Position numbers and translations under genes: made by a program. The notes beneath the pieces were generated by a model. That model worked only from the letters and a program-made list of their open reading frames with translations. It made no database searches and was not told where the DNA came from. Below are positions 1-64,000 of a stretch of 64,000 nucleotides of DNA, one piece after another (within the stretch, counting starts at the first letter, position 1; the number at the start of each line of letters is the position of its first letter). Source of the stretch: Actinobacteria bacterium IMCC26256 (lineage in GTDB: Bacteria; Actinomycetota; Acidimicrobiia; IMCC26256); contig CP011489.1 in NCBI GenBank assembly GCA_001023575.1, forward strand, positions 558,001 to 622,000, in the 5' to 3' direction.

Positions 1-551
1 TACTCAAGCTCGGCTACTGCGAACTCGGGGCTACAGAGTGATATGTAGGGTGCAGCGAAGATGCGGTTTTTGTAGTTGAAACCCCAATCCTCCTCGACCC
101 AGCGGTTAAATGAACGGAATGCAATCTCTACTGCCGGCGTGTCGTGCTTGAGGAGTTGTTCGTAGAGCATCCCAAGAGTTGGGAACATCCAGCACTCGCC
201 GACACCTTGCTCTGTCAATACATCTAAGCGAGCATCGCGGTCGCGGTACTCGGGGCGAATCGGCTCGCGCTCTTTTAGGAAATCAAGTGGGAACTTCTGC
301 TCGGGGTTGCCGCGGAAATAGTCGTGGAGCGCTCCGGCCTTAGCGATTGGGTCGAAGGTTGCATTGGTTACGACTCGGCTCACTTTTCCGCCGACTACCG
401 GGTACATGCGCCCATCAATCTGTGCCCACTGCACAGTGCGAGGACCAGCCCCTGCCGGGAGGTGGCGGGTAAAGGCATCTAGGGCCTCGTAGTAGTGGTT
501 GTCTGCGTCGAAGGCCGGATAGTCAAGGGCCGGATAGTTGAGTTCGCTCAT
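1..551 (-). CDS. Amidohydrolase family protein (partial, C-terminus outside window)
   Basis: The reverse frame is open from the ATG at 551 to the window edge, giving about 183 residues of the N-terminal part. It starts MSELNYPALDYPAFDADNHY; the D-A-D-N-H-Y-Y-E segment is the usual first metal-site region of amidohydrolase-2 (TIM-barrel, ACMSD-like) hydrolases in actinobacteria. Reading on, it has the W-x-F-P-T-x-G and F-N-R-W segments typical of that family. The likely role is hydrolysis or decarboxylation of a small organic substrate in the cytoplasm; the substrate cannot be told. It is divergent from the gene at 644. The catalytic C-terminal part is not in the window. Confidence 0.8.
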   Translation of the reverse strand, partial: MSELNYPALDYPAFDADNHYYEALDAFTRHLPAGAGPRTVQWAQIDGRMYPVVGGKVSRVVTNATFDPIAKAGALHDYFRGNPEQKFPLDFLKEREPIRPEYRDRDARLDVLTEQGVGECWMFPTLGMLYEQLLKHDTPAVEIAFRSFNRWVEEDWGFNYKNRIFAAPYISLCSPEFAVAELE

Positions 552-643
552 AGTGCAGAGGATACGGGAGGCTAAGCGGCCAACCTCACTCGGAATACTC
601 GGTTATTCCTCTGCTCCCGAGTTACCTAGTTAGCCTGCTGATT

Positions 644-1030
644 ATGTCCTTAAAGCATCCAACTCGATGGGCCCCGATTGCGGACCTTCTAGTAATTGTG
701 ATCTTCGTTGCCGTGGGGCGTAACAGGCACGGACTCGACTCAACTGGGACGGTGTGGTTTCTGACCGTGCTCTGGCCTTTCGCACTTGCCTGGATAATCT
801 CCGGAGTCACGATGCGTCTCTACACGAGCGTTGATCGCACTTGGCTGCGACTTATTGGAACGATCATCGCCACGGCGATTCTCGGTGGACTCCTACGAGG
901 TATTACAAGCCACACGATGTTCTCGGTCTTCAATATCGTCTTCTCGATATTCATACTTTTTGGTACAGCAGGGTGGAGATCTATTCGCCTGCTTACGCTT
1001 CGAGTGAGGTCGAACTCGAGGCCCGCTTAG
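644..1030 (+). CDS. DUF3054 family membrane protein
   Basis: A 128-residue integral membrane protein with about four hydrophobic helices (around residues 12-27, 38-56, 68-86 and 92-108). The opening A-D-L-L-V-I-V-I-F-V-A-V-G-R segment followed by a G-x-W-x-T-x-W-P-F-like stretch matches the small actinobacterial DUF3054 family, whose function is unknown. It starts with ATG at 644, about 92 bp from the divergent amidohydrolase. Its 3' end overlaps the convergent NhaA gene by 38 bp, which is unusual but both frames are well supported. Confidence 0.7.
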   Translation: MSLKHPTRWAPIADLLVIVIFVAVGRNRHGLDSTGTVWFLTVLWPFALAWIISGVTMRLYTSVDRTWLRLIGTIIATAILGGLLRGITSHTMFSVFNIVFSIFILFGTAGWRSIRLLTLRVRSNSRPA

Positions 1031-2159
1031 GGTTTGTGGCTCGACCAACTGCAACCCCTGCGACCGCAGCAATGAGCGTCGCCAATAAAATTCCGAGGCT
1101 GACAGGCTGAGCGTTGATCGTTCCAGCGACCGTCGCCTCTACACCGATTATTGCGACAGTTAATGCTGCGGCTGCTGCAATCCCAAGGGTTATCGCTTCG
1201 CCTATCGAAATACCAATACTCTTGCGCGCCACGAGGAGCACGCCACCAACCCCGATTACCTTCCCTAAGAGAATGGCTACGGCCGTAAACGCGATGAGTA
1301 TCGCTGGCGAGCCACTGCTTAGTGACACCGGAACGAGAGTGTTAACGAAGACAAATAGGGGGAGGAGTATTCCTGCAATCCAGGGATGCCAACCGCGCTC
1401 GATGCGCTCGTCAATTGGTTCCTTGGTCCCCGCGGCTTTGACTCGAGGTACCGAGCACCCAACGGCGAATGCAGCTAGCGATGGATGTATGCCTGCCTGA
1501 ATGGAGAGGATGCATACAGTCGCCGCTACGGCTGCAACAGCCCATCCGCCTAGGTGGAGGCGCTTAGCGAGCACGGCGTAAGCAGCGATTACTCCAAGTA
1601 TCAGAGGTACAAGGAAGAGGTTGGGCGTATCGCTCCCAAAGAGCGCAAGGGCGAATACAGCACCTATGTCGTCAAATATTGCAATCGTAAGAATCATTGT
1701 CCTCAAGTGTGTCGTGCGCGACCTACTTGAGCCTCCTGCGATAGCAATAATTGCGGTTGCTACTGCAATATCTGTAGCCACTACAGCAACCCATCCGCTG
1801 CTCGCGCCTGGGGTCGATGGCGACCGCACGAGGAGCAGATAGATGGCTGCTGGTACGACCATGCCTGCAACTGCAGCGAAGGCGCAGACTCGAGCGATTG
1901 TTCCTGACAGGGCTCCGTGTGCAGCCTCTCTGCGTAGTTCGAGCCCGACAAGCAGGAAGAAGCCAGTAACTGCGACCTCCGAGATTATTGATCTCAGATG
2001 CGAGGTCTCTAAGCGGTGTGTGAACTCGGCCCCAAACGGCATGGAGGCAATGAAGACTCCAATTACAGCGGCACCAAGAATTAGTCCAGCGGCGCGAGTC
2101 TCGACGCGTACGAAGCGCTCAAGGAAGTTTCGTGGCCTATCGAGTTGGGCGTGGGGCAT
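993..2159 (-). CDS. nhaA: Na+/H+ antiporter NhaA
   Basis: About 388 residues with 11-12 membrane helices. It exchanges sodium for protons across the inner membrane. The two ion-site segments are present: ATDIAVATAI (helix IV aspartate) and AIFDDIGAV (the helix V Asp-Asp pair that binds Na+), and the N-terminal segment L-E-R-F-V-R-x-E-x-x-A-G is the usual NhaA opening. I prefer the ATG at 2159 (protein starting MPHAQLDRP) because AGAGGA lies just upstream; an ATG at 2192 would add 11 residues. The C-terminus is shorter than in E. coli. It overlaps the convergent DUF3054 gene by 38 bp. Confidence 0.9.
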   Translation of the reverse strand: MPHAQLDRPRNFLERFVRVETRAAGLILGAAVIGVFIASMPFGAEFTHRLETSHLRSIISEVAVTGFFLLVGLELRREAAHGALSGTIARVCAFAAVAGMVVPAAIYLLLVRSPSTPGASSGWVAVVATDIAVATAIIAIAGGSSRSRTTHLRTMILTIAIFDDIGAVFALALFGSDTPNLFLVPLILGVIAAYAVLAKRLHLGGWAVAAVAATVCILSIQAGIHPSLAAFAVGCSVPRVKAAGTKEPIDERIERGWHPWIAGILLPLFVFVNTLVPVSLSSGSPAILIAFTAVAILLGKVIGVGGVLLVARKSIGISIGEAITLGIAAAAALTVAIIGVEATVAGTINAQPVSLGILLATLIAAVAGVAVGRATNPKRASSSTSLEA

Positions 2160-2294
2160 TGATCCTCTTGCCGACCAGACTTCCCGGCGCACCTACTCAT
2201 AGATTTTCGCTACGTAGATACGCAACGCCTCAGACTCTACTTAAATAATCACCTTCAAGTGGCCACGAGGCAGCAAGTCTCCCAAGTCGAGGCG

Positions 2295-4592
2295 TCACTC
2301 AAATCTCAGGCCCATGTCGGTGAGCATCCCGATGAGGGTATCCGGAGCATTTGGAGCCAACTCGCCTGGAGTAAAGCTGACGGTCTCTATCTCTCCGGTA
2401 AATGCAAATGCGCCGAATTTCTCGAATAATTCCCACGAGACGGGGGAGCGCCTATCGATCCCAATGTCGATCCCCTCGAATGGGGCAATTCCGTAGAGCA
2501 TCGGGGCTCCAGCAAGGGATGCCGTAATTGCTCCGTCTATCGAGAGCGAGACATTCCAGAGATTTGATCCCGCTGCGTTTAGTAGACACTCAATCTTATG
2601 CTCTCCGGGCATAATTGGGCCGCCGTCAAGGACGCGCAGATTCCCGCGCCCATCGTTATGGCAGAACCAGATGTGCGAGTCGAGGACATAGATTGCGTAC
2701 CCGCCACCTTGGTCGCCGTGCGCAACTAGGTGCCCGCGGTCTGCGGAGTCGAGGCTGAGATGGATCTCGATCGCACATGACCTGAACCAGATCAACTGCA
2801 CCGAACGCCAACGCTCAAGTGTTGGGGTCCCCGCAGCGATCGTGACGGGGAGCGAGTAGACGGAGGAGCGCTCAGGTCGGATTAGATATTTAAGCGAGGT
2901 ACCTTCATCAAGTGGATAGAACTGCTGCTCCCACGCGGCCTCCTCCCAAGCAGCCTTGAGTTCCTCTAACCGGTCCGGATTGACATCGGCGAGGTTGTTT
3001 ATCTCGGTTCGATCAACGGTTAGGTCATAGAGCTCCCAAGACTCGTCAGCGAAAGGAGTAAGAGATTGGTGAAGGGTTACTGCCTCCCAGCCATCACGAT
3101 AGAAACCTCGGTGGCCGTTTACCTCAACCGCCTGCTCAGTGTGGAGCGAGACCGCACTCGGGTCACGCATTACTTCTAGAAGACTCTTGCCATCTAAAAC
3201 TGAACCGTCAGCCTGCGTTGTTGGTGCGACTCCATCGACTACATCTAGAAGCGTCGGTAGCAGGTCGGATACGTGGCCCCACTGATCGCGCATTGAACCA
3301 TCGCTCGGGAGGCCATCGGGCCACGAGACGATGAACGGAACCGAGTGGCCGCCCTGATGCGTGTTGATTTTGTAGAGACGAAATGGCGTATTCGATGCCA
3401 TGGCCCAGCCGCGCGGGTAGTGAGGTGTGGTCTGTGGCCCGCCGATTAGGTCAAGGCGTGCATGGTCTGCCTCAACGTCGTTGCCCTGCATCAGGTGCAC
3501 GTAATAAGAGGTGGTGCCGACCTCTTCGCCCTCACGCGATGCTCCGTTATCGGAGGTGAAGATAAATATTGTGTTGTCGAGTTCGCCTATTTGTTCTAAT
3601 GCAGCGACAAGGCGACCCACGTTCTGGTCGATGTTGTCGACCATCCCTGCGTAGACGGCCATGTGTCTTGCGAATAATTCTCGCTGCATTTCGTCTAGTG
3701 AATCCCATGCCTCAACATCATGGTTGGGCTCGCTATTGCGCGCTGGTAATTTGGTATCCGCAGGGACAATTCCTAGGGCTTTTTGACGAGCAAAGCGCTC
3801 TTCGCGAAGTGAATCCCATCCCTCGGTATAGCGATCTTTGTAACGCTCAATGTCTTCAGCCTTAGCGTGCAGGGGAGCATGAACGGCTCCGTGTGCAAAA
3901 TATAGGAAGAACGGCTGCTCGGGGTTGGAGCTCTTACGCTCTCGAATCATCGAGATTGATCGCGTAGTTAGGTCATCAGTTAGGTAGTAACCCTCTGGGT
4001 ATTCGTCAACCTCTACTGTGCTGTTGTCTTGCGTCAGCCGGTGTGGTTGGTGAAGGTTCGTAAACGCATCGAGGAAGCCGTAGAACCGGTCGAAGCCTCG
4101 CTGGATAGGCCAAGAGTGCTGAGGCCCTGCTGCGGATGCATCGGAGTCTTTACATAGGTGCCACTTGCCTACCATCAGCGTCGCGTATCCGCGGTCCCTG
4201 AGTTGTTCTGCGAGGGTATCTACTTGGGGCGGTAACTCCATTGCATAGCCAGGGAAGCCAGGGTCAAAGTGCGCAACGCTCCCGAAGCCAGCACGGTGTG
4301 GGCTAAGTCCAGTGAGGAGCGACGCGCGCGTCGGTGAGCACATCGGGGCTGCGTGAAAATTGGTCATGCGCATTCCGCGAGCGGCGAGGGCATCGAGATT
4401 AGGGGTGCGGATCTCCGAGCCATAACAGCCAAGATCGGAGAAGCCGAGGTCGTCGGCAAGCATCACAACAATGTTGGGCGCTCCACCTCGAGGAGTCCTG
4501 CGATCGGCCCAAGCCCCCTTGGATCCAGCGAAGGTCCTGCCGATAGTTCCGGTGAAATTTGGGTAGGTGCGAGGTGAAAAATTGTCGTTCAT
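2295..4592 (-). CDS. Arylsulfatase (type I formylglycine sulfatase)
   Basis: A 765-residue sulfatase that hydrolyses sulfate esters. The signature C-S-P-T-R-A-S-L-L-T-G around residue 87 holds the Cys converted to formylglycine, and the metal ligands sit in P-N-I-V-V-M-L-A-D-D-L-G near residue 45. The residues P-H-R-A-G, G-K-W-H and T-S-D-N-G complete the core, and a roughly 200-residue C-terminal beta-rich extension follows, as in the long PAS-like arylsulfatases. No signal peptide is seen, so it is probably cytoplasmic. The start codon sits directly beside an inverted repeat shared with the divergent gene at 4631; no Shine-Dalgarno is visible, which suggests a leaderless message. Substrate unknown. 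Confidence 0.92.
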   Translation of the reverse strand: MNDNFSPRTYPNFTGTIGRTFAGSKGAWADRRTPRGGAPNIVVMLADDLGFSDLGCYGSEIRTPNLDALAARGMRMTNFHAAPMCSPTRASLLTGLSPHRAGFGSVAHFDPGFPGYAMELPPQVDTLAEQLRDRGYATLMVGKWHLCKDSDASAAGPQHSWPIQRGFDRFYGFLDAFTNLHQPHRLTQDNSTVEVDEYPEGYYLTDDLTTRSISMIRERKSSNPEQPFFLYFAHGAVHAPLHAKAEDIERYKDRYTEGWDSLREERFARQKALGIVPADTKLPARNSEPNHDVEAWDSLDEMQRELFARHMAVYAGMVDNIDQNVGRLVAALEQIGELDNTIFIFTSDNGASREGEEVGTTSYYVHLMQGNDVEADHARLDLIGGPQTTPHYPRGWAMASNTPFRLYKINTHQGGHSVPFIVSWPDGLPSDGSMRDQWGHVSDLLPTLLDVVDGVAPTTQADGSVLDGKSLLEVMRDPSAVSLHTEQAVEVNGHRGFYRDGWEAVTLHQSLTPFADESWELYDLTVDRTEINNLADVNPDRLEELKAAWEEAAWEQQFYPLDEGTSLKYLIRPERSSVYSLPVTIAAGTPTLERWRSVQLIWFRSCAIEIHLSLDSADRGHLVAHGDQGGGYAIYVLDSHIWFCHNDGRGNLRVLDGGPIMPGEHKIECLLNAAGSNLWNVSLSIDGAITASLAGAPMLYGIAPFEGIDIGIDRRSPVSWELFEKFGAFAFTGEIETVSFTPGELAPNAPDTLIGMLTDMGLRFE

Positions 4593-4620
4593 TATGGCGA
4601 AGGTACATCGTCACGCCATA
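4593..4620. promoter_or_regulatory. Inverted repeat in a 38 bp divergent promoter
   Basis: Perfect 7 bp arms TATGGCG (4593-4599) and CGCCATA (4614-4620) with a 14 bp spacer fill almost the whole gap between the divergent sulfatase (start 4592) and the flavoenzyme (start 4631). Each arm carries a CATA-type sequence at about the right distance to be a -10 element for its own leaderless gene. The symmetry suggests one regulator could control both genes; this is inference. Confidence 0.4.
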
Positions 4621-4630
4621 GTCTCGCAGC

Positions 4631-5824
4631 ATGACGACTACATCCTTCGCCGATGCTCGATCCTCCGGGCATGAATCAGGCCCACTTGCTCAGGCCCGAG
4701 GGCTGCGATCATTCATCGAACACGAGGCAGGGCGGACAGAGTCTGCGCGGACAATGACCGCAGACCTAGTGAAGGCTTTCTCCGAGTCAGGCTTGTTTGG
4801 GCTCATGGTGCCGACTGCCCTCGGGGGCTCAGAGGCGGATACGCGTACATCGCTTGAGGTCTTTGAGGAGTTGGCCTACGCCGATGGGTCCATCGGGTGG
4901 TCGCTTATGGCGAATGCCTCAACTTCGTGCTTCGCGAGTATTTACCTCGATGATGCACCAACAGCGGTGCTGTTCCCTTCAGGTGTGGCGGGTATTCACG
5001 GCGGAATGTTCGGGCCTGTTGGTAAGGCCACACGCGATGAGAATGGTTTTCTAGTAGACGGCTCGTATCGCTTCGGGAGCGGAACTGGGCATGCCGATTG
5101 GTTCGCCGCTGGTTTTGTTGAGCAGGAGAATGGCGTGGACGCCGCACTCGAGTCGGGAATGCCGGCCATGCGTATAGCGTTTATCCCAGCCGAGCAGATA
5201 ACAAAGCGTGACGGTTGGAATGTCCTTGGGCTTAAGGGCACGGGATCCTTTGACTACGCCGTGGAGTCGGTACACGTAGACGAAGCCTTCACCTTTCCAC
5301 TTCTTGAGCCAGTGCAGCATCGAGGCGGGGCTACGTACCAAATTGGAATGTTTGGGCTTGTTGCAATAGGGCATGCAGGGTTCGCTCTAGGTGTCGGGCG
5401 CAGAGCCCTCGACGAAGTCCTTGAGGTAGCGAAGACCAAGCAGCGCCTCGGGGGAGACCCCATCGCCGGGCAGCAGATGTTTCTTCACGAGTTTGCAATG
5501 CACGACGCTGCGGTGCGGTCGGCAAGAGCATTTACCTATGAAGCCTTCGAGCAGGCAGAGTTCACAGCAATAGCGGAGGGAGCGCCGACTCCGGTCGAGA
5601 CGCAGCGCATGCGCCAGGCCACTACGTACGGAACCAGGATCGCTGCAGATGCATGCCGCTTTGCGTATACGTGGGCGGGCTCCGATGGACTCCGCGAGCC
5701 GAGCATTATCGGGCGCTGCTTCAGGGACATCTCGGCGAGCACCCAGCATGTATATGTTGATAACAACACATTGACGGCGTATACGCAGACCCTCATGATG
5801 TTCGGCGAGCCCTCCTCTTTTTAA
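4631..5824 (+). CDS. Acyl-CoA-dehydrogenase-fold flavin-dependent monooxygenase/dehydrogenase
   Basis: A 397-residue protein of the acyl-CoA dehydrogenase fold. It resembles the hydroxylase branch (HsaA/DszC/HpaH-like) more than true acyl-CoA dehydrogenases: a helical N-terminus with G-L-F-G-L-M-V-P-x-x-L-G-G, a middle beta domain with the segment G-S-Y-R-F-G-S-G-T-G-H-A-D-W, and a C-terminal four-helix bundle ending with a G-x-x-x-x-x-x-I-x-R-x-x-R-D-I-x-A motif. Such enzymes use reduced flavin to oxygenate aromatic, steroid-like or indole substrates. It stands divergent from the sulfatase and beside a P450 and acyl-CoA synthetase, which fits a catabolic cluster. The family subgroup is uncertain. 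Confidence 0.8.
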   Translation: MTTTSFADARSSGHESGPLAQARGLRSFIEHEAGRTESARTMTADLVKAFSESGLFGLMVPTALGGSEADTRTSLEVFEELAYADGSIGWSLMANASTSCFASIYLDDAPTAVLFPSGVAGIHGGMFGPVGKATRDENGFLVDGSYRFGSGTGHADWFAAGFVEQENGVDAALESGMPAMRIAFIPAEQITKRDGWNVLGLKGTGSFDYAVESVHVDEAFTFPLLEPVQHRGGATYQIGMFGLVAIGHAGFALGVGRRALDEVLEVAKTKQRLGGDPIAGQQMFLHEFAMHDAAVRSARAFTYEAFEQAEFTAIAEGAPTPVETQRMRQATTYGTRIAADACRFAYTWAGSDGLREPSIIGRCFRDISASTQHVYVDNNTLTAYTQTLMMFGEPSSF

Positions 5825-5839
5825 AACTTGGCCAGCGCT

Positions 5840-7081
5840 TTAACTAAGCCGTACCGGAAGGCGCTCGAGCCCTCGGAGCGTAAACCCATGCCAAGGAGGA
5901 TCGATCTCAGTCGGCTCGATTACGGAGAAGCGATCAAGGAGAGCCTCGAAGACTGCCTTCCCCTCTGCTCGTGCAAGGTGCGCACCGAGGCAGTGGTGGA
6001 TTCCGAAACCGAATGAGAGTGGTTGATTATCGGTTCGAGTTATATCGAATGTCTCAGGCTTAGGGAACCGCTGCGGGTCTCTGTTGGCTCCACCTAGGAA
6101 GGTGACCACGGTGCGCCCTGCTGGGATTGTCAATCCGCCAATCTCAATCTCGTCGAAGGTCCAGCGCGCGTTGAGTTGCACAGGCGCCTCAAAACGCAGC
6201 ACCTCCTCGATGAATCCACCCATCAAATTGGGTTGCTCGCGTAGGAGTTGAAATTGCTCCGGGTAGCGCATGAGTAGCCAGAGCCCATTGCCGATGAGAT
6301 TTGTTGTGGTCTCAAAACCAGCAGCGAAGAGCAGAATCATTGTGGTGATCAGTTCTTCTTCGCTTAGGCGGTCACCCGCTTCCTCGACAGCAATTAATGC
6401 GGTGAGCAGATCCTCTGTCGGGTTTAGGCGCTTCTTGGCGATGAGTTCGCGGAAATAAATGCGCAGGCGTGCCCCGGCGGCGATGCCTCGCTCGTTCTCT
6501 TCTGCACTAGCGCCTACTTCGAGGAGCACGACGAGGTCGCGCACGGTTCCACGAAATGATTCTCGATCCTCTTCAGGGACTCCAACGAGTTCGCCAATAA
6601 CTGCGACCGGTAGTCGCCATGCGAGTTCCTCCATCACATCAGCAGTCCCAGCGCGCGCCATGCCGTCAAGCATCGGAGCAGCGAGCGCATCCATGCGCGG
6701 GCGTAGATCATCTATGCGCTTGGGCGTAAACTCGCGACTCACGAGACTACGCAGGCGCGTGTGGTCAGGTGGGTTGAGAAACAGCATTGAGGATGCCGGT
6801 GCATCCTCGGCGCGTTGTGCGCGTAACGACTCGGGTGCTCCATCAAGAGAGGGGCGTACAACATCTCGCGGGGTCTTCCCGAGGCGTGGATCGCGAAGCA
6901 CTGTACGGCAGTCTTCAAAGTTGCTTAGGTACCAAAGCGCCCCCTCGGGGCTTACGTGTACTGGCGTATTCTCGCGCAGAGATCTGTAGCGCGAGTACGG
7001 GTCCTTGCGACCCTCAGCTGAGCTAAATATCTCTGCGATGGTGGCGTCAGGATTAAAGCTCTCTGGTGTGGTCGCGGTCAT
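5840..7081 (-). CDS. Cytochrome P450
   Basis: A 413-residue class I bacterial P450 monooxygenase. It has the heme-binding segment FGFGIHHCLGAHLARAE with its thiolate Cys, the I-helix A-G-F-E-T-T oxygen-activating motif, and the K-helix E-E-V-L-R pair. It needs a ferredoxin and reductase, neither of which is in this window. It is convergent with the flavoenzyme (15 bp apart) and lies just downstream of the acyl-CoA synthetase on the same strand with a 44 bp gap, so the two may be co-transcribed. Substrate cannot be assigned. Confidence 0.95.
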   Translation of the reverse strand: MTATTPESFNPDATIAEIFSSAEGRKDPYSRYRSLRENTPVHVSPEGALWYLSNFEDCRTVLRDPRLGKTPRDVVRPSLDGAPESLRAQRAEDAPASSMLFLNPPDHTRLRSLVSREFTPKRIDDLRPRMDALAAPMLDGMARAGTADVMEELAWRLPVAVIGELVGVPEEDRESFRGTVRDLVVLLEVGASAEENERGIAAGARLRIYFRELIAKKRLNPTEDLLTALIAVEEAGDRLSEEELITTMILLFAAGFETTTNLIGNGLWLLMRYPEQFQLLREQPNLMGGFIEEVLRFEAPVQLNARWTFDEIEIGGLTIPAGRTVVTFLGGANRDPQRFPKPETFDITRTDNQPLSFGFGIHHCLGAHLARAEGKAVFEALLDRFSVIEPTEIDPPWHGFTLRGLERLPVRLS

Positions 7082-7125
7082 TTTTTAGTCTCACGCTGAG
7101 TTGCGGGCTTTATCATCTCTTTACG

Positions 7126-8685
7126 TTATCTACTCGCGAGAATCTCTGCTACCTGATCACGCAGAACATGCTTCATTACCTTGCCAGATGTGTTGCGAGG
7201 TAGCGACTCAACCAAGACCACATGACGCGGCTTCTTGTAGGACGCTAGGTAATCCTTAGCGAGCGCCACTATCTCTTCGCTAGTTACCTCAACCCCCGAG
7301 CGGGGAACAATGGCAGCGCATACTGCCTCGCCCCAGTGCTCATCTGGTACTCCAACAACCGCAACCTCAAGCACGCCAGGGTGGCGGTGAAGTACCTCCT
7401 CGACCTCTCGCGAGGCAACGTTCTCTCCGCCGGTAACGATGACGTCTTTCTTGCGATCGACTACTGATATAAATCCCTCGGAGTCAATAAACCCGAGGTC
7501 GCCGGTGCGTAGCCAACCGTCGATAATCGTCTCAGCAGTAGATTCAGGGTCGTTCCAGTATCCAGAGAAGACCTGCGCACCGCGGATCACGATCTCGCCG
7601 ACTTCGCCCATCGGCAATTCAACCATTGCGTCATCAACTATTCGCGCCTCAGCGAGTGGCCCAGGCTTGCCTGCCGCGGTGAGTAAATGCGGATCGGTGG
7701 TAACTCCACGTCGATGGGCATGGCCATCCATAAATACAGCGTTTCCACCGAGCTCGGTCATCCCGTAACCCTGTGCAAAATCGCAGCCCCATCGCTGCAT
7801 GGCGCGTCGAAGAATCTCTGCTGGAACCGATGAAGATCCATACGCGATCTGGCGCAGAGTGGCTAGCGCCTCTCCATCGGCCTCGGGGTGCTCAAGAAGG
7901 GTGGATACCATTGTGGGCGCGAGGGAAGTATTCGTCACCCCATGCCTCTTTGTGAGCGTGAGAAACTCATCCGCCTCGAAGCGTTTTACCAAAACAACTG
8001 GTCGCGCTCGACTGTGCATGATCAGAAGGTTGTATCCGGCAACATGACAGAGTGCGAACGCTAGAAAATAGACGTCATCCTCTGCGACTCTTCGGCCGAG
8101 TGCAGTGTTCTCCGCCGCTGCAATGAGTGCTCGGTGAGGAAGCATCGCCCCCTTGGGTATTCCAGTGGTTCCACTTGTGAAGAGAATCCAAGCCGTCTCC
8201 TCGGGGTCTGTTGCAATCTCTCTCTCAAGTTCCTCGTGAGACCCATCTGCAAAATCATTGAAGGCAACTCTGCCGGCGGCGCAGTCGCCCCCGATCTCGA
8301 TGAGAATGAATTGAGTACCCCCATTGCTGCTGTCTTTGGGCAGGTGAGGCTCTAATGCATCTAGCAGCGCCCTTTCGCCGATGACTACACGCGCCTGCGT
8401 TGCATGAAGAATCTCCACCCACTCGCGCGGATTGAGTCGGTAATTAAGGGGAACCAAGATACGTCTGACACGAGCAATGGCGTAGTACGCGTCGGCAAAC
8501 TCAAGTGTGTTCTCTGAGAGGAATGCAATACGCTCATGCCTCTGCGTAATCGAGGCGACTGCATTCGCTAGCCGCTTAACACGCTGTTCTAGTTCGCTGA
8601 ACGTAACTACTTCGCCCTCAACAATTACAGCGGGCGCGTCTGGAGTATTTTTCGCGCTGCGTTCAATAATTTCGTGGAGCAGCAT
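7126..8685 (-). CDS. AMP-dependent acyl-CoA synthetase
   Basis: A 519-residue ANL-superfamily enzyme that activates a carboxylic acid as acyl-AMP and transfers it to CoA. The P-loop LFTSGTTGIPKGAMLPHR (near residue 168), the Y-G-M-T-E adenine motif, the hinge region G-D-L-G-F-I-D-S-E-G-F and the C-terminal catalytic Lys in P-R-N-T-S-G-K-V-M-K are all present. The length fits medium/long-chain or aromatic acyl-CoA ligases. It probably feeds the same pathway as the adjacent P450. The ATG at 8685 gives the normal family N-terminus. Confidence 0.92.
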   Translation of the reverse strand: MLLHEIIERSAKNTPDAPAVIVEGEVVTFSELEQRVKRLANAVASITQRHERIAFLSENTLEFADAYYAIARVRRILVPLNYRLNPREWVEILHATQARVVIGERALLDALEPHLPKDSSNGGTQFILIEIGGDCAAGRVAFNDFADGSHEELEREIATDPEETAWILFTSGTTGIPKGAMLPHRALIAAAENTALGRRVAEDDVYFLAFALCHVAGYNLLIMHSRARPVVLVKRFEADEFLTLTKRHGVTNTSLAPTMVSTLLEHPEADGEALATLRQIAYGSSSVPAEILRRAMQRWGCDFAQGYGMTELGGNAVFMDGHAHRRGVTTDPHLLTAAGKPGPLAEARIVDDAMVELPMGEVGEIVIRGAQVFSGYWNDPESTAETIIDGWLRTGDLGFIDSEGFISVVDRKKDVIVTGGENVASREVEEVLHRHPGVLEVAVVGVPDEHWGEAVCAAIVPRSGVEVTSEEIVALAKDYLASYKKPRHVVLVESLPRNTSGKVMKHVLRDQVAEILASR

Positions 8686-8716
8686 CGAACGAGGTCCGAT
8701 CTATTGGTTTACTTAA

Positions 8717-10006
8717 CTACTTGCTTTCGGTCTTTACTGAGAACTCAACACTCGGCTCAGTAGATGCATACTCAGGTGTGAGGTACGCGGTATACGCACT
8801 CTTCCCCGCAAGTTGATCTAGGAAGAAAGCGATGGTGTAGGTCTCCGTAAGGCTATTGGCCTTCTTCCATGCGAGTTGGCCTGGCTGGCATCCACCCTCT
8901 CCGCTTTTAGTAACGGTGTCGATAATCACTTGAGGGACGTTCTTGATTGTTGGGGCAATCTCTAGGTAGTAGCAGATATCACTAAACGATTGGTGTGCAC
9001 CCTTGATTAGGTCAACCCTGTATAGCGGGCGTGCTGGAATCGCATTCCAAGTTCGTACGGTATTCGGCTTGAGTTTCGCTGTTGTATCTAGCGTTCCGCT
9101 GATGAGCATCGTCGGGACTTTTACTTTTTTCAACTCAGCGAGTGGGATCGTTTTTGTATAGGCAGCAAGCCCAACAATCGCTTTAATCTTCGGGTAACCA
9201 GGGACACCAAGGTGCCCGACAGTCCCAATAATTGAGGTCATTCCACCAAGGGAGTGACCCATGATCCCGATCTTCTCAGGGTCGATTGATTTATAAAGCA
9301 GGTCGCCTGTATTCGCATTGCGCTCTAGAGCATCATCGAGCGTGGCGCGCACATCGCCAACTCGATTGATTTCGTTTTGTTTGCGCTTGGCGATCTGTCC
9401 GGTAACAGCATCGATCGCTGTATTGCCTGTGTGGTCAGGTGCAACTACTACAAACCCGTGGCTCGCAAGTGTCTCTGTAAGGAAACTAGAGATGAAGCGA
9501 AGCCCGCCATATCCGTGGGAGTACATGACGAGTGGGAATGGGCCTTGAGTCGAGACTGGCAACCCTGAGAATGCAGTGCGCGATGGAACCTCTACACCAG
9601 GTATGACGGCGTAATTGACTGGGGTTGCGCCCTCGGCGCGAGACTTATCTGCCGGGTACCAGACATCTACAGTCAGGTCGCGCTCAGGGCGCTGCGGGTC
9701 CTTAACCGTTACCGTCTCACGACCGACAGCGAAGGGGCCCGGCTGATCGGGTGCGGGCCCAGCGGCTTTGGCATCGGCCTTCGCAGTTGCTTTGGACCCG
9801 GATGAGTTATTCGAGTTGCCTCCGCAGGCCCCAAGGATTGCGACGAGTAGCAAGGCGCTCGCCCCTGCAATTGCGCGCGTGCCAAGGTGCGAGCGCCGGT
9901 TACTGCTCGGCTGTGTGGCGCGCGCTGAGTCGGCGATAGCGATACTTGTGTGTCCAGACTTAGTGGTATTGGGAATTGTCGTATTGGGAATAGTCGTCTC
10001 GGGCAT
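8717..10006 (-). CDS. Lipoprotein alpha/beta hydrolase (PAF-acetylhydrolase/chlorophyllase-like)
   Basis: About 429 residues. The start at 10006 is chosen because GGAGGA stands 6 bases upstream; a longer frame from 10276 would run into the divergent cupin gene. The N-terminus has a charged stretch, a hydrophobic segment and a lipobox ending L-G-A-C followed by Gly/Asn/Ser-rich linker, so it should be a membrane-anchored exported lipoprotein. The hydrolase domain has M-Y-S-H-G-Y-G (oxyanion), the nucleophile elbow G-H-S-L-G-G, an acidic residue in S-G-T-L-D and the histidine in K-G-A-H-Q-S-F. Likely an ester or lipid hydrolase at the cell surface. Confidence 0.85.
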   Translation of the reverse strand: MPETTIPNTTIPNTTKSGHTSIAIADSARATQPSSNRRSHLGTRAIAGASALLLVAILGACGGNSNNSSGSKATAKADAKAAGPAPDQPGPFAVGRETVTVKDPQRPERDLTVDVWYPADKSRAEGATPVNYAVIPGVEVPSRTAFSGLPVSTQGPFPLVMYSHGYGGLRFISSFLTETLASHGFVVVAPDHTGNTAIDAVTGQIAKRKQNEINRVGDVRATLDDALERNANTGDLLYKSIDPEKIGIMGHSLGGMTSIIGTVGHLGVPGYPKIKAIVGLAAYTKTIPLAELKKVKVPTMLISGTLDTTAKLKPNTVRTWNAIPARPLYRVDLIKGAHQSFSDICYYLEIAPTIKNVPQVIIDTVTKSGEGGCQPGQLAWKKANSLTETYTIAFFLDQLAGKSAYTAYLTPEYASTEPSVEFSVKTESK

Positions 10007-10075
10007 TGGTTCCTCCAGAAAAGTGGTCTGCTGCAGGTTAGGGCGCCGGGCTCGGCGAGGTGCGATGCTAGGGGA

Positions 10076-10447
10076 ATGCATTATGTGCGAATCTTTAATG
10101 ATGAGGCTGGAGAGAGCCATTTTGAGGATGTCTCGCTCTCTGAGGAAGTCGTTCCGCCCGAGCAGGGAGTCGCCGAGCTGACACTTAGCGATCCGGTCTC
10201 GGTTGATCGTGCGATCTTTGTCTCGCTCCCTGGTGATGAGCAGGCCCCCGATTGGCATACAGCGCCTCGACGCCAATTCGTTGTAGTGCTCGACGGGGGA
10301 GTGCGCATAGAGGTAAGCGATGGCGAGGTGCGCGACCTCCCCGCAGGGAGCGTGGTTCTAGTTGAGGACACGACGGGTCGAGGTCATGTTACTGAGTATG
10401 TACCCGGCCCACGACGAGTGATCCTGATCCCGCTTGAGGCAGATTAG
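10076..10447 (+). CDS. Cupin-domain protein
   Basis: A 123-residue single-cupin protein starting at ATG 10076 behind AGGGGA. The core R-R-Q-F-V-V-V-L-D-G-G-V-x-I-E-V then D-G-E-V-R-D-L-P-A-G-S-V-V-L-V-E-D is a typical small cupin barrel with one conserved His (G-H-V-T-E). Metal binding and activity are unknown. It is divergent from the lipoprotein hydrolase with only a 69 bp gap, so the promoters share that interval. A longer in-frame start at 9950 would overlap the hydrolase and is unlikely. Confidence 0.75.
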   Translation: MHYVRIFNDEAGESHFEDVSLSEEVVPPEQGVAELTLSDPVSVDRAIFVSLPGDEQAPDWHTAPRRQFVVVLDGGVRIEVSDGEVRDLPAGSVVLVEDTTGRGHVTEYVPGPRRVILIPLEAD

Positions 10448-10496
10448 TAAAGCACGCGATCAGAGTTGAGTAAAGCAGTTACTTCTCTGGCGCGAC

Positions 10497-11075
10497 CTAG
10501 ATCGACTTGCGCATCGTCGTGTGCCAACCGCCTGCGGGATAGTTATCAACGCGGCCGAGCGATGTATAACCGCGTCGCTCATAAAACTCTGGCGCCTGAA
10601 AGTCAAAAGTAGAGAGCACTATCTGCGAGCACCCGCGTGCGATCGCCTCTGACTCGAATGCTGTTAGCAGCGCGCTGCCTATTCCGGCGCTCCTTCGTGA
10701 CTCTGATACCCAGAGAAGATCAACCTCTGCAGTTCCACCCCACGACCAACCATAAACTCCAGCCTCGATCTCGCCAGAGTCGCTGCGGACCCAAGCGGAG
10801 ATGCGCTCTGCAGCCGGTAGGCCTGTTGCTGCGAGGTTGGCCTCCGTAATCCGCGCATACAAGAACTCGACATCACTCGCACTTGGTTCTGTCTCTATCT
10901 CAAGTGATGTCTCTATTTCAAGTGCTGTCTCTATTTGAACTGATGTCTCGCGCTTGTGATCTCCTAGTCCGGACGGGGCCATATAAGGAGTATTACTCAA
11001 CTTGGACTTCTTTGCATTGAGGACTCTCGGGCCATTATCAACACCCTTTAACCCCTGGTTCTCCTTAACTTTCAT
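10497..11075 (-). CDS. GNAT-family N-acetyltransferase with repeated N-terminus
   Basis: A 192-residue protein. The C-terminal 110 residues form a GNAT domain that transfers an acetyl group from acetyl-CoA: V-D-L-L-W-V then R-R-S-A-G-I-G-S-A-L-L (CoA-pyrophosphate loop) and F-Y-E-R-R-G-Y-T. The first 60 residues are unusual, with a six-residue Glu-Thr/Ile/Leu unit repeated three times (DNA repeat at 10891-10944). The ATG at 11075 overlaps the stop of the upstream HNH gene by 11 bp, so the two are probably translationally coupled and could share the SOS promoter of that gene. An internal ATG at 10982 is an alternative start. Acceptor unknown. Confidence 0.8.
   Translation of the reverse strand: MKVKENQGLKGVDNGPRVLNAKKSKLSNTPYMAPSGLGDHKRETSVQIETALEIETSLEIETEPSASDVEFLYARITEANLAATGLPAAERISAWVRSDSGEIEAGVYGWSWGGTAEVDLLWVSESRRSAGIGSALLTAFESEAIARGCSQIVLSTFDFQAPEFYERRGYTSLGRVDNYPAGGWHTTMRKSI
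10891..10944. repeat. Three tandem 18 bp repeats inside the GNAT gene
   Basis: Three in-frame copies of an 18 bp unit beginning GTCTCTAT (10891-10908, 10909-10926, 10927-10944), differing at a few positions, followed by a partial fourth. They encode an acidic six-residue unit (Glu, Thr, Ser/Ala, Leu/Val, Glu/Gln, Ile). Copy number is a multiple of three bases, so slippage would change linker length without a frameshift. Confidence 0.8.
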
Positions 11076-12270
11076 CCGGAGGTGGCCTCCATCTCCAGGG
11101 TGTGCCCTTCATGTCGTCGATCGGCCTCTTCTCTATCTTCTCAAGCCTGTATCCATCATGAGTTTTTTGCAGATGATGACGTTTACAGAGCCGTACGAGG
11201 TTCTCCAAGCTGGCTGCGCCGCCCTCAGCGAAGGGCACGATGTGATCTATCTCTAGACCAACGCTCATGTCACACGTTGGTACTTGGCAGACGCGGTCGC
11301 GCTCCTCAATCGCGGTGCGCAGTGGTGCTGGAATTGCCCTGCCCATATGTGCAACCGTCTTGATATCCACTCCATCGAGAACAAGAAGTTTGAGGAATGC
11401 CTTGCCCAGATACTCGGTAGCAGTAGCAACCGGTATCGGGCCAACGCCAGCAATCTCGCAGACCTCGCCATGCTCAGTACGCCCACGTTTTAGTGCATCT
11501 ATGTCGACTCGAATATTGATCACAGCGTTAGGGCGAGTTGTTTTTATGCCGCTTGTACTTATCTGCTTTGTGGTCGCATTCTCACAGAGTGCCATTAGTG
11601 CATCAGCTGCGTAAGCCTCAGGTCTTTCGTGATTACCACTCTTGCGTGCTGCCTTGAAGATCTCGTCTTGGAATGGGGTTAAAGCCGCCATGACCAGAGC
11701 ACCATTAGCGACAGTCATGCACGCCTTCAAATTGAACGCACCATCGGGGTCAATCCACGATTTTAGAGAACGGTTTTTATGTATGCGTTTGTGGCGCTCG
11801 ACCTCGTCTGTGGCGGCTGCTATGACGCGTGATGCTTCATCGCGAAGGGTTCGCACTGTCGAGGATTTAGCGAGGTTTAAGAGGCGCTCCTCGGAATGAG
11901 GCTCTGCGGTAGCGCCGCGTGCTACCTCGACTGCCTGGGCGGTGGAGATCTTTCCAGCGTTCATTGCCCCCACGGTTTGAGGGAGGTGACGAAGTTGGTC
12001 GGCGAGTATCACCACAGCCTGTGCTTCGTAGATTGGGACACCAGTGTGGAGTGCTACCCACTCTGCAGAGTTCTTAGAGCCTCCAACACGCCAGGCCTCT
12101 GTCGTGCCGACTCGCCCAATGGCCGAGGTGCGCAGACCATCAATTACCCGGCGAGCATCCTCAGAGATTCGAACCAGCTCGGCAGCGGACTTGCCATCGA
12201 TTACCTCAACATTGATTTGTGAGGTGACCTCTCGTAGTTGGGTGACTATGTCTTTAAGTTTATCGAACAT
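11065..12270 (-). CDS. DUF222/13E12-family HNH endonuclease-like protein, copy 1
   Basis: About 401 residues from the ATG at 12270. It has the DUF222 helical domain (about 1-270) found in the actinobacterial 13E12 repeat family, then an HNH domain: E-E-R-D-R-V-C-Q-V-P-T-C-D, L-E-I-D-H-I-V-P-F-A-E-G-G and L-V-R-L-C-K-R-H-H. The extended frame would start at a TTG at 12300, but the ATG inside the palindrome at 12263-12278 is better: a TAGAGT -10 element sits 7 bases upstream, which makes a leaderless message. The family's function is unsettled; it spreads in actinobacteria and some members are DNA-damage induced. A close paralogue lies at 23612-24823. The GNAT gene follows with an overlap. Confidence 0.88.
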   Translation of the reverse strand: MFDKLKDIVTQLREVTSQINVEVIDGKSAAELVRISEDARRVIDGLRTSAIGRVGTTEAWRVGGSKNSAEWVALHTGVPIYEAQAVVILADQLRHLPQTVGAMNAGKISTAQAVEVARGATAEPHSEERLLNLAKSSTVRTLRDEASRVIAAATDEVERHKRIHKNRSLKSWIDPDGAFNLKACMTVANGALVMAALTPFQDEIFKAARKSGNHERPEAYAADALMALCENATTKQISTSGIKTTRPNAVINIRVDIDALKRGRTEHGEVCEIAGVGPIPVATATEYLGKAFLKLLVLDGVDIKTVAHMGRAIPAPLRTAIEERDRVCQVPTCDMSVGLEIDHIVPFAEGGAASLENLVRLCKRHHLQKTHDGYRLEKIEKRPIDDMKGTPWRWRPPPDES

Positions 12271-12278
12271 ATGTTCGA
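12263..12278. promoter_or_regulatory. LexA (SOS) box over the start of 13E12 copy 1
   Basis: The 16 bp perfect palindrome TCGAACATATGTTCGA matches the actinobacterial/Gram-positive LexA box (CGAAC-N4-GTTCG). It covers the start codon and the end of the -10 region of the minus-strand HNH gene, so bound LexA would block initiation. The same box is at the same place in the second copy (24816-24831). Confidence 0.85.
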
Positions 12279-12378
12279 CTCTAATGCAGGGGTGTGACAA
12301 CTACCTACACATGTTGAACGAAGCTGGATTCAAGAGCCTTGACGTCGGACGGCACCTTGTCCCGCCAGTCGGTCAGCG

Positions 12379-13221
12379 TTATATCAACTCGGCAAAACTA
12401 TCGAGGATCGGGAGCACTGAGTCGGCGTCGCCTCCTGGGAGTCGCAGCACTACTTCTTCAATGCCGAGCGATGCGTAGTACTCGAGTTTCCCCGGGTCGG
12501 GGAGTGTCCCAAAAGGAACGATCCGCATCTCCGAAGAATCGCGCCCTGCATCTTCGCATGCTCGAGCTAAGTCAGGTAGTGCCTGCTTGATGCCAGCACC
12601 ACCAATTGGCATCCATCCATCTGCGTACTCCGCGATGTTGGCGAACATTTTTGGTCCTGCGGCGCCGCCAATTAGAACTGGTGGACCATTTCTCTCTGGG
12701 GATCGCCAAGGCTTCGGCCACGACCAAGATGGCGGAATCTCCGCATGCGCGCTATGAAACTCAGCGACTTCATTGGTCCATAAAGAGCGCATAGCCATGA
12801 TGCGGTCCCGCACTACGTCGCGCCGGTCAGTCATTGAGATGCCGTGGTCTTCGAGTTCATCTTGGTTCCAACCGAATCCGATGCCGAATACGAATCGGCC
12901 GTGCGACTCTCTATCAAGGGTCGCGATTGCCTTGGCGGTAACAATCGGCTCTCGCTGGGCAACTAGCGCAATGCCTGTTCCAAGGAGAATTCGATCAGTC
13001 ACAGCCGCACAGATGGCGAGAGCAATTAAGGGATCGAGGGTCCGCTTGTACTCATCGTTGAGCACCTCATCGCCGGTTGGGGGCGCAGTCTTGCGACTAA
13101 CCGGAATATGTGTGTGCTCCGGCAGATAAAGGGAGTGGAGCCCTCGCTCCTCGACGGCGCGGCCGAGGGCTGAGGGCCCGATGGTCCGATCTGTCATGAA
13201 CATTGTTACGCCGTACTTCAT
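12379..13221 (-). CDS. LLM-class F420-dependent oxidoreductase (TIGR03619-like)
   Basis: About 280 residues starting MKYGVTMFMTD at 13221; a longer frame to 13260 lacks support. It is a luciferase-like TIM barrel: L-Y-L-P-E-H-T-H-I-P, G-I-A-L-V-A-Q-R-E-P, L-D-R-E-S-H-G-R-F-V-F-G-I-G-F-G-W-N and P-V-L-I-G-G-A-A-G are the usual F420-binding family landmarks. These enzymes carry out hydride transfer with reduced or oxidised coenzyme F420, a cofactor widespread in actinobacteria. It is divergent from the SDR gene at 13360. Substrate unknown. Confidence 0.9.
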   Translation of the reverse strand: MKYGVTMFMTDRTIGPSALGRAVEERGLHSLYLPEHTHIPVSRKTAPPTGDEVLNDEYKRTLDPLIALAICAAVTDRILLGTGIALVAQREPIVTAKAIATLDRESHGRFVFGIGFGWNQDELEDHGISMTDRRDVVRDRIMAMRSLWTNEVAEFHSAHAEIPPSWSWPKPWRSPERNGPPVLIGGAAGPKMFANIAEYADGWMPIGGAGIKQALPDLARACEDAGRDSSEMRIVPFGTLPDPGKLEYYASLGIEEVVLRLPGGDADSVLPILDSFAELI

Positions 13222-13359
13222 GGGGGTACCGTACCCCTCGGCCCCGCTGCGTCGAGACATAGACGTTTAGGTAAGACTTCGTGCGATTATCTAACCCTGC
13301 AAGCCAATGCTCTTAATCGACCCACATCTAGCGAACCCCACTCAAGGAGCCCTAACAAC

Positions 13360-17459
<4,100 letters not shown>

Positions 17460-17476
17460 CGCTATTCCGTTAGCGA

Positions 17477-18688
17477 CTAGCCGAGGCGCTCGACGATCAT
17501 CGCCATTCCTTGGCCGCCACCAACGCACATGGTCTCAAGGCCGTAGCGACCGTTCGAGTCCTCGAGTCCGTTGAGGAGTGTGGCCATGATGCGCGCCCCT
17601 GTCATCCCAAATGGGTGACCGAGTGCGATGCCTCCACCGTTTACGTTGAGTCGCTCCCACGGGATCCCGAGTTCATCTGCAGAGGGGATTACCTGTGCTG
17701 CGAATGCCTCATTGATCTCGACAAGGTCGATCTCATCGATCGAGAGCCCAGCGCGCTTGAGTGCTGCGCGGCTTGCAGCGACTGGACCGAGCCCCATGAT
17801 CTCTGGGTCAATTGCACTAACGCCGCTAGAGACGATGCGTGCAATTGGGGTAATTCCAAGGGCGGCTGCTCGAGTGTCACTCATGACAATTACAGCGGCC
17901 GCACCATCATTTAATGGGCATGCGTTACCGGCAGTGACTCGACCGCCTGGGCGGAATGCTGGCTTGAGGGCACCTAACTTCTCGGCAGTTGTGCCGTCGC
18001 GTGGGCAGTCATCAACACTTACGACTGTGCCATCAGCGAGAGTCACCGGCGTAATCTCGCGCTCAAAGAAACCGTTCTGCTGTGACTGCACTGCCCGCTG
18101 CTGAGATAGTGCTGCAAACTCATCCATACGCTCGCGTGATACGTCTGCGTAATCGGCGACGTTCTCGGCTGTCTGCCCCATTGAGATGTAGATGTCAGCA
18201 AGGCCGCCAAGCTCAGACCACGGCCCAAGGCCTCCATCGGCGCGTGCTGCTGTGCGTACCTCTGCCTCACCGAAACGAGCGTTGTGCGTATCCGGGTAGC
18301 CATCAGAGCGACCCTTGGAGAATCTGCTGACGCACTCAACGCCACCTGCGATAAATACATCGCCTTCGCCTGCACGGATTGCATGTGCTGCCATGCGAAT
18401 TGTCTGAAGTGATGACGAGCAGTAACGGTTTACTGTTACTCCTGGTGCAGTCGGCATCCCAGCGAGGAGTGCAACTACGCGTGCGAGGTTGTATCCCTGC
18501 TCACCGGCGGGCTGTGCACAACCAATGAGAAGGTCCTCGACCTCGGCCGGATCAAGTAGCGGAACTTTGGCTAGAGCTGCCTCGACTATGCCCGCTGCGA
18601 GATCATCGGGCCTGCAGTCAACCAGTGAACCTTTATTTGCGCGCCCAATTGGGGTGCGAGCAGTAGCGACGATGACGGCCTCAGGCAT
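17477..18688 (-). CDS. Acetyl-CoA C-acyltransferase (thiolase)
   Basis: About 403 residues starting MPEAVIVATARTPIG at 18688, with GGAGGAT 4 bases upstream; the frame extends to 18802 but without a ribosome site. It cleaves 3-ketoacyl-CoA or condenses acyl-CoA. The nucleophile Cys is in N-R-Y-C-S-S-S-L-Q, and the C-terminal catalytic segments N-V-N-G-G-G-I-A-L-G-H-P and C-V-G-G-G-Q-G are intact. It ends 17 bp from the convergent lacZ. Likely part of beta-oxidation of acids activated by enzymes such as the one at 7126. Confidence 0.93.
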   Translation of the reverse strand: MPEAVIVATARTPIGRANKGSLVDCRPDDLAAGIVEAALAKVPLLDPAEVEDLLIGCAQPAGEQGYNLARVVALLAGMPTAPGVTVNRYCSSSLQTIRMAAHAIRAGEGDVFIAGGVECVSRFSKGRSDGYPDTHNARFGEAEVRTAARADGGLGPWSELGGLADIYISMGQTAENVADYADVSRERMDEFAALSQQRAVQSQQNGFFEREITPVTLADGTVVSVDDCPRDGTTAEKLGALKPAFRPGGRVTAGNACPLNDGAAAVIVMSDTRAAALGITPIARIVSSGVSAIDPEIMGLGPVAASRAALKRAGLSIDEIDLVEINEAFAAQVIPSADELGIPWERLNVNGGGIALGHPFGMTGARIMATLLNGLEDSNGRYGLETMCVGGGQGMAMIVERLG

Positions 18689-18868
18689 GAATCCTCCGAG
18701 TATTGGCTCCGGGCGGTCCGGAGATTGATAACCGTGATGTTCTATCGCAGTTGATGAGCAGATGGCACTTCGGCGCAGAATAGGGAGAATCCCCGCATCC
18801 ATTCGCTATTAGGGCCTCTGCAAATAGTGGGCTAATCGGATCGTCCCGGTCGGGGGTAGCCTCGTCAT

Positions 18869-19552
18869 ATGTCGGTAGAGGATCGCCTTGTGGGAATCCG
18901 TGATGCGCTTAATGGCCGGCGTGATCAGGTACGTGACCGTACTCAAGAATTAGTCGATGCCGCTCTGGACCGCATTTTTGCCGAGCCTCTGGATGTTCCC
19001 GATGCGGGGACGGCACTCCGGTTACTAAGCGATGACCGACTGATCGAGGATTCCGAGGATGTCGGTGCGCGCATGGCTCGCTTCGCGATGGTGAGTCTGC
19101 CTGTAGCACTCTCGGTCTGGCGCAGGGTAGGCCCAAGTCTGCGTCTTGCAGGGCGAGTCACCCCAGGCGGGAGGGGAGTGAGGCTTGCGCTCGCCGCCGT
19201 TCCGATGACCACAGGACTAATTTCTTCCGCTCGCCACGGTGTTCATGAGCTTCAGGTGCTTGCTTCACTTTTGGTCGCGCGGCTTCGCGCCGTGGGACTC
19301 CCAGCGGATCGTGGTCTTGTGCGCGCGTTGGTATTGAGCGTCTACTTAAACCCAAGCCGCACTCCGGATCTCGATACTCGAGTCGCAAACTCATCATCTG
19401 CACTAGCGCGCGGCTGGATTCTGCGGGCTATTCCCTACGTTTGGCACCCCAACGCCGAGAAACGAAGTGCTAGGAGAATCAAAGCGATCGAGACTCTTGA
19501 CCTAGCCTTGCTCCACCAAACGTGGCGCGCTTCGACCGTCATCGATATCTAG
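18869..19552 (+). CDS. Hypothetical protein upstream of a Gdt1-type transporter
   Basis: A 227-residue protein that I do not recognise. The N-terminal 60 residues are charged and helical (R-D-Q-V-R-D-R-T-Q-E-L-V-D-A-A-L-D), followed by Arg/Leu/Val-rich amphipathic stretches around 85-130 that could lie on a membrane. No catalytic motif is seen. It ends 16 bp before the UPF0016 transporter gene, which has its own AGGAG site, so the pair is likely co-transcribed. No ribosome site precedes the ATG at 18869, which suggests a leaderless start. Confidence 0.65.
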   Translation: MSVEDRLVGIRDALNGRRDQVRDRTQELVDAALDRIFAEPLDVPDAGTALRLLSDDRLIEDSEDVGARMARFAMVSLPVALSVWRRVGPSLRLAGRVTPGGRGVRLALAAVPMTTGLISSARHGVHELQVLASLLVARLRAVGLPADRGLVRALVLSVYLNPSRTPDLDTRVANSSSALARGWILRAIPYVWHPNAEKRSARRIKAIETLDLALLHQTWRASTVIDI

Positions 19553-19568
19553 GAGTTAAGCCAAACCC

Positions 19569-20141
19569 ATGCTCGCTGCTTTCTTACTGGCCTTTGGCGT
19601 GATCTTTATCGCAGAGTTAGGCGATAAGAGTCAATTGATGGCTCTCGCATTTGCGACGCGCTTTCCTCCTTTCAAGATTCTGCTCGGGATCACTATTGCT
19701 ACAGCGATCGTTCACCTCGGGAGCGTCGCCATTGGTGGACTCATTGGGGATCGCCTCCCAACAAATGCAATCAACATCGTTGCAGGGATCGCCTTCTTCG
19801 GTTTTGGGGCATGGACGCTTCGGGGTGATGAACTAACCGAGAAGGATGAGGCAAAAGCCCACGGTGTATTCCGCTCCCCGATTGTGGCGGCGAGTATTGC
19901 GTTCTTCTTGGCCGAGTTAGGTGACAAGACAATGCTCGCGACTATCACTCTCGCCACGAACCAACCATGGTTTGGTATTTGGCTTGGGAGCACACTTGGG
20001 ATGGTCGCAGCCGATGGGCTAGCAATTGCGGTCGGTCGAGTCTTAGGCAAACGACTACCAGAGCGCGCAGTGAAGATCGGGGCAGCGGCTGCGTTCTTTA
20101 TCTTTGGCGCAGTACTAATAGCAGAGGGTGTGCGCGGATAA
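19569..20141 (+). CDS. UPF0016/Gdt1-family cation exporter (MneA/TMEM165 type)
   Basis: A 190-residue membrane protein with six predicted helices in two halves. Each half carries the family signature E-L-G-D-K-[ST]: AELGDKSQLMALAFA near residue 16 and AELGDKTMLATITLA near residue 118. Members export Mn2+ or Ca2+ across membranes. AGGAG lies 12 bases before the ATG. A strong hairpin covers the stop codon (20126-20154). It pairs with the hypothetical gene upstream. Confidence 0.9.
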   Translation: MLAAFLLAFGVIFIAELGDKSQLMALAFATRFPPFKILLGITIATAIVHLGSVAIGGLIGDRLPTNAINIVAGIAFFGFGAWTLRGDELTEKDEAKAHGVFRSPIVAASIAFFLAELGDKTMLATITLATNQPWFGIWLGSTLGMVAADGLAIAVGRVLGKRLPERAVKIGAAAAFFIFGAVLIAEGVRG

Positions 20142-20154
20142 CCGCTGCACACCC
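20126..20154. terminator. Hairpin between convergent genes
   Basis: GGGTGTGCGCGG (20126-20137) and CCGCTGCACACCC (20142-20154) can pair with a single bulged base around an ATAA loop. It overlaps the stop of the transporter and lies 43 bp from the end of the convergent binding-protein gene. There is no U-tract on either side, so it may be a weak bidirectional terminator or an mRNA-end stabiliser. Confidence 0.5.
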
Positions 20155-20196
20155 CCTGTCATCAACTTCGCAATTGTCTTGCGAGCGACCTAGTAC

Positions 20197-21804
20197 TTAC
20201 CGCTTTGAGATGCCAAGCAACTGGTGGAATCCTGCGATGATTTGAGACGGCTTCTCTTTACCGGGATTGCCAGATGCATTTGGAAGGTTCGGCCCGATGA
20301 TTCCCTTGATATTGGATCTAGAGGCGATGTACCAGTCTGAGTAACCAAACCAAAGAGCAGGGGTAGTTGCTGACATATGCCTGAAGAGTTTTGAATAGAT
20401 GGCCGCTCTCTTAGCAGGGTCAGTCTCGATGCGACCTTGTTCAAGACCCGCATCTATTACTGGGTCATTGATACGACCAAAGTTCACCAGCGAACCAGAG
20501 TGAAACCAAACATAAAGCGTGTCAGGATCCGATCCTGGGTAATTGCGCCATAGGAAAGCAGTTGTTTTACCAGCAAGTGCTGTATTAACAATCTGTGCTT
20601 CATCTATGGGTGAAGGAAGGTTGACGATGATCCCTAGTTTGAGCGCCTGTCGCTTGATCTCTGCTGCGCTGCCTTGAACAATAGGATCAAAGGTTGTTTG
20701 TAGGTCAAACGTGAACTCCCCGCCATGCTTGGCCTTGTAGGCAGCGACTAATTGCTTTGCCTTCTTGACATCAAATTTGGGGAAACCAGATTTCTTAGAG
20801 GCACCCATAACTTTGGAGTCGACAACTTGGTTCGCAACCTCACCAGTACCCCTGTTGGCCAAGACATTTAAGATTTGGCGATCGATGCCACGTGCAAGTG
20901 CTTCACGGGCGATTGGGTCATTGAATGGAGCTAGAGATGTATTCAAGAGCATGTTGTTGATATCTCTAAAACCCTTTTCATTCTCGAGGACATTTACATT
21001 TGCAAATGATTCAGCAGCCTTAGCGTTCTTTCCGGAGGTCACATGGATGACATCAAACTGTCCGCCTTGTAGACCGTTAAGCCGCTGAATTGAGTCTCCC
21101 TGCACTTTGAAGGTGATTTTGTTCAGAAGCGGATAGCCCTTGCGCCAGTAGTTAGGGTTGCGCTTTACAACAACATCGCCGGTAGACGGATCAAAACTCT
21201 GGAGTTTAAATGGTCCACTACCGATGAGGTTTGTCTCGCAATTCTTAGTGTCGTTGAGCTGCGCCGGTGCGGCGATTCCTGTGCGCCCAGCGGAGAATAG
21301 GTAGGCGGGGAACGCAATCCACGGCTGCGTGATTGTTACAACAACCGTCAGGGGGTCGGCGACTGCGACGTCGGATACCGGTGAGAACATAAATGCAAGC
21401 AATAAACCCTTTCGCCATGCATCAATGTTCGCTTTAATTGCGGCAGCGTCTACAGGGGTTCCATCGTGGAACTTCACGCCACGTCGCAGGCCGATGGTCC
21501 ACTTGTCAAATGTGGCGTTTGGAGTTACCGACTTTGCTAGGTACGGAACGTATTGACCCTTGTCGTTTGGAACGGTAAGCGTGTCATACATGCTCTGGGT
21601 GATCATGATGCCCGAGACACCCATCTGCGCTCTCGGTAGACAGAACTGCGTTGTCTTTCCTGAGACGGAGTAAACAATCGACCCACTTGGCTTGGGGGTC
21701 GATGCCGCTCCGGCTGGGAGTGCTGCTGCCCCCAGAGTGCTTGATGCAATCAACGCTGTTGCAGTAAATGCCGCTACACGTTGAACGAGGTGATGATGTT
21801 TCAT
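20197..21804 (-). CDS. ABC transporter substrate-binding protein, family 5 (peptide/nickel type)
   Basis: About 535 residues from the ATG at 21804, chosen for the CGGAGGA site upstream. The N-terminus is a Sec signal peptide (M-K-H-H-H-L-V-Q-R-V then a hydrophobic stretch ending G-A-A-A-L-P-A-G-A). It lacks a lipobox Cys near the cleavage site, which is uncommon for a Gram-positive-type binding protein. Family landmarks are D-K-W-T-I-G-L-R-R-G-V-K-F-H-D-G-T-P-V and the terminal Y-S-K-L-F-R-H-M segment. It should bind oligopeptides or another amphiphilic solute outside the membrane. No permease or ATPase genes are beside it, so it is an orphan component here. Confidence 0.88.
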   Translation of the reverse strand: MKHHHLVQRVAAFTATALIASSTLGAAALPAGAASTPKPSGSIVYSVSGKTTQFCLPRAQMGVSGIMITQSMYDTLTVPNDKGQYVPYLAKSVTPNATFDKWTIGLRRGVKFHDGTPVDAAAIKANIDAWRKGLLLAFMFSPVSDVAVADPLTVVVTITQPWIAFPAYLFSAGRTGIAAPAQLNDTKNCETNLIGSGPFKLQSFDPSTGDVVVKRNPNYWRKGYPLLNKITFKVQGDSIQRLNGLQGGQFDVIHVTSGKNAKAAESFANVNVLENEKGFRDINNMLLNTSLAPFNDPIAREALARGIDRQILNVLANRGTGEVANQVVDSKVMGASKKSGFPKFDVKKAKQLVAAYKAKHGGEFTFDLQTTFDPIVQGSAAEIKRQALKLGIIVNLPSPIDEAQIVNTALAGKTTAFLWRNYPGSDPDTLYVWFHSGSLVNFGRINDPVIDAGLEQGRIETDPAKRAAIYSKLFRHMSATTPALWFGYSDWYIASRSNIKGIIGPNLPNASGNPGKEKPSQIIAGFHQLLGISKR

Positions 21805-21908
21805 TATTTCCTCCGGTTTTGGATAAATGCTTTTAGATATTGGGTTAAAAATTTGGGGGCGAGCGTTGCAGGCCACCGCTAACCAGCGCAGGTTAGAGCC
21901 TTTAGCGC

Positions 21909-22874
21909 CTAAGCCTGTGTCGCTGCTTCATGTATCGCCGCAACTACTTCAGAATGCCCAAGTTCTTGGCAGAAGTGGCCCACCCCTTCGATAGTGGTGT
22001 GGCTTGAGCGCTTCGCCCCGGGCACGTTCTCGGCGAAGTAGTTCTGTCCGTGGCCGGTAACTGGATCGGGGACCCCAAAGCAGGTTGCGAAGGGTTTCTC
22101 CCAGGTGTCAAAGATGCTCCATGCCTCAAGCATGATTTTCGCACCATCTTGATCCGCTGAGGTTGGGACTAGTGAAGGAAAACTAAGTGCCCCTGCTTGG
22201 TGTGTGGCATCGGGGAATGGCGCATCGTAGGCGCCAGACTCTGCCTCAGTGAGTGGAATCTTTACGCCACCAACAAGATCGCCTCTTATCATGCGCCCGC
22301 ACTCGAGGTAGTCAATAGTTGCGGCAAACTCTTGCCACATTCCAAATGCTCCACCATCTTGGGGTTTGAACTTGCGACCCAAGATTCCATTTCCAATCAC
22401 GATTGCGCGAACGTCATCGGCATGCATTGATGCGACTGCAAGGCCAACTAGAGAGCCCCAGTCCTGCCCAAAGAAGACAGCGTTCTTAGGTGCAACTGCA
22501 CTCCACCATGCATTCATCCAGGAGACATGAGCGGGGTATGTATACGCATCCTTGTCTGTAGGTTGATCTGAGCGACCGAATCCGATCTGGTCAGGCACTA
22601 GAACTCTGTAACCACGCTCTAGAAGATCTTTGATCATGTGGCGGTAGAGGTATCCCCATGTTGGCTCGCCGTGGAGCATCACTACTGGGATCGCGTCTTT
22701 TGGTCCCTCGTCTACGTATGCAACTGAGAGTCTCTCGACACCCGGGATTGTTGGGCCTGCCGGTATGAGGACCTCGCGTCGTTCATATGGCCAGTCGGGG
22801 AGATTGAGGAATCGCTCCGCTGGAGAGCGGACCACAAGTGGTAAGTCAGGGGTGCTTGATGTTTTGGCAGTCAT
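21909..22874 (-). CDS. Haloalkane dehalogenase
   Basis: About 321 residues from the ATG at 22874. It is an alpha/beta hydrolase with H-G-E-P-T-W at 69-74 (oxyanion and halide-binding Trp), the nucleophile Asp138 in F-G-Q-D-W-G (Asp rather than Ser is the mark of haloalkane dehalogenases), and the catalytic His in G-V-G-H-F-C-Q-E-L-G. It hydrolyses carbon-halogen bonds, releasing halide and alcohol; natural substrates in aquatic bacteria are unknown. V-P-D-Q-I-G-F-G-R-S-D follows family consensus. It is separated from the upstream gene by a strong hairpin at 22942-22974. Confidence 0.9.
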   Translation of the reverse strand: MTAKTSSTPDLPLVVRSPAERFLNLPDWPYERREVLIPAGPTIPGVERLSVAYVDEGPKDAIPVVMLHGEPTWGYLYRHMIKDLLERGYRVLVPDQIGFGRSDQPTDKDAYTYPAHVSWMNAWWSAVAPKNAVFFGQDWGSLVGLAVASMHADDVRAIVIGNGILGRKFKPQDGGAFGMWQEFAATIDYLECGRMIRGDLVGGVKIPLTEAESGAYDAPFPDATHQAGALSFPSLVPTSADQDGAKIMLEAWSIFDTWEKPFATCFGVPDPVTGHGQNYFAENVPGAKRSSHTTIEGVGHFCQELGHSEVVAAIHEAATQA

Positions 22875-22941
22875 AGTGTCAAGACTAACGATGTGCGCTG
22901 CGTCTCGCCATTGCAATGCTTCGTGGGGCGCAACTCCACAA

Positions 22942-22974
22942 CAACGCCCGGCCACTATTAGCAGCCGGGCGTTG
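22942..22974 (-). terminator. Intrinsic terminator-like hairpin after the DUF5684 gene
   Basis: A perfect 11 bp GC-rich stem, CAACGCCCGGC (22942-22952) with GCCGGGCGTTG (22964-22974) and an 11-base loop. Read on the minus strand it lies 38 bp past the stop of the gene at 23012 and is followed by TTGT-type T-rich sequence. Confidence 0.7.
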
Positions 22975-23011
22975 GGTACAGGTTCAGTGCTGGCTTAGCG
23001 AGCAGTTGCCT

Positions 23012-23401
23012 TTAGAAGATGGGCTCTGGCTCGAGTTGGTAGGTGGCACTACCGAAGGCAAGGATCAAGTAGAAGAGCGGGCCAAGAATGATTAGGCCAA
23101 TAGCGAATCCAACGCCTTTTCCAAATGCTTTTGCAAGATCAACGATGATGATAATTAGAATCACAAAATTAACGAGTGGTATTAGATACAGAAGGATCCA
23201 CCACATCGGGCGCTTCACGATTTTTAGAATCACAAGAAGGTTCAAGATCGGAATCAAGCAGGCCCATCCAGGCTGCCCCGCCTTTGTAAATACCTTCCAC
23301 TGCGCTGCGATCGTCACGAAGATCATTCCAAAGAAGAAGAGAAAAAACATTAGGCCTAACCCTGCTCCGGCTGCACTTGATGCTCCAACTATTTGTGCCA
23401 T
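23012..23401 (-). CDS. DUF5684-like small membrane protein
   Basis: About 129 residues from the ATG at 23401, preceded by a G-rich site; the frame reaches back to 23479 but without support. Four membrane helices with W-K-V-F-x-K-A-G-Q-P-G-W-A-x-L-I-P-I-L-N, the mark of a small membrane-protein family often mislabelled as signal peptidase I. It has no Ser/Lys catalytic dyad. Function unknown. Confidence 0.75.
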   Translation of the reverse strand: MAQIVGASSAAGAGLGLMFFLFFFGMIFVTIAAQWKVFTKAGQPGWACLIPILNLLVILKIVKRPMWWILLYLIPLVNFVILIIIIVDLAKAFGKGVGFAIGLIILGPLFYLILAFGSATYQLEPEPIF

Positions 23402-23611
23402 TGGTCTTGCCCCCCATTTGTCAGTGAATAAATACTTACCGGTAAATATTGACAGGTCAGGATGGTGGAAGTGCGGCAATCCTGATTAATCAGCTCTGGA
23501 CTGCACAATATCCGGGAGCGTTGACCCACGAGGGTGCTCCGCAACTAGTAATCCGTGCTTCTCATAGACCCATATTTAGGCTGCAACCTCAAGGCTCTAA
23601 ATCTCGCCGAG

Positions 23612-24823
23612 TTACCCACTATCCGGGGGTGCACGCCATTCCCAGGTTGAGGCCCTGTCGTCATCACTCCCACGAGCATTGCTCTGGCGTTTAACGAGTC
23701 TGTATCCATCATGTGTTTTCTGAAGGTGATGTCGTTTACAGAGGCGAACAAGGTTCTCAAGAGATGCAGCGCCTCCCTCCGCGAACGGCACAATGTGATC
23801 TATCTCTAGACCCATCGCCATATCGCATGTTGGTACCTGACAGACGCGGTCGCGTTCTTCGAGAGCGGTAAGCAGCTTCGCCGGTATTGCTCGACCCATG
23901 TGAGCGATTGTTCTGATGTCTGTGCCGTCGATCACGAGAAGTTTCAAGAATGCTTCACCTAAATACTCTGTGGCAGTCGCTACCGGTATCGGACCTACTC
24001 CAGCAATCTCGCAGACCTCGCCATTCTCGGTACGTCCACGCTTGAGTGCATCCATGTCGACACGAATATGCATGACCGCATTAGATCGAGTTGTTTTCTT
24101 GCCGCTTTCGCATGGCTGTTTGGTCGTCGTCTTCTCGCAGAGTGCCATAAGTGCATCTGCTGCGTAGGCCTCTGGTCTTTCGTGTGCACCACTCTTGCGC
24201 GCTGACCTAAAGATCTCATCCTGTATAGGTTTGAGGGCCGCCATTACGAGCGCACCGTTAGCAACTGTCATGCGCCCTCTTACGTTGAATGAGCCATCTA
24301 GATCAGTCCATGACTTGAAGTAACGACTCTTATGTACCTGTCTGTGGCGCTCTGTCTCGTCAGTAGCCGCTGCAACGACACGCGAGGTTGCATCACGCAG
24401 ATCGCGCACAGTCGCGTGTTTTGCGAGGTTCAAGAGCTGTGTCTCCGTATTCGGTGCAACGATCGCACCTCGTGCTACCTCGACCGCCTGAGCATTGGAG
24501 AGGGTGCCGTTTCGAAGTGCTGCCTGGGTGACCGGCAGGTGCTGGAGTTGGGCGGCGAGCAGGACTACTGCTTGGGCTTCATACTGAGGGCAATCTGTCT
24601 CAATGGAGAGCCACTCAGTGATGCTCTTCGCGCCTTCTCCCTTCCAGCTATTGGTTCGCTCGACCTGGCCTACAGCGACAGTGCGCAGAGAATCGCCAGC
24701 ACGACGAATCCCGTCCGCTATACCAACCAGCCGGGCCGCGCCTTTGCCATCAACGACATCTATCTCAATGCGTGATGCGCAATCGACTAGGTGAGTAAAG
24801 GCTGCGGTGAGTTCATCGAACAT
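23612..24823 (-). CDS. DUF222/13E12-family HNH endonuclease-like protein, copy 2
   Basis: About 403 residues, a close paralogue of the protein at 11065-12270 with the same DUF222 plus HNH architecture (E-E-R-D-R-V-C-Q-V-P-T-C-D, L-E-I-D-H-I-V-P-F-A-E-G-G, C-K-R-H-H). Long stretches are identical and the C-terminal 30 residues differ. The ATG at 24823 sits inside a LexA box; TATAAT ends exactly seven bases before it, which fits a leaderless transcript starting at the ATG. The upstream TTG of the longer frame is not needed. Same strand as copy 1, so the pair forms direct repeats 11 kb apart. Confidence 0.88.
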   Translation of the reverse strand: MFDELTAAFTHLVDCASRIEIDVVDGKGAARLVGIADGIRRAGDSLRTVAVGQVERTNSWKGEGAKSITEWLSIETDCPQYEAQAVVLLAAQLQHLPVTQAALRNGTLSNAQAVEVARGAIVAPNTETQLLNLAKHATVRDLRDATSRVVAAATDETERHRQVHKSRYFKSWTDLDGSFNVRGRMTVANGALVMAALKPIQDEIFRSARKSGAHERPEAYAADALMALCEKTTTKQPCESGKKTTRSNAVMHIRVDMDALKRGRTENGEVCEIAGVGPIPVATATEYLGEAFLKLLVIDGTDIRTIAHMGRAIPAKLLTALEERDRVCQVPTCDMAMGLEIDHIVPFAEGGAASLENLVRLCKRHHLQKTHDGYRLVKRQSNARGSDDDRASTWEWRAPPDSG

Positions 24824-24831
24824 ATGTTCGA
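24816..24831. promoter_or_regulatory. LexA (SOS) box over the start of 13E12 copy 2
   Basis: The same 16 bp palindrome TCGAACATATGTTCGA as in copy 1, again spanning the start codon. On the minus strand it directly abuts the -10 hexamer TATAAT (24832-24837, partly shared), so LexA binding would occlude both -10 and +1. Confidence 0.88.
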
Positions 24832-24938
24832 TTATAAAGCAAGGGTGGGACAATTACAAGCGATTCGACGAGGTTTTCTCAGTTTTTTAAGAGATACTTA
24901 TTGCCGATATCGGGTCAATTCCGCTTCCCTGTCAAAGG

Positions 24939-24989
24939 GAACGTTATTTCAACGCGAACGTCATCTCAACAGGAGCGTCATTAAGTCAA
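24939..24989. repeat. Three tandem 17 bp imperfect repeats
   Basis: Units GAACGTTATTTCAACGC (24939-24955), GAACGTCATCTCAACAG (24956-24972) and a more diverged GAGCGTCATTAAGTCAA (24973-24989). They lie behind the 13E12 promoter and run into the stop codon of the convergently placed glycosidase gene. Function unknown; they could be regulator half-sites. Confidence 0.6.
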
Positions 24990-26038
24990 TCTCTATGTTG
25001 ACCTGTGTACCTTCGAAAGGTCTCAATTTCTTCAGGGTCGTAAGGAAGGCCATCGCGGTGTAGCAACTCATGAAACCAGGGCTCGTCATCTTGCATCTCG
25101 TCTGTCCAAGACCGCCAAGGGAATCGAGTTTGAGTTTTTCCATCAACCAATCCCCAGTTAATTGCACCCACGCCAGAGGCGGCAAAGACCTCTAATAGAT
25201 CAACCGTCGAGCCCACGCTTCGAGCAAGCCACTCGGTGCATAGAAGGGGACGGCCGTGAACTGCTAATGCCTCGATTACGGCGGTGAGTTTCTGGCGTGG
25301 TTCGTAGCAATGAAATGAAATGATGTCGCTACTTTCAATGATCAAATTATTTAGTGGATTATCTGCCGGCTGTCCCTCGCCGTCATATTCCCAGAGCCCT
25401 GCGGTTAGAGGCTGACTTGTCTCAACTTCGCGTGCCCAATCAAAAACTGTTGCGACCAAGTCTGCTGCTACCAGGTTCTTCTCGCTCTGCGATCCGGTTG
25501 TCATCGTTACTAGATCAATTTGATCGGGCTCATTGAACAGATCCCATGCGATGATGCGCGGGTCGTCCTTAAATTTCAAGAGCACACTCTGTACATAAGT
25601 CTTCAACTCCTCCCATCGGGAGCGGTCGTAGAAGATCTCGGAACCTGGGCTTTGAACCCATACCGAGTTATGTAGTCGAGGGGTGGGGTCGGGCTGTATC
25701 CCTAGTCTCGGTTCGGGGTGCCATACCCCGTCAAACAGCACCGGTATCACCCCAATGCCGTGGGACTGCGCTGTTGCTACAAATTGATCCAGGCGCTCAA
25801 GAAATACGTCGGTCTCGGATTTAAACAGCAGGTCATGGAGATAGACGCGAATTGTGTTCATCCCGATCTCTGCGGCCCAACCTAACTCTCGATTAATAGT
25901 TGCAGCATCAAACGTCTCTGGCTGCCACATCTCTAACTGATTCCCTGCTGTCGAGGGAGTGAAGTTGCACCCGACTCTCCAACCGATAGTGGATTGCCAG
26001 AGGAGAGCTTTTTCTTTAGGCCATCTCGAGTGTCCCAA
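24986..26038 (-). CDS. GH5-like glycoside hydrolase
   Basis: A 350-residue TIM-barrel glycosidase, of the group often annotated as 1,4-beta-xylanase. The acid/base Glu is in A-W-D-L-F-N-E-P and the nucleophile Glu in P-L-L-C-T-E-W; F-H-C-Y-E holds the usual substrate-contact His/Tyr. There is no signal peptide, so it would act on imported oligosaccharides. The substrate (xylo- or manno-oligosaccharide or other) cannot be told. The 3' end overlaps the 17 bp repeats. Confidence 0.82.
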   Translation of the reverse strand: MGHSRWPKEKALLWQSTIGWRVGCNFTPSTAGNQLEMWQPETFDAATINRELGWAAEIGMNTIRVYLHDLLFKSETDVFLERLDQFVATAQSHGIGVIPVLFDGVWHPEPRLGIQPDPTPRLHNSVWVQSPGSEIFYDRSRWEELKTYVQSVLLKFKDDPRIIAWDLFNEPDQIDLVTMTTGSQSEKNLVAADLVATVFDWAREVETSQPLTAGLWEYDGEGQPADNPLNNLIIESSDIISFHCYEPRQKLTAVIEALAVHGRPLLCTEWLARSVGSTVDLLEVFAASGVGAINWGLVDGKTQTRFPWRSWTDEMQDDEPWFHELLHRDGLPYDPEEIETFRRYTGQHRD

Positions 26039-26156
26039 GAAGTCTCCTATCTTTCTGCTGGTGTTTGTAGCGGCGATTTCAGCGATGACTTAGAGATCTG
26101 AGGATACTGAGTGAGGCCCTAGCGCTGCTGCAGGGAGATGTTGCGCCTTTGGCTCG

Positions 26157-26609
26157 CTATTCGGGTAGGGGATCATCAGAGACATCCTGCCCGGAGCCGA
26201 GCATGCGCACAGTCCAGGGTAGGAGAACAACTAATCCGAAGATACCGGCGAATATAACGCTGGCTCCGAGGACGCGATGCGAGTCGAATATCACGACTGT
26301 GAATCCACCTCCAATGATGAGGGCTACTCCGGTGACTGCTGCGATAGCGCGGGAGATGCGCTGTTCGTTTAGTGCACCAGCAGCGGCAGCGGCACGACCA
26401 CGGACGCGGTCAAGAGCGCGCTCGGCCCAGACGAACTCTGTTGCTAGCACGATGAACCCAATCAAGATGACTAGGAACCCAGGGCCCGGCAGAGGAATCA
26501 TTGCGAACCCAGCGCCTAGAAATGCGATGCCGACGACGAGCACCACAAGGCGCTTAACGCTTTGGGCGATCCAGCGCACCCAAGCGACTGGCGAGTGGAG
26601 GTTGGGCAT
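26157..26609 (-). CDS. PGPGW-type transmembrane protein (TIGR02611-like)
   Basis: A 150-residue membrane protein with four helices. The segment P-L-P-G-P-G-F-L-V-I-L-I-G-F-I-V-L-A-T-E-F, with W-A-E-R-A-L-D following, is the hallmark of the small PGPGW family. Its role is unknown. It is the last chromosomal gene before the island; its start lies 58 bp from the attL repeat, so the insertion sits in its upstream region and may have altered its promoter. Confidence 0.82.
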   Translation of the reverse strand: MPNLHSPVAWVRWIAQSVKRLVVLVVGIAFLGAGFAMIPLPGPGFLVILIGFIVLATEFVWAERALDRVRGRAAAAAGALNEQRISRAIAAVTGVALIIGGGFTVVIFDSHRVLGASVIFAGIFGLVVLLPWTVRMLGSGQDVSDDPLPE

Positions 26610-26667
26610 CAGTTATCTCGGTCCTGCATCACGGCTGACAGCGTACCCGGGCCGGCAGACCTCCGAT

Positions 26668-26716
26668 TAGCGCCCCCGGCAGGATTCGAACCTGCGCGCA
26701 CGGTTTAGGAAACCGA
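26668..26716. other. attL: 49 bp copy of the tRNA-Arg 3' part
   Basis: This segment is identical to 55124-55172, which is the 3' 46 bases of tRNA-Arg(CCT) plus 3 bases of flank. It ends in the anticodon arm, after which the sequence diverges (AAAGG versus TGCTC), so it is a truncated tRNA, not a working gene. This is the usual footprint of a tyrosine integrase that uses a tRNA gene as attB and restores the complete gene at the other end. Confidence 0.9.
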
Positions 26717-27018
26717 AAAGGCTGTTCAGTGGCGATCACTGGCGCACAGAAGTGCCTGTTTATATAAGGAGAACGCTGGTTTGTTCGGTAGCGGTCATGC
26801 ACGTCGAGTCAGAGATGTTCCCTCAATGTTCCCTCGGCAGCGCATCGCTCCTTAGGGCCATGGATAGCAATTCGATCTCGGATAGAGACGTGAGATGCGG
26901 CACCACCACCTGCCACTATCCGCCTAGTGGGTAGTTCTATGGGCATTTAGAGTTCTGCCTTGTGGGATGTAACTCAACCGCTTAGGGTGACCATAAACGG
27001 GGGCGGACCCATACGAGT
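26717..27018. other. Island left-end intergenic region
   Basis: About 300 bp between attL and the NHL gene. It holds the left arm-type repeat (26815-26836). No convincing coding frame is present; a 60-residue frame at 26752 has no ribosome site or family features. The promoter of the NHL gene must be here but I cannot place it firmly. Confidence 0.5.
26815..26836 (+). other. Left integrase arm-type site (tandem 11-mers)
   Basis: Two tandem 11-mers, ATGTTCCCTCA and ATGTTCCCTCG, 98 bp inside attL. The same pair, with three substitutions in 22 positions, is 46 bp inside attR (55056-55077) in the same orientation. Paired direct repeats at both ends of an integrative element are what arm-binding domains of tyrosine integrases recognise. 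Confidence 0.6.
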
Positions 27019-30000
27019 ATGTGCTCGGTCGTATGGCATCTAAAGAAAGACAGGGCAGTGACGATTTCTTTACCTAACCAAATGTCGATGCGTAGGTGGC
27101 TAGCTGGTCTCCTCTCGCTCGTTCTGGTCTGTGGTGCCCTTCTCGCTGTCAATGTCGGATCGAAACGTGCGGATGCTCTCCTGCCGGTCTCGCCATGGAG
27201 TTTTGCAACTATCGGGGTAACGGTCGCAGGGCAAGGCGGGATCGGAACCGGAGCAGATCAACTTGAGGCTCCCGCCGGGTTAGTTCTCGATGCAAGTAAC
27301 AATATTTTTGTCGCCGACACAGCTAATAGTCGGATACAAAAATGTGTACACGCCTCCGCTAGCTGCACAACAGTCGCTGGCCAAGGTGGCATCGGTACGG
27401 GTAGCGATCAGCTAGATCATCCGCGCGGTATTGCACTCGACACGAGCGGCAACATCTACATCGCAGACACGGCGAATAACCGGGTACAGAAATGCGCACC
27501 AGACGGTCTGACCTGTACGACGGTCGCTGGCCAGAGCGGAGTCGGTAGCGACCAACTCGATACACCATCAGGGATCGCAGTAGATGCGCTAGGCAGTATC
27601 TACATAGCGGACACGGCTAATAGTCGTGTCCAAAAGTGTTTGCCCGAAAGCCTGACCTGTACGACGGTCGCTGGCCAGGGCGGTGTGGGCACCGATCCTG
27701 ATCAGTTAGATCATCCGCGTGGTGTCGCACTGGATGCCAGCGGCAATATCTATGTAGCGGACACGGCGAATAGTCGTATACAAAAGTGTTTACCCGACGA
27801 GGTTTCATGCACGACGATCGCTGGGCAGGGCGGCCTGGGCTCTGATTATGACCAGCTCTCTAGCCCTAACGGCCTTGAGGTGGATCAGTACGGCAACTTC
27901 TACGTCGCCGACGCGGGTAATAGTCGAGTGCAATTCTGTACAGTCCTTTTGGACTGCACCACACCCGTAGGAGTTGAGGACTCAGGGAACAAGACGAATC
28001 AGGTTGCCGCAGCTCTCGGAGTAGCGGTCGATACGACAGGCAACCTATATATCGCAGACACGAACAACAATCGGGTGGAGGAGTACTACCTAAAAGTCGT
28101 CACTGTCGCAGGCGCCGGTAACCCACGTGATGCAAAAAACCAGCTCATCCTCCCTGCTGGCATAGCGTTAGATGGGAACGGCATCGTCTACGTAGCAGAC
28201 CTAGGGAACAATCGCATTCAGAAGTGTGTGCCAGGATCGCGCACCTGTGCGACGGCGACCTCAAATGGGACCGGCGGTGTATTCGGTGTTGCATTGGATG
28301 CGACAGGGAACATCTATGGCATGGGCCTGGGTAACAGTCTTATCTATATGTGTGCGCCTCTATCGGCGTCCTGTACGACAGTCGCAGGCCAAGGCGGGGA
28401 AGGATCAGGGTCCGACCAATTGGCGAGACCCATGGGTGTCGCCGTAGATGCGAGTGGCAACATTTATATCGCAGATACGCAGAATAATCGTATTCAGAAA
28501 TGTTTTCTAGGTTCGGCGTCTTGTACGACAGTCGCAGGCCAAGGCGGGCAAGGATCAGGGTCCGACCAATTGGCGAGCCCCGTGGGTGTGGCCGTAGATG
28601 CGAGTGGCAACATCTACATAGCGGACATGTCTAATGACCGTATACAAAAATGTGCACCAGACGAAGCGTCGTGTACGACGGTCGCTGGCCAAGGTGGCAT
28701 CGGTACGGGTAGCGATCAGCTAGATCATCCGCGCGGTATTGCACTCAACACGAGCGGCAACATCTACATCGCAGACTCAAACAACAATCGCATACAGAAG
28801 TGCCTACTAGGTTCGACGTCCTGTACGACGGTCGCAGGCCAAGGCGGGAAAGGCTCAGGCGCAGACCAACTCAGCTTTCCATTTGCTGTTGCTGTAAGCG
28901 ATCACGGGATTCTTTACATCTCTGATGTGGCTAACAATCGAGTGCAGAGGTGTGTACCGGGATCGGCGTCCTGTACGACGGTCGCAGGCCAAGACGGTCG
29001 CGGATCGGATGGACCGCCCTACGTCCCTTTGAGCGTGGCCTTGGACGCTAGCGAAAACATCTATTTTACGGGGGGTCCCGCTGGCCCTTACACGGCCGGT
29101 GGCGTTCTGCGGTGCGTGTTAGGCCCAACTAGCTGTGCGACGGTCGCAGGCCAAGGTGGGGAAGGCTCAGGCGCAGACCAACTCTCCTATCCTGCTGGCA
29201 TGGCGTTCGATGCGAGCGGCAACATCTACATCGCAGACTCAAACAACAATCGAGTGCAGAGGTGTGTACCGGGATCGGCGTCCTGTACGACGGTCGCAGG
29301 CCAAGGCGGGAAAGGCTCAGGCGCAGACCAACTGAACCTTCCGACGACAGTGGCTGTAGATGCAATCGGCAACATTTATATCTCAGATCTGCTCAACGAT
29401 CGTGTTCAGAAGTGTGTGCCAGGTTCGACATCCTGTACGACAGTCGCAGGCGGAAACGGTTATGGTTCAGGGGCAGACCAACTCTGGGGCCCATGGGGTG
29501 TGGCGCTGGACGCGAGGGGAAGCATCTATATTTCAGACGCGAATAACAGTCGTGTGCAGAAGTGTGTTCTCGCCTCGGGTGACTGTACGACGGTCGCAGG
29601 GCAAGGTGGATACGGCACAGGATCAGACCAGCTCTCCGAAGCGTTTGGCATAACGGTGGACGTAAGCGGCAATCTCTATATCGCAGACTCGGCCAACGAT
29701 CGTGTTCAGAAGTGTGCTCCAGGCTCGACGTCCTGTACAACAGTTGCAGGCGGAAACGGTGAGGGCTCAGGATCAGACCAGCTCGCCAATCCTTATGGAG
29801 TTGCCGTAGATGTGAGCGGCAACGTATACGTCGCAGACACCGACAATTATCGCGTTCAGAAGGTTTTGACGGCTTGGATGGATCAGACGATTACGTTTGA
29901 TCCGATTAGCGCTCAATCTTCTGCGCTCTCCTCCGTTGCGATGGCGGCTGTTCCGAGTTCTGCTATGTCCACGTCCTCAAGTCTTGGGCTATCCGCGCAC

Positions 30001-31068
30001 GCATCTTCTGGTGCAGGGGTCTCGTTCGTATCTACGACTCCACGGGTGTGTGCGATCAGTGGTGCGACGGTGACGGTCACCGCTGCAGGGACTTGCACGG
30101 TCACAGCTAAACAGGATGGGGTATTCCCCTTCACCGCTGCAGCTCCAGTGTCGCAATCTTTCGTTGGGACTATTGCCCCTTGCTCCACCACACTGCTCTG
30201 CGGGGTGCGTGTGGCTGATAGTGGTGCGAATGAGGGTAGTGGCACTGCTGGTACGACCGTCTCAACAATGTTCGGTACAGATCACCCCACGAGCGAAGCG
30301 CTCTGTGTCTGGTACTCGACCGAAGACGCAACCGCTAACGGTGCAGACCGGATAGATGTTTGGAATGGCACGCAAGACTTCACACGCCTCGGCATAACAA
30401 AGCCCAAGTATGTGATCCTGGGTGCGAATAAGAGCTCTGGGAAGATCTCTGTAAAAATCAACTACGACACGACAATAGAAGAAGACGAGTATTTCAATGT
30501 GGTGGTCTCAAAAGTAACCACCAAAGTTCTCGGGAAATGTGACCCAAATTCTGCTGCTGACCCACGTTTCGTGCTTGTACGCGATACGGGGAGGGTCACT
30601 ATCCACGATGACGATACGAAAGGCCCTCAAACGGCGTTTCGTGTTGCTGATAGTGGCGCTACCGAGGGAAGTGGCCCCGTGGGAACGACAGTCTCTGTGA
30701 TGTTCGGTACGGATCGCCCAACAGCTGCTCCACTATGTGTGTGGTACTCGACCGTCGGGGGTACCGCTACAGGTGCCGATCGGATAACTGCTTGGGACGG
30801 AACACAAGACTTCACACGCCTCGGCATAACAAAGCCTAAGTATGTGATCTTGGGTACTAACAGGACCTCGGGGAAGATCTCTACAAAGATCAACTACGAC
30901 ACGACGATAGAAGAAGACGAATACTTCAATATCGTGGTCTCTAAAGTCACAGCCCAAGTCGGCGGTAGATGCTCATCAGCGTCGCTCGCTGACCCAGGTG
31001 TGGTGGTAACGCGCGATACAGGAAGAGTCACAATCTTCGATGACGACACCCCGCTACCGGAGAACTGA
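27019..31068 (+). CDS. Secreted NHL-repeat beta-propeller protein with Calx-beta-like tail
   Basis: A 1349-residue exported protein. After an N-terminal hydrophobic signal (about residues 24-48) come 18 repeats of about 50 residues with the pattern T-V-A-G-Q-G-G...D-Q-L...G-V-A-V-D-A-S-G-N-I-Y-I-A-D...N-R-V-Q-K-C, i.e. NHL blades enough for three six-bladed propellers. Most repeats carry two Cys, likely disulfides. Then an Ig/Big-like domain (about 955-1045) and two Calx-beta-like repeats with E-E-D-E-Y-F-N calcium-type motifs. No LPxTG or C-terminal anchor is seen. It probably binds a ligand or mediates adhesion. Start uncertain: ATG 27019, GTG 27058 or ATG 27082. It is the first cargo gene of the island. 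Confidence 0.85.
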   Translation: MCSVVWHLKKDRAVTISLPNQMSMRRWLAGLLSLVLVCGALLAVNVGSKRADALLPVSPWSFATIGVTVAGQGGIGTGADQLEAPAGLVLDASNNIFVADTANSRIQKCVHASASCTTVAGQGGIGTGSDQLDHPRGIALDTSGNIYIADTANNRVQKCAPDGLTCTTVAGQSGVGSDQLDTPSGIAVDALGSIYIADTANSRVQKCLPESLTCTTVAGQGGVGTDPDQLDHPRGVALDASGNIYVADTANSRIQKCLPDEVSCTTIAGQGGLGSDYDQLSSPNGLEVDQYGNFYVADAGNSRVQFCTVLLDCTTPVGVEDSGNKTNQVAAALGVAVDTTGNLYIADTNNNRVEEYYLKVVTVAGAGNPRDAKNQLILPAGIALDGNGIVYVADLGNNRIQKCVPGSRTCATATSNGTGGVFGVALDATGNIYGMGLGNSLIYMCAPLSASCTTVAGQGGEGSGSDQLARPMGVAVDASGNIYIADTQNNRIQKCFLGSASCTTVAGQGGQGSGSDQLASPVGVAVDASGNIYIADMSNDRIQKCAPDEASCTTVAGQGGIGTGSDQLDHPRGIALNTSGNIYIADSNNNRIQKCLLGSTSCTTVAGQGGKGSGADQLSFPFAVAVSDHGILYISDVANNRVQRCVPGSASCTTVAGQDGRGSDGPPYVPLSVALDASENIYFTGGPAGPYTAGGVLRCVLGPTSCATVAGQGGEGSGADQLSYPAGMAFDASGNIYIADSNNNRVQRCVPGSASCTTVAGQGGKGSGADQLNLPTTVAVDAIGNIYISDLLNDRVQKCVPGSTSCTTVAGGNGYGSGADQLWGPWGVALDARGSIYISDANNSRVQKCVLASGDCTTVAGQGGYGTGSDQLSEAFGITVDVSGNLYIADSANDRVQKCAPGSTSCTTVAGGNGEGSGSDQLANPYGVAVDVSGNVYVADTDNYRVQKVLTAWMDQTITFDPISAQSSALSSVAMAAVPSSAMSTSSSLGLSAHASSGAGVSFVSTTPRVCAISGATVTVTAAGTCTVTAKQDGVFPFTAAAPVSQSFVGTIAPCSTTLLCGVRVADSGANEGSGTAGTTVSTMFGTDHPTSEALCVWYSTEDATANGADRIDVWNGTQDFTRLGITKPKYVILGANKSSGKISVKINYDTTIEEDEYFNVVVSKVTTKVLGKCDPNSAADPRFVLVRDTGRVTIHDDDTKGPQTAFRVADSGATEGSGPVGTTVSVMFGTDRPTAAPLCVWYSTVGGTATGADRITAWDGTQDFTRLGITKPKYVILGTNRTSGKISTKINYDTTIEEDEYFNIVVSKVTAQVGGRCSSASLADPGVVVTRDTGRVTIFDDDTPLPEN
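27373..29868 (+). repeat. About 150 bp intragenic repeats encoding the NHL blades
   Basis: The 18 blades are also repeated in DNA. Some are nearly identical over about 100 bp, for example 27373-27467 against 28681-28775, which differ only around the codon Asp versus Asn. Others share the 5' portion GTCGCAGGCCAAGGCGGG. This points to recent duplication or gene conversion between blades. Confidence 0.75.
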
Positions 31069-31483
31069 TACTCGAATCTCCGCTGAAATGTTTATTGGTT
31101 GCGTGTGAAGTAGATAAAGCGTTTAGTGAACGTATCTTTTTACGAAAACTCTTCGTTTAAATAATGGACTGATTCGTGTGCTCACTAGCGACCGTGCACG
31201 TTCGGTAGCGCATGCAATCTTCCAAGAGTTCGCAGAAAACTAAAACGTCTATTTTTATTAAGTAGAAATGATTGCTCTCACTTTGCCCTTTGTGGCGGCA
31301 AAATATGTACCGATCTTCTGCCGGAAAGTGCCTCTCATGGGGCACAATGTCCGACATGAAAAAATGCCTACGCTCCGGCTTCAAAACCTCGTCCTCAATA
31401 CTCCAACCGCTTACCAAAGTAGGAGTGGATGTGCCGTTTCTGCGTGGGGTATATGGGGAAGTTTGGATAGTTAGTGGTGGGGC
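31069..31483. other. 415 bp intergenic region after the NHL gene
   Basis: An AT-richer stretch than its surroundings. A short stem ACGAA-AACTC-TTCGT (31142-31156) followed by TTAAATAAT could be a weak terminator for the NHL gene. Frames of 68-86 codons on both strands here overlap one another and lack recognisable features. The promoter of the gene at 31484 is expected in the right half. Confidence 0.4.
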
Positions 31484-32821
31484 ATGAATATCGACGAAAT
31501 GCCAGCACTACCAAGGGTTAAGGCTCTCCCAAAGGTGCTTCTAAGGCGTGTGATGCTTGCGTTCTTGGTTGCAGAGACTTCTAATCGCACTTCAGTCACT
31601 ATTTCGCATCGTCAAATAGCAGGAAAGTTAAATCGTTCTTCTCATCGACTCATCGGTAAACATCTAGAAGCTCTTATTGATGCAGGGTTTATCGAGGTTG
31701 CCATGGAGTCTGGTGGTGTCGTTCCCCATTCTTATAAGAGGGGAGCGTTCTTCTATGGGCGTACTCGTGACAATGAGAGACTCATTTCTCTGTCGCAGAT
31801 CCTCTCCGGCAGCGAGGGACTGTTGTCGGATTGGAAGGAAGTCTCTGCTTGGGGGCATGGTGCGCTCGGCCCGATTGGGGTGTTGTGCGTTGCGACCTTG
31901 TCCAGACTCGAGGGGCCGACTGCTCAGCCTGCTCTCAAGAGGTACTTAGAGCCGCTCTGTGTGGGGTCTTCTGTGGATAAGAAGTTGAGGGACCTACGGG
32001 AATGCGGGTTAGTTGTTAAGACCTCGGAGGGAGTAGCTCTCGTCGCCGACTGGGAGAGGGTGCTACATCGGGTGTTAGCAAAAAATCCGGCTGGGCATTT
32101 AAGAAAGGGTCGTGGGGATCACCGCCGAAAATGCGAATCTGAAGCAAATTTTCGTTCGGTGAACCGAGGGTGCTTGTCGGATGAAGAGAGAAGACAGATG
32201 GGGTCTCTCCTCTGTGTTGTGTGCGGAATTAGGAGAGGTGTTGAGGGGGAGCATTTTCCGCCAAAGCGTTTCCTAGATTTGGTGAAGGAACGGAACCATC
32301 GAGCCTTCTTGTGGGCGATCTGTCGGACCTGTAACAATGCAGAATCTGAGTTCATTAAGGCAATGAGGGACTGCAAGCCGGAGGATTTAAAGGCGATCTC
32401 GTTGAAAGGGGTACGCGATCCGCTTGCGGCCTATTTGGCCTACTCGAATGTGCGTAGGCAAATTTTTCACGATGCGGTCAAGACGCTTGATTATGAGACT
32501 GCGGAGAGAGTTGTTTGTGAGGTGCTTGCCTTTTGGCATGCATTAGAGACGATGGGTCTCACCGGGTATGCAGATCGGATATCCGCTCCCGTTGATGGAG
32601 ACCTCAGCGCAACAGCGGATGTCCACCCAGCCGTTTGTGCCAGCCAGTTGCCGCTAGGGGTGAACAAACGGTATGCGGACGAAATTCCGATAAAGCGACG
32701 TGGGCATATTCTTGTCGAGCGAGTGTTTTTCGTTGATGAGTTCGCCCGCTCGAGAGATCACCTGCCATCTACCAGCCACCAACTCCGTGTAACAGTGATG
32801 TGCAAGCAAAAAGCCTCTTAG
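31484..32821 (+). CDS. Winged-helix plus HNH-like zinc nuclease domain protein
   Basis: A 445-residue protein that I do not recognise as a named family. Residues 1-95 look like a winged helix: T-I-S-H-R-Q-I-A-G-K-L-N-R-S-S-H-R-L-I then G-K-H-L-E-A-L-I-D-A-G-F-I. Around residues 230-300 is an HNH-type zinc centre: C-V-V-C-G, G-E-H-F-P-P-K-R-F-L and C-R-T-C-N-N-A-E-S. The E-H-F-P-P-K form resembles HNH domains of the E-H-x-x-P-K type. It may bind and cut DNA, or regulate the operon that starts 237 bp downstream. Start ATG 31484 follows GGTGGGG. Confidence 0.6.
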   Translation: MNIDEMPALPRVKALPKVLLRRVMLAFLVAETSNRTSVTISHRQIAGKLNRSSHRLIGKHLEALIDAGFIEVAMESGGVVPHSYKRGAFFYGRTRDNERLISLSQILSGSEGLLSDWKEVSAWGHGALGPIGVLCVATLSRLEGPTAQPALKRYLEPLCVGSSVDKKLRDLRECGLVVKTSEGVALVADWERVLHRVLAKNPAGHLRKGRGDHRRKCESEANFRSVNRGCLSDEERRQMGSLLCVVCGIRRGVEGEHFPPKRFLDLVKERNHRAFLWAICRTCNNAESEFIKAMRDCKPEDLKAISLKGVRDPLAAYLAYSNVRRQIFHDAVKTLDYETAERVVCEVLAFWHALETMGLTGYADRISAPVDGDLSATADVHPAVCASQLPLGVNKRYADEIPIKRRGHILVERVFFVDEFARSRDHLPSTSHQLRVTVMCKQKAS

Positions 32822-32900
32822 GAGCAGAATGGACCGCAGCGGGCTGTGCACTCCGTCTGCAGGCTCGACTCGCCAATATTCTCGGAGCCGATAGGCCCTT

Positions 32901-32930
32901 TTGACACAATTTCATGGCCCCTGATAAATT
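32901..32930 (+). promoter_or_regulatory. Candidate promoter of the defence operon
   Basis: A perfect -35 TTGACA (32901-32906), 18 bp spacer, and a -10-like TAAATT (32925-32930), preceded by TGA as a partial extended -10. It lies about 120 bp upstream of the first operon gene at 33059, whose start follows a GGGGGA site. Confidence 0.45.
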
Positions 32931-33058
32931 TTCCGACTTCGGGAGGACCCATAATTTTGGGGCAAATCGCTAGGGGGCAGGGACTGTGAGTACGGCTAGG
33001 CCGGTATTCCGAAGAGTACTTTTGCGAACTTTGAACCAACTGCCCTGGGGGAATTGGC

Positions 33059-34048
33059 ATGGTTGATGGTCCTCTAGGTGTCGCGAGCCGAATCAAATGG
33101 CAAGACGAAACCGTGTGGAGAGCTTTGCCCGAATGGTCAAAATTTTATTTTGACTTAGGAGCCCACATTGTTTCGGTCGAAGACGCTAACGAGAGATCTA
33201 TTACTGCACTTTTGGTTCCAACTCGATCATTCGTGTCGGCGTTTATAGCCCTGGGAGCAGTCGCTGCCGCTATAGAAACGGAAGGCGAGGATGCAACCAA
33301 TGACGAAATGCTGAAGACGATTGCTCAACTCCCTTCCGGCGCGATTCTCACAAGTATGCGGGCTGGAAAGAAGGTTAAGTTCAAATTTAGGGAGTTAACC
33401 ACTACTCATGTCGTTATGTACAACAACGCTGCAGGGTTGCTTGAGCGCATTCCGCTAGAGCGAGCCCATACGATTTCTATAGGCGGAGTCGGGAGGGACG
33501 AGTACCCGAGCGCGAGAAACTCAGCAGCTAAGCAATCATGGGAACCGGAGTTCATTGAGGATGCACTCGGCATCAGTGATGCGACTGAGTACGTGAGGAG
33601 AGATAATTTTGCGGCCCTCATTGTTGGCAGGCTGAATCTCCTGAGCGAGGAATTGGAGCGAACAGGTTTTTCGGTTCGAGTCAACGGAAAGCGGCGCAGG
33701 GGACACCTCGAAGATATTCTCCGCACGCGCAAATTCGCTGACGATGACCTTGGGGAGGCCTTCAGAACTGATGTGATGTCAGAGACGGCACGCGAACTCC
33801 TTCCGGAAGTTGCGGCGCTTGCCCCGCCATTGATTGTTTTCGACAGCAGCCATGCTTTCCTCAAACACCGGAATTCATTTCCGAGCGGGAATTGGGTCGC
33901 AGTAGTCGATCGTTCCTCGGATCGATCAGTCGAGTCAGTCGAGGTCTTGAACCAACTTTACGCTCAGAGGCTCAGAAGCGACGAGCTATCGGATTCACTT
34001 GAATTACCACCAGGAGTTGATGCGATGTCATTCATGATGTCTCGATGA
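33059..34048 (+). CDS. Operon gene 1: unknown, possible N-terminal half of a split DrmE
   Basis: A 329-residue protein without a motif I can name with certainty. The N-terminal 130 residues are alpha/beta; the later part has a segment P-P-L-I-V-F-D-S-S-H-A-F-L then N-W-V-A-V-V-D-R-S-S, a pair of hydrophobic strands ending in Asp that is reminiscent of DrmE proteins of class 2 DISARM. Start ATG 33059 follows GGGGGA by 6 bases. Its stop overlaps the next start (ATGA at 34045), so the two products are probably made in equal amounts. Together they total about 840 residues, near the size of one DrmE chain. This link is inference. Confidence 0.5.
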   Translation: MVDGPLGVASRIKWQDETVWRALPEWSKFYFDLGAHIVSVEDANERSITALLVPTRSFVSAFIALGAVAAAIETEGEDATNDEMLKTIAQLPSGAILTSMRAGKKVKFKFRELTTTHVVMYNNAAGLLERIPLERAHTISIGGVGRDEYPSARNSAAKQSWEPEFIEDALGISDATEYVRRDNFAALIVGRLNLLSEELERTGFSVRVNGKRRRGHLEDILRTRKFADDDLGEAFRTDVMSETARELLPEVAALAPPLIVFDSSHAFLKHRNSFPSGNWVAVVDRSSDRSVESVEVLNQLYAQRLRSDELSDSLELPPGVDAMSFMMSR

Positions 34049-35583
34049 CTGCTGGAACCTTCGACGTCAAAACCACTACACAGATCTACTCTGTAGCCGA
34101 GCGCGCCAAACTTGGTTGGTTCACTGTTGACCATGATGGCTTCAGGGAATTCTCTCTTTCACTCCAGCAACTTAAGCGCGGGCTAGGTGAGAGGCTCGCA
34201 GTCGACCACTGGGTCGAGTTCATCGGGATACTTAACCGCGCACGCTGGCGCTACAGCATCACTCCACTACCTTTCAATTCGCCAGCCTTTGGCACACGGC
34301 AAATATCCGAGCAGTTGCCGAGCCTTTTAAGAAGGATCTCGGCCCACGAACCCCCTGGTTTTGTAGCAGAGGCAGAGGAATTAGCAGCACAGGCACAATC
34401 CCTTATCCAATCGCCGAGTGACTCCTTAACAGATTGCGTGATAGAGCTCATAAGGGCGGATAAGGCCCCGAAAGGGACACTCGTTGTTCCGAAAGCGACT
34501 TACCAGTCAGCGATTGCTGCCCACCTGGCGCATCGAGCTCGTGGAATTGGGATTGATGTCGTAACACCACGAGAACTTGCGTTGCTCGGAGCGAGAGAAG
34601 CAATAACAGTCGTTGGCTCAACCGTCTGGTACCGAGGAATGGATCATGTATTCGTAACGCCGCGCGCAAGTCGCGTAATGATGGTTCGCTGGGAGTGGAT
34701 AAACGAGACACTTCCGAGTGAAGAGAGATTTGCGGGTGGGCATCGAGGTAAACGGAGGGAACCAACTCCTCCGCCAAGTCCCAAAGCGAGAGAGTCCATC
34801 GCTGCATCGGAGATAACTCCCGAAATTGATTGGGGTGGCGTCGGCTCCGTATTTACAGATGGTGCGGGGGCAGCATCGGCGGGCGAGCTTGTTGAGTGTC
34901 GCCTATGGGCCCTTGCTAATGGTTGGGCAGTCGCTACCCGCACAGATACTGACGCAACGATCCGAACGGTCGATCCCTCCCTGGAGGGAGTAGCGCGAGT
35001 AGGCGAGAGTGCAATAGCTGACCTTGAGGTCGGAGATTATGTTGCGTTACGAAGTGGCGGCGGCGGCGATGTCATTGCAGAGATAGCCGACCTGCAAATT
35101 GGTGAGGATGCAGCGCGATTAAGAGGGCTGCAAAAACTCTGGAAGGGCGAGCTCCGTCAACGAATTCGTCTGAATTCAGCTGAGGGCGTCGCCAAAACCA
35201 TCGGAACCTCCGCCCAGAATGTGCAAAATTGGGCGTCAGACAGCCCTAACAAAATTGGACCAGGTAAGAAAGAAGACTTCGTTCGTGTTTTGACTTTTCT
35301 GGGGTTGAAAGATCGCAGTAACGAGATGTGGAGTGCCGTCAAGCGGCTTCGGAGCGAGCACCATAAAGCAGGAACGGTGTTCACTAAAAGCCTTGTTTCC
35401 AAGATAAGTACCGCTGATTTGAGTCAGCTCGAGAACACTGGATCAATGATAGTGACCCTAAACGGGGTCCAAGGCGCTCCGATGCAGGTATGGCGTATTG
35501 AGGACCGGTCCGAAGAAACCTTGATGGTCCCTGAGACTCTGATCCTAAGACCAATAGAGGTTGGTGACCTGTGGCACGGATGA
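34045..35583 (+). CDS. Operon gene 2: possible C-terminal half of DrmE
   Basis: A 512-residue protein. The middle region (T-L-V-V-P-K-A-T-Y, I-D-V-V-T-P-R-E-L, T-V-V-G-S-T-V-W-Y-R-G-M-D) looks like the second RecA-like lobe of a helicase without its catalytic loops. The C-terminal 150 residues read V-G-D-Y-V-A-L-R-S-G, then L-R-G-L-Q-K-L-W-K and a helix-turn-helix V-Q-N-W-A...I-G-P-G-K-K-E-D-F, followed by H-H-K-A-G. I recall this layout from the C-terminal domain of DISARM DrmE, but cannot verify it without a search. It overlaps both neighbours by ATGA. Confidence 0.5.
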   Translation: MTAGTFDVKTTTQIYSVAERAKLGWFTVDHDGFREFSLSLQQLKRGLGERLAVDHWVEFIGILNRARWRYSITPLPFNSPAFGTRQISEQLPSLLRRISAHEPPGFVAEAEELAAQAQSLIQSPSDSLTDCVIELIRADKAPKGTLVVPKATYQSAIAAHLAHRARGIGIDVVTPRELALLGAREAITVVGSTVWYRGMDHVFVTPRASRVMMVRWEWINETLPSEERFAGGHRGKRREPTPPPSPKARESIAASEITPEIDWGGVGSVFTDGAGAASAGELVECRLWALANGWAVATRTDTDATIRTVDPSLEGVARVGESAIADLEVGDYVALRSGGGGDVIAEIADLQIGEDAARLRGLQKLWKGELRQRIRLNSAEGVAKTIGTSAQNVQNWASDSPNKIGPGKKEDFVRVLTFLGLKDRSNEMWSAVKRLRSEHHKAGTVFTKSLVSKISTADLSQLENTGSMIVTLNGVQGAPMQVWRIEDRSEETLMVPETLILRPIEVGDLWHG

Positions 35584-37295
35584 TTCCTCCGGTTTTTGAC
35601 CCAATGAATCCAAGCCCAGGGGAACGCATTCTGTTCGACCAACTTCGTGACGATTCCTTAACCGAGCGTTGGACCGCCCTCCACTCTCTTGATCTACCAA
35701 AGCATATTAATCAATCCGTTGGGGAAATTGACTTCGTTGTAATAATTCCCGGCCAAGGTGTTGTTTGCTGCGAGGTTAAAGGTCATAAGAAAATTCGACG
35801 CGTGGATGGCGCCTGGTACCTTGGCCAAAATCAGTCTCCTGACTACAGGGGGCCATTCAAGCAAGCAGCAGACGGGATGTATTCGCTCCGACAACGTGTC
35901 CGGACTGCGATGCCTGACCAGAACCAAACGATCTTCACTTCGGTAGTGATAGTGCCTTTTCTAGATGATCTAGAGAAACAGCAACACGCCGAATGGGAAG
36001 ATTGGCAATTGATTACAAAGAAGAAGCTGAACGAGACTGGAATAGGAAATCTTCTTACGCAGGCAATTGAACAGGAACGCCAACGCCAAGCCTCTCCGCC
36101 GAAGAGCTCTGGCTTCGAACTAAAGAAGAGCAATGCCCTGGTCTCTTACCTTCGCCCTGATTTTGAAATGTTTGTGTCACCAGCCGAGCGCAGACTGGAG
36201 CGGCGTGCGGACCTCCTTAGATTCACGGGTGAGCAGCTCGAGGCACTCGATCTGATGGGAAGTAATCGCCAAACGTTGTTTGAGGGACCAGCCGGAACCG
36301 GCAAGACGGTCTTGGCAATAGAGGAGGCCCGCCGCGCCGCACTCTCAAATGAGAAAGTGCTATTTATTTGTTACAACAACTGGCTTGCCAAGAAAATAGC
36401 TCGTGAATTCAAAGACGAAGAAGCTGTAACCGTTCGCACTCTTGGGGCCCTTTACCTAGACATTGTCGGGCGAGAAACCCCCGCTATTGGGCGAGACAGT
36501 GAATGGTGGGATCACGAGCTTAGGGAGCAAGCAATCGAAGTGCTTCTGGATCGTGGTTACCCTGGAGACTTCGATTTGATGATCATTGATGAGGCACAAG
36601 ATATTTTCGCCCTAGGTGGTCTTGAAGTAATTGACCTTATTGGCCAGGATTTATTGCGCTCGGGAAGGTGGCGCATGTTCGGGGACTTTGAGCGACAAGC
36701 AATTTTTGGTGATCCCTCGAGCGCACTTGCCGAATTACGAAACATCTCGCCGCAGATTACTCATTTTCCGCTCACGAAGAACTGCAGAAATACACCAAGG
36801 ATCGTCAGCTTTATAGAGATGGCCTCGGGGATGGTCCCCGGTTATGCGAAGATCCTCCGCTCTGACGACAAGGTGGACCCAAGTGTGTCGTATTACAAGA
36901 ATGAAACCAAACAAGGAGCGCTGCTCCAGCAGAGTATCGAATCGCTCCTAGAGGAGGGCTTCGAGAACGGCGAGATTGCAGTGCTCTCACCGAAACGAAA
37001 AGGAATTTCAACGATCATAAATGGGGATCTTCAAGAGCAGCTCGGAACTGATTCGGAAAGCCTTGATGATGATCTAATCGTCGTGGCGACGATTAGAAAA
37101 TTCAAAGGGCTCGACAGACCGGCAGTCATAATCACGGATATTGATGATGTGTCTACACCAGCCTCTGAAGCGATGTTTTATACAGGCATGACACGAGCAA
37201 CGGATCGCCTAATCGTATTAATCGCGCATGATCAACAAGCTAATGTCAGAGACAAACTTGCGAAGTTCGCACAAATCAAGGGGCAGCAGAAGTGA
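35580..37295 (+). CDS. NERD nuclease-domain SF1 (UvrD-like) helicase
   Basis: About 571 residues. An N-terminal NERD domain (about 10-110) has its nuclease-like residues: G-E-I-D-F-V-V and C-C-E-V-K-G. It is followed by an SF1 helicase: Walker A G-P-A-G-T-G-K-T near 240, Walker B I-I-D-E-A-Q-D-I, T-K-N-C-R-N-T, K-F-K-G-L-D and T-R-A-T-D-R-L. It should translocate on and perhaps cut DNA. I prefer the ATG at 35580 (ATGA overlap with the previous stop) over the GTG at 35571. It ends in a GTGA overlap with the drmA-like gene. DrmC, the nuclease of DISARM, is absent and this protein could take its place. Confidence 0.85.
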   Translation: MIPPVFDPMNPSPGERILFDQLRDDSLTERWTALHSLDLPKHINQSVGEIDFVVIIPGQGVVCCEVKGHKKIRRVDGAWYLGQNQSPDYRGPFKQAADGMYSLRQRVRTAMPDQNQTIFTSVVIVPFLDDLEKQQHAEWEDWQLITKKKLNETGIGNLLTQAIEQERQRQASPPKSSGFELKKSNALVSYLRPDFEMFVSPAERRLERRADLLRFTGEQLEALDLMGSNRQTLFEGPAGTGKTVLAIEEARRAALSNEKVLFICYNNWLAKKIAREFKDEEAVTVRTLGALYLDIVGRETPAIGRDSEWWDHELREQAIEVLLDRGYPGDFDLMIIDEAQDIFALGGLEVIDLIGQDLLRSGRWRMFGDFERQAIFGDPSSALAELRNISPQITHFPLTKNCRNTPRIVSFIEMASGMVPGYAKILRSDDKVDPSVSYYKNETKQGALLQQSIESLLEEGFENGEIAVLSPKRKGISTIINGDLQEQLGTDSESLDDDLIVVATIRKFKGLDRPAVIITDIDDVSTPASEAMFYTGMTRATDRLIVLIAHDQQANVRDKLAKFAQIKGQQK

Positions 37296-40200
37296 CTTCA
37301 AGCAATCACATCGATAATCGAGAAGTCATCGTCGATGCCCTACGCGCAGAGCTAGTAGGGCCCGATCCGCAGGGACCCGAGGTTGAGTGCCGGGGAAGTG
37401 CATCGATTCATGTTGATGATCCGAGGGCACCGCATCGCCAAAGCGGTTCCGGGGAAGAAATTTTAACTGGCGATGCGCCCCTGACCCGTTACGGAATAGG
37501 CGTCCTATTTCCAATAGCTGTGTCCGACGATCCACCTCCCGAGAATGAAGAAGACGGTTCGATGGAAACCCCGGATCAAGGTAGTGAGGAGGAGGCCCTA
37601 GAGGCATTTATCGATGAGGGGGGGCAGGAGATTGAAAAGGTCATGGACCGATTCGAGCGTGGAAACTCGAGAGGTGAAGGCCCAGACGAGGAGCCGTCTT
37701 TAGCAGGCGCCAATGACCGCCAGCCCTCCGCTATGGCAGTCAGTTTCCTGCTTGACGTGACTGACGTAGATGAGTTGAACGTCGAAATCACTGGCGGACG
37801 ATACACCGCTCGAAAGGTTAACCACGACCCTACCTCTAAGGCTTGGCAGCCAACATGGTGGCTACGTACCCCCGTGAAAATTGTTTCTACATTCGAAATC
37901 CAAACATTGCTCGCAGCAAAAGGGAAACGAATAAGCGGAACCGTCGTCCTCGATGAAGGTTCCGGCCCGATCAGCATCGAAGCATTTTGTGTAGCCCGAG
38001 CACATGCTCCCAACCAGCTTCTCCTCACCGTTGGAATTATCAATCGCTCAGTTCAGGTGACCGGAGATGATCGCATCAACGACTGGCGGACTGCTTCATG
38101 TCTCTTCCAAAGCGCCTTTACCGTATCGCCAGGAGTTGGGTCAAGCAGTTCAGTGCTTCCGTACCCGCAGCGCGGCGGGCTCGAACGTGACGACGAGGAA
38201 TGGTCACTCGAGCTCCTATACCGTGATGTGCAGACATTTGCTATAGGGCATGGATGCTCGGCGGATTGGGACACGCGTGATGGTGCGTCGAGGGCTAATG
38301 CCGTGCGTGCCGAATGCCTCCCCGCCTTCGAGACCCCAAGCATTACCCCAAACGTTACTGGGCCCGACGGTCAACCAATTTTTGTGCCGATGGCTCCACT
38401 TGCAGGCCTAATACCAGAGGACAACGGTATGGGCAATGTCGCACAGATCATCAACGGCTATGAGGAGTGGATTGACTCGAAACGCGACTCCATTAGTGAA
38501 TTGGAGCCAGAGGAGCTGAAGTTGCATGCTCGGCGACACATCAAAGAATGCGAGCGAATGTTGTCTCGCATGCGAAAGGGCGTTGAGTTCTTAGAGGGGG
38601 ATGCAAAAGCTAGGCGTGCATTTCAACTAGCTAATCGAGCAATCCTCTTTCAACAGATCCGAGCTGGAGCACCTGTGCGACTCTTGGAATGGGACAAGCG
38701 TGATAAGAAAATCGGACACAAAGATCCGATGCTCACACCTGATCCGCTCGTGCCGACGGCAGGGCGTGGACAGTGGCGCCCTTTCCAGATCGCCTTCCTC
38801 CTAGCGGCTATTGAAACAACTGCGCTCCCATTGCATGAGGATCGGGAGCTAGTTGATCTCATTTTCTTCCCAACAGGAGGCGGAAAGACCGAGGCTTATC
38901 TGGCGCTAGCTGCTTTCGCCACGTTCTATCGCCGCCTAAGCGACCCAGAGGACCTTGGCACAAACGTCCTTATGCGCTACACGCTTCGCCTGCTAACCGC
39001 ACAACAGTTCCAACGCGCAGCGGCACTCATCTGTGCAATGGAAATAATCCGCCAGACTGAGGATGACAAACTTGGAGGGCACTTTTCTATCGGTATCTGG
39101 GTAGGAAATTCGGTTACGCCGAACGATAAGGCAGCGGCGCTCAAAATGTTAAGTGAGTTAAACAAGGGCGATGGATACGCTGATAACGGTTTTCTTGTTA
39201 CGCGGTGTCCTTGGTGTGCTGCACAGATTGGACCCATTAATTACCAAGGAAAGAAACCGAAATATGCACCGGTGCAGGTCGGCTACGAGCAGAAAGTTGA
39301 CACTGTAATTATCAAGTGTACCGATCATGAGTGCGCCTTCAGCGGTGGTTTGCCGGTCCGAGTAATTGACCAAGAGATATACGAACACCGACCAGACATC
39401 ATCATTGGGACTGTCGATAAGTTTGCTCGCCTCATTTGGCGTGACGACACGCGATCGATATTCGGTATCGGACAAAATGGGGAGCGCGAATATTCACCCC
39501 CAGGGCTAATTATTCAAGATGAGCTGCACCTAATTTCAGGTCCCTTGGGTTCAATGGTCGGGATGTTCGAGACGCTTATCGATGTGCTGTGCTGCCAAGA
39601 GCACGAAAGCGGAGAGGTAACTCGCCCAAAAATCGTAAGCTCAACGGCAACAATAAGACGGTATTCGGAGCAAACAAAAGCTCTCTTTGCACGCGACGAC
39701 GTAGCCCTATTTCCGCCGAGGGGGCTTGAGGCTGGGGATTCATATTTTGCGACCTATGCAAGAGATGCATCAGGGGAGCTGAGCGTTGGTAGGCGATACG
39801 TTGGAATTCTGGGTACGAGTCTCGGATCGCACCAGACAGCACAGACGCGATCCGCAGCGACTGCGCTTTACGTCGCCAATCTCCTCGGGGGCCCAGAAGC
39901 GGCGGACCCCTGGTGGACAGTCCTCTCGTTCTATAACAGTCTTCGCGAACTGGGTGGGGGTTTATCGCTGTACCAACGAGACATTAAGGAGTACATGTGG
40001 ACCTTGCACCTTCGGAAGGGTCTTCCAAACACCTCTTTGCGGTCATTCCACCGCGTCGAGGAACTCACAAGCAGAATTCGCAACCAAGATGTTCCTGACC
40101 GTCTGGCCCAACTTGAAGTCTCAACGACAGATCCGAATCAGGAAGCGATCGATGCATGCCTAGCGACGAGCATTATTGAAGTTGGAGTTGACATTGACCG

Positions 40201-40822
40201 ACTTTCTTTGATGGCAATCATCGGGCAGCCCAAGACCACAGCCCAATACATCCAAGTATCCGGGCGTGTAGGACGCCGGTGGCAGGAGAGGCCGGGCCTG
40301 ATCCTCACCGTTTATAGCCCCACAAAGGCTCGTGACAGATCACATTTCGAAAAATTCCGCTCGTACCACGAACGCCTCTACGCTCAGGTCGAACCTACAA
40401 GCGTGACGCCATTCGCTCCGCCAGTTCAAGAGCGCGGACTACACGCCTTACTAGTCGCATTCATCCGCCAATTCGGGCCTACCGCTGATGTCCAGTCACC
40501 GTATCCCGTTCCGATTGCGCTCATTAACAGGGCAAAGGAGGCCATCGAAGCCCGCGTCAATATCGTCGACCCCGACGAGAGCCGCACTGCTCTCGAAATG
40601 CTGCAACGTCGCATTAAGGAGTGGCAGCGATCGGGGGCGACCAAGTGGCAGCGTGAGGGCTCCGTCGACGTCGATTTTCTGATTCGTCCAAGCGGCGAGT
40701 ACATCGAAGCAAAGCTTGCTAGGACCACATGGGCGTTACCGACGTCTCTACGTGATGTAGATGCAAGCTGCGAAGCGACCATCACCTCCCACTACTCAGC
40801 GCACTTGCCAAATACGCCATAG
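37292..40822 (+). CDS. drmA: DISARM-type helicase DrmA
   Basis: A 1176-residue SF2 helicase. Walker A is F-F-P-T-G-G-G-K-T-E-A-Y-L near residue 527, motif II is Q-D-E-L-H-L-I-S-G near 743, and motifs V/VI are S-I-I-E-V-G-V-D-I-D and Q-V-S-G-R-V-G-R-R near 965-990. A zinc ribbon (C-P-W-C and C-T-D-H-E-C) is inserted between motifs I and II. The 500-residue N-terminal part and the FPTGGGKTEAYL/DELH pattern are what DrmA proteins show. DrmA forms a complex with DrmB that loads on phage DNA in known DISARM. GTG start within GTGA overlap. The drmB-like gene follows after 20 bp. Confidence 0.85.
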   Translation: MTSSNHIDNREVIVDALRAELVGPDPQGPEVECRGSASIHVDDPRAPHRQSGSGEEILTGDAPLTRYGIGVLFPIAVSDDPPPENEEDGSMETPDQGSEEEALEAFIDEGGQEIEKVMDRFERGNSRGEGPDEEPSLAGANDRQPSAMAVSFLLDVTDVDELNVEITGGRYTARKVNHDPTSKAWQPTWWLRTPVKIVSTFEIQTLLAAKGKRISGTVVLDEGSGPISIEAFCVARAHAPNQLLLTVGIINRSVQVTGDDRINDWRTASCLFQSAFTVSPGVGSSSSVLPYPQRGGLERDDEEWSLELLYRDVQTFAIGHGCSADWDTRDGASRANAVRAECLPAFETPSITPNVTGPDGQPIFVPMAPLAGLIPEDNGMGNVAQIINGYEEWIDSKRDSISELEPEELKLHARRHIKECERMLSRMRKGVEFLEGDAKARRAFQLANRAILFQQIRAGAPVRLLEWDKRDKKIGHKDPMLTPDPLVPTAGRGQWRPFQIAFLLAAIETTALPLHEDRELVDLIFFPTGGGKTEAYLALAAFATFYRRLSDPEDLGTNVLMRYTLRLLTAQQFQRAAALICAMEIIRQTEDDKLGGHFSIGIWVGNSVTPNDKAAALKMLSELNKGDGYADNGFLVTRCPWCAAQIGPINYQGKKPKYAPVQVGYEQKVDTVIIKCTDHECAFSGGLPVRVIDQEIYEHRPDIIIGTVDKFARLIWRDDTRSIFGIGQNGEREYSPPGLIIQDELHLISGPLGSMVGMFETLIDVLCCQEHESGEVTRPKIVSSTATIRRYSEQTKALFARDDVALFPPRGLEAGDSYFATYARDASGELSVGRRYVGILGTSLGSHQTAQTRSAATALYVANLLGGPEAADPWWTVLSFYNSLRELGGGLSLYQRDIKEYMWTLHLRKGLPNTSLRSFHRVEELTSRIRNQDVPDRLAQLEVSTTDPNQEAIDACLATSIIEVGVDIDRLSLMAIIGQPKTTAQYIQVSGRVGRRWQERPGLILTVYSPTKARDRSHFEKFRSYHERLYAQVEPTSVTPFAPPVQERGLHALLVAFIRQFGPTADVQSPYPVPIALINRAKEAIEARVNIVDPDESRTALEMLQRRIKEWQRSGATKWQREGSVDVDFLIRPSGEYIEAKLARTTWALPTSLRDVDASCEATITSHYSAHLPNTP

Positions 40823-40842
40823 CTAGAGAATCGGATAATCAG

Positions 40843-42828
40843 ATGCCTTACAATAGATCCCCATTGCGCCGAGCAGACCTAGTGACCAACGCCGGAGTTG
40901 GGGCGATGTTCACAACACCCGAGAGAATCTCACTCATCACCGCAGGGCTTGACCACTGGTTCGAACGCGAGTCCACAAATTCGAAATCAGGGATCGACGC
41001 CTCTGAGTATCGAGTCGAGGAGTGGCGGCTCCAGCGGAGCTTGGGCGTTTCTCATTTCCGACTCCCACCGGACTACAGACCGAGTTGGCAGTTCGGGGGA
41101 ACGGAGAAGAACCTTGAGCTCACGATCCCGGCACTGCGTTTCCCTTGTTGGTATGTCTGTCGTAACTTGCAATGCCGAACCTTGGTGAGGCTCCCATTGA
41201 CCGTCAATAACACCCAAATGTGCCCTGCCTGTCACGCTAAGGGAAAGAAGTCGCGCCTAGGCCAAGTCGATTTTGTAGCGATCTGCCCGTCCGGACATCT
41301 GCGGGATTTCCCTTGGTACTCTTGGTGCCATAGAACAATGGATGACCCAGATCCCGCGCCTGTGTCGCTTCCTTGTCGCGGGACGATGTCCTTCAAGGCG
41401 GTCGGTGGCGCCTCCCTAGCATCACAAATAGTTAGGTGCACTTGTGGTGCTCATCGAAACCTATCTCGCATCACCTTCGGCGATTCCACGACAAGTGTCT
41501 TAAGCGGCGAAATGGTGCCAAGGCAATCTGCGGAGTTCTTATGCGATGGACAGATGCCTTGGAACGGTACCGATGATCAGGGAAGGGTTCGGAGGTCGAG
41601 TATTGGCTGCGGGAAACCGCTTGTTGGCGCACTAAGGACTGCATCGAATGTCTACTACAGCATTGTTCGGAGTGCCATCTACCTGCCACGTAGCACATCC
41701 ATGGCTCCGCGTGAGCTCATCGCGCTGTTAGAGGAACCAACGCCGTCTCAGATGATCAACCTGTTCGTGACACCAGAGACGATTGATTTAGGTGAACTCG
41801 CTACTTTGCTGAGGGACGTAATCGGCGCCGCAGCAGATGACTTCACTGATCAACAGTTTGAGAATGCGATTAGGGTTTTCACGAATCGTGTTGACCCGGA
41901 TACTCCAGCACTGCCTAATGTCGAAACTGACGATGCTGCTACCGCCTTTAGGCGTGCAGAATTTGGTGTGCTGAGGGAGCCGCAAGACGCTGACGAGCTC
42001 AGGATTCGCAAAGCAGATGTCGCCGATTACGGGCCGTTGATTCAATCTAATTTTGAAAGAATAATGCTCGTTGATTCGTTGCGCGAGACGCGCGCTTTCG
42101 TTGGCTTCTCAAGGCTCCAATCCTCAGTCGGTGCTAATGGACTGGACCCAAGATCTGCGTTGCGATACGAGTCGACGGAGTCGCCGAATGATTGGTTGCC
42201 CGCATATGTAGTTCATGGAGAGGGTATCTACCTAGAGCTTGACCCAAATCGAGTGCGCGAGTGGGAAACTAGGGCGAGTGTCATTGCCCGTGCGGCGCAG
42301 ATCCTACGAAATTATGAAGCGAGTCGCTCCAAGAACAAGACCAATGCCGAGCTAGGAGTGACATTAACTCCTCGATTTCTATTGCTCCATGCATTGGCGC
42401 ACGCTCTACTTAATAAGATGACTTTCGATGCCGGGTACTCGACGGCCGCCTTACGCGAGCGCATTTTTGCTAGCGATGACCCCTCGGCGCCAATGGCTGG
42501 GCTCCTCATTTACACAGCGGCTGGAGATGCTGACGGGACAATGGGGGGTTTGGTTAGGCTCGGTAGACCAGGCATGCTCCGGTCCACGATAACTCGAGCT
42601 ATTGATGATGCGCGATGGTGCTCAGCTGATCCCGTATGTATGGAGATAAGTCATCACGGAGGCCAAGGGCCCGGGGCGTGCAACCTCGCCGCCTGCCATG
42701 GATGTTCACTCGTAGCAGAGACCGCCTGCGAGCATTTCAACCGGTTTCTAGACCGTGGGGTTCTTATCGGTGACCCCGAAGTCCCTGACTTGGCGTTCTT
42801 CCCAGATGATCAGTCACTTGGAATTTGA
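40843..42828 (+). CDS. drmB: DrmB (DUF1998 protein)
   Basis: A 661-residue protein. The N-terminal third has zinc sites (C-R-N-L-Q-C, C-P-A-C, C-P-S-G-H-L-R-D-F-P-W). The C-terminal DUF1998 domain (about 505-645) reads L-L-H-A-L-A-H-A-L-L...S-T-A-A-L-R-E-R-I, G-L-L-I-Y-T-A-A-G-D-A-D-G-T-M-G-G-L-V, A-R-W-C-S-A-D-P-V-C and N-L-A-A-C-H-G-C-S-L-V-A-E-T-A-C-E, the classic DrmB ending. In known DISARM it binds DrmA and helps sense unmodified incoming DNA. The order drmA-drmB directly adjacent is the conserved DISARM core. Confidence 0.88.
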   Translation: MPYNRSPLRRADLVTNAGVGAMFTTPERISLITAGLDHWFERESTNSKSGIDASEYRVEEWRLQRSLGVSHFRLPPDYRPSWQFGGTEKNLELTIPALRFPCWYVCRNLQCRTLVRLPLTVNNTQMCPACHAKGKKSRLGQVDFVAICPSGHLRDFPWYSWCHRTMDDPDPAPVSLPCRGTMSFKAVGGASLASQIVRCTCGAHRNLSRITFGDSTTSVLSGEMVPRQSAEFLCDGQMPWNGTDDQGRVRRSSIGCGKPLVGALRTASNVYYSIVRSAIYLPRSTSMAPRELIALLEEPTPSQMINLFVTPETIDLGELATLLRDVIGAAADDFTDQQFENAIRVFTNRVDPDTPALPNVETDDAATAFRRAEFGVLREPQDADELRIRKADVADYGPLIQSNFERIMLVDSLRETRAFVGFSRLQSSVGANGLDPRSALRYESTESPNDWLPAYVVHGEGIYLELDPNRVREWETRASVIARAAQILRNYEASRSKNKTNAELGVTLTPRFLLLHALAHALLNKMTFDAGYSTAALRERIFASDDPSAPMAGLLIYTAAGDADGTMGGLVRLGRPGMLRSTITRAIDDARWCSADPVCMEISHHGGQGPGACNLAACHGCSLVAETACEHFNRFLDRGVLIGDPEVPDLAFFPDDQSLGI

Positions 42829-42887
42829 AGATCTGAGCCGGAGAAGGCAGAAAGCCAGTACGAATCCGGCGGAGGCTTTTCTTTATT

Positions 42888-44108
42888 TTGGCATGGGTTT
42901 TTTACAAGTCGATCGAAAGCGATGATTGGTTGACCCAGGCCGGAAGTAAAGTCATTTTCATCAAACCATCGCCTGCACCTACTGATTCGACTGCCATCCT
43001 CACTCCCGGTGCGCACTCCCCATTTTCCTTCATTGACCTGTTCGCAGGGATAGGTGGATTCCATCTAGGCATGGTTGCGAACGGAGGGGTTTGCCGATTT
43101 AGCAACGAATGGAATAAGTACGCTGCTATTACATATAAAGCGTGGACCGGATGCTTAGATTCCTTAGACGGTGGTAATTTCTTCGGCGGTGATATTCGTC
43201 TCCTAGTCGAGGACGGAGTGATCCCAACCGTCGACGTTCTCTGTGCTGGCTTTCCTTGTCAGCCATTCTCCCTAGCAGGGGTATCAAAGAAGAATTCTTT
43301 GAAAAGGCCTCACGGGTTCTTAGATGCGGAACAGGGGAATCTTTTTGATGCCATCTGTGAAATAGCCGCGGCGACTAAGCCACGCGTGCTGTTCCTGGAA
43401 AATGTAAAGAACTTGAAGAGCCATGACAAGGGACAGACTTGGAGAGTAATCACCGAAAAGTTGGACCACTTGGGATACGAGCTAAAGCACGAGGTCATAG
43501 ATGCCGCAGGTTGGGTGCCCCAGCACCGAGAGCGAGTATTCATGGTTGCATTCAGGCGCGGGGTAATCGAACCGAGCGAAATTGCATCATTCCATTTTCC
43601 TGATTACCCGAGAAAGCGTCCCAAACTGGGTTCAATTCTTGAAAAAGATCCGGATAAAAAGTACATGCTCTCAGACAACTTATGGGCCTATCTGCAGGCG
43701 TATGCCGAGAAGCATAGAAAGCTTGGAAATGGGTTTGGCTTCGGGCTCGTAGGACCAGAAGATATATCTAGGACAATGTCGGCCCGCTATCACAAAGATG
43801 GGAGCGAAATACTAATTGACCAACCCGACTGGAAAAATCCGCGCCGCCTCACCCCGAATGAAGCAGCGAAGCTAATGGGTTTTAACTCCAAGTTTGCAAA
43901 ATTAATGGGGCATGGTACGGAGTTCCCGATTGTTGTCTCAGACACGCAGGCCTATCGCCAGTTTGGGAACTCGGTTAGCCCGATCGTTGTAGAAGCAGTC
44001 GGGGCAGAGATCGCCCGGGTATTACAGATGCGACTTGATCGCCTGTCTGCAAAACGCGACCGAAAGCACCAAGCGAGAGCAACCGTGCCAAAACAGAAAC
44101 AGCAATGA
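42888..44108 (+). CDS. drmMII: C5-cytosine DNA methyltransferase (DrmMII type)
   Basis: About 406 residues; adds a methyl group to cytosine C5 in a specific DNA site. Motif I is F-I-D-L-F-A-G-I-G-G-F near 48, motif IV G-F-P-C-Q-P-F-S with the catalytic Cys near 124, motif VI E-N-V-K-N-L, motif VIII Q-H-R-E-R-V-F, motif X R-Q-F-G-N-S-V-S-P. The start is a TTG at 42888 with GGAGG about 12 bases upstream; no ATG exists before motif I. It marks host DNA as self for DISARM class 2. The presence of an EcoRII-N protein in the operon suggests that both may recognise the same site, possibly CCWGG-like; this is inference. ATGA overlap with the next gene. Confidence 0.93.
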   Translation: MAWVFYKSIESDDWLTQAGSKVIFIKPSPAPTDSTAILTPGAHSPFSFIDLFAGIGGFHLGMVANGGVCRFSNEWNKYAAITYKAWTGCLDSLDGGNFFGGDIRLLVEDGVIPTVDVLCAGFPCQPFSLAGVSKKNSLKRPHGFLDAEQGNLFDAICEIAAATKPRVLFLENVKNLKSHDKGQTWRVITEKLDHLGYELKHEVIDAAGWVPQHRERVFMVAFRRGVIEPSEIASFHFPDYPRKRPKLGSILEKDPDKKYMLSDNLWAYLQAYAEKHRKLGNGFGFGLVGPEDISRTMSARYHKDGSEILIDQPDWKNPRRLTPNEAAKLMGFNSKFAKLMGHGTEFPIVVSDTQAYRQFGNSVSPIVVEAVGAEIARVLQMRLDRLSAKRDRKHQARATVPKQKQQ

Positions 44109-45880
44109 ATATAGGGGCAGGGCGACCTTGGATTGAGGTCGATGGAGAACTGCGTACCGATCTCGGTGAACCGGTGACGACTGATGAGGTAACGACCCGG
44201 CTACAAACAGATAGAGACCTTCTAAAAGTCGAGTTGCCCACACTGCGGTTTTCGCCTATCGCTTTAGAGCCAATCGTCAGGATGAGCGGTACCTTCCCAG
44301 ACGGCATTGTCCTAGAGTATGGGCTTAAGAAGAACGGCATTTTCCATGCCGTAGGTGCTACTAGAGACAACGTAATTCTTGGGGTTACGTGGCATCCCAT
44401 CAATCTAGTTTCGAGAGCGTTACTGCTCGATGAGCTCAGCTCTGTTCCGTGCGATATCGGCGCCATTGATGCGGAGTCGTCAATTAAATTAAGCGCAGCA
44501 CTAGCGGGTAGCGCAAGATTTAGTGACGAGGTTGAGCGCTCGGAAGCAATAATTTGGGCGACATCAGGCAGTAAAGATGCCGTACCCGATCAACTAAATG
44601 CGGAGCTTTACCCCTATCAGATAGTTGGTCTACAGGCGCTAAGGAAGCTTGCCGAGCACAATGTAGGGGCGCTACTTGCTGACCAAATGGGCCTCGGGAA
44701 GACGCTTCAGGCGATTGCTCTCATGACCGCTCTAGAGCCTTTGAAGCAGGTCCTCGTTGTCGTCCCTGCTTCACTCATCGAGAACTGGATCAGGGAACTT
44801 GCTCAGTTTGCTCCAACACTTAAGGTCCTGGCACATTTCGGATCTAACCGGGTTGGGCTTGCGTCGCACTTTGAGGGAATCGACGTAATCGTAACGACCT
44901 ATGAGACCGTAATAGCCGACCTCCATTTACTCTCCGATGTGACGTGGGACCTGGTGGTACTTGACGAGGCACAGAAAATCAGAAACCCTTCCTCGCAGAG
45001 AGCAATCGCAACGAAGATGCTTCCGCGTCGACTTGGCGTGGCCGTCACGGGGACACCTGTCGAGAATTCACTCAGAGATCTCTGGTCCCTCTCAGAGTTC
45101 ATACTCCCTTCGCTTCTCGGTGGGTTAACAGCCTTTGAGCAACAGTTCCCAGACGAGGTTGAAGCGGCAATGCGGCTAGGAAGAATCGTTGCACCGCTCA
45201 CAATCCGTCGCCATGTGGCTGAAGTTGCTGGCGACCTTCCCGAAAAGGTCGAAATTCTAAAGTCGTTTACATTGCCAGCCAGCGAGCGCTCGATTTACAT
45301 GGAGATCGAATCGAAAGGCTCCGCATTTGAAACTAATACCGAGTGTCGTGTCGCATGTGCGCATGCGAGCAAATCGGCACTGTTGGGCTCCTCTGCTTTC
45401 GCTTCCATGCCGAAGGTCGAACATCTGTCAGATCTATTGGCCGAAATTTTCGTTCGGGGAGAAAGCGCACTGATTTTCGGTTCGTTCTCCCTGAGCCTGA
45501 TCCGTTTGAAAGATTACCTTGGCACGATATTTCCTAGGAATCATTTTGCGATTCTTGATGGGAGTGTGGCTGCGGGGGAGCGACAGTTGGCTGTCGATAC
45601 GTTCACGGAGAACCGTCGCCCTGGAGTGCTCCTCCTCAATCCTCAAGTGGGAGGCGTCGGATTGAACATAACTGCTGCAAACCATGTGGTTCATTTCAAT
45701 CCTGAGTACAACCCAGCGGTAACGGAGCAAGCAACAGCGAGGGCCTATCGGAGAAAACAGGAGTTACCGGTATTCGTGCATCATCTCTATTATTCGAATA
45801 CGGTTGAGGAGTCGGCAGTAGCTATCGCTGATGCTAAGCGAGCGGTCGCTCAGGGAGTTGACCACGGCGTTCGGGAATAG
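44105..45880 (+). CDS. SNF2-family DNA translocase/helicase
   Basis: A 591-residue protein: 165 residues of unknown N-terminal domain, then a full SNF2 ATPase. Motifs: D-Q-M-G-L-G-K-T (near 192), V-V-P-A-S-L-I-E-N-W, V-L-D-E-A-Q-K-I-R-N-P (DEAQ in place of DEAH), T-G-T-P-V-E-N-S, L-N-P-Q-V-G-G-V-G-L-N-I-T-A-A and Q-A-T-A-R-A-Y-R. Class 1 DISARM has an SNF2 protein, DrmD, but that is usually near 1000 residues; this shorter form could belong to the MORC module instead. It overlaps the methyltransferase stop by 4 bp and is 31 bp from the EcoRII-N gene. Confidence 0.88.
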   Translation: MNIGAGRPWIEVDGELRTDLGEPVTTDEVTTRLQTDRDLLKVELPTLRFSPIALEPIVRMSGTFPDGIVLEYGLKKNGIFHAVGATRDNVILGVTWHPINLVSRALLLDELSSVPCDIGAIDAESSIKLSAALAGSARFSDEVERSEAIIWATSGSKDAVPDQLNAELYPYQIVGLQALRKLAEHNVGALLADQMGLGKTLQAIALMTALEPLKQVLVVVPASLIENWIRELAQFAPTLKVLAHFGSNRVGLASHFEGIDVIVTTYETVIADLHLLSDVTWDLVVLDEAQKIRNPSSQRAIATKMLPRRLGVAVTGTPVENSLRDLWSLSEFILPSLLGGLTAFEQQFPDEVEAAMRLGRIVAPLTIRRHVAEVAGDLPEKVEILKSFTLPASERSIYMEIESKGSAFETNTECRVACAHASKSALLGSSAFASMPKVEHLSDLLAEIFVRGESALIFGSFSLSLIRLKDYLGTIFPRNHFAILDGSVAAGERQLAVDTFTENRRPGVLLLNPQVGGVGLNITAANHVVHFNPEYNPAVTEQATARAYRRKQELPVFVHHLYYSNTVEESAVAIADAKRAVAQGVDHGVRE

Positions 45881-45911
45881 TGAGGCGGGCGGTAATCGAA
45901 CAGGGGGAATT

Positions 45912-46352
45912 GTGGTCGGGCAGGTTAAGCGGATTAGTAAAATCTTGAGTCGAAATGACCTAGGTCTTACAGGATCTCACCAAGCTGGGATAACTGTCCC
46001 GAGGAATCCAGAGTTCCTTGTGATCTTCCCGAAGTTGGATCCCTTAATTAAGAATCCAGAGGCCAAAGTCTGGGTTATTGCGGAGGAGATCGAGTACGCA
46101 GGTCACCTTCGATTCATTTATTACAACGGTAAGCTTCTGGGCGAAGGCACACGAAACGAATACCGCCTGACAGGCGTAACACAACTCTTGAGGGGGCTCC
46201 AGGCGATGCCGGGTGACGAGCTTCACTTTGAACGCCGCCAAACGCAAGATCTGCATCTCGAACTTATTCGCCTCAGTAGGGAATTTGAAGAAGCGAAAGA
46301 GCAGGAGAAATCTCCAAGCGGATGGCGAATAATTAGAAGGGAAAACGTTTAA
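45912..46352 (+). CDS. Free-standing EcoRII-N-like DNA-recognition domain protein
   Basis: A 146-residue protein from the GTG at 45912 (GGGGGA upstream); a longer frame from 45831 would overlap the SNF2 gene by 50 bp. Nearly the whole chain is an EcoRII N-terminal pseudobarrel: I-S-K-I-L-S-R-N-D-L-G-L-T-G-S-H-Q-A-G-I, F-P-K-L-D-P and the later strand segment L-R-F-I-Y-Y-N. In EcoRII this B3-like domain binds the effector CCWGG site and restrains a fused nuclease. Here the nuclease half is missing. The stop overlaps the start of the GHKL ATPase (TAATG), so they are made together and probably act together as recogniser and motor/clamp. Confidence 0.8.
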   Translation: MVGQVKRISKILSRNDLGLTGSHQAGITVPRNPEFLVIFPKLDPLIKNPEAKVWVIAEEIEYAGHLRFIYYNGKLLGEGTRNEYRLTGVTQLLRGLQAMPGDELHFERRQTQDLHLELIRLSREFEEAKEQEKSPSGWRIIRRENV

Positions 46353-48016
46353 TGGCTGAGTACAGGATCGTTGAGCCAAATACATCTCGAATCGTCGAGG
46401 GATTCCGTGATACTGGGTATTCCTTTGACGCTGCGGTTGCAGACCTAATCGATAACTCTATTGAGGCCGGTGCCTCAATAATCAACGTTGTGCTAGCTCT
46501 AACGGCGGGCAACGAAGTTATTCTGAGCGTTCAGGACGACGGACACGGAATGAATGTTGACGACCTAGAAAACGCTATGAAATATGGTGCCGCCGAAAAA
46601 TCCGATGTCCACAGACTTGGGCGCTTTGGTCTTGGCCTAAAGACAGCGTCGACGAGTTTCTGTCGCCGACTTACTGTCATTAGTAGAAACGCAGCGTCGG
46701 CCACTGGGTCGCTATTCGCCGCAACATGGGACCTTGACCTCATTTCCGAGAAAAACGAGTGGCTTCTAGAAATTGGTGCGGCGAATGCCCAGGAGACAGA
46801 CGATTTTCTCGAGGCGCTTGAAGGCTTGGGCGGCGGATCAGAGCATGGAACGGTTGTGCTTTGGCGCAAAGTTGATCGCGTGCTTAGAAAAAAGAACGGC
46901 GAAGAATACAAAGATCCAGCCTCTGCTCTCGCACGGAGGAGAGAGTCCCTTGAATGGCATATTCGGACTGTTTTTCAGCGGTTTTTGGACCCAAGAGATA
47001 TCCGAGCACGAGATGTTGAGATTCGTGTGAACGGTGAGCCGCAGGATCCTTGGGATCCGTTCTGTGAAGCATGGCCAGAGGTTGCTTGTGAAAAGGATCT
47101 TACAATCACTATCGCTAACGATGATGAGGGCATCGAAGACGATGTGATTTTTCGTGCTTTTATTCTCCCTAAAGAGAATCAGACTTCAGATGTCAACGGA
47201 TTCAAGAAGGCATCGCGAGTTGCAGCACTTGAGCGACAGGGTTTCTTTGTATATCGCGAGAATCGTCTGGTTGATGAGCCTGGATGGATAAACCTATGGG
47301 CGGCTGAAACTCATATGAGTCGGCTCCGAATTGAGGTCAGCTTTCCTGCGACACTCGACTCAGCGTTTGGGGTTGGACTGAAGAAATCAGGGCTGCATCT
47401 GGAGCCTTGGCTCGCTGAGGAGTTAAAGGTCATATTTACGCCCATCCGTCGCGAGGCAAATAACCGGTCTCGCGCGGGGAACGCTGGCAAGGTAGCGATA
47501 GAGGACCCTGGAACCGGTCCCACTGACCGCACAATCGGCTCCCAGCGCGGCGGGCTTGAAACTGCAACGGTAATTGAGGGGCCAGACGGATCAATTGAAA
47601 TGGGGAACAATCACACTGGCGACGGCAAGCGCATTGTATTGCGGGGACCCAGCGGACAGCCCGGGGAAATGCGAATCGACATTGTTGAGGGCGATGAAGA
47701 GGTATACGTAGACATCGTAGATACCCTTGAAGATGGGGTTCTTTGGGCCCCAGCCTTCCGCTCAGGCCCCCATGGGGATACGCAAGTTCGCATTAACGCG
47801 CGGCACGACTGGTTTACAAAGGCGTACCTGCCGATCCAAGAAAATAACCTCTTCTGCCAGTCGGTAAATTTTCTATTATTCGCGCTGGCTCAAGCAGAAT
47901 TGAATAATACGAACCCCGACCTCGACGAAGATTTCAGACAATTCCGCATTGAAGTCAGTCGGAATCTCCGGAGACTCGTATCGGATATGTCGGATTATGA
48001 CTCAGAAGACTCCTGA
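46352..48016 (+). CDS. MORC/HSP90-like GHKL ATPase
   Basis: A 554-residue GHKL ATPase. The Bergerat-fold motifs are complete: N-box A-D-L-I-D-N-S-I-E-A with Mg-binding Asn35, G1 box D-D-G-H-G-M at 62-67, and G2 G-R-F-G-L-G-L-K-T-A-S at 90-100. A transducer-like S5 domain follows to about residue 360, then a linker and an acidic C-terminal domain. Prokaryotic MORC/MutL-like ATPases of this kind are known in restriction-modification-type operons and are thought to clamp or loop DNA in an ATP-dependent way. Its start overlaps the EcoRII-N stop, and its end overlaps the HNH gene by 20 bp. Confidence 0.88.
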   Translation: MAEYRIVEPNTSRIVEGFRDTGYSFDAAVADLIDNSIEAGASIINVVLALTAGNEVILSVQDDGHGMNVDDLENAMKYGAAEKSDVHRLGRFGLGLKTASTSFCRRLTVISRNAASATGSLFAATWDLDLISEKNEWLLEIGAANAQETDDFLEALEGLGGGSEHGTVVLWRKVDRVLRKKNGEEYKDPASALARRRESLEWHIRTVFQRFLDPRDIRARDVEIRVNGEPQDPWDPFCEAWPEVACEKDLTITIANDDEGIEDDVIFRAFILPKENQTSDVNGFKKASRVAALERQGFFVYRENRLVDEPGWINLWAAETHMSRLRIEVSFPATLDSAFGVGLKKSGLHLEPWLAEELKVIFTPIRREANNRSRAGNAGKVAIEDPGTGPTDRTIGSQRGGLETATVIEGPDGSIEMGNNHTGDGKRIVLRGPSGQPGEMRIDIVEGDEEVYVDIVDTLEDGVLWAPAFRSGPHGDTQVRINARHDWFTKAYLPIQENNLFCQSVNFLLFALAQAELNNTNPDLDEDFRQFRIEVSRNLRRLVSDMSDYDSEDS

Positions 48017-48875
48017 AGAAGAGCAGCAGATTCGGGAGCAGGTTCGCGATGCTCTCGAGAAGTTGACTCAATTTCGCCTCGAGCTTGTAGAAGAGATCAT
48101 CCATGGGTCGAGTTGCCTTGCTCTGCGACCCGCAGAAGTGAACAGCCGTACACCGAGTTTCAGCATTGTTCTATCGAAAGCCCCTAGGTGGGTCGAAGCA
48201 TCATTCGAGCCTGACAGTTTTGCTGGGCAGCTCATTCGTGCTATCGGATCCCAGGTTACGAAAGACCCAAATGTATGGATGGGGATCATCAGAGAGGCAA
48301 GAGGTAAATCGCTAGAGGTCAGGATACGTGTCGACGAACTACTTCTTGAACTCCCCGAGGCGCCTCCCGAAGGGTGGCATTCGCTCGAGATAGAGGTCAG
48401 AAAACCTCTGCCGAGGCGCACAAACGACCAAGAAGTTATCGATGCTTGGACCGAGGCTGCAGGGAACATGCTGTGCTTTATCCTAAGTGCGGTTGGAGTA
48501 AGTGCTGATTATCAAGAGCCTCTTGGAATCGTTGAAGGATTTAAAAGGGTCTCCCTGCAAACGGAATATGAGCGAAGCCCGATTAACAGGTGGCGAAGTA
48601 TTCAGCACCACGGTTGTAGGTGCTGGGTCTGTGACGTCAAGTTCGATGAACTTTATGGCGCACTCGGAAATGACTTCATTGAGGTCCATCACTTATTTCC
48701 ACTATCTTCTAACTCAGAGGGCCACGTCGTCGATCCGGTCACTGAGATGGTTCCGCTATGCAGCAATTGCCACTCAATGGTTCATAAGGAATCCCCGCCG
48801 GTCCACCCTGTAAGGCTGCGCGATATTTTGAGTCTTCCAAGTAAAGAATCCGTGCTAGCCACCTACATGCCGTAG
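47997..48875 (+). CDS. HNH endonuclease, last gene of the defence operon
   Basis: About 292 residues from the ATG at 47997, which overlaps the ATPase by 20 bp; the open frame reaches 47949. The N-terminal 195 residues are an unrecognised alpha/beta domain. The C-terminal HNH centre is complete: G-C-R-C-W-V-C-D, F-I-E-V-H-H-L-F-P-L and V-P-L-C-S-N-C-H-S-M-V-H, a McrA-like beta-beta-alpha-metal fold. It is the clearest DNA-cutting enzyme of the operon and the probable effector. The following 426 bp has no gene, so the operon ends here. Confidence 0.88.
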   Translation: MTQKTPEEEQQIREQVRDALEKLTQFRLELVEEIIHGSSCLALRPAEVNSRTPSFSIVLSKAPRWVEASFEPDSFAGQLIRAIGSQVTKDPNVWMGIIREARGKSLEVRIRVDELLLELPEAPPEGWHSLEIEVRKPLPRRTNDQEVIDAWTEAAGNMLCFILSAVGVSADYQEPLGIVEGFKRVSLQTEYERSPINRWRSIQHHGCRCWVCDVKFDELYGALGNDFIEVHHLFPLSSNSEGHVVDPVTEMVPLCSNCHSMVHKESPPVHPVRLRDILSLPSKESVLATYMP

Positions 48876-49301
48876 CCGGTATTTAGACAACCACGATGGA
48901 CCTCTCGTTTTGAGGGCTGCCAACCGCATAGTTAGTGATCGCTTCAATCGATTGCATATCGCAGCTGCAGGAATCTGAAGGTTTGCCGATACAAGTTCAA
49001 ATTTTCCTGGAAAAGCAGGAATAAAGCTTCGTTGAACCGTGTTGAACCCCTCGATTGCGCATTCCGTCGTTTTTTGGCACCCGAACATATGGGGATTTTC
49101 AACCCTGTATCGGGTGACCACGGCGCCCCGAATGCGCATGTTCGTAGCCGATCAATGATCGGCGGATTGGGAGTTTCGGCTCCCCACGCATAGATCAGTC
49201 GCGGGTGCACTAGAAGTGCCCGCCGCTCGAGAGATCAGGCAAATCATTGCCATAAATGTGCGTGGATTCAACACACCCAATTTCCTAGAGAGGAACGAAT
49301 A
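48876..49301. other. 426 bp intergenic region with inverted repeats before xis-int
   Basis: No credible gene. It holds a perfect palindrome GCCGATCA-A-TGATCGGC (49147-49163), a hairpin GGGAG-TTTCGG-CTCCC (49169-49184) just after it, and an imperfect GC-rich inverted repeat (49201-49223), all within 155 bp of the excisionase start. These may be operators or binding sites controlling xis-int. A weak CCTC/GAGG stem near 48901-48916 might end the operon. Confidence 0.5.
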
Positions 49302-49535
49302 ATGACAAGCATTGACCCCTATTTCAACGAAGGCGAGGACAACCCCGTTTTCAGCGCTAGAGAGGCTGCCGCATACCTCAGCGTCTCTAAAAGTACCTTC
49401 CATAAGTTGCGCCGCAACAAGGAGTTCCCCGTCAGCATGTTCATGGGCGACTTGCGAGTGCGCAGGAGCGACCTGAATCGGTTCATTCGCGACCACCTCG
49501 AAGGTGGCAATACAGGGAAGGGCAGGGATAACTAA
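49302..49535 (+). CDS. Excisionase-like helix-turn-helix protein
   Basis: A 77-residue DNA-binding protein of the excisionase/HTH_17 type: F-S-A-R-E-A-A-A-Y-L-S-V-S-K-S-T-F-H-K-L-R, then the wing V-S-M-F-M-G-D-L-R-V-R-R-S-D-L-N-R-F-I. AGAGAGGAACG precedes the ATG. Its TAA overlaps the integrase ATG (TAATG), the usual xis-int arrangement. It should set the direction of recombination toward excision and may repress its own promoter at the nearby inverted repeats. Confidence 0.85.
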   Translation: MTSIDPYFNEGEDNPVFSAREAAAYLSVSKSTFHKLRRNKEFPVSMFMGDLRVRRSDLNRFIRDHLEGGNTGKGRDN

Positions 49536-50626
49536 TGACAAAGCATATTGGAATCTTTGAGATGCAGACAAAGAGCGGAGTGCGCTACCGATACAGATGG
49601 CGTCTATTAGATGGAAGGCAAGCGTCCAGGACCTTTCGCACCATCACCGAGGCGAGAGCCTTCAAACGCGAAATCGAGACAGCTAAGAGTCGTGGCGGGC
49701 TCACTGACAGCCGCCGAAGCAAAATCACGTTCAGTGAATATGCCGCCGAGGTCGCCTCTCGGCTGACCGGCCAACAACCAAAGACAGTGCTCCGTCGCGA
49801 CGGCATCATGAGAAATCACCTACTTCCAGCACTGGGACAGAGACGCATCGTAGACATTCGCTACCAAGACCTTCAGGACCTAGTAGGCGAGTGGTCCGAG
49901 GTGAGAGGGCTCGCTACTAACAGCATCAAGAATCACAAAAATCTATTGAACCAAATCTTTAAGGCCGCAATTCGCGAAGACATAATTATCAAGAATCCTG
50001 TCACCGCCCTAATAATGCCAAAGCCTCGTAAAATGGTGAGCCAAGTGCTCACCGCCGATGAATGCGACAGACTTATAGATGCAATCGACTCAGGATATGA
50101 GCCCCTTATCCAGGTTGCTCTCGCAACTGGCATGCGCGGCGGCGAACTAGTCGCGCTAAACATTGGCGACCTAAACCTCTTAAAAAAGGAGGTCAGGGTT
50201 ACTCAAAGCAAAACCGATGCAGGAGTCCGCTCCATCCTGTTGGACGATGAGACAATTTCCCACATAGCGCAACACCTCGCTACTACAAGCCGCACAGGCG
50301 CCTCACCCGCCGAGCCGCTTTTCACGAGCCCTTCTGGCAAGCGGCTCAATTATGGGAACTTCTACCGACGTATATTTAAGCCAGCATGCAAGGCGGCAGG
50401 GTTCCCAGGCCTCTGGTTCCATGACCTCCGCCGAACACACGCAACGATGCTCGTAGCGTTAGGCATAGACGCAAAAAGTGTTCAGGACCGTATGGGTCAT
50501 AGCTCCATTCAGACGACACTTAACTTCTATGCACAACCAACGGACAAAGGTCGAAGAAATGCAGCGGGAGCCTTCGAGCAGTACCGAAATGGCGAAGGTA
50601 ACTCGCATCTCAAACGTGCCAACTGA
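49535..50626 (+). CDS. int: Tyrosine site-specific integrase of the island
   Basis: A 363-residue tyrosine recombinase. An N-terminal AP2-like arm-binding domain (R-Y-R-Y-R-W-R-L-L-D-G-R-Q-A-S-R-T-F) is followed by a SAM-like core-binding domain (60-150) and the catalytic domain: Arg in A-T-G-M-R-G-G-E-L, H-D-L-R-R-T-H, G-H-S-S-I-Q-T-T and the nucleophile Tyr in L-N-F-Y-A. All catalytic residues are present, so the element may still be mobile. It most likely acts on the 49 bp tRNA-Arg repeats at both ends. It lies 4.5 kb from attR, with two toxin/defence pairs inserted between. Confidence 0.93.
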   Translation: MTKHIGIFEMQTKSGVRYRYRWRLLDGRQASRTFRTITEARAFKREIETAKSRGGLTDSRRSKITFSEYAAEVASRLTGQQPKTVLRRDGIMRNHLLPALGQRRIVDIRYQDLQDLVGEWSEVRGLATNSIKNHKNLLNQIFKAAIREDIIIKNPVTALIMPKPRKMVSQVLTADECDRLIDAIDSGYEPLIQVALATGMRGGELVALNIGDLNLLKKEVRVTQSKTDAGVRSILLDDETISHIAQHLATTSRTGASPAEPLFTSPSGKRLNYGNFYRRIFKPACKAAGFPGLWFHDLRRTHATMLVALGIDAKSVQDRMGHSSIQTTLNFYAQPTDKGRRNAAGAFEQYRNGEGNSHLKRAN

Positions 50627-50666
50627 ACCTTGCGAACTGAAGCAGGTGAACCGGTGAAAGTCCGTT

Positions 50667-51344
50667 TTATCTGGGGGCTTGCCCTAGAGACGGATGTCCA
50701 CCCCGTACCGTATCTGGAAAGAAATGGTCTGGTGCGAGGCTCGCGAGGTTAGACCGGGAACGCGAGGTGCACTCCTTGTTCACATACGCCAACCCGGTCT
50801 CGTCAGCAACTTCAATGCGTGAAAATAATTGCGGCGACACTTTGGGAGCTACGAGTAACTCTGCAGACCTTCGAGCTTTATCGTTCCAGTATTTCGGAAT
50901 AAAATCGTGCCAAGGGATAAAGGAATCAAAATTAGCAAAGTCGCTTAAGAACTCAGCCTCCTCGGTTGCTGCATTCCGATTCGAGAACGCAATATCAAGA
51001 TCGAAACGGCAGAGGTTGACTAATTGAATTACAACAATGCAGAGCGGGCTTCCCAGTTTTTTTATCACCTCGTAATGCATTGGCGTAGATGCTGTAAAGA
51101 AGAAAGGGACCATGTCGTGTAGAGGTAAGTCTCGGCCATCGTCCAAACGGACTTGCTTCCGAGATCGTATGTCCTGAACGGCTGGGTTTGAAATGTCGGT
51201 ATTGGCTTGTGGAGCTGCGGAATGAGGGAGTAATCCATTTTCGAGAATGGATGGAACGTTCTCGATTGCCGTGATGTGGAACACTTCGGTCTCTAATCGC
51301 TGAGCATCCTTAAGGTGTCTGAGGCGCTCAAGGGACCGGCTCAT
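50667..51344 (-). CDS. darT: DarT-like DNA ADP-ribosyltransferase toxin
   Basis: A 225-residue protein of the DUF4433/DarT family, which modifies bases in single-stranded DNA with ADP-ribose from NAD+. The N-terminal V-F-H-I-T-A-I-E-N-V-P-S-I-L-E-N-G-L and D-M-V-P-F-F-F-T-A-S-T-P-M segments form the NAD pocket, and the catalytic Glu lies in R-R-S-A-E-L-L-V. It is the toxin of a toxin-antitoxin pair that can stop phage DNA synthesis. It follows the macrodomain antitoxin gene with a 4 bp overlap, so antitoxin is translated first. Confidence 0.9.
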   Translation of the reverse strand: MSRSLERLRHLKDAQRLETEVFHITAIENVPSILENGLLPHSAAPQANTDISNPAVQDIRSRKQVRLDDGRDLPLHDMVPFFFTASTPMHYEVIKKLGSPLCIVVIQLVNLCRFDLDIAFSNRNAATEEAEFLSDFANFDSFIPWHDFIPKYWNDKARRSAELLVAPKVSPQLFSRIEVADETGLAYVNKECTSRSRSNLASLAPDHFFPDTVRGGHPSLGQAPR

Positions 51345-52030
51345 TCGAATAGATTCCCCTGCGTTGTCGGTCTACGAAACAAGTACTCGTATACCTTCTC
51401 AAGGGTTCTTTCGCCGACGCCGTCGGCTGTTGGTAAGGCAGCTAGCCCGGTTATACGAGGGGACGCCAATGCGCGCTCAAGGGCTTTATGTTGACGAACA
51501 GTCAGTCCTAAGGTTTTTACAGCGTCCCCGCTGCTGACCAAGGTCACCAACGTATCGAACCAGGGATCTTTGCTCGCAGGGTCAAAGTCCCAAAGCTCTA
51601 CAACTAGAGACTCCAGAGGTTCAAGTTTTTTGATCATTAGAGGACGAACCTGCTCCCAGGAGAGCCCTCCATGGCTAGCCCCTAGGCGCGGCATCGCAAT
51701 AGATGTAACTCCTTCGTTGCCGTAGGTGGAAGCGAACGTGTCGAGGCCTTCTGATATCCACTCGATACGGCTCGGATATCGCCATCCGGCTTTCGTTGCA
51801 AAGCAAAGGACCCGTTGTTTGTTGAGTGGGTTAGTCCACCACCAGAGCCCCCCGGCCTTGAGTTCCCCAGCCTCACAAAGGTCGCGGTACTCCTTGAACA
51901 TATCTGGCCAGCGCAGGCGAGCGTCAAGGGCTATACCTGCCCCCATAACCCCCTCGCAGTTAACGGTAATCACTATTACCTCTGCGTTGGTGGTGAAGAT
52001 GTTGCCTCGAAGGTCGATTAATTCCGCCAA
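51341..52030 (-). CDS. darG: DarG-like macrodomain antitoxin
   Basis: A 229-residue protein. Residues 1-150 are a macrodomain that removes ADP-ribose from DNA: I-T-V-N-C-E-G-V-M-G-A-G-I-A-L and M-P-R-L-G-A-S-H-G-G-L-S-W are the conserved ligand loops. The C-terminal 75 residues probably bind and block DarT. Here it is the first gene of the pair, opposite to the darT-darG order described for the first examples. The pair is transcribed against the integrase. Confidence 0.9.
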   Translation of the reverse strand: MAELIDLRGNIFTTNAEVIVITVNCEGVMGAGIALDARLRWPDMFKEYRDLCEAGELKAGGLWWWTNPLNKQRVLCFATKAGWRYPSRIEWISEGLDTFASTYGNEGVTSIAMPRLGASHGGLSWEQVRPLMIKKLEPLESLVVELWDFDPASKDPWFDTLVTLVSSGDAVKTLGLTVRQHKALERALASPRITGLAALPTADGVGERTLEKVYEYLFRRPTTQGNLFE

Positions 52031-52223
52031 CTGTTCCCCCTGACGCAGTTCTAACTAACTGGCATGTCCTGCCGATGTGCCACACTCACTAAACACTCGC
52101 CCCCTAACGGCGGGGTACGACTATTGAGAGCGTTTGTGAAACTGTAATAGATTAAGAGCAATCAAGTGTCGGCCGGGAAGTTGTGGGCAGGAGTGAAGTT
52201 TTGGAAAGTTTAGAGGTAGCGGA

Positions 52224-53972
52224 ATGCTGACCGAACTTGTTATTGAGAACTTCAAGGCATTTGGGGAGCGTCAAGTGATCCCTCTCGCTCCTATCACCTT
52301 AATTTTTGGCAGCAACAGTGCTGGTAAGTCAAGCATTATTCAGTCGTTGCTCCTTATGAAGCAGTCAAACTTTGCTGCGGGCGAACTATCCATTCGAGGA
52401 GAATTCGCTGACCTCGGGTCGTTTAGAGCGTTGATTCACCGGCATGATGAGACACTGGCATTAACTCTCGGAGCTGCGGCTGCCCTGGGAGAGCAAGATT
52501 ATGCCGGAACTGATCACCCTTCTAAATACCTACCTGGCCCGAACCGCGGCGCCTGTTACGAGGTTTCTTTCGGCCTTGGAGATGAAAATGTCGGTAGGCG
52601 AGATGTAGTTGAGTGGCAGTCGGTGCGGTTATCAAGCAACGGCCAAGTCATTAATCTTCAGCGTTTGGAACTCGTTTTCCACAATCCCGAAGAAGACGTG
52701 TGGGTTCCCCTTGCCCAAACCTTTTTGTTATCGGAAGTCGACACAATGACGCTTTTGGAGTGGGCATTGAGAGGTGAGAGGGGCCTAGATCCGACAGCAA
52801 TCCTCGGTGAAACTAATTTAGCCCCGAAAGCTTGCGCCGTCCTAAGCAGCAATGTCGTCCTCCCTTACGAGGTCGAGGATTTCCATGACGGGGATTCCGG
52901 TTACGCGGGGTTTTACAAACAGTTTGAGCCGGAGTCGCGGTTCTCCGAATCTGGAAGGCGTCGCGCAGAACAAATCGAGCAAATTCGGAAGGCGATGGCG
53001 CTTCTTTCGGAACTAGAAGAAGAAATCGGTCTGGAGGCGCCAGAGGAATTTCTATCGCTTGCCCCAGCCCGTGAATTTATCGAAAACGTTTTGGGTTTGC
53101 CCGCTTCGGAAACGCTGCAACTAGATAGGAGTTCTTTGGTCCGTCAGTTCAAGGGCCTAATTGAAGAGTTGGCAAATTTGTCAAGCATGGAAATGTTCTC
53201 TGACTCTTTGGAACCGGCGCGTGATGGAGTTGCGTACGACATAGACAAGTTTTTACACAATTCCCATCATGCTCTTAGGTCGTCGCTGCAACGACTTCGG
53301 TACCTTGGCCCTATGCGGGATTCAACGGATCGGATATCTATTGTGACTGGGCAGGTAGCGTCAGAGGTTGGAGCACGCGGTGAAAATCTTGTAGCCCTAT
53401 TACTGCAACAACCCGAAACTCTCGTCCAAGTGAATCACTGGTTGTTGAGCCTAGAGATTCCATACGAACTCGAAATTCGGGCGCTACACGACGAGGGTCT
53501 CTCGTTAGCGATAGGGGACGTTTTTTGTCTCCTTCTCAAAGATGTGCGCACCGGCGTGTTTGTCTCTGCCTCGGACGTTGGTTTTGGTATTAGCCAAATT
53601 CTGCCTGTGGTCGTCGCGAGCCTCACAACGGCTGGACCGCTCTGCATTGAGCAGCCCGAGATTCATCTTCACCCAGGGCTTCAGGCCCGGATGGGGGATC
53701 TCTTTGCTCAGGCCTATTTGGATGGCGTCAAGAATCGCCAGCATCGCCAGTTTATTTTGGAGACGCACTCGGAGCATCTAGTCCTTCGTATGCAGCGACT
53801 AATTCGCAGAGGGACACTCAAGCCCGAAGATGTATGCGTGCTTCACGTCGGATTCGACGACGGAGGGCGCTCTGTTGTCAAACGGTTAGAGATTGATTCG
53901 CTCGGCGATTTCTCGACAGATTGGCCGGGCGGTTTCTTTGACGAACGCCTTGATGAAGTCTTCGGGGACTAG
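52224..53972 (+). CDS. DUF3696 AAA/ABC-type ATPase (OLD-like defence ATPase)
   Basis: A 582-residue SMC/OLD-type ATPase. It opens L-T-E-L-V-I-E-N-F-K-A-F-G with Walker A G-S-N-S-A-G-K-S-S at 29-37; the signature and Walker B are S-A-S-D-V-G-F-G-I-S-Q-I-L-P and C-I-E-Q-P-E-I-H-L-H-P, and the switch His is in L-E-T-H-S-E-H. The C-terminal D-W-P-G-G-F-F-D-E-R-L-D-E-V-F is the DUF3696 tail. Such ATPases pair with nucleases or other effectors in many defence systems. The next gene starts 6 bp downstream, so it is the likely effector partner. Confidence 0.85.
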   Translation: MLTELVIENFKAFGERQVIPLAPITLIFGSNSAGKSSIIQSLLLMKQSNFAAGELSIRGEFADLGSFRALIHRHDETLALTLGAAAALGEQDYAGTDHPSKYLPGPNRGACYEVSFGLGDENVGRRDVVEWQSVRLSSNGQVINLQRLELVFHNPEEDVWVPLAQTFLLSEVDTMTLLEWALRGERGLDPTAILGETNLAPKACAVLSSNVVLPYEVEDFHDGDSGYAGFYKQFEPESRFSESGRRRAEQIEQIRKAMALLSELEEEIGLEAPEEFLSLAPAREFIENVLGLPASETLQLDRSSLVRQFKGLIEELANLSSMEMFSDSLEPARDGVAYDIDKFLHNSHHALRSSLQRLRYLGPMRDSTDRISIVTGQVASEVGARGENLVALLLQQPETLVQVNHWLLSLEIPYELEIRALHDEGLSLAIGDVFCLLLKDVRTGVFVSASDVGFGISQILPVVVASLTTAGPLCIEQPEIHLHPGLQARMGDLFAQAYLDGVKNRQHRQFILETHSEHLVLRMQRLIRRGTLKPEDVCVLHVGFDDGGRSVVKRLEIDSLGDFSTDWPGGFFDERLDEVFGD

Positions 53973-53978
53973 CACGCC

Positions 53979-55028
53979 ATGCTCATTTCAGTTGCGCTTG
54001 ACCCCCGAGCATTAAGAGGGCGTTCAACAGCCGAGTTCCAGAATCTTCGAAAAGTGCTTGAAGACTATGGCGCACTCGGCTGCTCCCGAGAGGGAGTTAG
54101 AGCAATTGTTGAGGCGATTCGAGCAACTGATCAAAACGAGCTAAAGCGTTGGGAAGTTATGCTCGACCGCCTGCCGAGGACTAGTGCTCCGATCGACGCT
54201 GAACGTTGGGAAATCGTTAATAGAGATGACTTCGCCGCGCTCGACGACATTGACACGATGTGGATCCCCGATGATGGAACCTTTGATCATTGGCTGCCCG
54301 CTGTGCCGGACTCACCATCAACAAAAGAGTTTGTTGTCAATCCGAAGCCGCCACGGGTCAATGTTGTTGCTCTGGAGGCGGCGGGCGACGCAAGAATGGT
54401 GGAGGAGATCAAGTCTGTGCAGAATTCTTACTTGAGCAAAACAAAGCCTCGGTCAGATCTCTGGGGCCGTATGAAGCCGTTGCTCTTGCGTTCACGTAAG
54501 TTGGATATCGTAGATCCCTATTTGTTGGGGAGCAGCCGTGACTCCACGCCCCAAATCAGCTCGGCCTTGGAGTGGCTCTGTTCCCAAATTGGGAGCCTTG
54601 ACTCTGATCTGGAACTCAGCCTGAATCTCTTCGGTGAGTCGCACCCACCTAGGGACCAAGATTCTTTTAAATGGGACCAAGAAGCTTTGGAAGCACTTGC
54701 AGATCAAGCATGGAGGCTCACGAACGGCCGCTTACGTAAGTTACAGGTAGTGCCTGTGCCCGTGGGCATGTTTAAAGTGACAGGCCATGACCGGGAATTC
54801 AGGTTCACGATCATGCAGCATTCAAGATGGTTAACACTCGGGAACTCGCTGACGGCTCTCAACAGGGAGCCCATTACAAAGAACATTACTTGCGCATATC
54901 GATCAAAGGTCTCTAGAGACGACGAAGTTACGAGCAAGAAGGAGATTGAGGGTTTTCGTAGCGCTGCTGAAAACCCAGCGCTCAAAGGACTTGGAATCTT
55001 CACGAGGTCACGAGACGCCAAAGTCTGA
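53979..55028 (+). CDS. Unknown partner of the DUF3696 ATPase, possible PLD/MIT-C-like effector
   Basis: A 349-residue protein not recognised. The C-terminal half has L-D-I-V-D-P-Y-L-L (near 172) and G-H-D-R-E-F-R-F-T-I (near 270) followed by L-T-L-G-N-S-L; the H-D-R-x form resembles the reduced phospholipase-D-like domains seen at the end of some defence effectors. The N-terminal half looks helical. It is tightly linked to the ATPase gene (6 bp gap) and ends 28 bp before the right arm site. The PLD relation is a weak inference. Confidence 0.55.
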   Translation: MLISVALDPRALRGRSTAEFQNLRKVLEDYGALGCSREGVRAIVEAIRATDQNELKRWEVMLDRLPRTSAPIDAERWEIVNRDDFAALDDIDTMWIPDDGTFDHWLPAVPDSPSTKEFVVNPKPPRVNVVALEAAGDARMVEEIKSVQNSYLSKTKPRSDLWGRMKPLLLRSRKLDIVDPYLLGSSRDSTPQISSALEWLCSQIGSLDSDLELSLNLFGESHPPRDQDSFKWDQEALEALADQAWRLTNGRLRKLQVVPVPVGMFKVTGHDREFRFTIMQHSRWLTLGNSLTALNREPITKNITCAYRSKVSRDDEVTSKKEIEGFRSAAENPALKGLGIFTRSRDAKV

Positions 55029-55055
55029 CGATTGACGCGTAGAAGTTCAAAACCA

Positions 55056-55077
55056 ATGTTCCTTAAATGTTCCTTCG
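55056..55077 (+). other. Right integrase arm-type site (tandem 11-mers)
   Basis: ATGTTCCTTAA and ATGTTCCTTCG in tandem, 46 bp inside attR. It matches the left site (26815-26836) at 19 of 22 positions in the same orientation. Confidence 0.6.
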
Positions 55078-55123
55078 CACCTTGCTGGCACTGCCACCAA
55101 CCCCGAAAAACCCTTGTAGTTAC

Positions 55124-55172
55124 TAGCGCCCCCGGCAGGATTCGAACCTGCGCGCACGGTTTAGGAAACCGA
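55124..55172. other. attR: 49 bp repeat within the intact tRNA-Arg
   Basis: Identical to 26668-26716. It covers the 3' part of the tRNA-Arg gene from the anticodon stem to the 3' end plus 3 bases. Because the tRNA here is complete, this is the side where integration restored the gene. Confidence 0.9.
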
Positions 55173-55198
55173 TGCTCTATCCCCTGAGCTACGGGGGC
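55127..55198 (-). tRNA. tRNA-Arg (anticodon CCT)
   Basis: A 72-base cloverleaf on the minus strand. The acceptor stem GCCCCCG pairs with CGGGGGC, the D-arm is GCTC/GAGC, the anticodon loop TTCCTAA gives CCT (55163-55165 on the complement) for the AGG codon, and the T-arm is GCAGG-TTCGAAT-CCTGC. CCA is not encoded. It is the insertion site of the island to its left. Confidence 0.95.
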
Positions 55199-55613
55199 GG
55201 GGATGGCGCAGATTGTCGAGCGAGATAGGTGCGCAACGGCCCGCGGACCATTGGAGGAGAATAGTGCGGGGGCCATGAAGAGGGCGAAAGTCCAGTTAGA
55301 TATGCCTCAAGATTTGACCCCTGATTCGGCCCAACAAAGCGACCCGGTCAGAGCATTCCGATGGCCGTGGGTCAAGGGAGGCTTGGCGAGCCCTTAGCCG
55401 GGTAATTTCAATTCGCCCCTACACCCTCTCCTCAATCCTTAGCGGAGGAGCGATAGCCGGGGTCCTCGCTGCGAGGGATTCCCATCGGCACCACAGTTTC
55501 AATGTGACCTAGGTCATCAACCACTATCCGATTACATCTGGTCCGGGCTAGATGGATTTTGTCTACCAACAGCGAGGCCGAGCTAAGAGCCTCGAACGGA
55601 AATGGAGAAAGTT
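55199..55613. other. Rhodopsin upstream region with a 12 bp palindrome
   Basis: About 415 bp between tRNA-Arg and the rhodopsin gene. The only clear element is the perfect palindrome TGACCTAGGTCA at 55505-55516, about 100 bp before the start codon. A 64-codon frame at 55203 has no family features. I see no riboswitch or terminator. Confidence 0.5.
55505..55516. promoter_or_regulatory. Palindromic operator candidate before the rhodopsin gene
   Basis: TGACCTAGGTCA is a perfect 12 bp dyad about 98 bp upstream of the rhodopsin start at 55614. It has the size of a dimeric repressor or activator site. No regulator gene is adjacent; the binding protein is unknown. Confidence 0.4.
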
Positions 55614-56342
55614 ATGAACAAAGTCTCGCTCACAGGGAATGACTACCTGCTCGTCTACAACGTCTTCTCACTCGTCGTCGCTTCGATGTTCGGAGCTTTT
55701 GTTTATTTCTTACTAAACGTCTCAGAGGTTGCCAAGAAATACCGAAACGCCGTCGTGATCTCTGCTGTTGTTGTCGGGGTAGCGGGCTATCACTACTTCC
55801 GTATCTTCAGCGCTTGGTCCTCGGGCGAGTTCAATGAGGGGTATCGCTATGCCGATTGGCTGCTGACCGTCCCCCTGTTGCTCATCGAACTTCTCATCGT
55901 TCTCGGCATTTCGTCCGAGAAGCGCCGCCCGCTTGCCGTGCGCTTAGTCGTTGCCGCGGTTGCGATGATTGCGCTTGGGTATCCAGGTGAAGTCTCAACC
56001 GATGACACCACCAAGTGGATATTCTGGGTTTTGGCGATGATCCCATTCGTCTACATACTGGCGACTGTTGCTGGCGAATTAAAGAAAGCTACCACTCGCG
56101 AATCAGCCGCTGTTGCGAAGGGTCTGCGACTAGCGATGATCCTGCTTTTGGTCGCATGGTTGGTCTACCCAATCTCCTATTTGTTCCCGATCCTCTTCGG
56201 CGAGTCAAGTCAAATGGCCGAGACAGTGCGTCAGGTGGGCTACTCATTGGCGGACCTTCTCGCAAAGCCGGTCTACGGATTGGCTATTCTGGCGGTTGCG
56301 AAACTTCGTACTGCGGAGGAAGCACCATCTCTCAATTCATGA
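55614..56342 (+). CDS. Proton-pumping rhodopsin (actinorhodopsin/xanthorhodopsin-like)
   Basis: A 242-residue seven-helix light-driven proton pump. The ATG at 55614 is chosen for GGAG six bases upstream; an ATG at 55602 would add four residues. Helix C has R78, acceptor D81, T85 and donor E92, the D-T-E pattern of outward proton pumps, and L89 at the tuning position points to green absorption. H60 in helix B matches the His partner of the acceptor. K218 in D-L-L-A-K-P is the retinal Schiff-base lysine. Loops and the F-W-x-L-x-M-I-P-F helix E are close to actinorhodopsins. No retinal-synthesis gene is in the window. Confidence 0.95.
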   Translation: MNKVSLTGNDYLLVYNVFSLVVASMFGAFVYFLLNVSEVAKKYRNAVVISAVVVGVAGYHYFRIFSAWSSGEFNEGYRYADWLLTVPLLLIELLIVLGISSEKRRPLAVRLVVAAVAMIALGYPGEVSTDDTTKWIFWVLAMIPFVYILATVAGELKKATTRESAAVAKGLRLAMILLLVAWLVYPISYLFPILFGESSQMAETVRQVGYSLADLLAKPVYGLAILAVAKLRTAEEAPSLNS

Positions 56343-56380
56343 TTCGGGGATCTTCAATCCAGAGATAAACGCTTCCGGAT

Positions 56381-57010
56381 TTACAGGTTAAAAATCTTTA
56401 CAAGAGTCTCAAGAATTTCTGGAGAGACCTTGGATGGTGAACCTGCATCAAAAGGCGGCTGAGGGTCATATTCAATTGCCAGTTGAATGGCCTTAGCGGT
56501 CTCTTCCCCAACGAGTTCTGCTACCAGCACAAGCCCCATGTCGATACCAGCAGATACGCCGGCAGCCGTCATTATTTTTCCGGTCTGCACTACCCGTTTC
56601 TCAGTTGGGATCGCACCGAGTTCTCTCAGGCGATCGTATGAAGCCCAGTGAGTAGTTGCCTCAAGGCCGTCAAGGATCCCCGCATGAGCAAGAAAGATTG
56701 ACCCGGTACAGACACTCGTTGTCCAGATAGTTGTGGCGTGAATTCGCCTCACGAACTGAACGACTGGGTCGTCGTCTCCGATGCTGCTATCTGCCATCCC
56801 CCCAGGGACTACCACTACATCGAGTTCATCAATCTCGTCGAACTTCTTTGTTGCGCTCATCGTTAATCGCCCAGTGTGGTCCTCAACGGGGCCAACCTCA
56901 TCTGCGATAAAGAAGACATCAAACCCTGGGACATCTACCAATGTTTGAAACGGCCCAACAATGTCTAGAGCTGTGAAGCGCGGATAAAGAACAAGCCCAA
57001 TAGTCGTCAT
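56381..57010 (-). CDS. DJ-1/PfpI-family protein (isonitrile hydratase-like)
   Basis: About 209 residues with the DJ-1 flavodoxin-like fold. The nucleophile-elbow Cys is in T-S-V-C-T-G-S-I-F-L-A-H-A-G, and T-H-W-A-S-Y-D and G-V-S-A-G-I-D-M-G-L are as in the isonitrile-hydratase branch. An acidic residue near F-T-A-L-D-I-V-G-P-F is also conserved. Function here could be a hydratase or a glyoxalase-like stress enzyme. It is convergent with the rhodopsin gene (38 bp). Confidence 0.85.
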   Translation of the reverse strand: MTTIGLVLYPRFTALDIVGPFQTLVDVPGFDVFFIADEVGPVEDHTGRLTMSATKKFDEIDELDVVVVPGGMADSSIGDDDPVVQFVRRIHATTIWTTSVCTGSIFLAHAGILDGLEATTHWASYDRLRELGAIPTEKRVVQTGKIMTAAGVSAGIDMGLVLVAELVGEETAKAIQLAIEYDPQPPFDAGSPSKVSPEILETLVKIFNL

Positions 57011-57092
57011 TCGATCCACGTTACTGCCAACTTTGACTTCAATGGAGTTGCCTTAAATTCTCCCCGTTAGGGCAGATTGCGAGGCATTGCGA

Positions 57093-57548
57093 TCAGGGAG
57101 TGATTCTCTGGACGCGAAAACCTACAGCGGCACCCGATACAAATTTTGGTGCCCCCACTGCGCCCTCCAAATATTTCCATGGCGCAGGTAGCGGCTCCTT
57201 ATCTTCAAGCGCAAGGAACTGACTAAAGAGTCCGGTCTCTCCCATTACCTCGTCGCAAGAAATCCCCATAGCGTTTATTTGGTACTCACCCGCTGCGAAT
57301 TCCTGCCCGGAGATAATCTCCAATTTTGTGACTTGGTAATTGCCGCATGGCGGGGTCTTGGGCCCAGGCGTAGACGCACCGTTCGATGTTGAGGTTGATG
57401 TCGATGTTGATGTGCTCGAACTACTTGGTGCCAAGGAGTTGTTCTCAGTATCGGAATCGTTTGTACTGCAGGCCGAGATGATTGTGAGGCCCAGAACAAG
57501 CGTGATCGCAGGGACGAGAAACCTTGAGGATGCAGCGGCCTTTGTCAT
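57093..57548 (-). CDS. Small putative lipoprotein
   Basis: About 151 residues starting MTKAAASSRF at 57548. A signal peptide ends in the lipobox I-I-S-A-C, followed by a Ser/Thr-rich linker with a Ser-Thr dipeptide run (coded near 57385-57420), then a C-terminal domain of about 85 residues with two Cys that may pair. The domain has no name known to me. It should sit on the outer face of the membrane. A frame reaching to 57644 is open but unsupported. Confidence 0.65.
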   Translation of the reverse strand: MTKAAASSRFLVPAITLVLGLTIISACSTNDSDTENNSLAPSSSSTSTSTSTSTSNGASTPGPKTPPCGNYQVTKLEIISGQEFAAGEYQINAMGISCDEVMGETGLFSQFLALEDKEPLPAPWKYLEGAVGAPKFVSGAAVGFRVQRITP

Positions 57549-57873
57549 GCGAGTGACGCTATCGGTTCCTCTGAAGTTCTGCGCTCGAGTCGTGCCTTTA
57601 AGTTGGCTACAGCGAACAAAGTTCACCGCCATCTCCAAGAGCACTCATCAGCTCGGCAAAAAGCAGTTCTGGGCTGCATCTCCACCAAAGAACTCCTCTA
57701 TTGGATACGATGCGCAACACGATTAAGAGCGCTCCGGGGGGGGCAGTTCGCTAAGTGGGGGTTGGGCCGACATCGCTATGCCCTCAATCTCTTCTCCGTG
57801 CGAGACCATCCCCGTACCCACGAGCAAAAACTACGACCCATTCACGGTAAACGGCTATTGAGGTAGAGAAGTA
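57549..57873. other. Divergent promoter region with a G8 tract
   Basis: 325 bp between the lipoprotein and the dehydrogenase cluster. It has a run of eight G at 57736-57743, which could be a slippage spot, and no convincing gene. An 87-codon frame at 57603 lacks a ribosome site and family features. Confidence 0.4.
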
Positions 57874-58881
57874 ATGAAGCAGATCATGCTGCATGGCAAG
57901 AACGATTGGCGCCTCGACGACATCGCTGAGCCAACCCCTGGTCCGCGCGATGCACTTGTGCGTATTGCCGCCTGCGGGATCTGTGGAACAGACGTCTCCT
58001 ACGTGCATATGGGTATGACCCCTGGGCACCCGATTCCACTTGGTCACGAGATGGCTGGTTTCGTCGAGTGGATTGGAGACGAGGTCCCTCATCTCAAGGT
58101 TGGAGACAGAGTTGTTGTCTGCCCGTCTGATGTCGGCGGTGGCGCGATGGGGACAGGGGGAGGGCAGGGTGGCCTTACCCCTCTTCTGCATGTTCCAGAT
58201 GCGGCGAGCGGGGGACGCCTCTTCAAGATTCCAGACGACATGCCACTCACAACGGCAGCATTGGCGGAGCCTCTCGCTGTCGGGATGCAGGCCGTAAACC
58301 AATCTGAGGCCAAGCCCGGCGAGCGTGTTGCTGTATTTGGTTGTGGGCCTATTGGGCTTATGGCGATTGCAACTCTTATGGACCGCGGAGTCGAGGATGT
58401 TGTAGCGATTGACTTCAGTCGGGAGCGCCTCAATCTAGCGAAGAGTCTCGGCGCTTCACAGGTACTTGATCCCTCAGAGGTAGATATTTGGGAAGAACTC
58501 AAACGAGTACACGGAACCGCCCCATTCATGTTTGGCCCTACTTGTGCAACCGATGTATTCATCGAAGCATCCGGCGCTGACAGCGTGATCGGCGACGTGC
58601 TTAGCAATGGACGAGTTGGTGGGCGCTTAGTAATCGTTGCCCTGCATTACCGACCAGTGCCAACGAGTTTCCTGAACCTTTTGATGAAGCAGTTCACAAT
58701 TAGGGGCTCGATCGAGTATCCAGAGAGATTTGAGGATGCCATCGAACTGCTACAGCGAAGAGACCTATCGACGCTGATCACGCACAAGTTGTCCCTAGAG
58801 GAGTTTGGTGAAGGGCTCGCCATACTTGAGGGCTCTAAAGACTGCGGGAAGGTCATGATCACAATGGGGGATGCTCAGTGA
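57874..58881 (+). CDS. Zinc-type medium-chain alcohol dehydrogenase
   Basis: A 335-residue MDR enzyme. The catalytic zinc site is C-G-I-C-G-T-D and G-H-E; the Rossmann motif is F-G-C-G-P-I-G-L-M-A. The structural zinc lobe with four Cys is missing: its place is a Gly-rich loop (D-V-G-G-G-A-M-G-T-G-G-G). It oxidises an alcohol with NAD(P). First gene of a five-gene cluster; its stop overlaps the SDR start by GTGA. Confidence 0.88.
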   Translation: MKQIMLHGKNDWRLDDIAEPTPGPRDALVRIAACGICGTDVSYVHMGMTPGHPIPLGHEMAGFVEWIGDEVPHLKVGDRVVVCPSDVGGGAMGTGGGQGGLTPLLHVPDAASGGRLFKIPDDMPLTTAALAEPLAVGMQAVNQSEAKPGERVAVFGCGPIGLMAIATLMDRGVEDVVAIDFSRERLNLAKSLGASQVLDPSEVDIWEELKRVHGTAPFMFGPTCATDVFIEASGADSVIGDVLSNGRVGGRLVIVALHYRPVPTSFLNLLMKQFTIRGSIEYPERFEDAIELLQRRDLSTLITHKLSLEEFGEGLAILEGSKDCGKVMITMGDAQ

Positions 58882-59627
58882 CGAGTTCTCTGCGGTTTGA
58901 TTTTACAGATACTTCAGTGCTCGTAACGGGTGGGACGAGCGGCATTGGGTACGCAATTGCCTCGGGTTTCGCTGAGGCAGGGGCAGCAGTAACCGTGACG
59001 GGAACGCGCAGCAGCGCAACCGATTACGAGACAGACCTCACAGCCTTCACATTCCAGCAGTTAGATACACGCGACAGCGACGCCGTAGATGCTCTCGCCG
59101 GAAGCCTTGGGAAACTCGATGTATTAGTGAACAACGCTGGTGCGACATTCCCCGATGGACTCGATGAATGGAGCCCAGAGGGATTCTCTGCCTCGCTGAA
59201 TGTAAATCTTGAGGGGGCGATGCGCCTCACTGTTAAAGCGCGTTCCGCACTTGCAGCGAGCACGATGAAGGGCGGAGCGAGCGTCGTGAATCTTGTATCT
59301 ATGGCAGCGTTTCGTTCATCAACAATGGTCCCTGGTTACTCGGCTGCGAAGGCGGCTCTCATGGCCCTCACGCGCAACCTTGCTGTGCATTGGGCAGCAG
59401 AGAACATCCGAGTAAATGCAGTTGCGCCTGGACTAATCGACACGCCGATGACCGCTCCGATGAAGGCATTCCCGAAGATGCTCGAGTCTGAGGTCTCGCG
59501 TGGTGCGATGGGGCGCATGGGGACTCCAGAGGAGGTTGCAGCAGCGGTGTTGTTCCTCTCATGTGAGGCGTCTTCATTTACAACTGGATCTGTGCTCGCT
59601 GTCGATGGTGGATACCTCGCTCTTTAA
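58878..59627 (+). CDS. Short-chain dehydrogenase/reductase
   Basis: A 249-residue classical SDR with V-T-G-G-T-S-G-I-G-Y, N-N-A-G-A, active-site Y-S-A-A-K-A-A and the C-terminal V-L-A-V-D-G-G-Y. GTG start within the GTGA overlap of the dehydrogenase. Acts with NAD(P) on an unknown alcohol or ketone. The sulfotransferase gene follows after 9 bp. Confidence 0.9.
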   Translation: MTSSLRFDFTDTSVLVTGGTSGIGYAIASGFAEAGAAVTVTGTRSSATDYETDLTAFTFQQLDTRDSDAVDALAGSLGKLDVLVNNAGATFPDGLDEWSPEGFSASLNVNLEGAMRLTVKARSALAASTMKGGASVVNLVSMAAFRSSTMVPGYSAAKAALMALTRNLAVHWAAENIRVNAVAPGLIDTPMTAPMKAFPKMLESEVSRGAMGRMGTPEEVAAAVLFLSCEASSFTTGSVLAVDGGYLAL

Positions 59628-59636
59628 AGGACGAAG

Positions 59637-60899
59637 ATGACAAACGAGATCCGCATAGACGACCTTGCGGCGCCTGTGCTCAGTGATATTCAAAGAATGG
59701 GCATTGAGTACGGGGAGGCAAAGAAGACCGACCTGTCGGTTGATGCCATCTGTGAAACTGCCATTACGGCTACAGGGCTAGACGATTTTGGCGACATTGA
59801 TTTCTGTGAACGCTTAGAGCTCCAACTTATGGAGATGAACGAAGACGAAGATCGAACAGGGCTCGGGCGGATGCTGATGAAGGGCGACTGCACTCGGTAC
59901 GCATCCAATCGCCTGAAGATCGAGGATCTACTCAAACGCCACCCTGAGATTCTCGAGATTCAAATTGCGAAACCAGTGATCGTGATCGGGTTACCGCGTT
60001 CTGGCACAACGAACTTGGTGAATCTCCTCGCCGCAGACTCTCGATTTCGCTCAATGCCGCTCTGGGAGTCGTATGAGCCTGTGCCTGACTCGCGCGAAGC
60101 CATCGGAGTCGACGGCATAGACGGCATAGACCCGCGGTGGAGTCGTTGTCAGCAGGCTTGGGAGTCGATGCAGGTTGGTGCGCCGTTTGTTGCAGCGATG
60201 CACCCAATGGAGCCTGACCATGTGCATGAGGAGAACGAGCTCATGGCCCCAGACTTCTCTAACTACAACCTCGAGTGGGTGGCGCGCGCCCCTAAGTGGC
60301 GTGATTACTACCTAGACCATGATCAAACTCGTCACTACGCCTATATGAAGAGGGTTCTGCAGATTCTTCAGTGGTATCGGCCTCGCGAGCGTTGGGTCCT
60401 GAAATCCCCTCAACATCTGGAGCAGATTGCTCCGCTGCTTGAGACTTTCCCCGATGCAACAATTGTTGTGACGCATCGCGACCCAGTAGCTGTAGTGCAG
60501 TCGACAATCACGATGCTCGCATATGGAGCACGCACGCTCTATCGCACGCCGAATCCAGAGTGGTATCGCGACTACTGGACAGATCGTGTTGGGCGGCTTC
60601 TTGAGTCTTCAATGAGGGACCGAGAACTGCTGCCCAATGGGCGCGTCGTCGATGTGTATTTCCACGAATATATGGCAGATGAGATCGGAACCATGCAGCG
60701 CATCTATGACGCCGCTGGTATTGAACTAACAGATCAGGCACGCCTTGAGATAGCTGCGTATCAGGGCTCCCACCCGAGAGGCAAGCAAGGGCGCGTGGTT
60801 TATGACCTGCGTGGGAATTTCTCCACGACTCCTGAGGAGGTGCGGTCTCGCTTCGGGGCCTACCTCGACCGCTTCCCAGTACAGATTGAGGTTCAATGA
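59637..60899 (+). CDS. Sulfotransferase family protein
   Basis: A 420-residue PAPS-dependent sulfotransferase. The phosphosulfate loop is V-I-V-I-G-L-P-R-S-G-T-T-N-L near 118, and the 3'-phosphate site lies in T-I-V-V-T-H-R-D-P-V. It should transfer sulfate from PAPS to a hydroxyl group of a lipid or small molecule. AAGGACGA precedes the ATG. ATGA overlap with the next gene, an alkylsulfatase-like hydrolase, which suggests sulfate-ester chemistry in both directions. Confidence 0.85.
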   Translation: MTNEIRIDDLAAPVLSDIQRMGIEYGEAKKTDLSVDAICETAITATGLDDFGDIDFCERLELQLMEMNEDEDRTGLGRMLMKGDCTRYASNRLKIEDLLKRHPEILEIQIAKPVIVIGLPRSGTTNLVNLLAADSRFRSMPLWESYEPVPDSREAIGVDGIDGIDPRWSRCQQAWESMQVGAPFVAAMHPMEPDHVHEENELMAPDFSNYNLEWVARAPKWRDYYLDHDQTRHYAYMKRVLQILQWYRPRERWVLKSPQHLEQIAPLLETFPDATIVVTHRDPVAVVQSTITMLAYGARTLYRTPNPEWYRDYWTDRVGRLLESSMRDRELLPNGRVVDVYFHEYMADEIGTMQRIYDAAGIELTDQARLEIAAYQGSHPRGKQGRVVYDLRGNFSTTPEEVRSRFGAYLDRFPVQIEVQ

Positions 60900-62173
60900 A
60901 TATTCAGGAGCAAGTAGATCAACTTATCGATACCCGCCCAGGGCGGGAACTCCTAACGCCAACCTATGACGACCCTGCATACCCGATAGTTGAGGGGCTT
61001 ATCTATCGCTCAGGCGGCACAACAGCTGCTTACATGATCCTCACTGAGTCTGGGCGTGTGATTGTGAATACGGGGATGGGCTATGAAGCACCTCATCACA
61101 AACGGGTATTCGATGCAATTAGAAGTGGTCCAACTCATCACATCATCACCACGCAGGCACATGTTGATCATGTTGGGGGCGTTGACCTCTTCAAAGAAGA
61201 ACGCACTACCTACATAGCGCAGGCAAACAACCCTGCTTGTCAATTAGATGACAAGCGCATACAAGACCTGCGTATGCGTACTGCCGGTGTTTGGTTCGAC
61301 ATGCTCGGAACCGACGCAAAGCGTATCTACAAGCAGAACCCTGGTGTATCAATGGCGCAGTCAGCGCCCATGCCCGATGTTTTATTCGACGTGAGTCACA
61401 GCCTTGAGGTTGATGGTCTGCGAATTGAGTTATACGCAGCGGTTGGGGAGACCACAGACTGCTGTGTTGTTTGGCTTCCGGAGCATCGGATAGCGCTAGT
61501 GAGCAACCTATTCGGTCCGTTATTCCCACACTTCCCAAATGTCAACACGATCCGCGGTGACCGGTATCGATTCGTAGATCCGCAGTTAGCGACGAATCGA
61601 ATGGTGCGTGCCCTTAGGCCGGAGGTTTTGATTACTGGCAGGCACGAGTCGATTGTTGGAGCGGATTTAATTGAGGCATCGCTCGAGCGCCTGCATGATG
61701 CAGTCACTTATGTGCATGACCAAACCCTCGAAGGAATAAATGCTGGAACCGACATCTGGACGCTGATGCGCGAGATTGAATTGCCGCCGGAGTTACGCGT
61801 CGGCCAGGGCTACGGAAAGGTTTCGTGGGCAGTGCGTACTTTCTGGGAGGAGTACGTGGGTTGGTTCAAACTCCGATCAACGACTGAGTTGTATCCAGAC
61901 TCTGCTGAGAGTGCGCTTGCAGAGCTCATAGATGCTGCTGGCGTTGATGCTGCACTCGCAAAAGCTGAGGAGGCATTGGCGCGCGGAGATGCTCCATTAG
62001 CCATTCGCATAGGTGAGGCGATTGCGGTGGGTTTACCTGACGATCCAAGGCTCAGAGCTCTTATGGCTGACGCACATCGTTACTTGCTTAATAATGGGGG
62101 AGACGAGAGTTTCTGGGAGGAAGGATGGCTCCGCACCGAGCTTGCTCGATGGGAGTCCCAAGCAAATGACTAG
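60896..62173 (+). CDS. Metallo-beta-lactamase hydrolase, alkylsulfatase-like
   Basis: A 425-residue MBL-fold enzyme. The C-terminal part (G-K-V-S-W-A-V-R-T-F-W-E-E-Y-V-G-W-F, then helical A-L-A-R-G-D-A-P-L-A) resembles the dimerisation domain of class III alkylsulfatases. The metal motif is T-Q-A-H-V-D-H-V-G-G, with Gln where most members have the first His; a Gln ligand is known in some B3 metallo-beta-lactamases, so activity is possible. Other metal His residues are in G-R-H-E-S. Likely cleaves a sulfate or other ester. It overlaps the sulfotransferase by ATGA. Confidence 0.8.
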   Translation: MNIQEQVDQLIDTRPGRELLTPTYDDPAYPIVEGLIYRSGGTTAAYMILTESGRVIVNTGMGYEAPHHKRVFDAIRSGPTHHIITTQAHVDHVGGVDLFKEERTTYIAQANNPACQLDDKRIQDLRMRTAGVWFDMLGTDAKRIYKQNPGVSMAQSAPMPDVLFDVSHSLEVDGLRIELYAAVGETTDCCVVWLPEHRIALVSNLFGPLFPHFPNVNTIRGDRYRFVDPQLATNRMVRALRPEVLITGRHESIVGADLIEASLERLHDAVTYVHDQTLEGINAGTDIWTLMREIELPPELRVGQGYGKVSWAVRTFWEEYVGWFKLRSTTELYPDSAESALAELIDAAGVDAALAKAEEALARGDAPLAIRIGEAIAVGLPDDPRLRALMADAHRYLLNNGGDESFWEEGWLRTELARWESQAND

Positions 62174-62215
62174 TAGCCATGCGACGGCTACGGTGGCGCT
62201 TGTGATTCAACGAGC

Positions 62216-63082
62216 ATGAATGCCATGGCCCCATCATTTCGACGAGACCTCAACATCGCTACGACTTGGTTCCTCCCTAGTTGGAGTGCGGGACCAGTTG
62301 GCGATCAGCGTGCGGCGCTTGAGGCAGCTCGTGAGGCTGGATACCAAGGTATTCAGGGAGTCAATGCAGAGTTGTGTCGCGAGTTTGATCTGGTAGCAAC
62401 CACCTTCGACGTTCGCCCAACTCGCGGTGGGCTTGTTGAGAGCGCTATGCAGTGGGCTGATCAAGGTTTTGCATGCACAACGCTCTTACTAGGCACCGGT
62501 ATGGAGGATGACGCCGAGGCCGATCGCATGATCGAAGAGGTACTCGAAGCAACCTCCGCCTCCGGGATGCCTATTTATGTAGAGACTCACCGCGCAACAC
62601 TTACGCAGGATTCTTGGCGAACGCTTGAGTTAGTGAAGCGCTTCCCAGAGATTCGATTCAACGGAGATTTCTCGCACTGGTACACAGGGCACGAGATGAC
62701 AATGTCGAAGTTTGAAGAGAAACTCGATTGGCTCGCACCTGTCTTTGAGAGAGTCCGATATCTACATGGGCGCATTGGCACCTCTGGCTGCATGCAGGTT
62801 GATGTTGGCGACGGCCAAGTAGAGGGCCAGGACCATGTTGGGCACTTTCGTGCAATGTGGGAGCGCTCCTTCGCTGGTTTCCTCAATACTGTTGAGTACG
62901 ACATGGTGCCCCCGCCGCGAATGGAGATTGGCTTCGCTCCCGAGTTGCTACCCGCTGAGTTTGGGTATGCGCTGCAAGGACCTGGCGACGACGGTGAACT
63001 ACAGGAACTAGGGGACAGGTGGGCGCAGGGTATCGTCCTCACCCGTATTGCGGCTGAGTGCTTCGAGGCAGCAGCCTCCTAA
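62216..63082 (+). CDS. Sugar phosphate isomerase/epimerase-like TIM barrel
   Basis: A 288-residue xylose-isomerase-like barrel. Metal-site residues can be seen in Y-V-E-T-H-R (Glu), F-N-G-D-F-S-H-W (Asp/His) and Y-L-H-G-R-I-G (His/Arg). Such proteins isomerise or lyse sugar-like or hydroxylated substrates. It is 42 bp after the MBL gene on the same strand and probably closes the cluster. An ATG at 62225 would remove three residues. Confidence 0.8.
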   Translation: MNAMAPSFRRDLNIATTWFLPSWSAGPVGDQRAALEAAREAGYQGIQGVNAELCREFDLVATTFDVRPTRGGLVESAMQWADQGFACTTLLLGTGMEDDAEADRMIEEVLEATSASGMPIYVETHRATLTQDSWRTLELVKRFPEIRFNGDFSHWYTGHEMTMSKFEEKLDWLAPVFERVRYLHGRIGTSGCMQVDVGDGQVEGQDHVGHFRAMWERSFAGFLNTVEYDMVPPPRMEIGFAPELLPAEFGYALQGPGDDGELQELGDRWAQGIVLTRIAAECFEAAAS

Positions 63083-63275
63083 TCCGAAAGACTCTCTTCT
63101 TAGCCCTCTTTTGCCCCTATTCGCCTTATTTGCTTCTCTGCGCCAGACGCGGATGACGTAACACTCCGTTCACAGAGCGCGCTATCAGGCGAAACATAGT
63201 CACACCAAACTCTTCGTGGATGCAACGGCGCATCTTGGTGTATGTCTCATTCGAAGTCTATGAAGAAGGGTCCAA

Positions 63276-64000
63276 ATGTTGCGTCTGTTGGTTATTTCAT
63301 TATTTGCAGCCGCTCTCCTTGCTCCAGCTATGTTTCGGCGGCAGCGTCGACGTGCTGGGTTAAAGGCAGGCGAGCTAACACCAGTATTTAGAAAGCGTCT
63401 CCTCGTAATGACGCTGGTATCAAGCATGCTCCTAGTCGGCGCATTGACCGGCGTTGCGGTGGCCAATAACGGCGATCCAACCGGAGCCAAGACTGGTATC
63501 TCTCCGACACAGGTCGAGAGCGTCTATCCGTCTGATACCCCGAGACCAGACGCGATCTCTACGATTGCAACGCAGCAGGCAAAAGATCACATGGCTATCA
63601 ACTTTGTTTGGCTGATGGTCGGTGGCATCTTGGTGCTGTTCATGCAGGCCGGTTTTGCTCTTGTTGAGACTGGTTTCACACGAGCTAAAAACGCTGCGCA
63701 CACAATGCTTATGAACCTCGTGATCTTCGCCCTTGGTGTAGTGGGCTGGTTCGTATGTGGTTATGCGTTGATGTTCGGCTCGGTTGCATTACCTGGGCTC
63801 GGGATTACAGCGTTAGGTCCCGAGGCACACATTGGGCAGTGGGGAATCATTGCCCACTCCGGCTTTTTCCTTACAGGCCAGGCATACGACGTTGGAATCT
63901 TGGCGTTCTTCTTCTTCCAGTTGGTATTCATGGATGCAACCGCAACCATCCCAACCGGTGCAATGGCAGAGCGCTTTAAGTTCTCCGCATTTATCTGCTG
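63276..64000 (+). CDS. amt: Ammonium transporter Amt (partial, 3' end outside window)
   Basis: Frame open from the ATG at 63276 (GAAGAAGGGT upstream) to the window edge, about 241 residues. An N-terminal helix and a signal-like segment around 45-63 precede the Amt core: W-L-M-V-G-G-I-L-V-L-F-M-Q-A-G-F-A-L-V-E-T-G, T-R-A-K-N-A-A-H-T-M-L-M-N-L and T-G-A-M-A-E-R-F. It moves ammonium into the cell. The extra 90 residues before the core make it a long-N-terminus type. No glnK gene is visible within the window. Confidence 0.93.
   Translation, partial: MLRLLVISLFAAALLAPAMFRRQRRRAGLKAGELTPVFRKRLLVMTLVSSMLLVGALTGVAVANNGDPTGAKTGISPTQVESVYPSDTPRPDAISTIATQQAKDHMAINFVWLMVGGILVLFMQAGFALVETGFTRAKNAAHTMLMNLVIFALGVVGWFVCGYALMFGSVALPGLGITALGPEAHIGQWGIIAHSGFFLTGQAYDVGILAFFFFQLVFMDATATIPTGAMAERFKFSAFIC

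Follow-up and report, generated by a model that had tools for sequence, protein, structure and literature searches.

The stretch of DNA analysed here (the window; 64,000 nucleotides of Actinobacteria bacterium IMCC26256, contig CP011489.1, positions 558,001 to 622,000) carries a mobile defence island of 28.5 kb that is bounded by attL and attR cores (Table 1). The core, TAGCGCCCCCGG...AAACCGA, is repeated perfectly over 49 bp and includes the anticodon stem–loop of tRNA-Arg(CCT), the sole tRNA gene of the window. The core is the 3' part of this tRNA and the intact gene lies at one end, which is the arrangement that defines a tRNA island. In phages that integrate in this way, crossover commonly takes place in the anticodon loop (PMC10865867). 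A search for the empty attB in three incomplete congeners gave a sole matching contig, which stops before the tRNA. The cargo includes a NERD helicase in addition to the genes listed in Table 1; just outside the island lies a rhodopsin-like gene, for which no relative was found in the three incomplete congeners.

Table 1. Features of the island and its borders (positions are those of the window)
Feature	Position	Strand	Basis or remark
attL core, 49-bp exact copy of the tRNA-Arg(CCT) 3' part	26668..26716	-	Exact direct repeat; displaced chromosomal half
Arm-type site 1, attL arm, ATGTTCCCTCA	26815..26825	+	Putative; sequence match
Arm-type site 2, attL arm, ATGTTCCCTCG	26826..26836	+	Putative; sequence match
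1349-aa NHL-repeat protein	27019-31068		First gene inside attL; weak Calx-beta match
DISARM-like cluster	34045-46352		
DrmE-like C-terminus	34045-35583		DISARM-like cluster; weak
drmA	37292-40822		DISARM-like
drmB	40843-42828		DISARM-like
Cytosine methylase	42888-44108		DISARM-like cluster
SNF2 helicase	44105-45880		DISARM-like cluster
EcoRII-N domain protein	45831-46352		DISARM-like cluster
MzaB-like HATPase, then protein with type IV restriction enzyme-like C-terminus	46352-48875		
77-aa HTH_17 protein, putative excisionase (RDF)	49302..49535	+	PF12728, E 1.4e-10
Tyrosine integrase (Int), 363 aa	49535..50626	+	Catalytic domain PF00589 (E 1.4e-27); profile match and predicted fold
DarT/DarG toxin–antitoxin pair	50667-52030	opposite	Between integrase and attR
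Arm-type site 1, attR arm, ATGTTCCTTAA	55056..55066	+	Putative; sequence match
Arm-type site 2, attR arm, ATGTTCCTTCG	55067..55077	+	Putative; sequence match
attR core, exact 49-bp repeat in tRNA-Arg(CCT)	55124..55172	-	Direct-repeat comparison
Intact tRNA-Arg(CCT)	55126..55198	-	3' part donated by island
Rhodopsin-like protein	55602-56342		Outside island, beside tRNA; read from sequence

Just inside each end of the island lies a tandem pair of 11-bp units, ATGTTCCCTCAATGTTCCCTCG (26815-26836) on the attL side and ATGTTCCTTAAATGTTCCTTCG (55056-55077) on the attR side. The two 22-mers are identical at 19 of 22 positions, share a strand and have an internal period of 11; the gap between core and pair is 98 bp on the attL side and 46 bp on the attR side, or about 105 and 85 bp when counted from the anticodon loop, the likely point of crossover. 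Positions, likeness, orientation and distances are thus exactly those given by the initial annotation, which had taken the pairs for likely integrase arm sites and for independent support of the island boundaries. Full-score 11-bp units occur four times across the whole island, always within the two pairs. Arm-type repeats flank the core on both sides in the manner of a lambda-type attP.

The likeness of the two pairs exceeds what the local sequence would produce: when 250-bp segments of the window were paired at random, 19/22 in either orientation was attained by just 2 of 2000 pairs. The genome is a single contig of 2,461,858 bases, in all of which ATGTTCCN4ATGTTCC with up to one mismatch is found at these two places only, and the many further copies outside the island that would have spoken against a role at its ends were not seen. 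The next-best matches (six with two mismatches, and four for a control with the pattern reversed) are about equal in frequency. As independent support for the island boundaries the pairs hold as well.

Within the island, the HTH_17 gene lies directly upstream of int, so close that its stop and the int start share one base; its product is very probably an excisionase. The catalytic residues R...K...HxxR...H...Y of the integrase are present, and in an alignment of 37 sequences R201, K226, R299 and H322 are invariant, while conservation is 90 % or more at H296 and Y332. The AlphaFold model (mean pLDDT 89.2) predicts an N-terminus with strands at residues 9-13, 17-23 and 29-34 and a helix at 37-52, i.e. 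a beta-beta-beta-alpha unit spanning residues 9-52, after which come the core-binding and catalytic domains. The closest structures include full-length lambda Int (1z1b), which aligns across nearly the whole length of the protein, and Tn1549 Int. Judged from this predicted fold, Int would possess a separate N-terminal arm-binding domain, and its modelled plan is that of integrases which read arm-type sites with the N-domain. Two observations count against assigning the pairs to this integrase: the N-domain has no Pfam arm-domain match, and 4.5 kb, occupied by darT, darG, an ATPase gene and an unknown gene, separate int from the attR core, whereas most relatives have int beside the tRNA. One relative (L050) has a comparable 4.5-kb gap between int and tRNA.

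Integrase scans of public genome contigs and of viral contigs yielded no relatives, and these were consequently drawn from whole genomes, the searches of which gave integrases 23-36 % identical to that of the island. Eight islands with both core copies, the present one included, were examined, and each contains an integrase-family gene or fragment. Seven of them, again counting the present island, have a tandem pair inside each end whose period is exactly 11; the word is common to the two ends, the orientation is shared, and the edge of the core is about 50-125 bp away. In the eighth (L090) the near pair is present and the strict far-end criterion failed. The words vary from island to island (CGTGCCACTTC, CATCCCACATC, AGGTCACGCCA, ATGGCACGTCC), and none of the examined islands has pairs inverted between its two ends. 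Among 12,000 segment pairs drawn at random from the eight loci none had a shared tandem pair of period 10-12, nor did the flanks outside the islands contain a matched pair. Considering all 38 tRNA-linked cases, 27 have a period-11 repeat that is exact (8/8) and lies 45-115 nt past the tRNA 3' end, compared with 0.7 % of control segments, and each of the periods 6-10 and 12-18 accounts for 0-2 cases among the same near arms. When the near pair was used for a blind search of the rest of the locus, six far matches were obtained, all beside the second core copy (6/6 correct, including the present window, and no false match). Because identity does not exceed 36 % even for the nearest integrases, a relative with the same word plus an intact integrase was not found, which also counts against the assignment to Int. 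The att/int record of pMLP1, of which 2 kb was covered, contains no comparable matched pair.

Several further features were observed at these loci. A conserved (C/G)(A/T)GGTC(AG) element occupies the first 8-12 nt past the tRNA 3' end in L051, L084, L104, L107, L120 and others; it is found in 21 of 37 near arms, against 8.7 % in the control, is inverted on the far arm in several relatives and is possibly a bending or accessory-protein site. Other relatives have a strong hairpin right past the tRNA 3' end, perhaps a replacement tRNA terminator. In L098, L099 and L088 integration is tandem or side by side: adjacent elements have their cores and integrases at a single tRNA, and small islands contain integrase fragments.

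The pairs might be thought to reflect chance or simple-sequence likeness, given that unrelated bacteria have 11-bp ATGTTCCTTNR arrays and that 22 genome and 20 viral stretches were picked up in scans for the degenerate pair, some of them being longer tandem arrays or members of one viral lineage. By our own arithmetic, however, about 15 chance matches are expected in 257 Gb, this genome has the exact pair nowhere except at the two ends of the island, and in relatives the pairs are placed far more regularly than chance would allow. We therefore regard this explanation, which is refuted by the genome-wide, control and far-end counts, as extremely improbable. The degenerate matches in public contigs are mostly chance or simple arrays of 11 bp, accompanied by no related integrase. 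The one informative match, in an actinobacterial MAG (L136), is ATGTTCCCTAAATGTTCCCTCG, a pair identical at 21/22 positions, with an integrase C-terminal remnant 1-2 kb off and a CAGGTCAG element adjoining the pair. Separately, an IMG/VR viral lineage (L148, L149, L151-L156, L160-L162, L166-L167) has a ATGTTCCYTAAATGTTCCTT pair that is nearly constant and stands in a context other than that of an integrase.

The arm word was compared with the integrase by Mantel correlation in 22 elements, L098 and L099 being left out because their full-length integrase is situated beyond the resolved island. Similarity of the arm words rises with identity of the N-domains (r=0.275, p=0.004) and does so too when the catalytic domain is partialled out (r=0.26, p=0.007), whereas the contribution of the catalytic domain itself is small (partial r=0.09, p=0.15); a version with 24 elements agrees. 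Arm words thus follow the integrase N-domain more than the catalytic domain. The correlation is modest, and we count its small size against the pairs being Int sites. It seems fairly probable that a broad actinobacterial integrase group uses a private 11-bp arm word per element, present twice per arm at an almost constant distance from the tRNA end (its start being some 50-78 nt past it) and co-diversifying with the N-domain. Such a word would act as a private address label, by which the far end of an island could be found without knowing the core.

This covariation bears on two other candidate ligands. In a lambda-type attP bending sites are situated between core and arms, and the pairs could accordingly be sites of an IHF-like host bender common to both ends; since the word differs per element and follows the integrase N-domain, unlike a host-factor site, we consider this most unlikely. 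Binding by the excisionase, or by another island regulator, is suggested by the HTH_17 gene adjoining int and by direct repeats about one helical turn apart, which fit cooperative HTH binding, paired direct repeats being typical of excisionases too. Yet lambda-type excisionases bind mainly one arm and the pairs here are on both arms, the arm word covaries with the integrase N-domain, and no arm-like unit scoring at least 9/11 was detected around the xis or int starts, so that this possibility appears improbable, if less so than the other alternatives.

We conclude that the two 22-bp pairs are, with a probability of about 0.93, four arm-type binding sites of the island's own lambda-type tyrosine integrase. 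The initial suggestion of arm sites is strongly supported overall: by the integrase encoded in the same island, which is of the lambda type and has an N-domain predicted to bind arms, by two-ended pairs of 11-bp period with other words in related islands, by the success of the near pair alone in predicting the far end, and by the covariation of arm word and Int N-domain.

Comparable arrangements are known from phages. CrimD, Angelica, Anaya and Adephagia (cluster K1) have an attP whose core stands between two pairs of putative arm sites of 11 bp (PMC3203893). These phages likewise use a tyrosine integrase (those of Anaya and Angelica are about 29 % identical to the island's), but K1 targets tmRNA, with another word, and its P3/P4 are inverted relative to P1/P2, whereas both island pairs are direct. 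Direct arm-site pairs lie either side of the core in the attP of L5 and Giles (PMC3203893), as they do in the island, although L5 has further arm sites and none were recognized here. In cluster J phages (Omega, BAKA) direct arm-repeat pairs flank a 44-bp core that starts in the tRNA anticodon loop (PMC3706429); their repeats are of 10 bp rather than 11 bp, and arm-like sites occur also at the int start, where the island has none. Lambda shares with the island the whole-protein fold (1z1b) and the arm-plus-core logic, and differs in having five arm sites and an Int of 21-22 % sequence identity.

In the circular form the order would be pair, 46 bp, core (the tRNA-Arg-CCT 3' part), 98 bp and pair, giving an attP of roughly 240 bp in which both pairs stand in direct orientation around the core. 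Each arm would offer two sites spaced by 11 bp, about one helical turn. By analogy with lambda, L5 and related systems, we suggest that Int may bridge arm pair and core, the N-domain holding the arm pair and the core-binding and catalytic domains the core, and that crossover may take place in the anticodon loop. The distances of about 105 and 85 bp would leave space for a DNA bend on each side of the core. Bending and the HTH_17 excisionase may together choose between integration and excision, with the HTH_17 protein favouring excision, and the island may still be able to move.

Paired arm sites are already known elsewhere; what is added here is the confirmation of the boundaries and the evidence for element-specific arm words that follow the N-domain. 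The pairs fix the boundaries of a 28.5-kb island with DISARM-like and DarTG genes. Further, period-11 arm pairs are regular enough to serve in locating islands and in assigning them to their integrase, and the relatives constitute a natural set of matched N-domains and DNA words from which the way that arm domains read DNA may be worked out.

Follow-up and report, generated by a model that had tools for sequence, protein, structure and literature searches.

Gene content and organisation of the locus

The window is a 64,000-nucleotide stretch of the genome of Actinobacteria bacterium IMCC26256 (contig CP011489.1, positions 558,001 to 622,000), a genome of 2.46 Mb in one contig. It contains an operon on the forward strand that is headed by two genes, here termed G1 and G2, and that continues with genes for a NERD-UvrD helicase, DrmA, DrmB and a methyltransferase, all separated by overlaps or short gaps. 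G1 (33059..34048) starts with ATG and encodes 329 aa matching no known family, putatively the N-terminal piece of a two-gene DrmE. G2 (34045..35583) also starts with ATG and encodes 512 aa that correspond by homology to the C-terminal ~60% of DrmE. A 4-base overlap, ATGA (34045..34048), joins the stop of G1 to the start of G2. A first-pass annotation had proposed two overlapping genes at 33059-35583 that together encode a split DrmE; the open reading frames and their overlap were confirmed, and the combined length of 841 aa is indeed near that of one DrmE chain, the DrmE_fam model (NF038316) having 838 positions. The complete single-chain DrmEs compared here are of 863-917 aa, with a shorter haloarchaeal one (locus L040) of ~740 aa by its open frame. 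The annotation had also placed the pair beside drmA-drmB, which is true with one helicase gene in between.

That intervening gene (35571..37295) encodes a NERD nuclease-UvrD-type helicase with the Walker A motif GPAGTGKT at residue 239. It is followed by the DrmA helicase (37292..40822), which is recognised by NCBIfam DISARM_DrmAS (845.6 bits against a cut-off of 950, E 6.8e-254) and by PADLOC DrmA (6.2e-200) and has the motifs DELH and QVSGRVGR, and by DrmB (40843..42828; NCBIfam DrmB_fam 391.7 bits, cut-off 240; Pfam MZB). The last gene named above (42888..44108) encodes a DrmMII-like cytosine-5 DNA methyltransferase (PADLOC DrmMII 2e-114; TIGR00675 above cut-off). A promoter-like pair of hexamers, TTGACA-18-TAAATT, lies upstream of G1 on the same strand (32901..32930), which is weak evidence as the number of such sites is not above chance. 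No PLD-type nuclease of the drmC kind was found among the ten products scanned from 33059 to 48875; a haloarchaeal PLD query matched only L035, L041 and L042 among 20 comparison loci.

The methyltransferase is also the first member of a row (42888-48875) in which the genes overlap or abut and encode a cytosine methylase, an SNF2 helicase, an EcoRII-N protein, a MutL/MzaB-like GHKL ATPase and an HNH protein. Because the methyltransferase gene overlaps the SNF2 gene downstream by ATGA, it may serve the SNF2 block as well as, or instead of, the DISARM operon. The row resembles the MORC-type restriction operons as excerpts of PMC2292703 describe them, and the methylase may be part of it. Just upstream of the operon, 31484-32821 encodes a 445-aa protein in which a winged helix and an HNH-like cysteine cluster can be seen by eye, and 27019-31068 a 1349-aa protein with, again by eye, NHL-like repeats and a Calx-beta-like tail.

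G2 is homologous to the C-terminal part of DrmE

The possibility that neither protein would match a DrmE profile can be set aside, since G2 of the window matches DrmE_fam with 32.5 bits and E 2.8e-8, under the curated cut-off of 80. The match joins G2 319-496 to DrmE_fam 642-830 of 838, the C-terminal region of DrmE. Across the G2 relatives, seven of the ten match DrmE_fam (E up to 1), the best with 6.6e-28. In Nostoc LEGE 06077 the match (E 4.9e-21, 75.2 bits) covers DrmE_fam 381-828, and as it starts at position 381, the N-terminal half of that G2 is also DrmE. The Pfam family DrmE_C (PF24957) is matched by six of the ten, with a best value of 1.8e-9; its gathering score of 27 is exceeded by L005 (34.4 bits) and L033 (27.8 bits), and L030 falls below it. 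The G2 of the window itself has no match to Pfam DrmE_C or to the PADLOC DrmE models, and a PDB sequence search with G2 found no relative.

When the ten G2 sequences were aligned with eight single-chain DrmEs using hhalign, G2 17-503 was matched to DrmE 339-874 (E 8e-23), and the G2 profile matches the C part of 10/10 single-chain DrmEs (E 9e-15 to 2e-4); against the N parts of DrmE and the reversed N parts, nothing fell below E 0.2. For the DrmE of L011, G2 31-496 is matched colinearly. As judged from these profile comparisons, G2 is homologous to the C-terminal ~60% of DrmE.

G1 as the putative N-terminal part of DrmE

The proposal of a split DrmE is partly supported: it stands for G2 by profile match and lacks a sequence match for its other half. 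None of the ten G1 relatives matches DrmE_fam or Pfam DrmE_N (PF24955), G1 and the DrmE N-termini gave no match by hmmscan, hhalign and hmmsearch in both directions, and a PDB sequence search with G1 returned only chance-level rows. A control using five groups of single-chain DrmE puts this result in context: none of the ten pairwise comparisons of their N-terminal parts reached E 0.01, as against three of the ten for their C parts. Pfam DrmE_N was found in just one of the six single-chain DrmEs scanned, and two weak cyanobacterial matches (L020 and L021, E about 4e-4) cover DrmE_fam positions 49-121. As undisputed DrmE N parts also fail to match each other, the null result for G1 is uninformative.

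Other properties of G1 point to the missing part of DrmE. It precedes G2 in each of the ten loci (with a transposase gene in between in L004), and in nine of them its product has 313-355 aa, the size of what G2 lacks; in L031 the open frame is of 571 aa and an internal start was chosen by the analyst. The single-chain DrmE of L034 matches DrmE_fam in two stretches, 1-306 and 327-836, and this break indicates that the split lies at a domain boundary. On visual inspection, the N-termini of DrmE and G1 seem to have in common a strand, a proline, a helix and then a small beta-rich stretch. From position, size, complementarity with G2, the DrmA tree (below) and the split point at the L034 boundary, we infer that G1 corresponds to the DrmE N-terminus.

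These observations also bear on a different reading, in which G2 is a DrmE shortened by its N-terminal third and the upstream position has been taken by G1, an accessory protein of unrelated origin. The lack of any DrmE sequence match in G1 is what this reading would predict, but N-terminal parts of single-chain DrmEs are equally unrecognisable to each other, and G1 precedes G2 in 10/10 loci with, in nine, the size of the missing part; we consider this reading unlikely. It is probable, in our estimation, that G1 and G2 together constitute a clade-specific two-gene version of DrmE, a subunit of the bacterial anti-phage system DISARM, with G1 descended from the DrmE N-terminus.

Occurrence of the pair and its gene junctions

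The G1-G2 pair was found in ten loci including the window, always as two genes. The others are L003 and L004 (Nostoc HK-01 plasmids), L005 (Nostoc LEGE 06077), L006 (Calothrix PCC 7716), L007 (an Acidimicrobiia MAG) and L030-L033 (genomes of the window's class). A relative from the order of the window, G038, carries the pair with the same ORFs as an Acidimicrobiia bacterium record, and the carriers are Acidimicrobiia and their kin, and Nostocales. L004 (9870-13533, on plasmid 1 of Nostoc HK-01) has a transposase gene separating the pair and a later start of the G2 frame, and its operon may be a broken one.

Both forms of the subunit are sparsely distributed. In genome samples that overlap one another, and with the genome of the window counted in the first two, G2 relatives occur in 2/61 genomes related to that of the window, 6/395 of its class, 1/195 of the Nostoc order, and 2/34 and 2/42 in two families; in these overlapping samples DrmE_fam occurs in 3/396 genomes of the phylum of the window, 5/386 of that of the Nostoc genome, 3/197 of another class, 4/140 and 1/65 in two families, and 1/11 in a small order. 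Viral contigs searched for DrmE and G2 yielded no relative, and plasmids searched with the L011 and L034 DrmEs gave no match.

The nine junctions at which the genes are adjacent are of four kinds: a 4-base overlap (-4) in six, and spacings of 0, +2 and +3 in the others. Each of the overlaps reads ATGA or GTGA, the usual form in coupled genes. It could be argued that the split stems from a mistake in sequencing or assembly or from a frameshift mutation, or that one protein is made by programmed frameshifting or stop read-through, and L006 and L032 do have both genes in one frame with a stop codon between them. Yet a stop codon and a start are present in 9/9 adjacent pairs, in four junction kinds, the overlaps are of the type typical of coupled genes, and the extensions in the window are short (the G1 frame runs on for 15 codons beyond its stop, the G2 frame for 8 codons ahead of its ATG). 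Since the pair recurs in ten loci, always as two genes and with differing junction frames, the split is not a sequencing error, and explanations of this type are extremely improbable. A frameshift or read-through origin of G1 and G2 was rejected on the variety of the junctions across the nine adjacent pairs.

Phylogeny and origin of the split

The eight two-gene loci tested form one side of a branch in a 17-row DrmA tree, with support of 99/97, and in a changed set of 16 rows the two-gene branch has support of 99/98; the agreement of the DrmB tree with a single origin is weak (45/3). The other DrmA rows are labelled single, both the distant ones (L012, L035, L040, L041 and L042) and the nearest outside the clade (L034, L011, L038, L039, L050 and L051), the label of L012 having been given without a check of the reading frame of its DrmE. 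In that locus (9331-12651, in a G+C-rich genome), a frame of 1106 aa holds a match to the C-terminal part of DrmE_fam, and an upstream DrmE-like stretch is seemingly in another frame, either a frameshift or a real split.

The DrmA trees were rooted at the midpoint, and the direction of change is not given by the trees themselves, which leaves room for two genes as the ancestral state and single-chain DrmE as a later fusion. However, the distant and the nearest rows are all labelled single (that of L012 on an unchecked frame) and one split needs fewer events; a later fusion is, to our mind, very unlikely. With single-chain labels on all the rows that surround the two-gene clade, one split is favoured. 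A single-chain DrmE would have separated once, at an inter-domain boundary near profile position 320, most likely in the ancestor shared by a single DrmA clade, whose present-day carriers are Acidimicrobiia-related and Nostocales genomes.

Structural models and possible function

The AlphaFold2 model of G2, built from four sequences, has a mean pLDDT of 61, with the ten-residue blocks over 21-200 and 341-440 above 60. When it was compared with known structures by VIA-align, the best 50 matches listed were helicase or translocase entries, by title, over model residues ~10-231. They include Pyrococcus furiosus Hef (1wp9_B; Z 9.7, 193 aligned, 3.8 A) and 9pcp_Q of a nucleotide excision repair dual incision complex (Z 9.1, 190 aligned, 3.8 A), where the region matches the XPF rows; the matches to MDA5, RIG-I, LGP2 and Dicer are similar, at 5-8 A. 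With Foldseek the best E for G2 was 0.016, which makes the helicase-lobe likeness a lead, not proof. Against viral structures the G2 model gave only weak rows with helicase-like entries on top (best E 0.014). As a lead from the model, G2 residues ~10-231 may be RecA2-like (SF2 helicase lobe 2) with a helical insert of the Hef/XPF/RIG-I type. The AlphaFold2 model of G1 is poor (mean pLDDT 45.5) and its fold is for that reason not comparable; its Foldseek and VIA lists hold mostly small SH3/Tudor-like barrels at about residues 77-147 (Z up to 7.7), which may reflect merely a common arrangement.

A Walker A motif (G....GK[ST]) is absent from 10/10 G1 sequences and from all eight DrmEs scanned, and motif VI (Q..GR..R) is absent from 10/10 G2 sequences, which suggests, at the level of sequence motifs, that the DrmE motor is inactive here. 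XPF has an inactive helicase domain. DrmE could be an inactivated Hef/XPF-like pseudo-helicase that has been cut between its motor lobes, with lobe 1 and an SH3-like insert in G1, and lobe 2, the helical insert and a DNA-binding C-terminus in G2, the chains clamping DNA to position DrmAB and the NERD nuclease-helicase; this is a tentative picture that we regard as possible, if on balance doubtful.

For the two-gene DrmE in general, it is proposed that G1 and G2 would be made together through translational coupling and that their chains would re-associate into a DrmE-like subunit working with the DrmA-DrmB helicase. As no helicase motifs are intact, this unit most likely binds DNA or scaffolds DrmAB without ATP hydrolysis, and would not be a motor. 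In this operon the NERD-helicase would probably supply the nuclease in place of the PLD nuclease DrmC. According to the consulted portion of PMC9142583, DrmAB binds DNA with a preference for 5' overhang ssDNA; DrmD and DrmE are listed there as needing study, their roles being open. For such work the natural split gives a domain boundary of DrmE and two smaller chains for separate expression, deletion and structure solving, and a helicase-lobe-like fold of G2, if true, is a testable structural hypothesis for DrmE.

Relationship to known systems

The nearest comparisons are two operons with DrmE in one chain: L011, from the phylum of the window (898 aa), and L034, from that of the Nostoc genome (917 aa). 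Both share with the window the order DrmE, NERD-helicase, DrmA and DrmB, with a cytosine methylase nearby, but DrmE is a single chain in these loci, whereas G1-G2 takes its place in the window. A NERD-UvrD helicase lies between DrmE, in one or two genes, and DrmA in five loci (the window, L011, L032, L033 and L034); it was not found in the two-gene loci L004, L005, L006, L030 and L031; the ends of their records truncate L003 and L007. In L051 a NERD relative lies downstream of DrmB. No description of a split DrmE or of a NERD helicase in DISARM was found in the literature searched, most subscription papers lying beyond that search.

As defined in the part of PMC9252829 consulted, class 2 DISARM in PADLOC comprises DrmA, DrmB, DrmC, DrmE and DrmMII. 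The window has adjacent drmA and drmB and a DrmMII-type methyltransferase, without drmC. The locus is DISARM-like and nearest to class 2, and because it has no DrmC and its DrmE is in two genes it is not filed as canonical class 2. The PADLOC models used do not recognise the DrmE of the window, given its two-gene form, NERD-helicase and poor scores; neither does the PADLOC DrmE model match any of the four single-chain DrmEs of L011, L034, L038 and L039, so that these models miss a branch of DrmE. Compared with the DrmE of class 2 (NF038316), G2 is homologous to its C-terminal ~60% and the pair has the same operon place upstream of drmA-drmB, but class 2 DrmE is one polypeptide of ~800-900 aa and here there are two genes, G1 without an N-terminal match and G2 with a score under the cut-off.

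Outside DISARM, the modelled G2 (residues ~14-231) aligns with lobe 2 and the helical insert of the Hef/XPF/RIG-I-MDA5 group of SF2 enzymes (1wp9, 9pcp, 7jl1, 9f20) at Z about 9-10; it differs from them in its 8-14% identity in those rows and in having no motif VI, and the comparison is that of a four-sequence model with a Foldseek best E of 0.016. Within DISARM there is a precedent for such a division in DrmA-DrmB, which in the section of PMC12458937 that treats them involves the helicase and the OB-CON-DUF1998 part, and not DrmE: the YprA helicases among their relatives are one-piece proteins, whereas in DISARM the same protein is consistently encoded by two genes.
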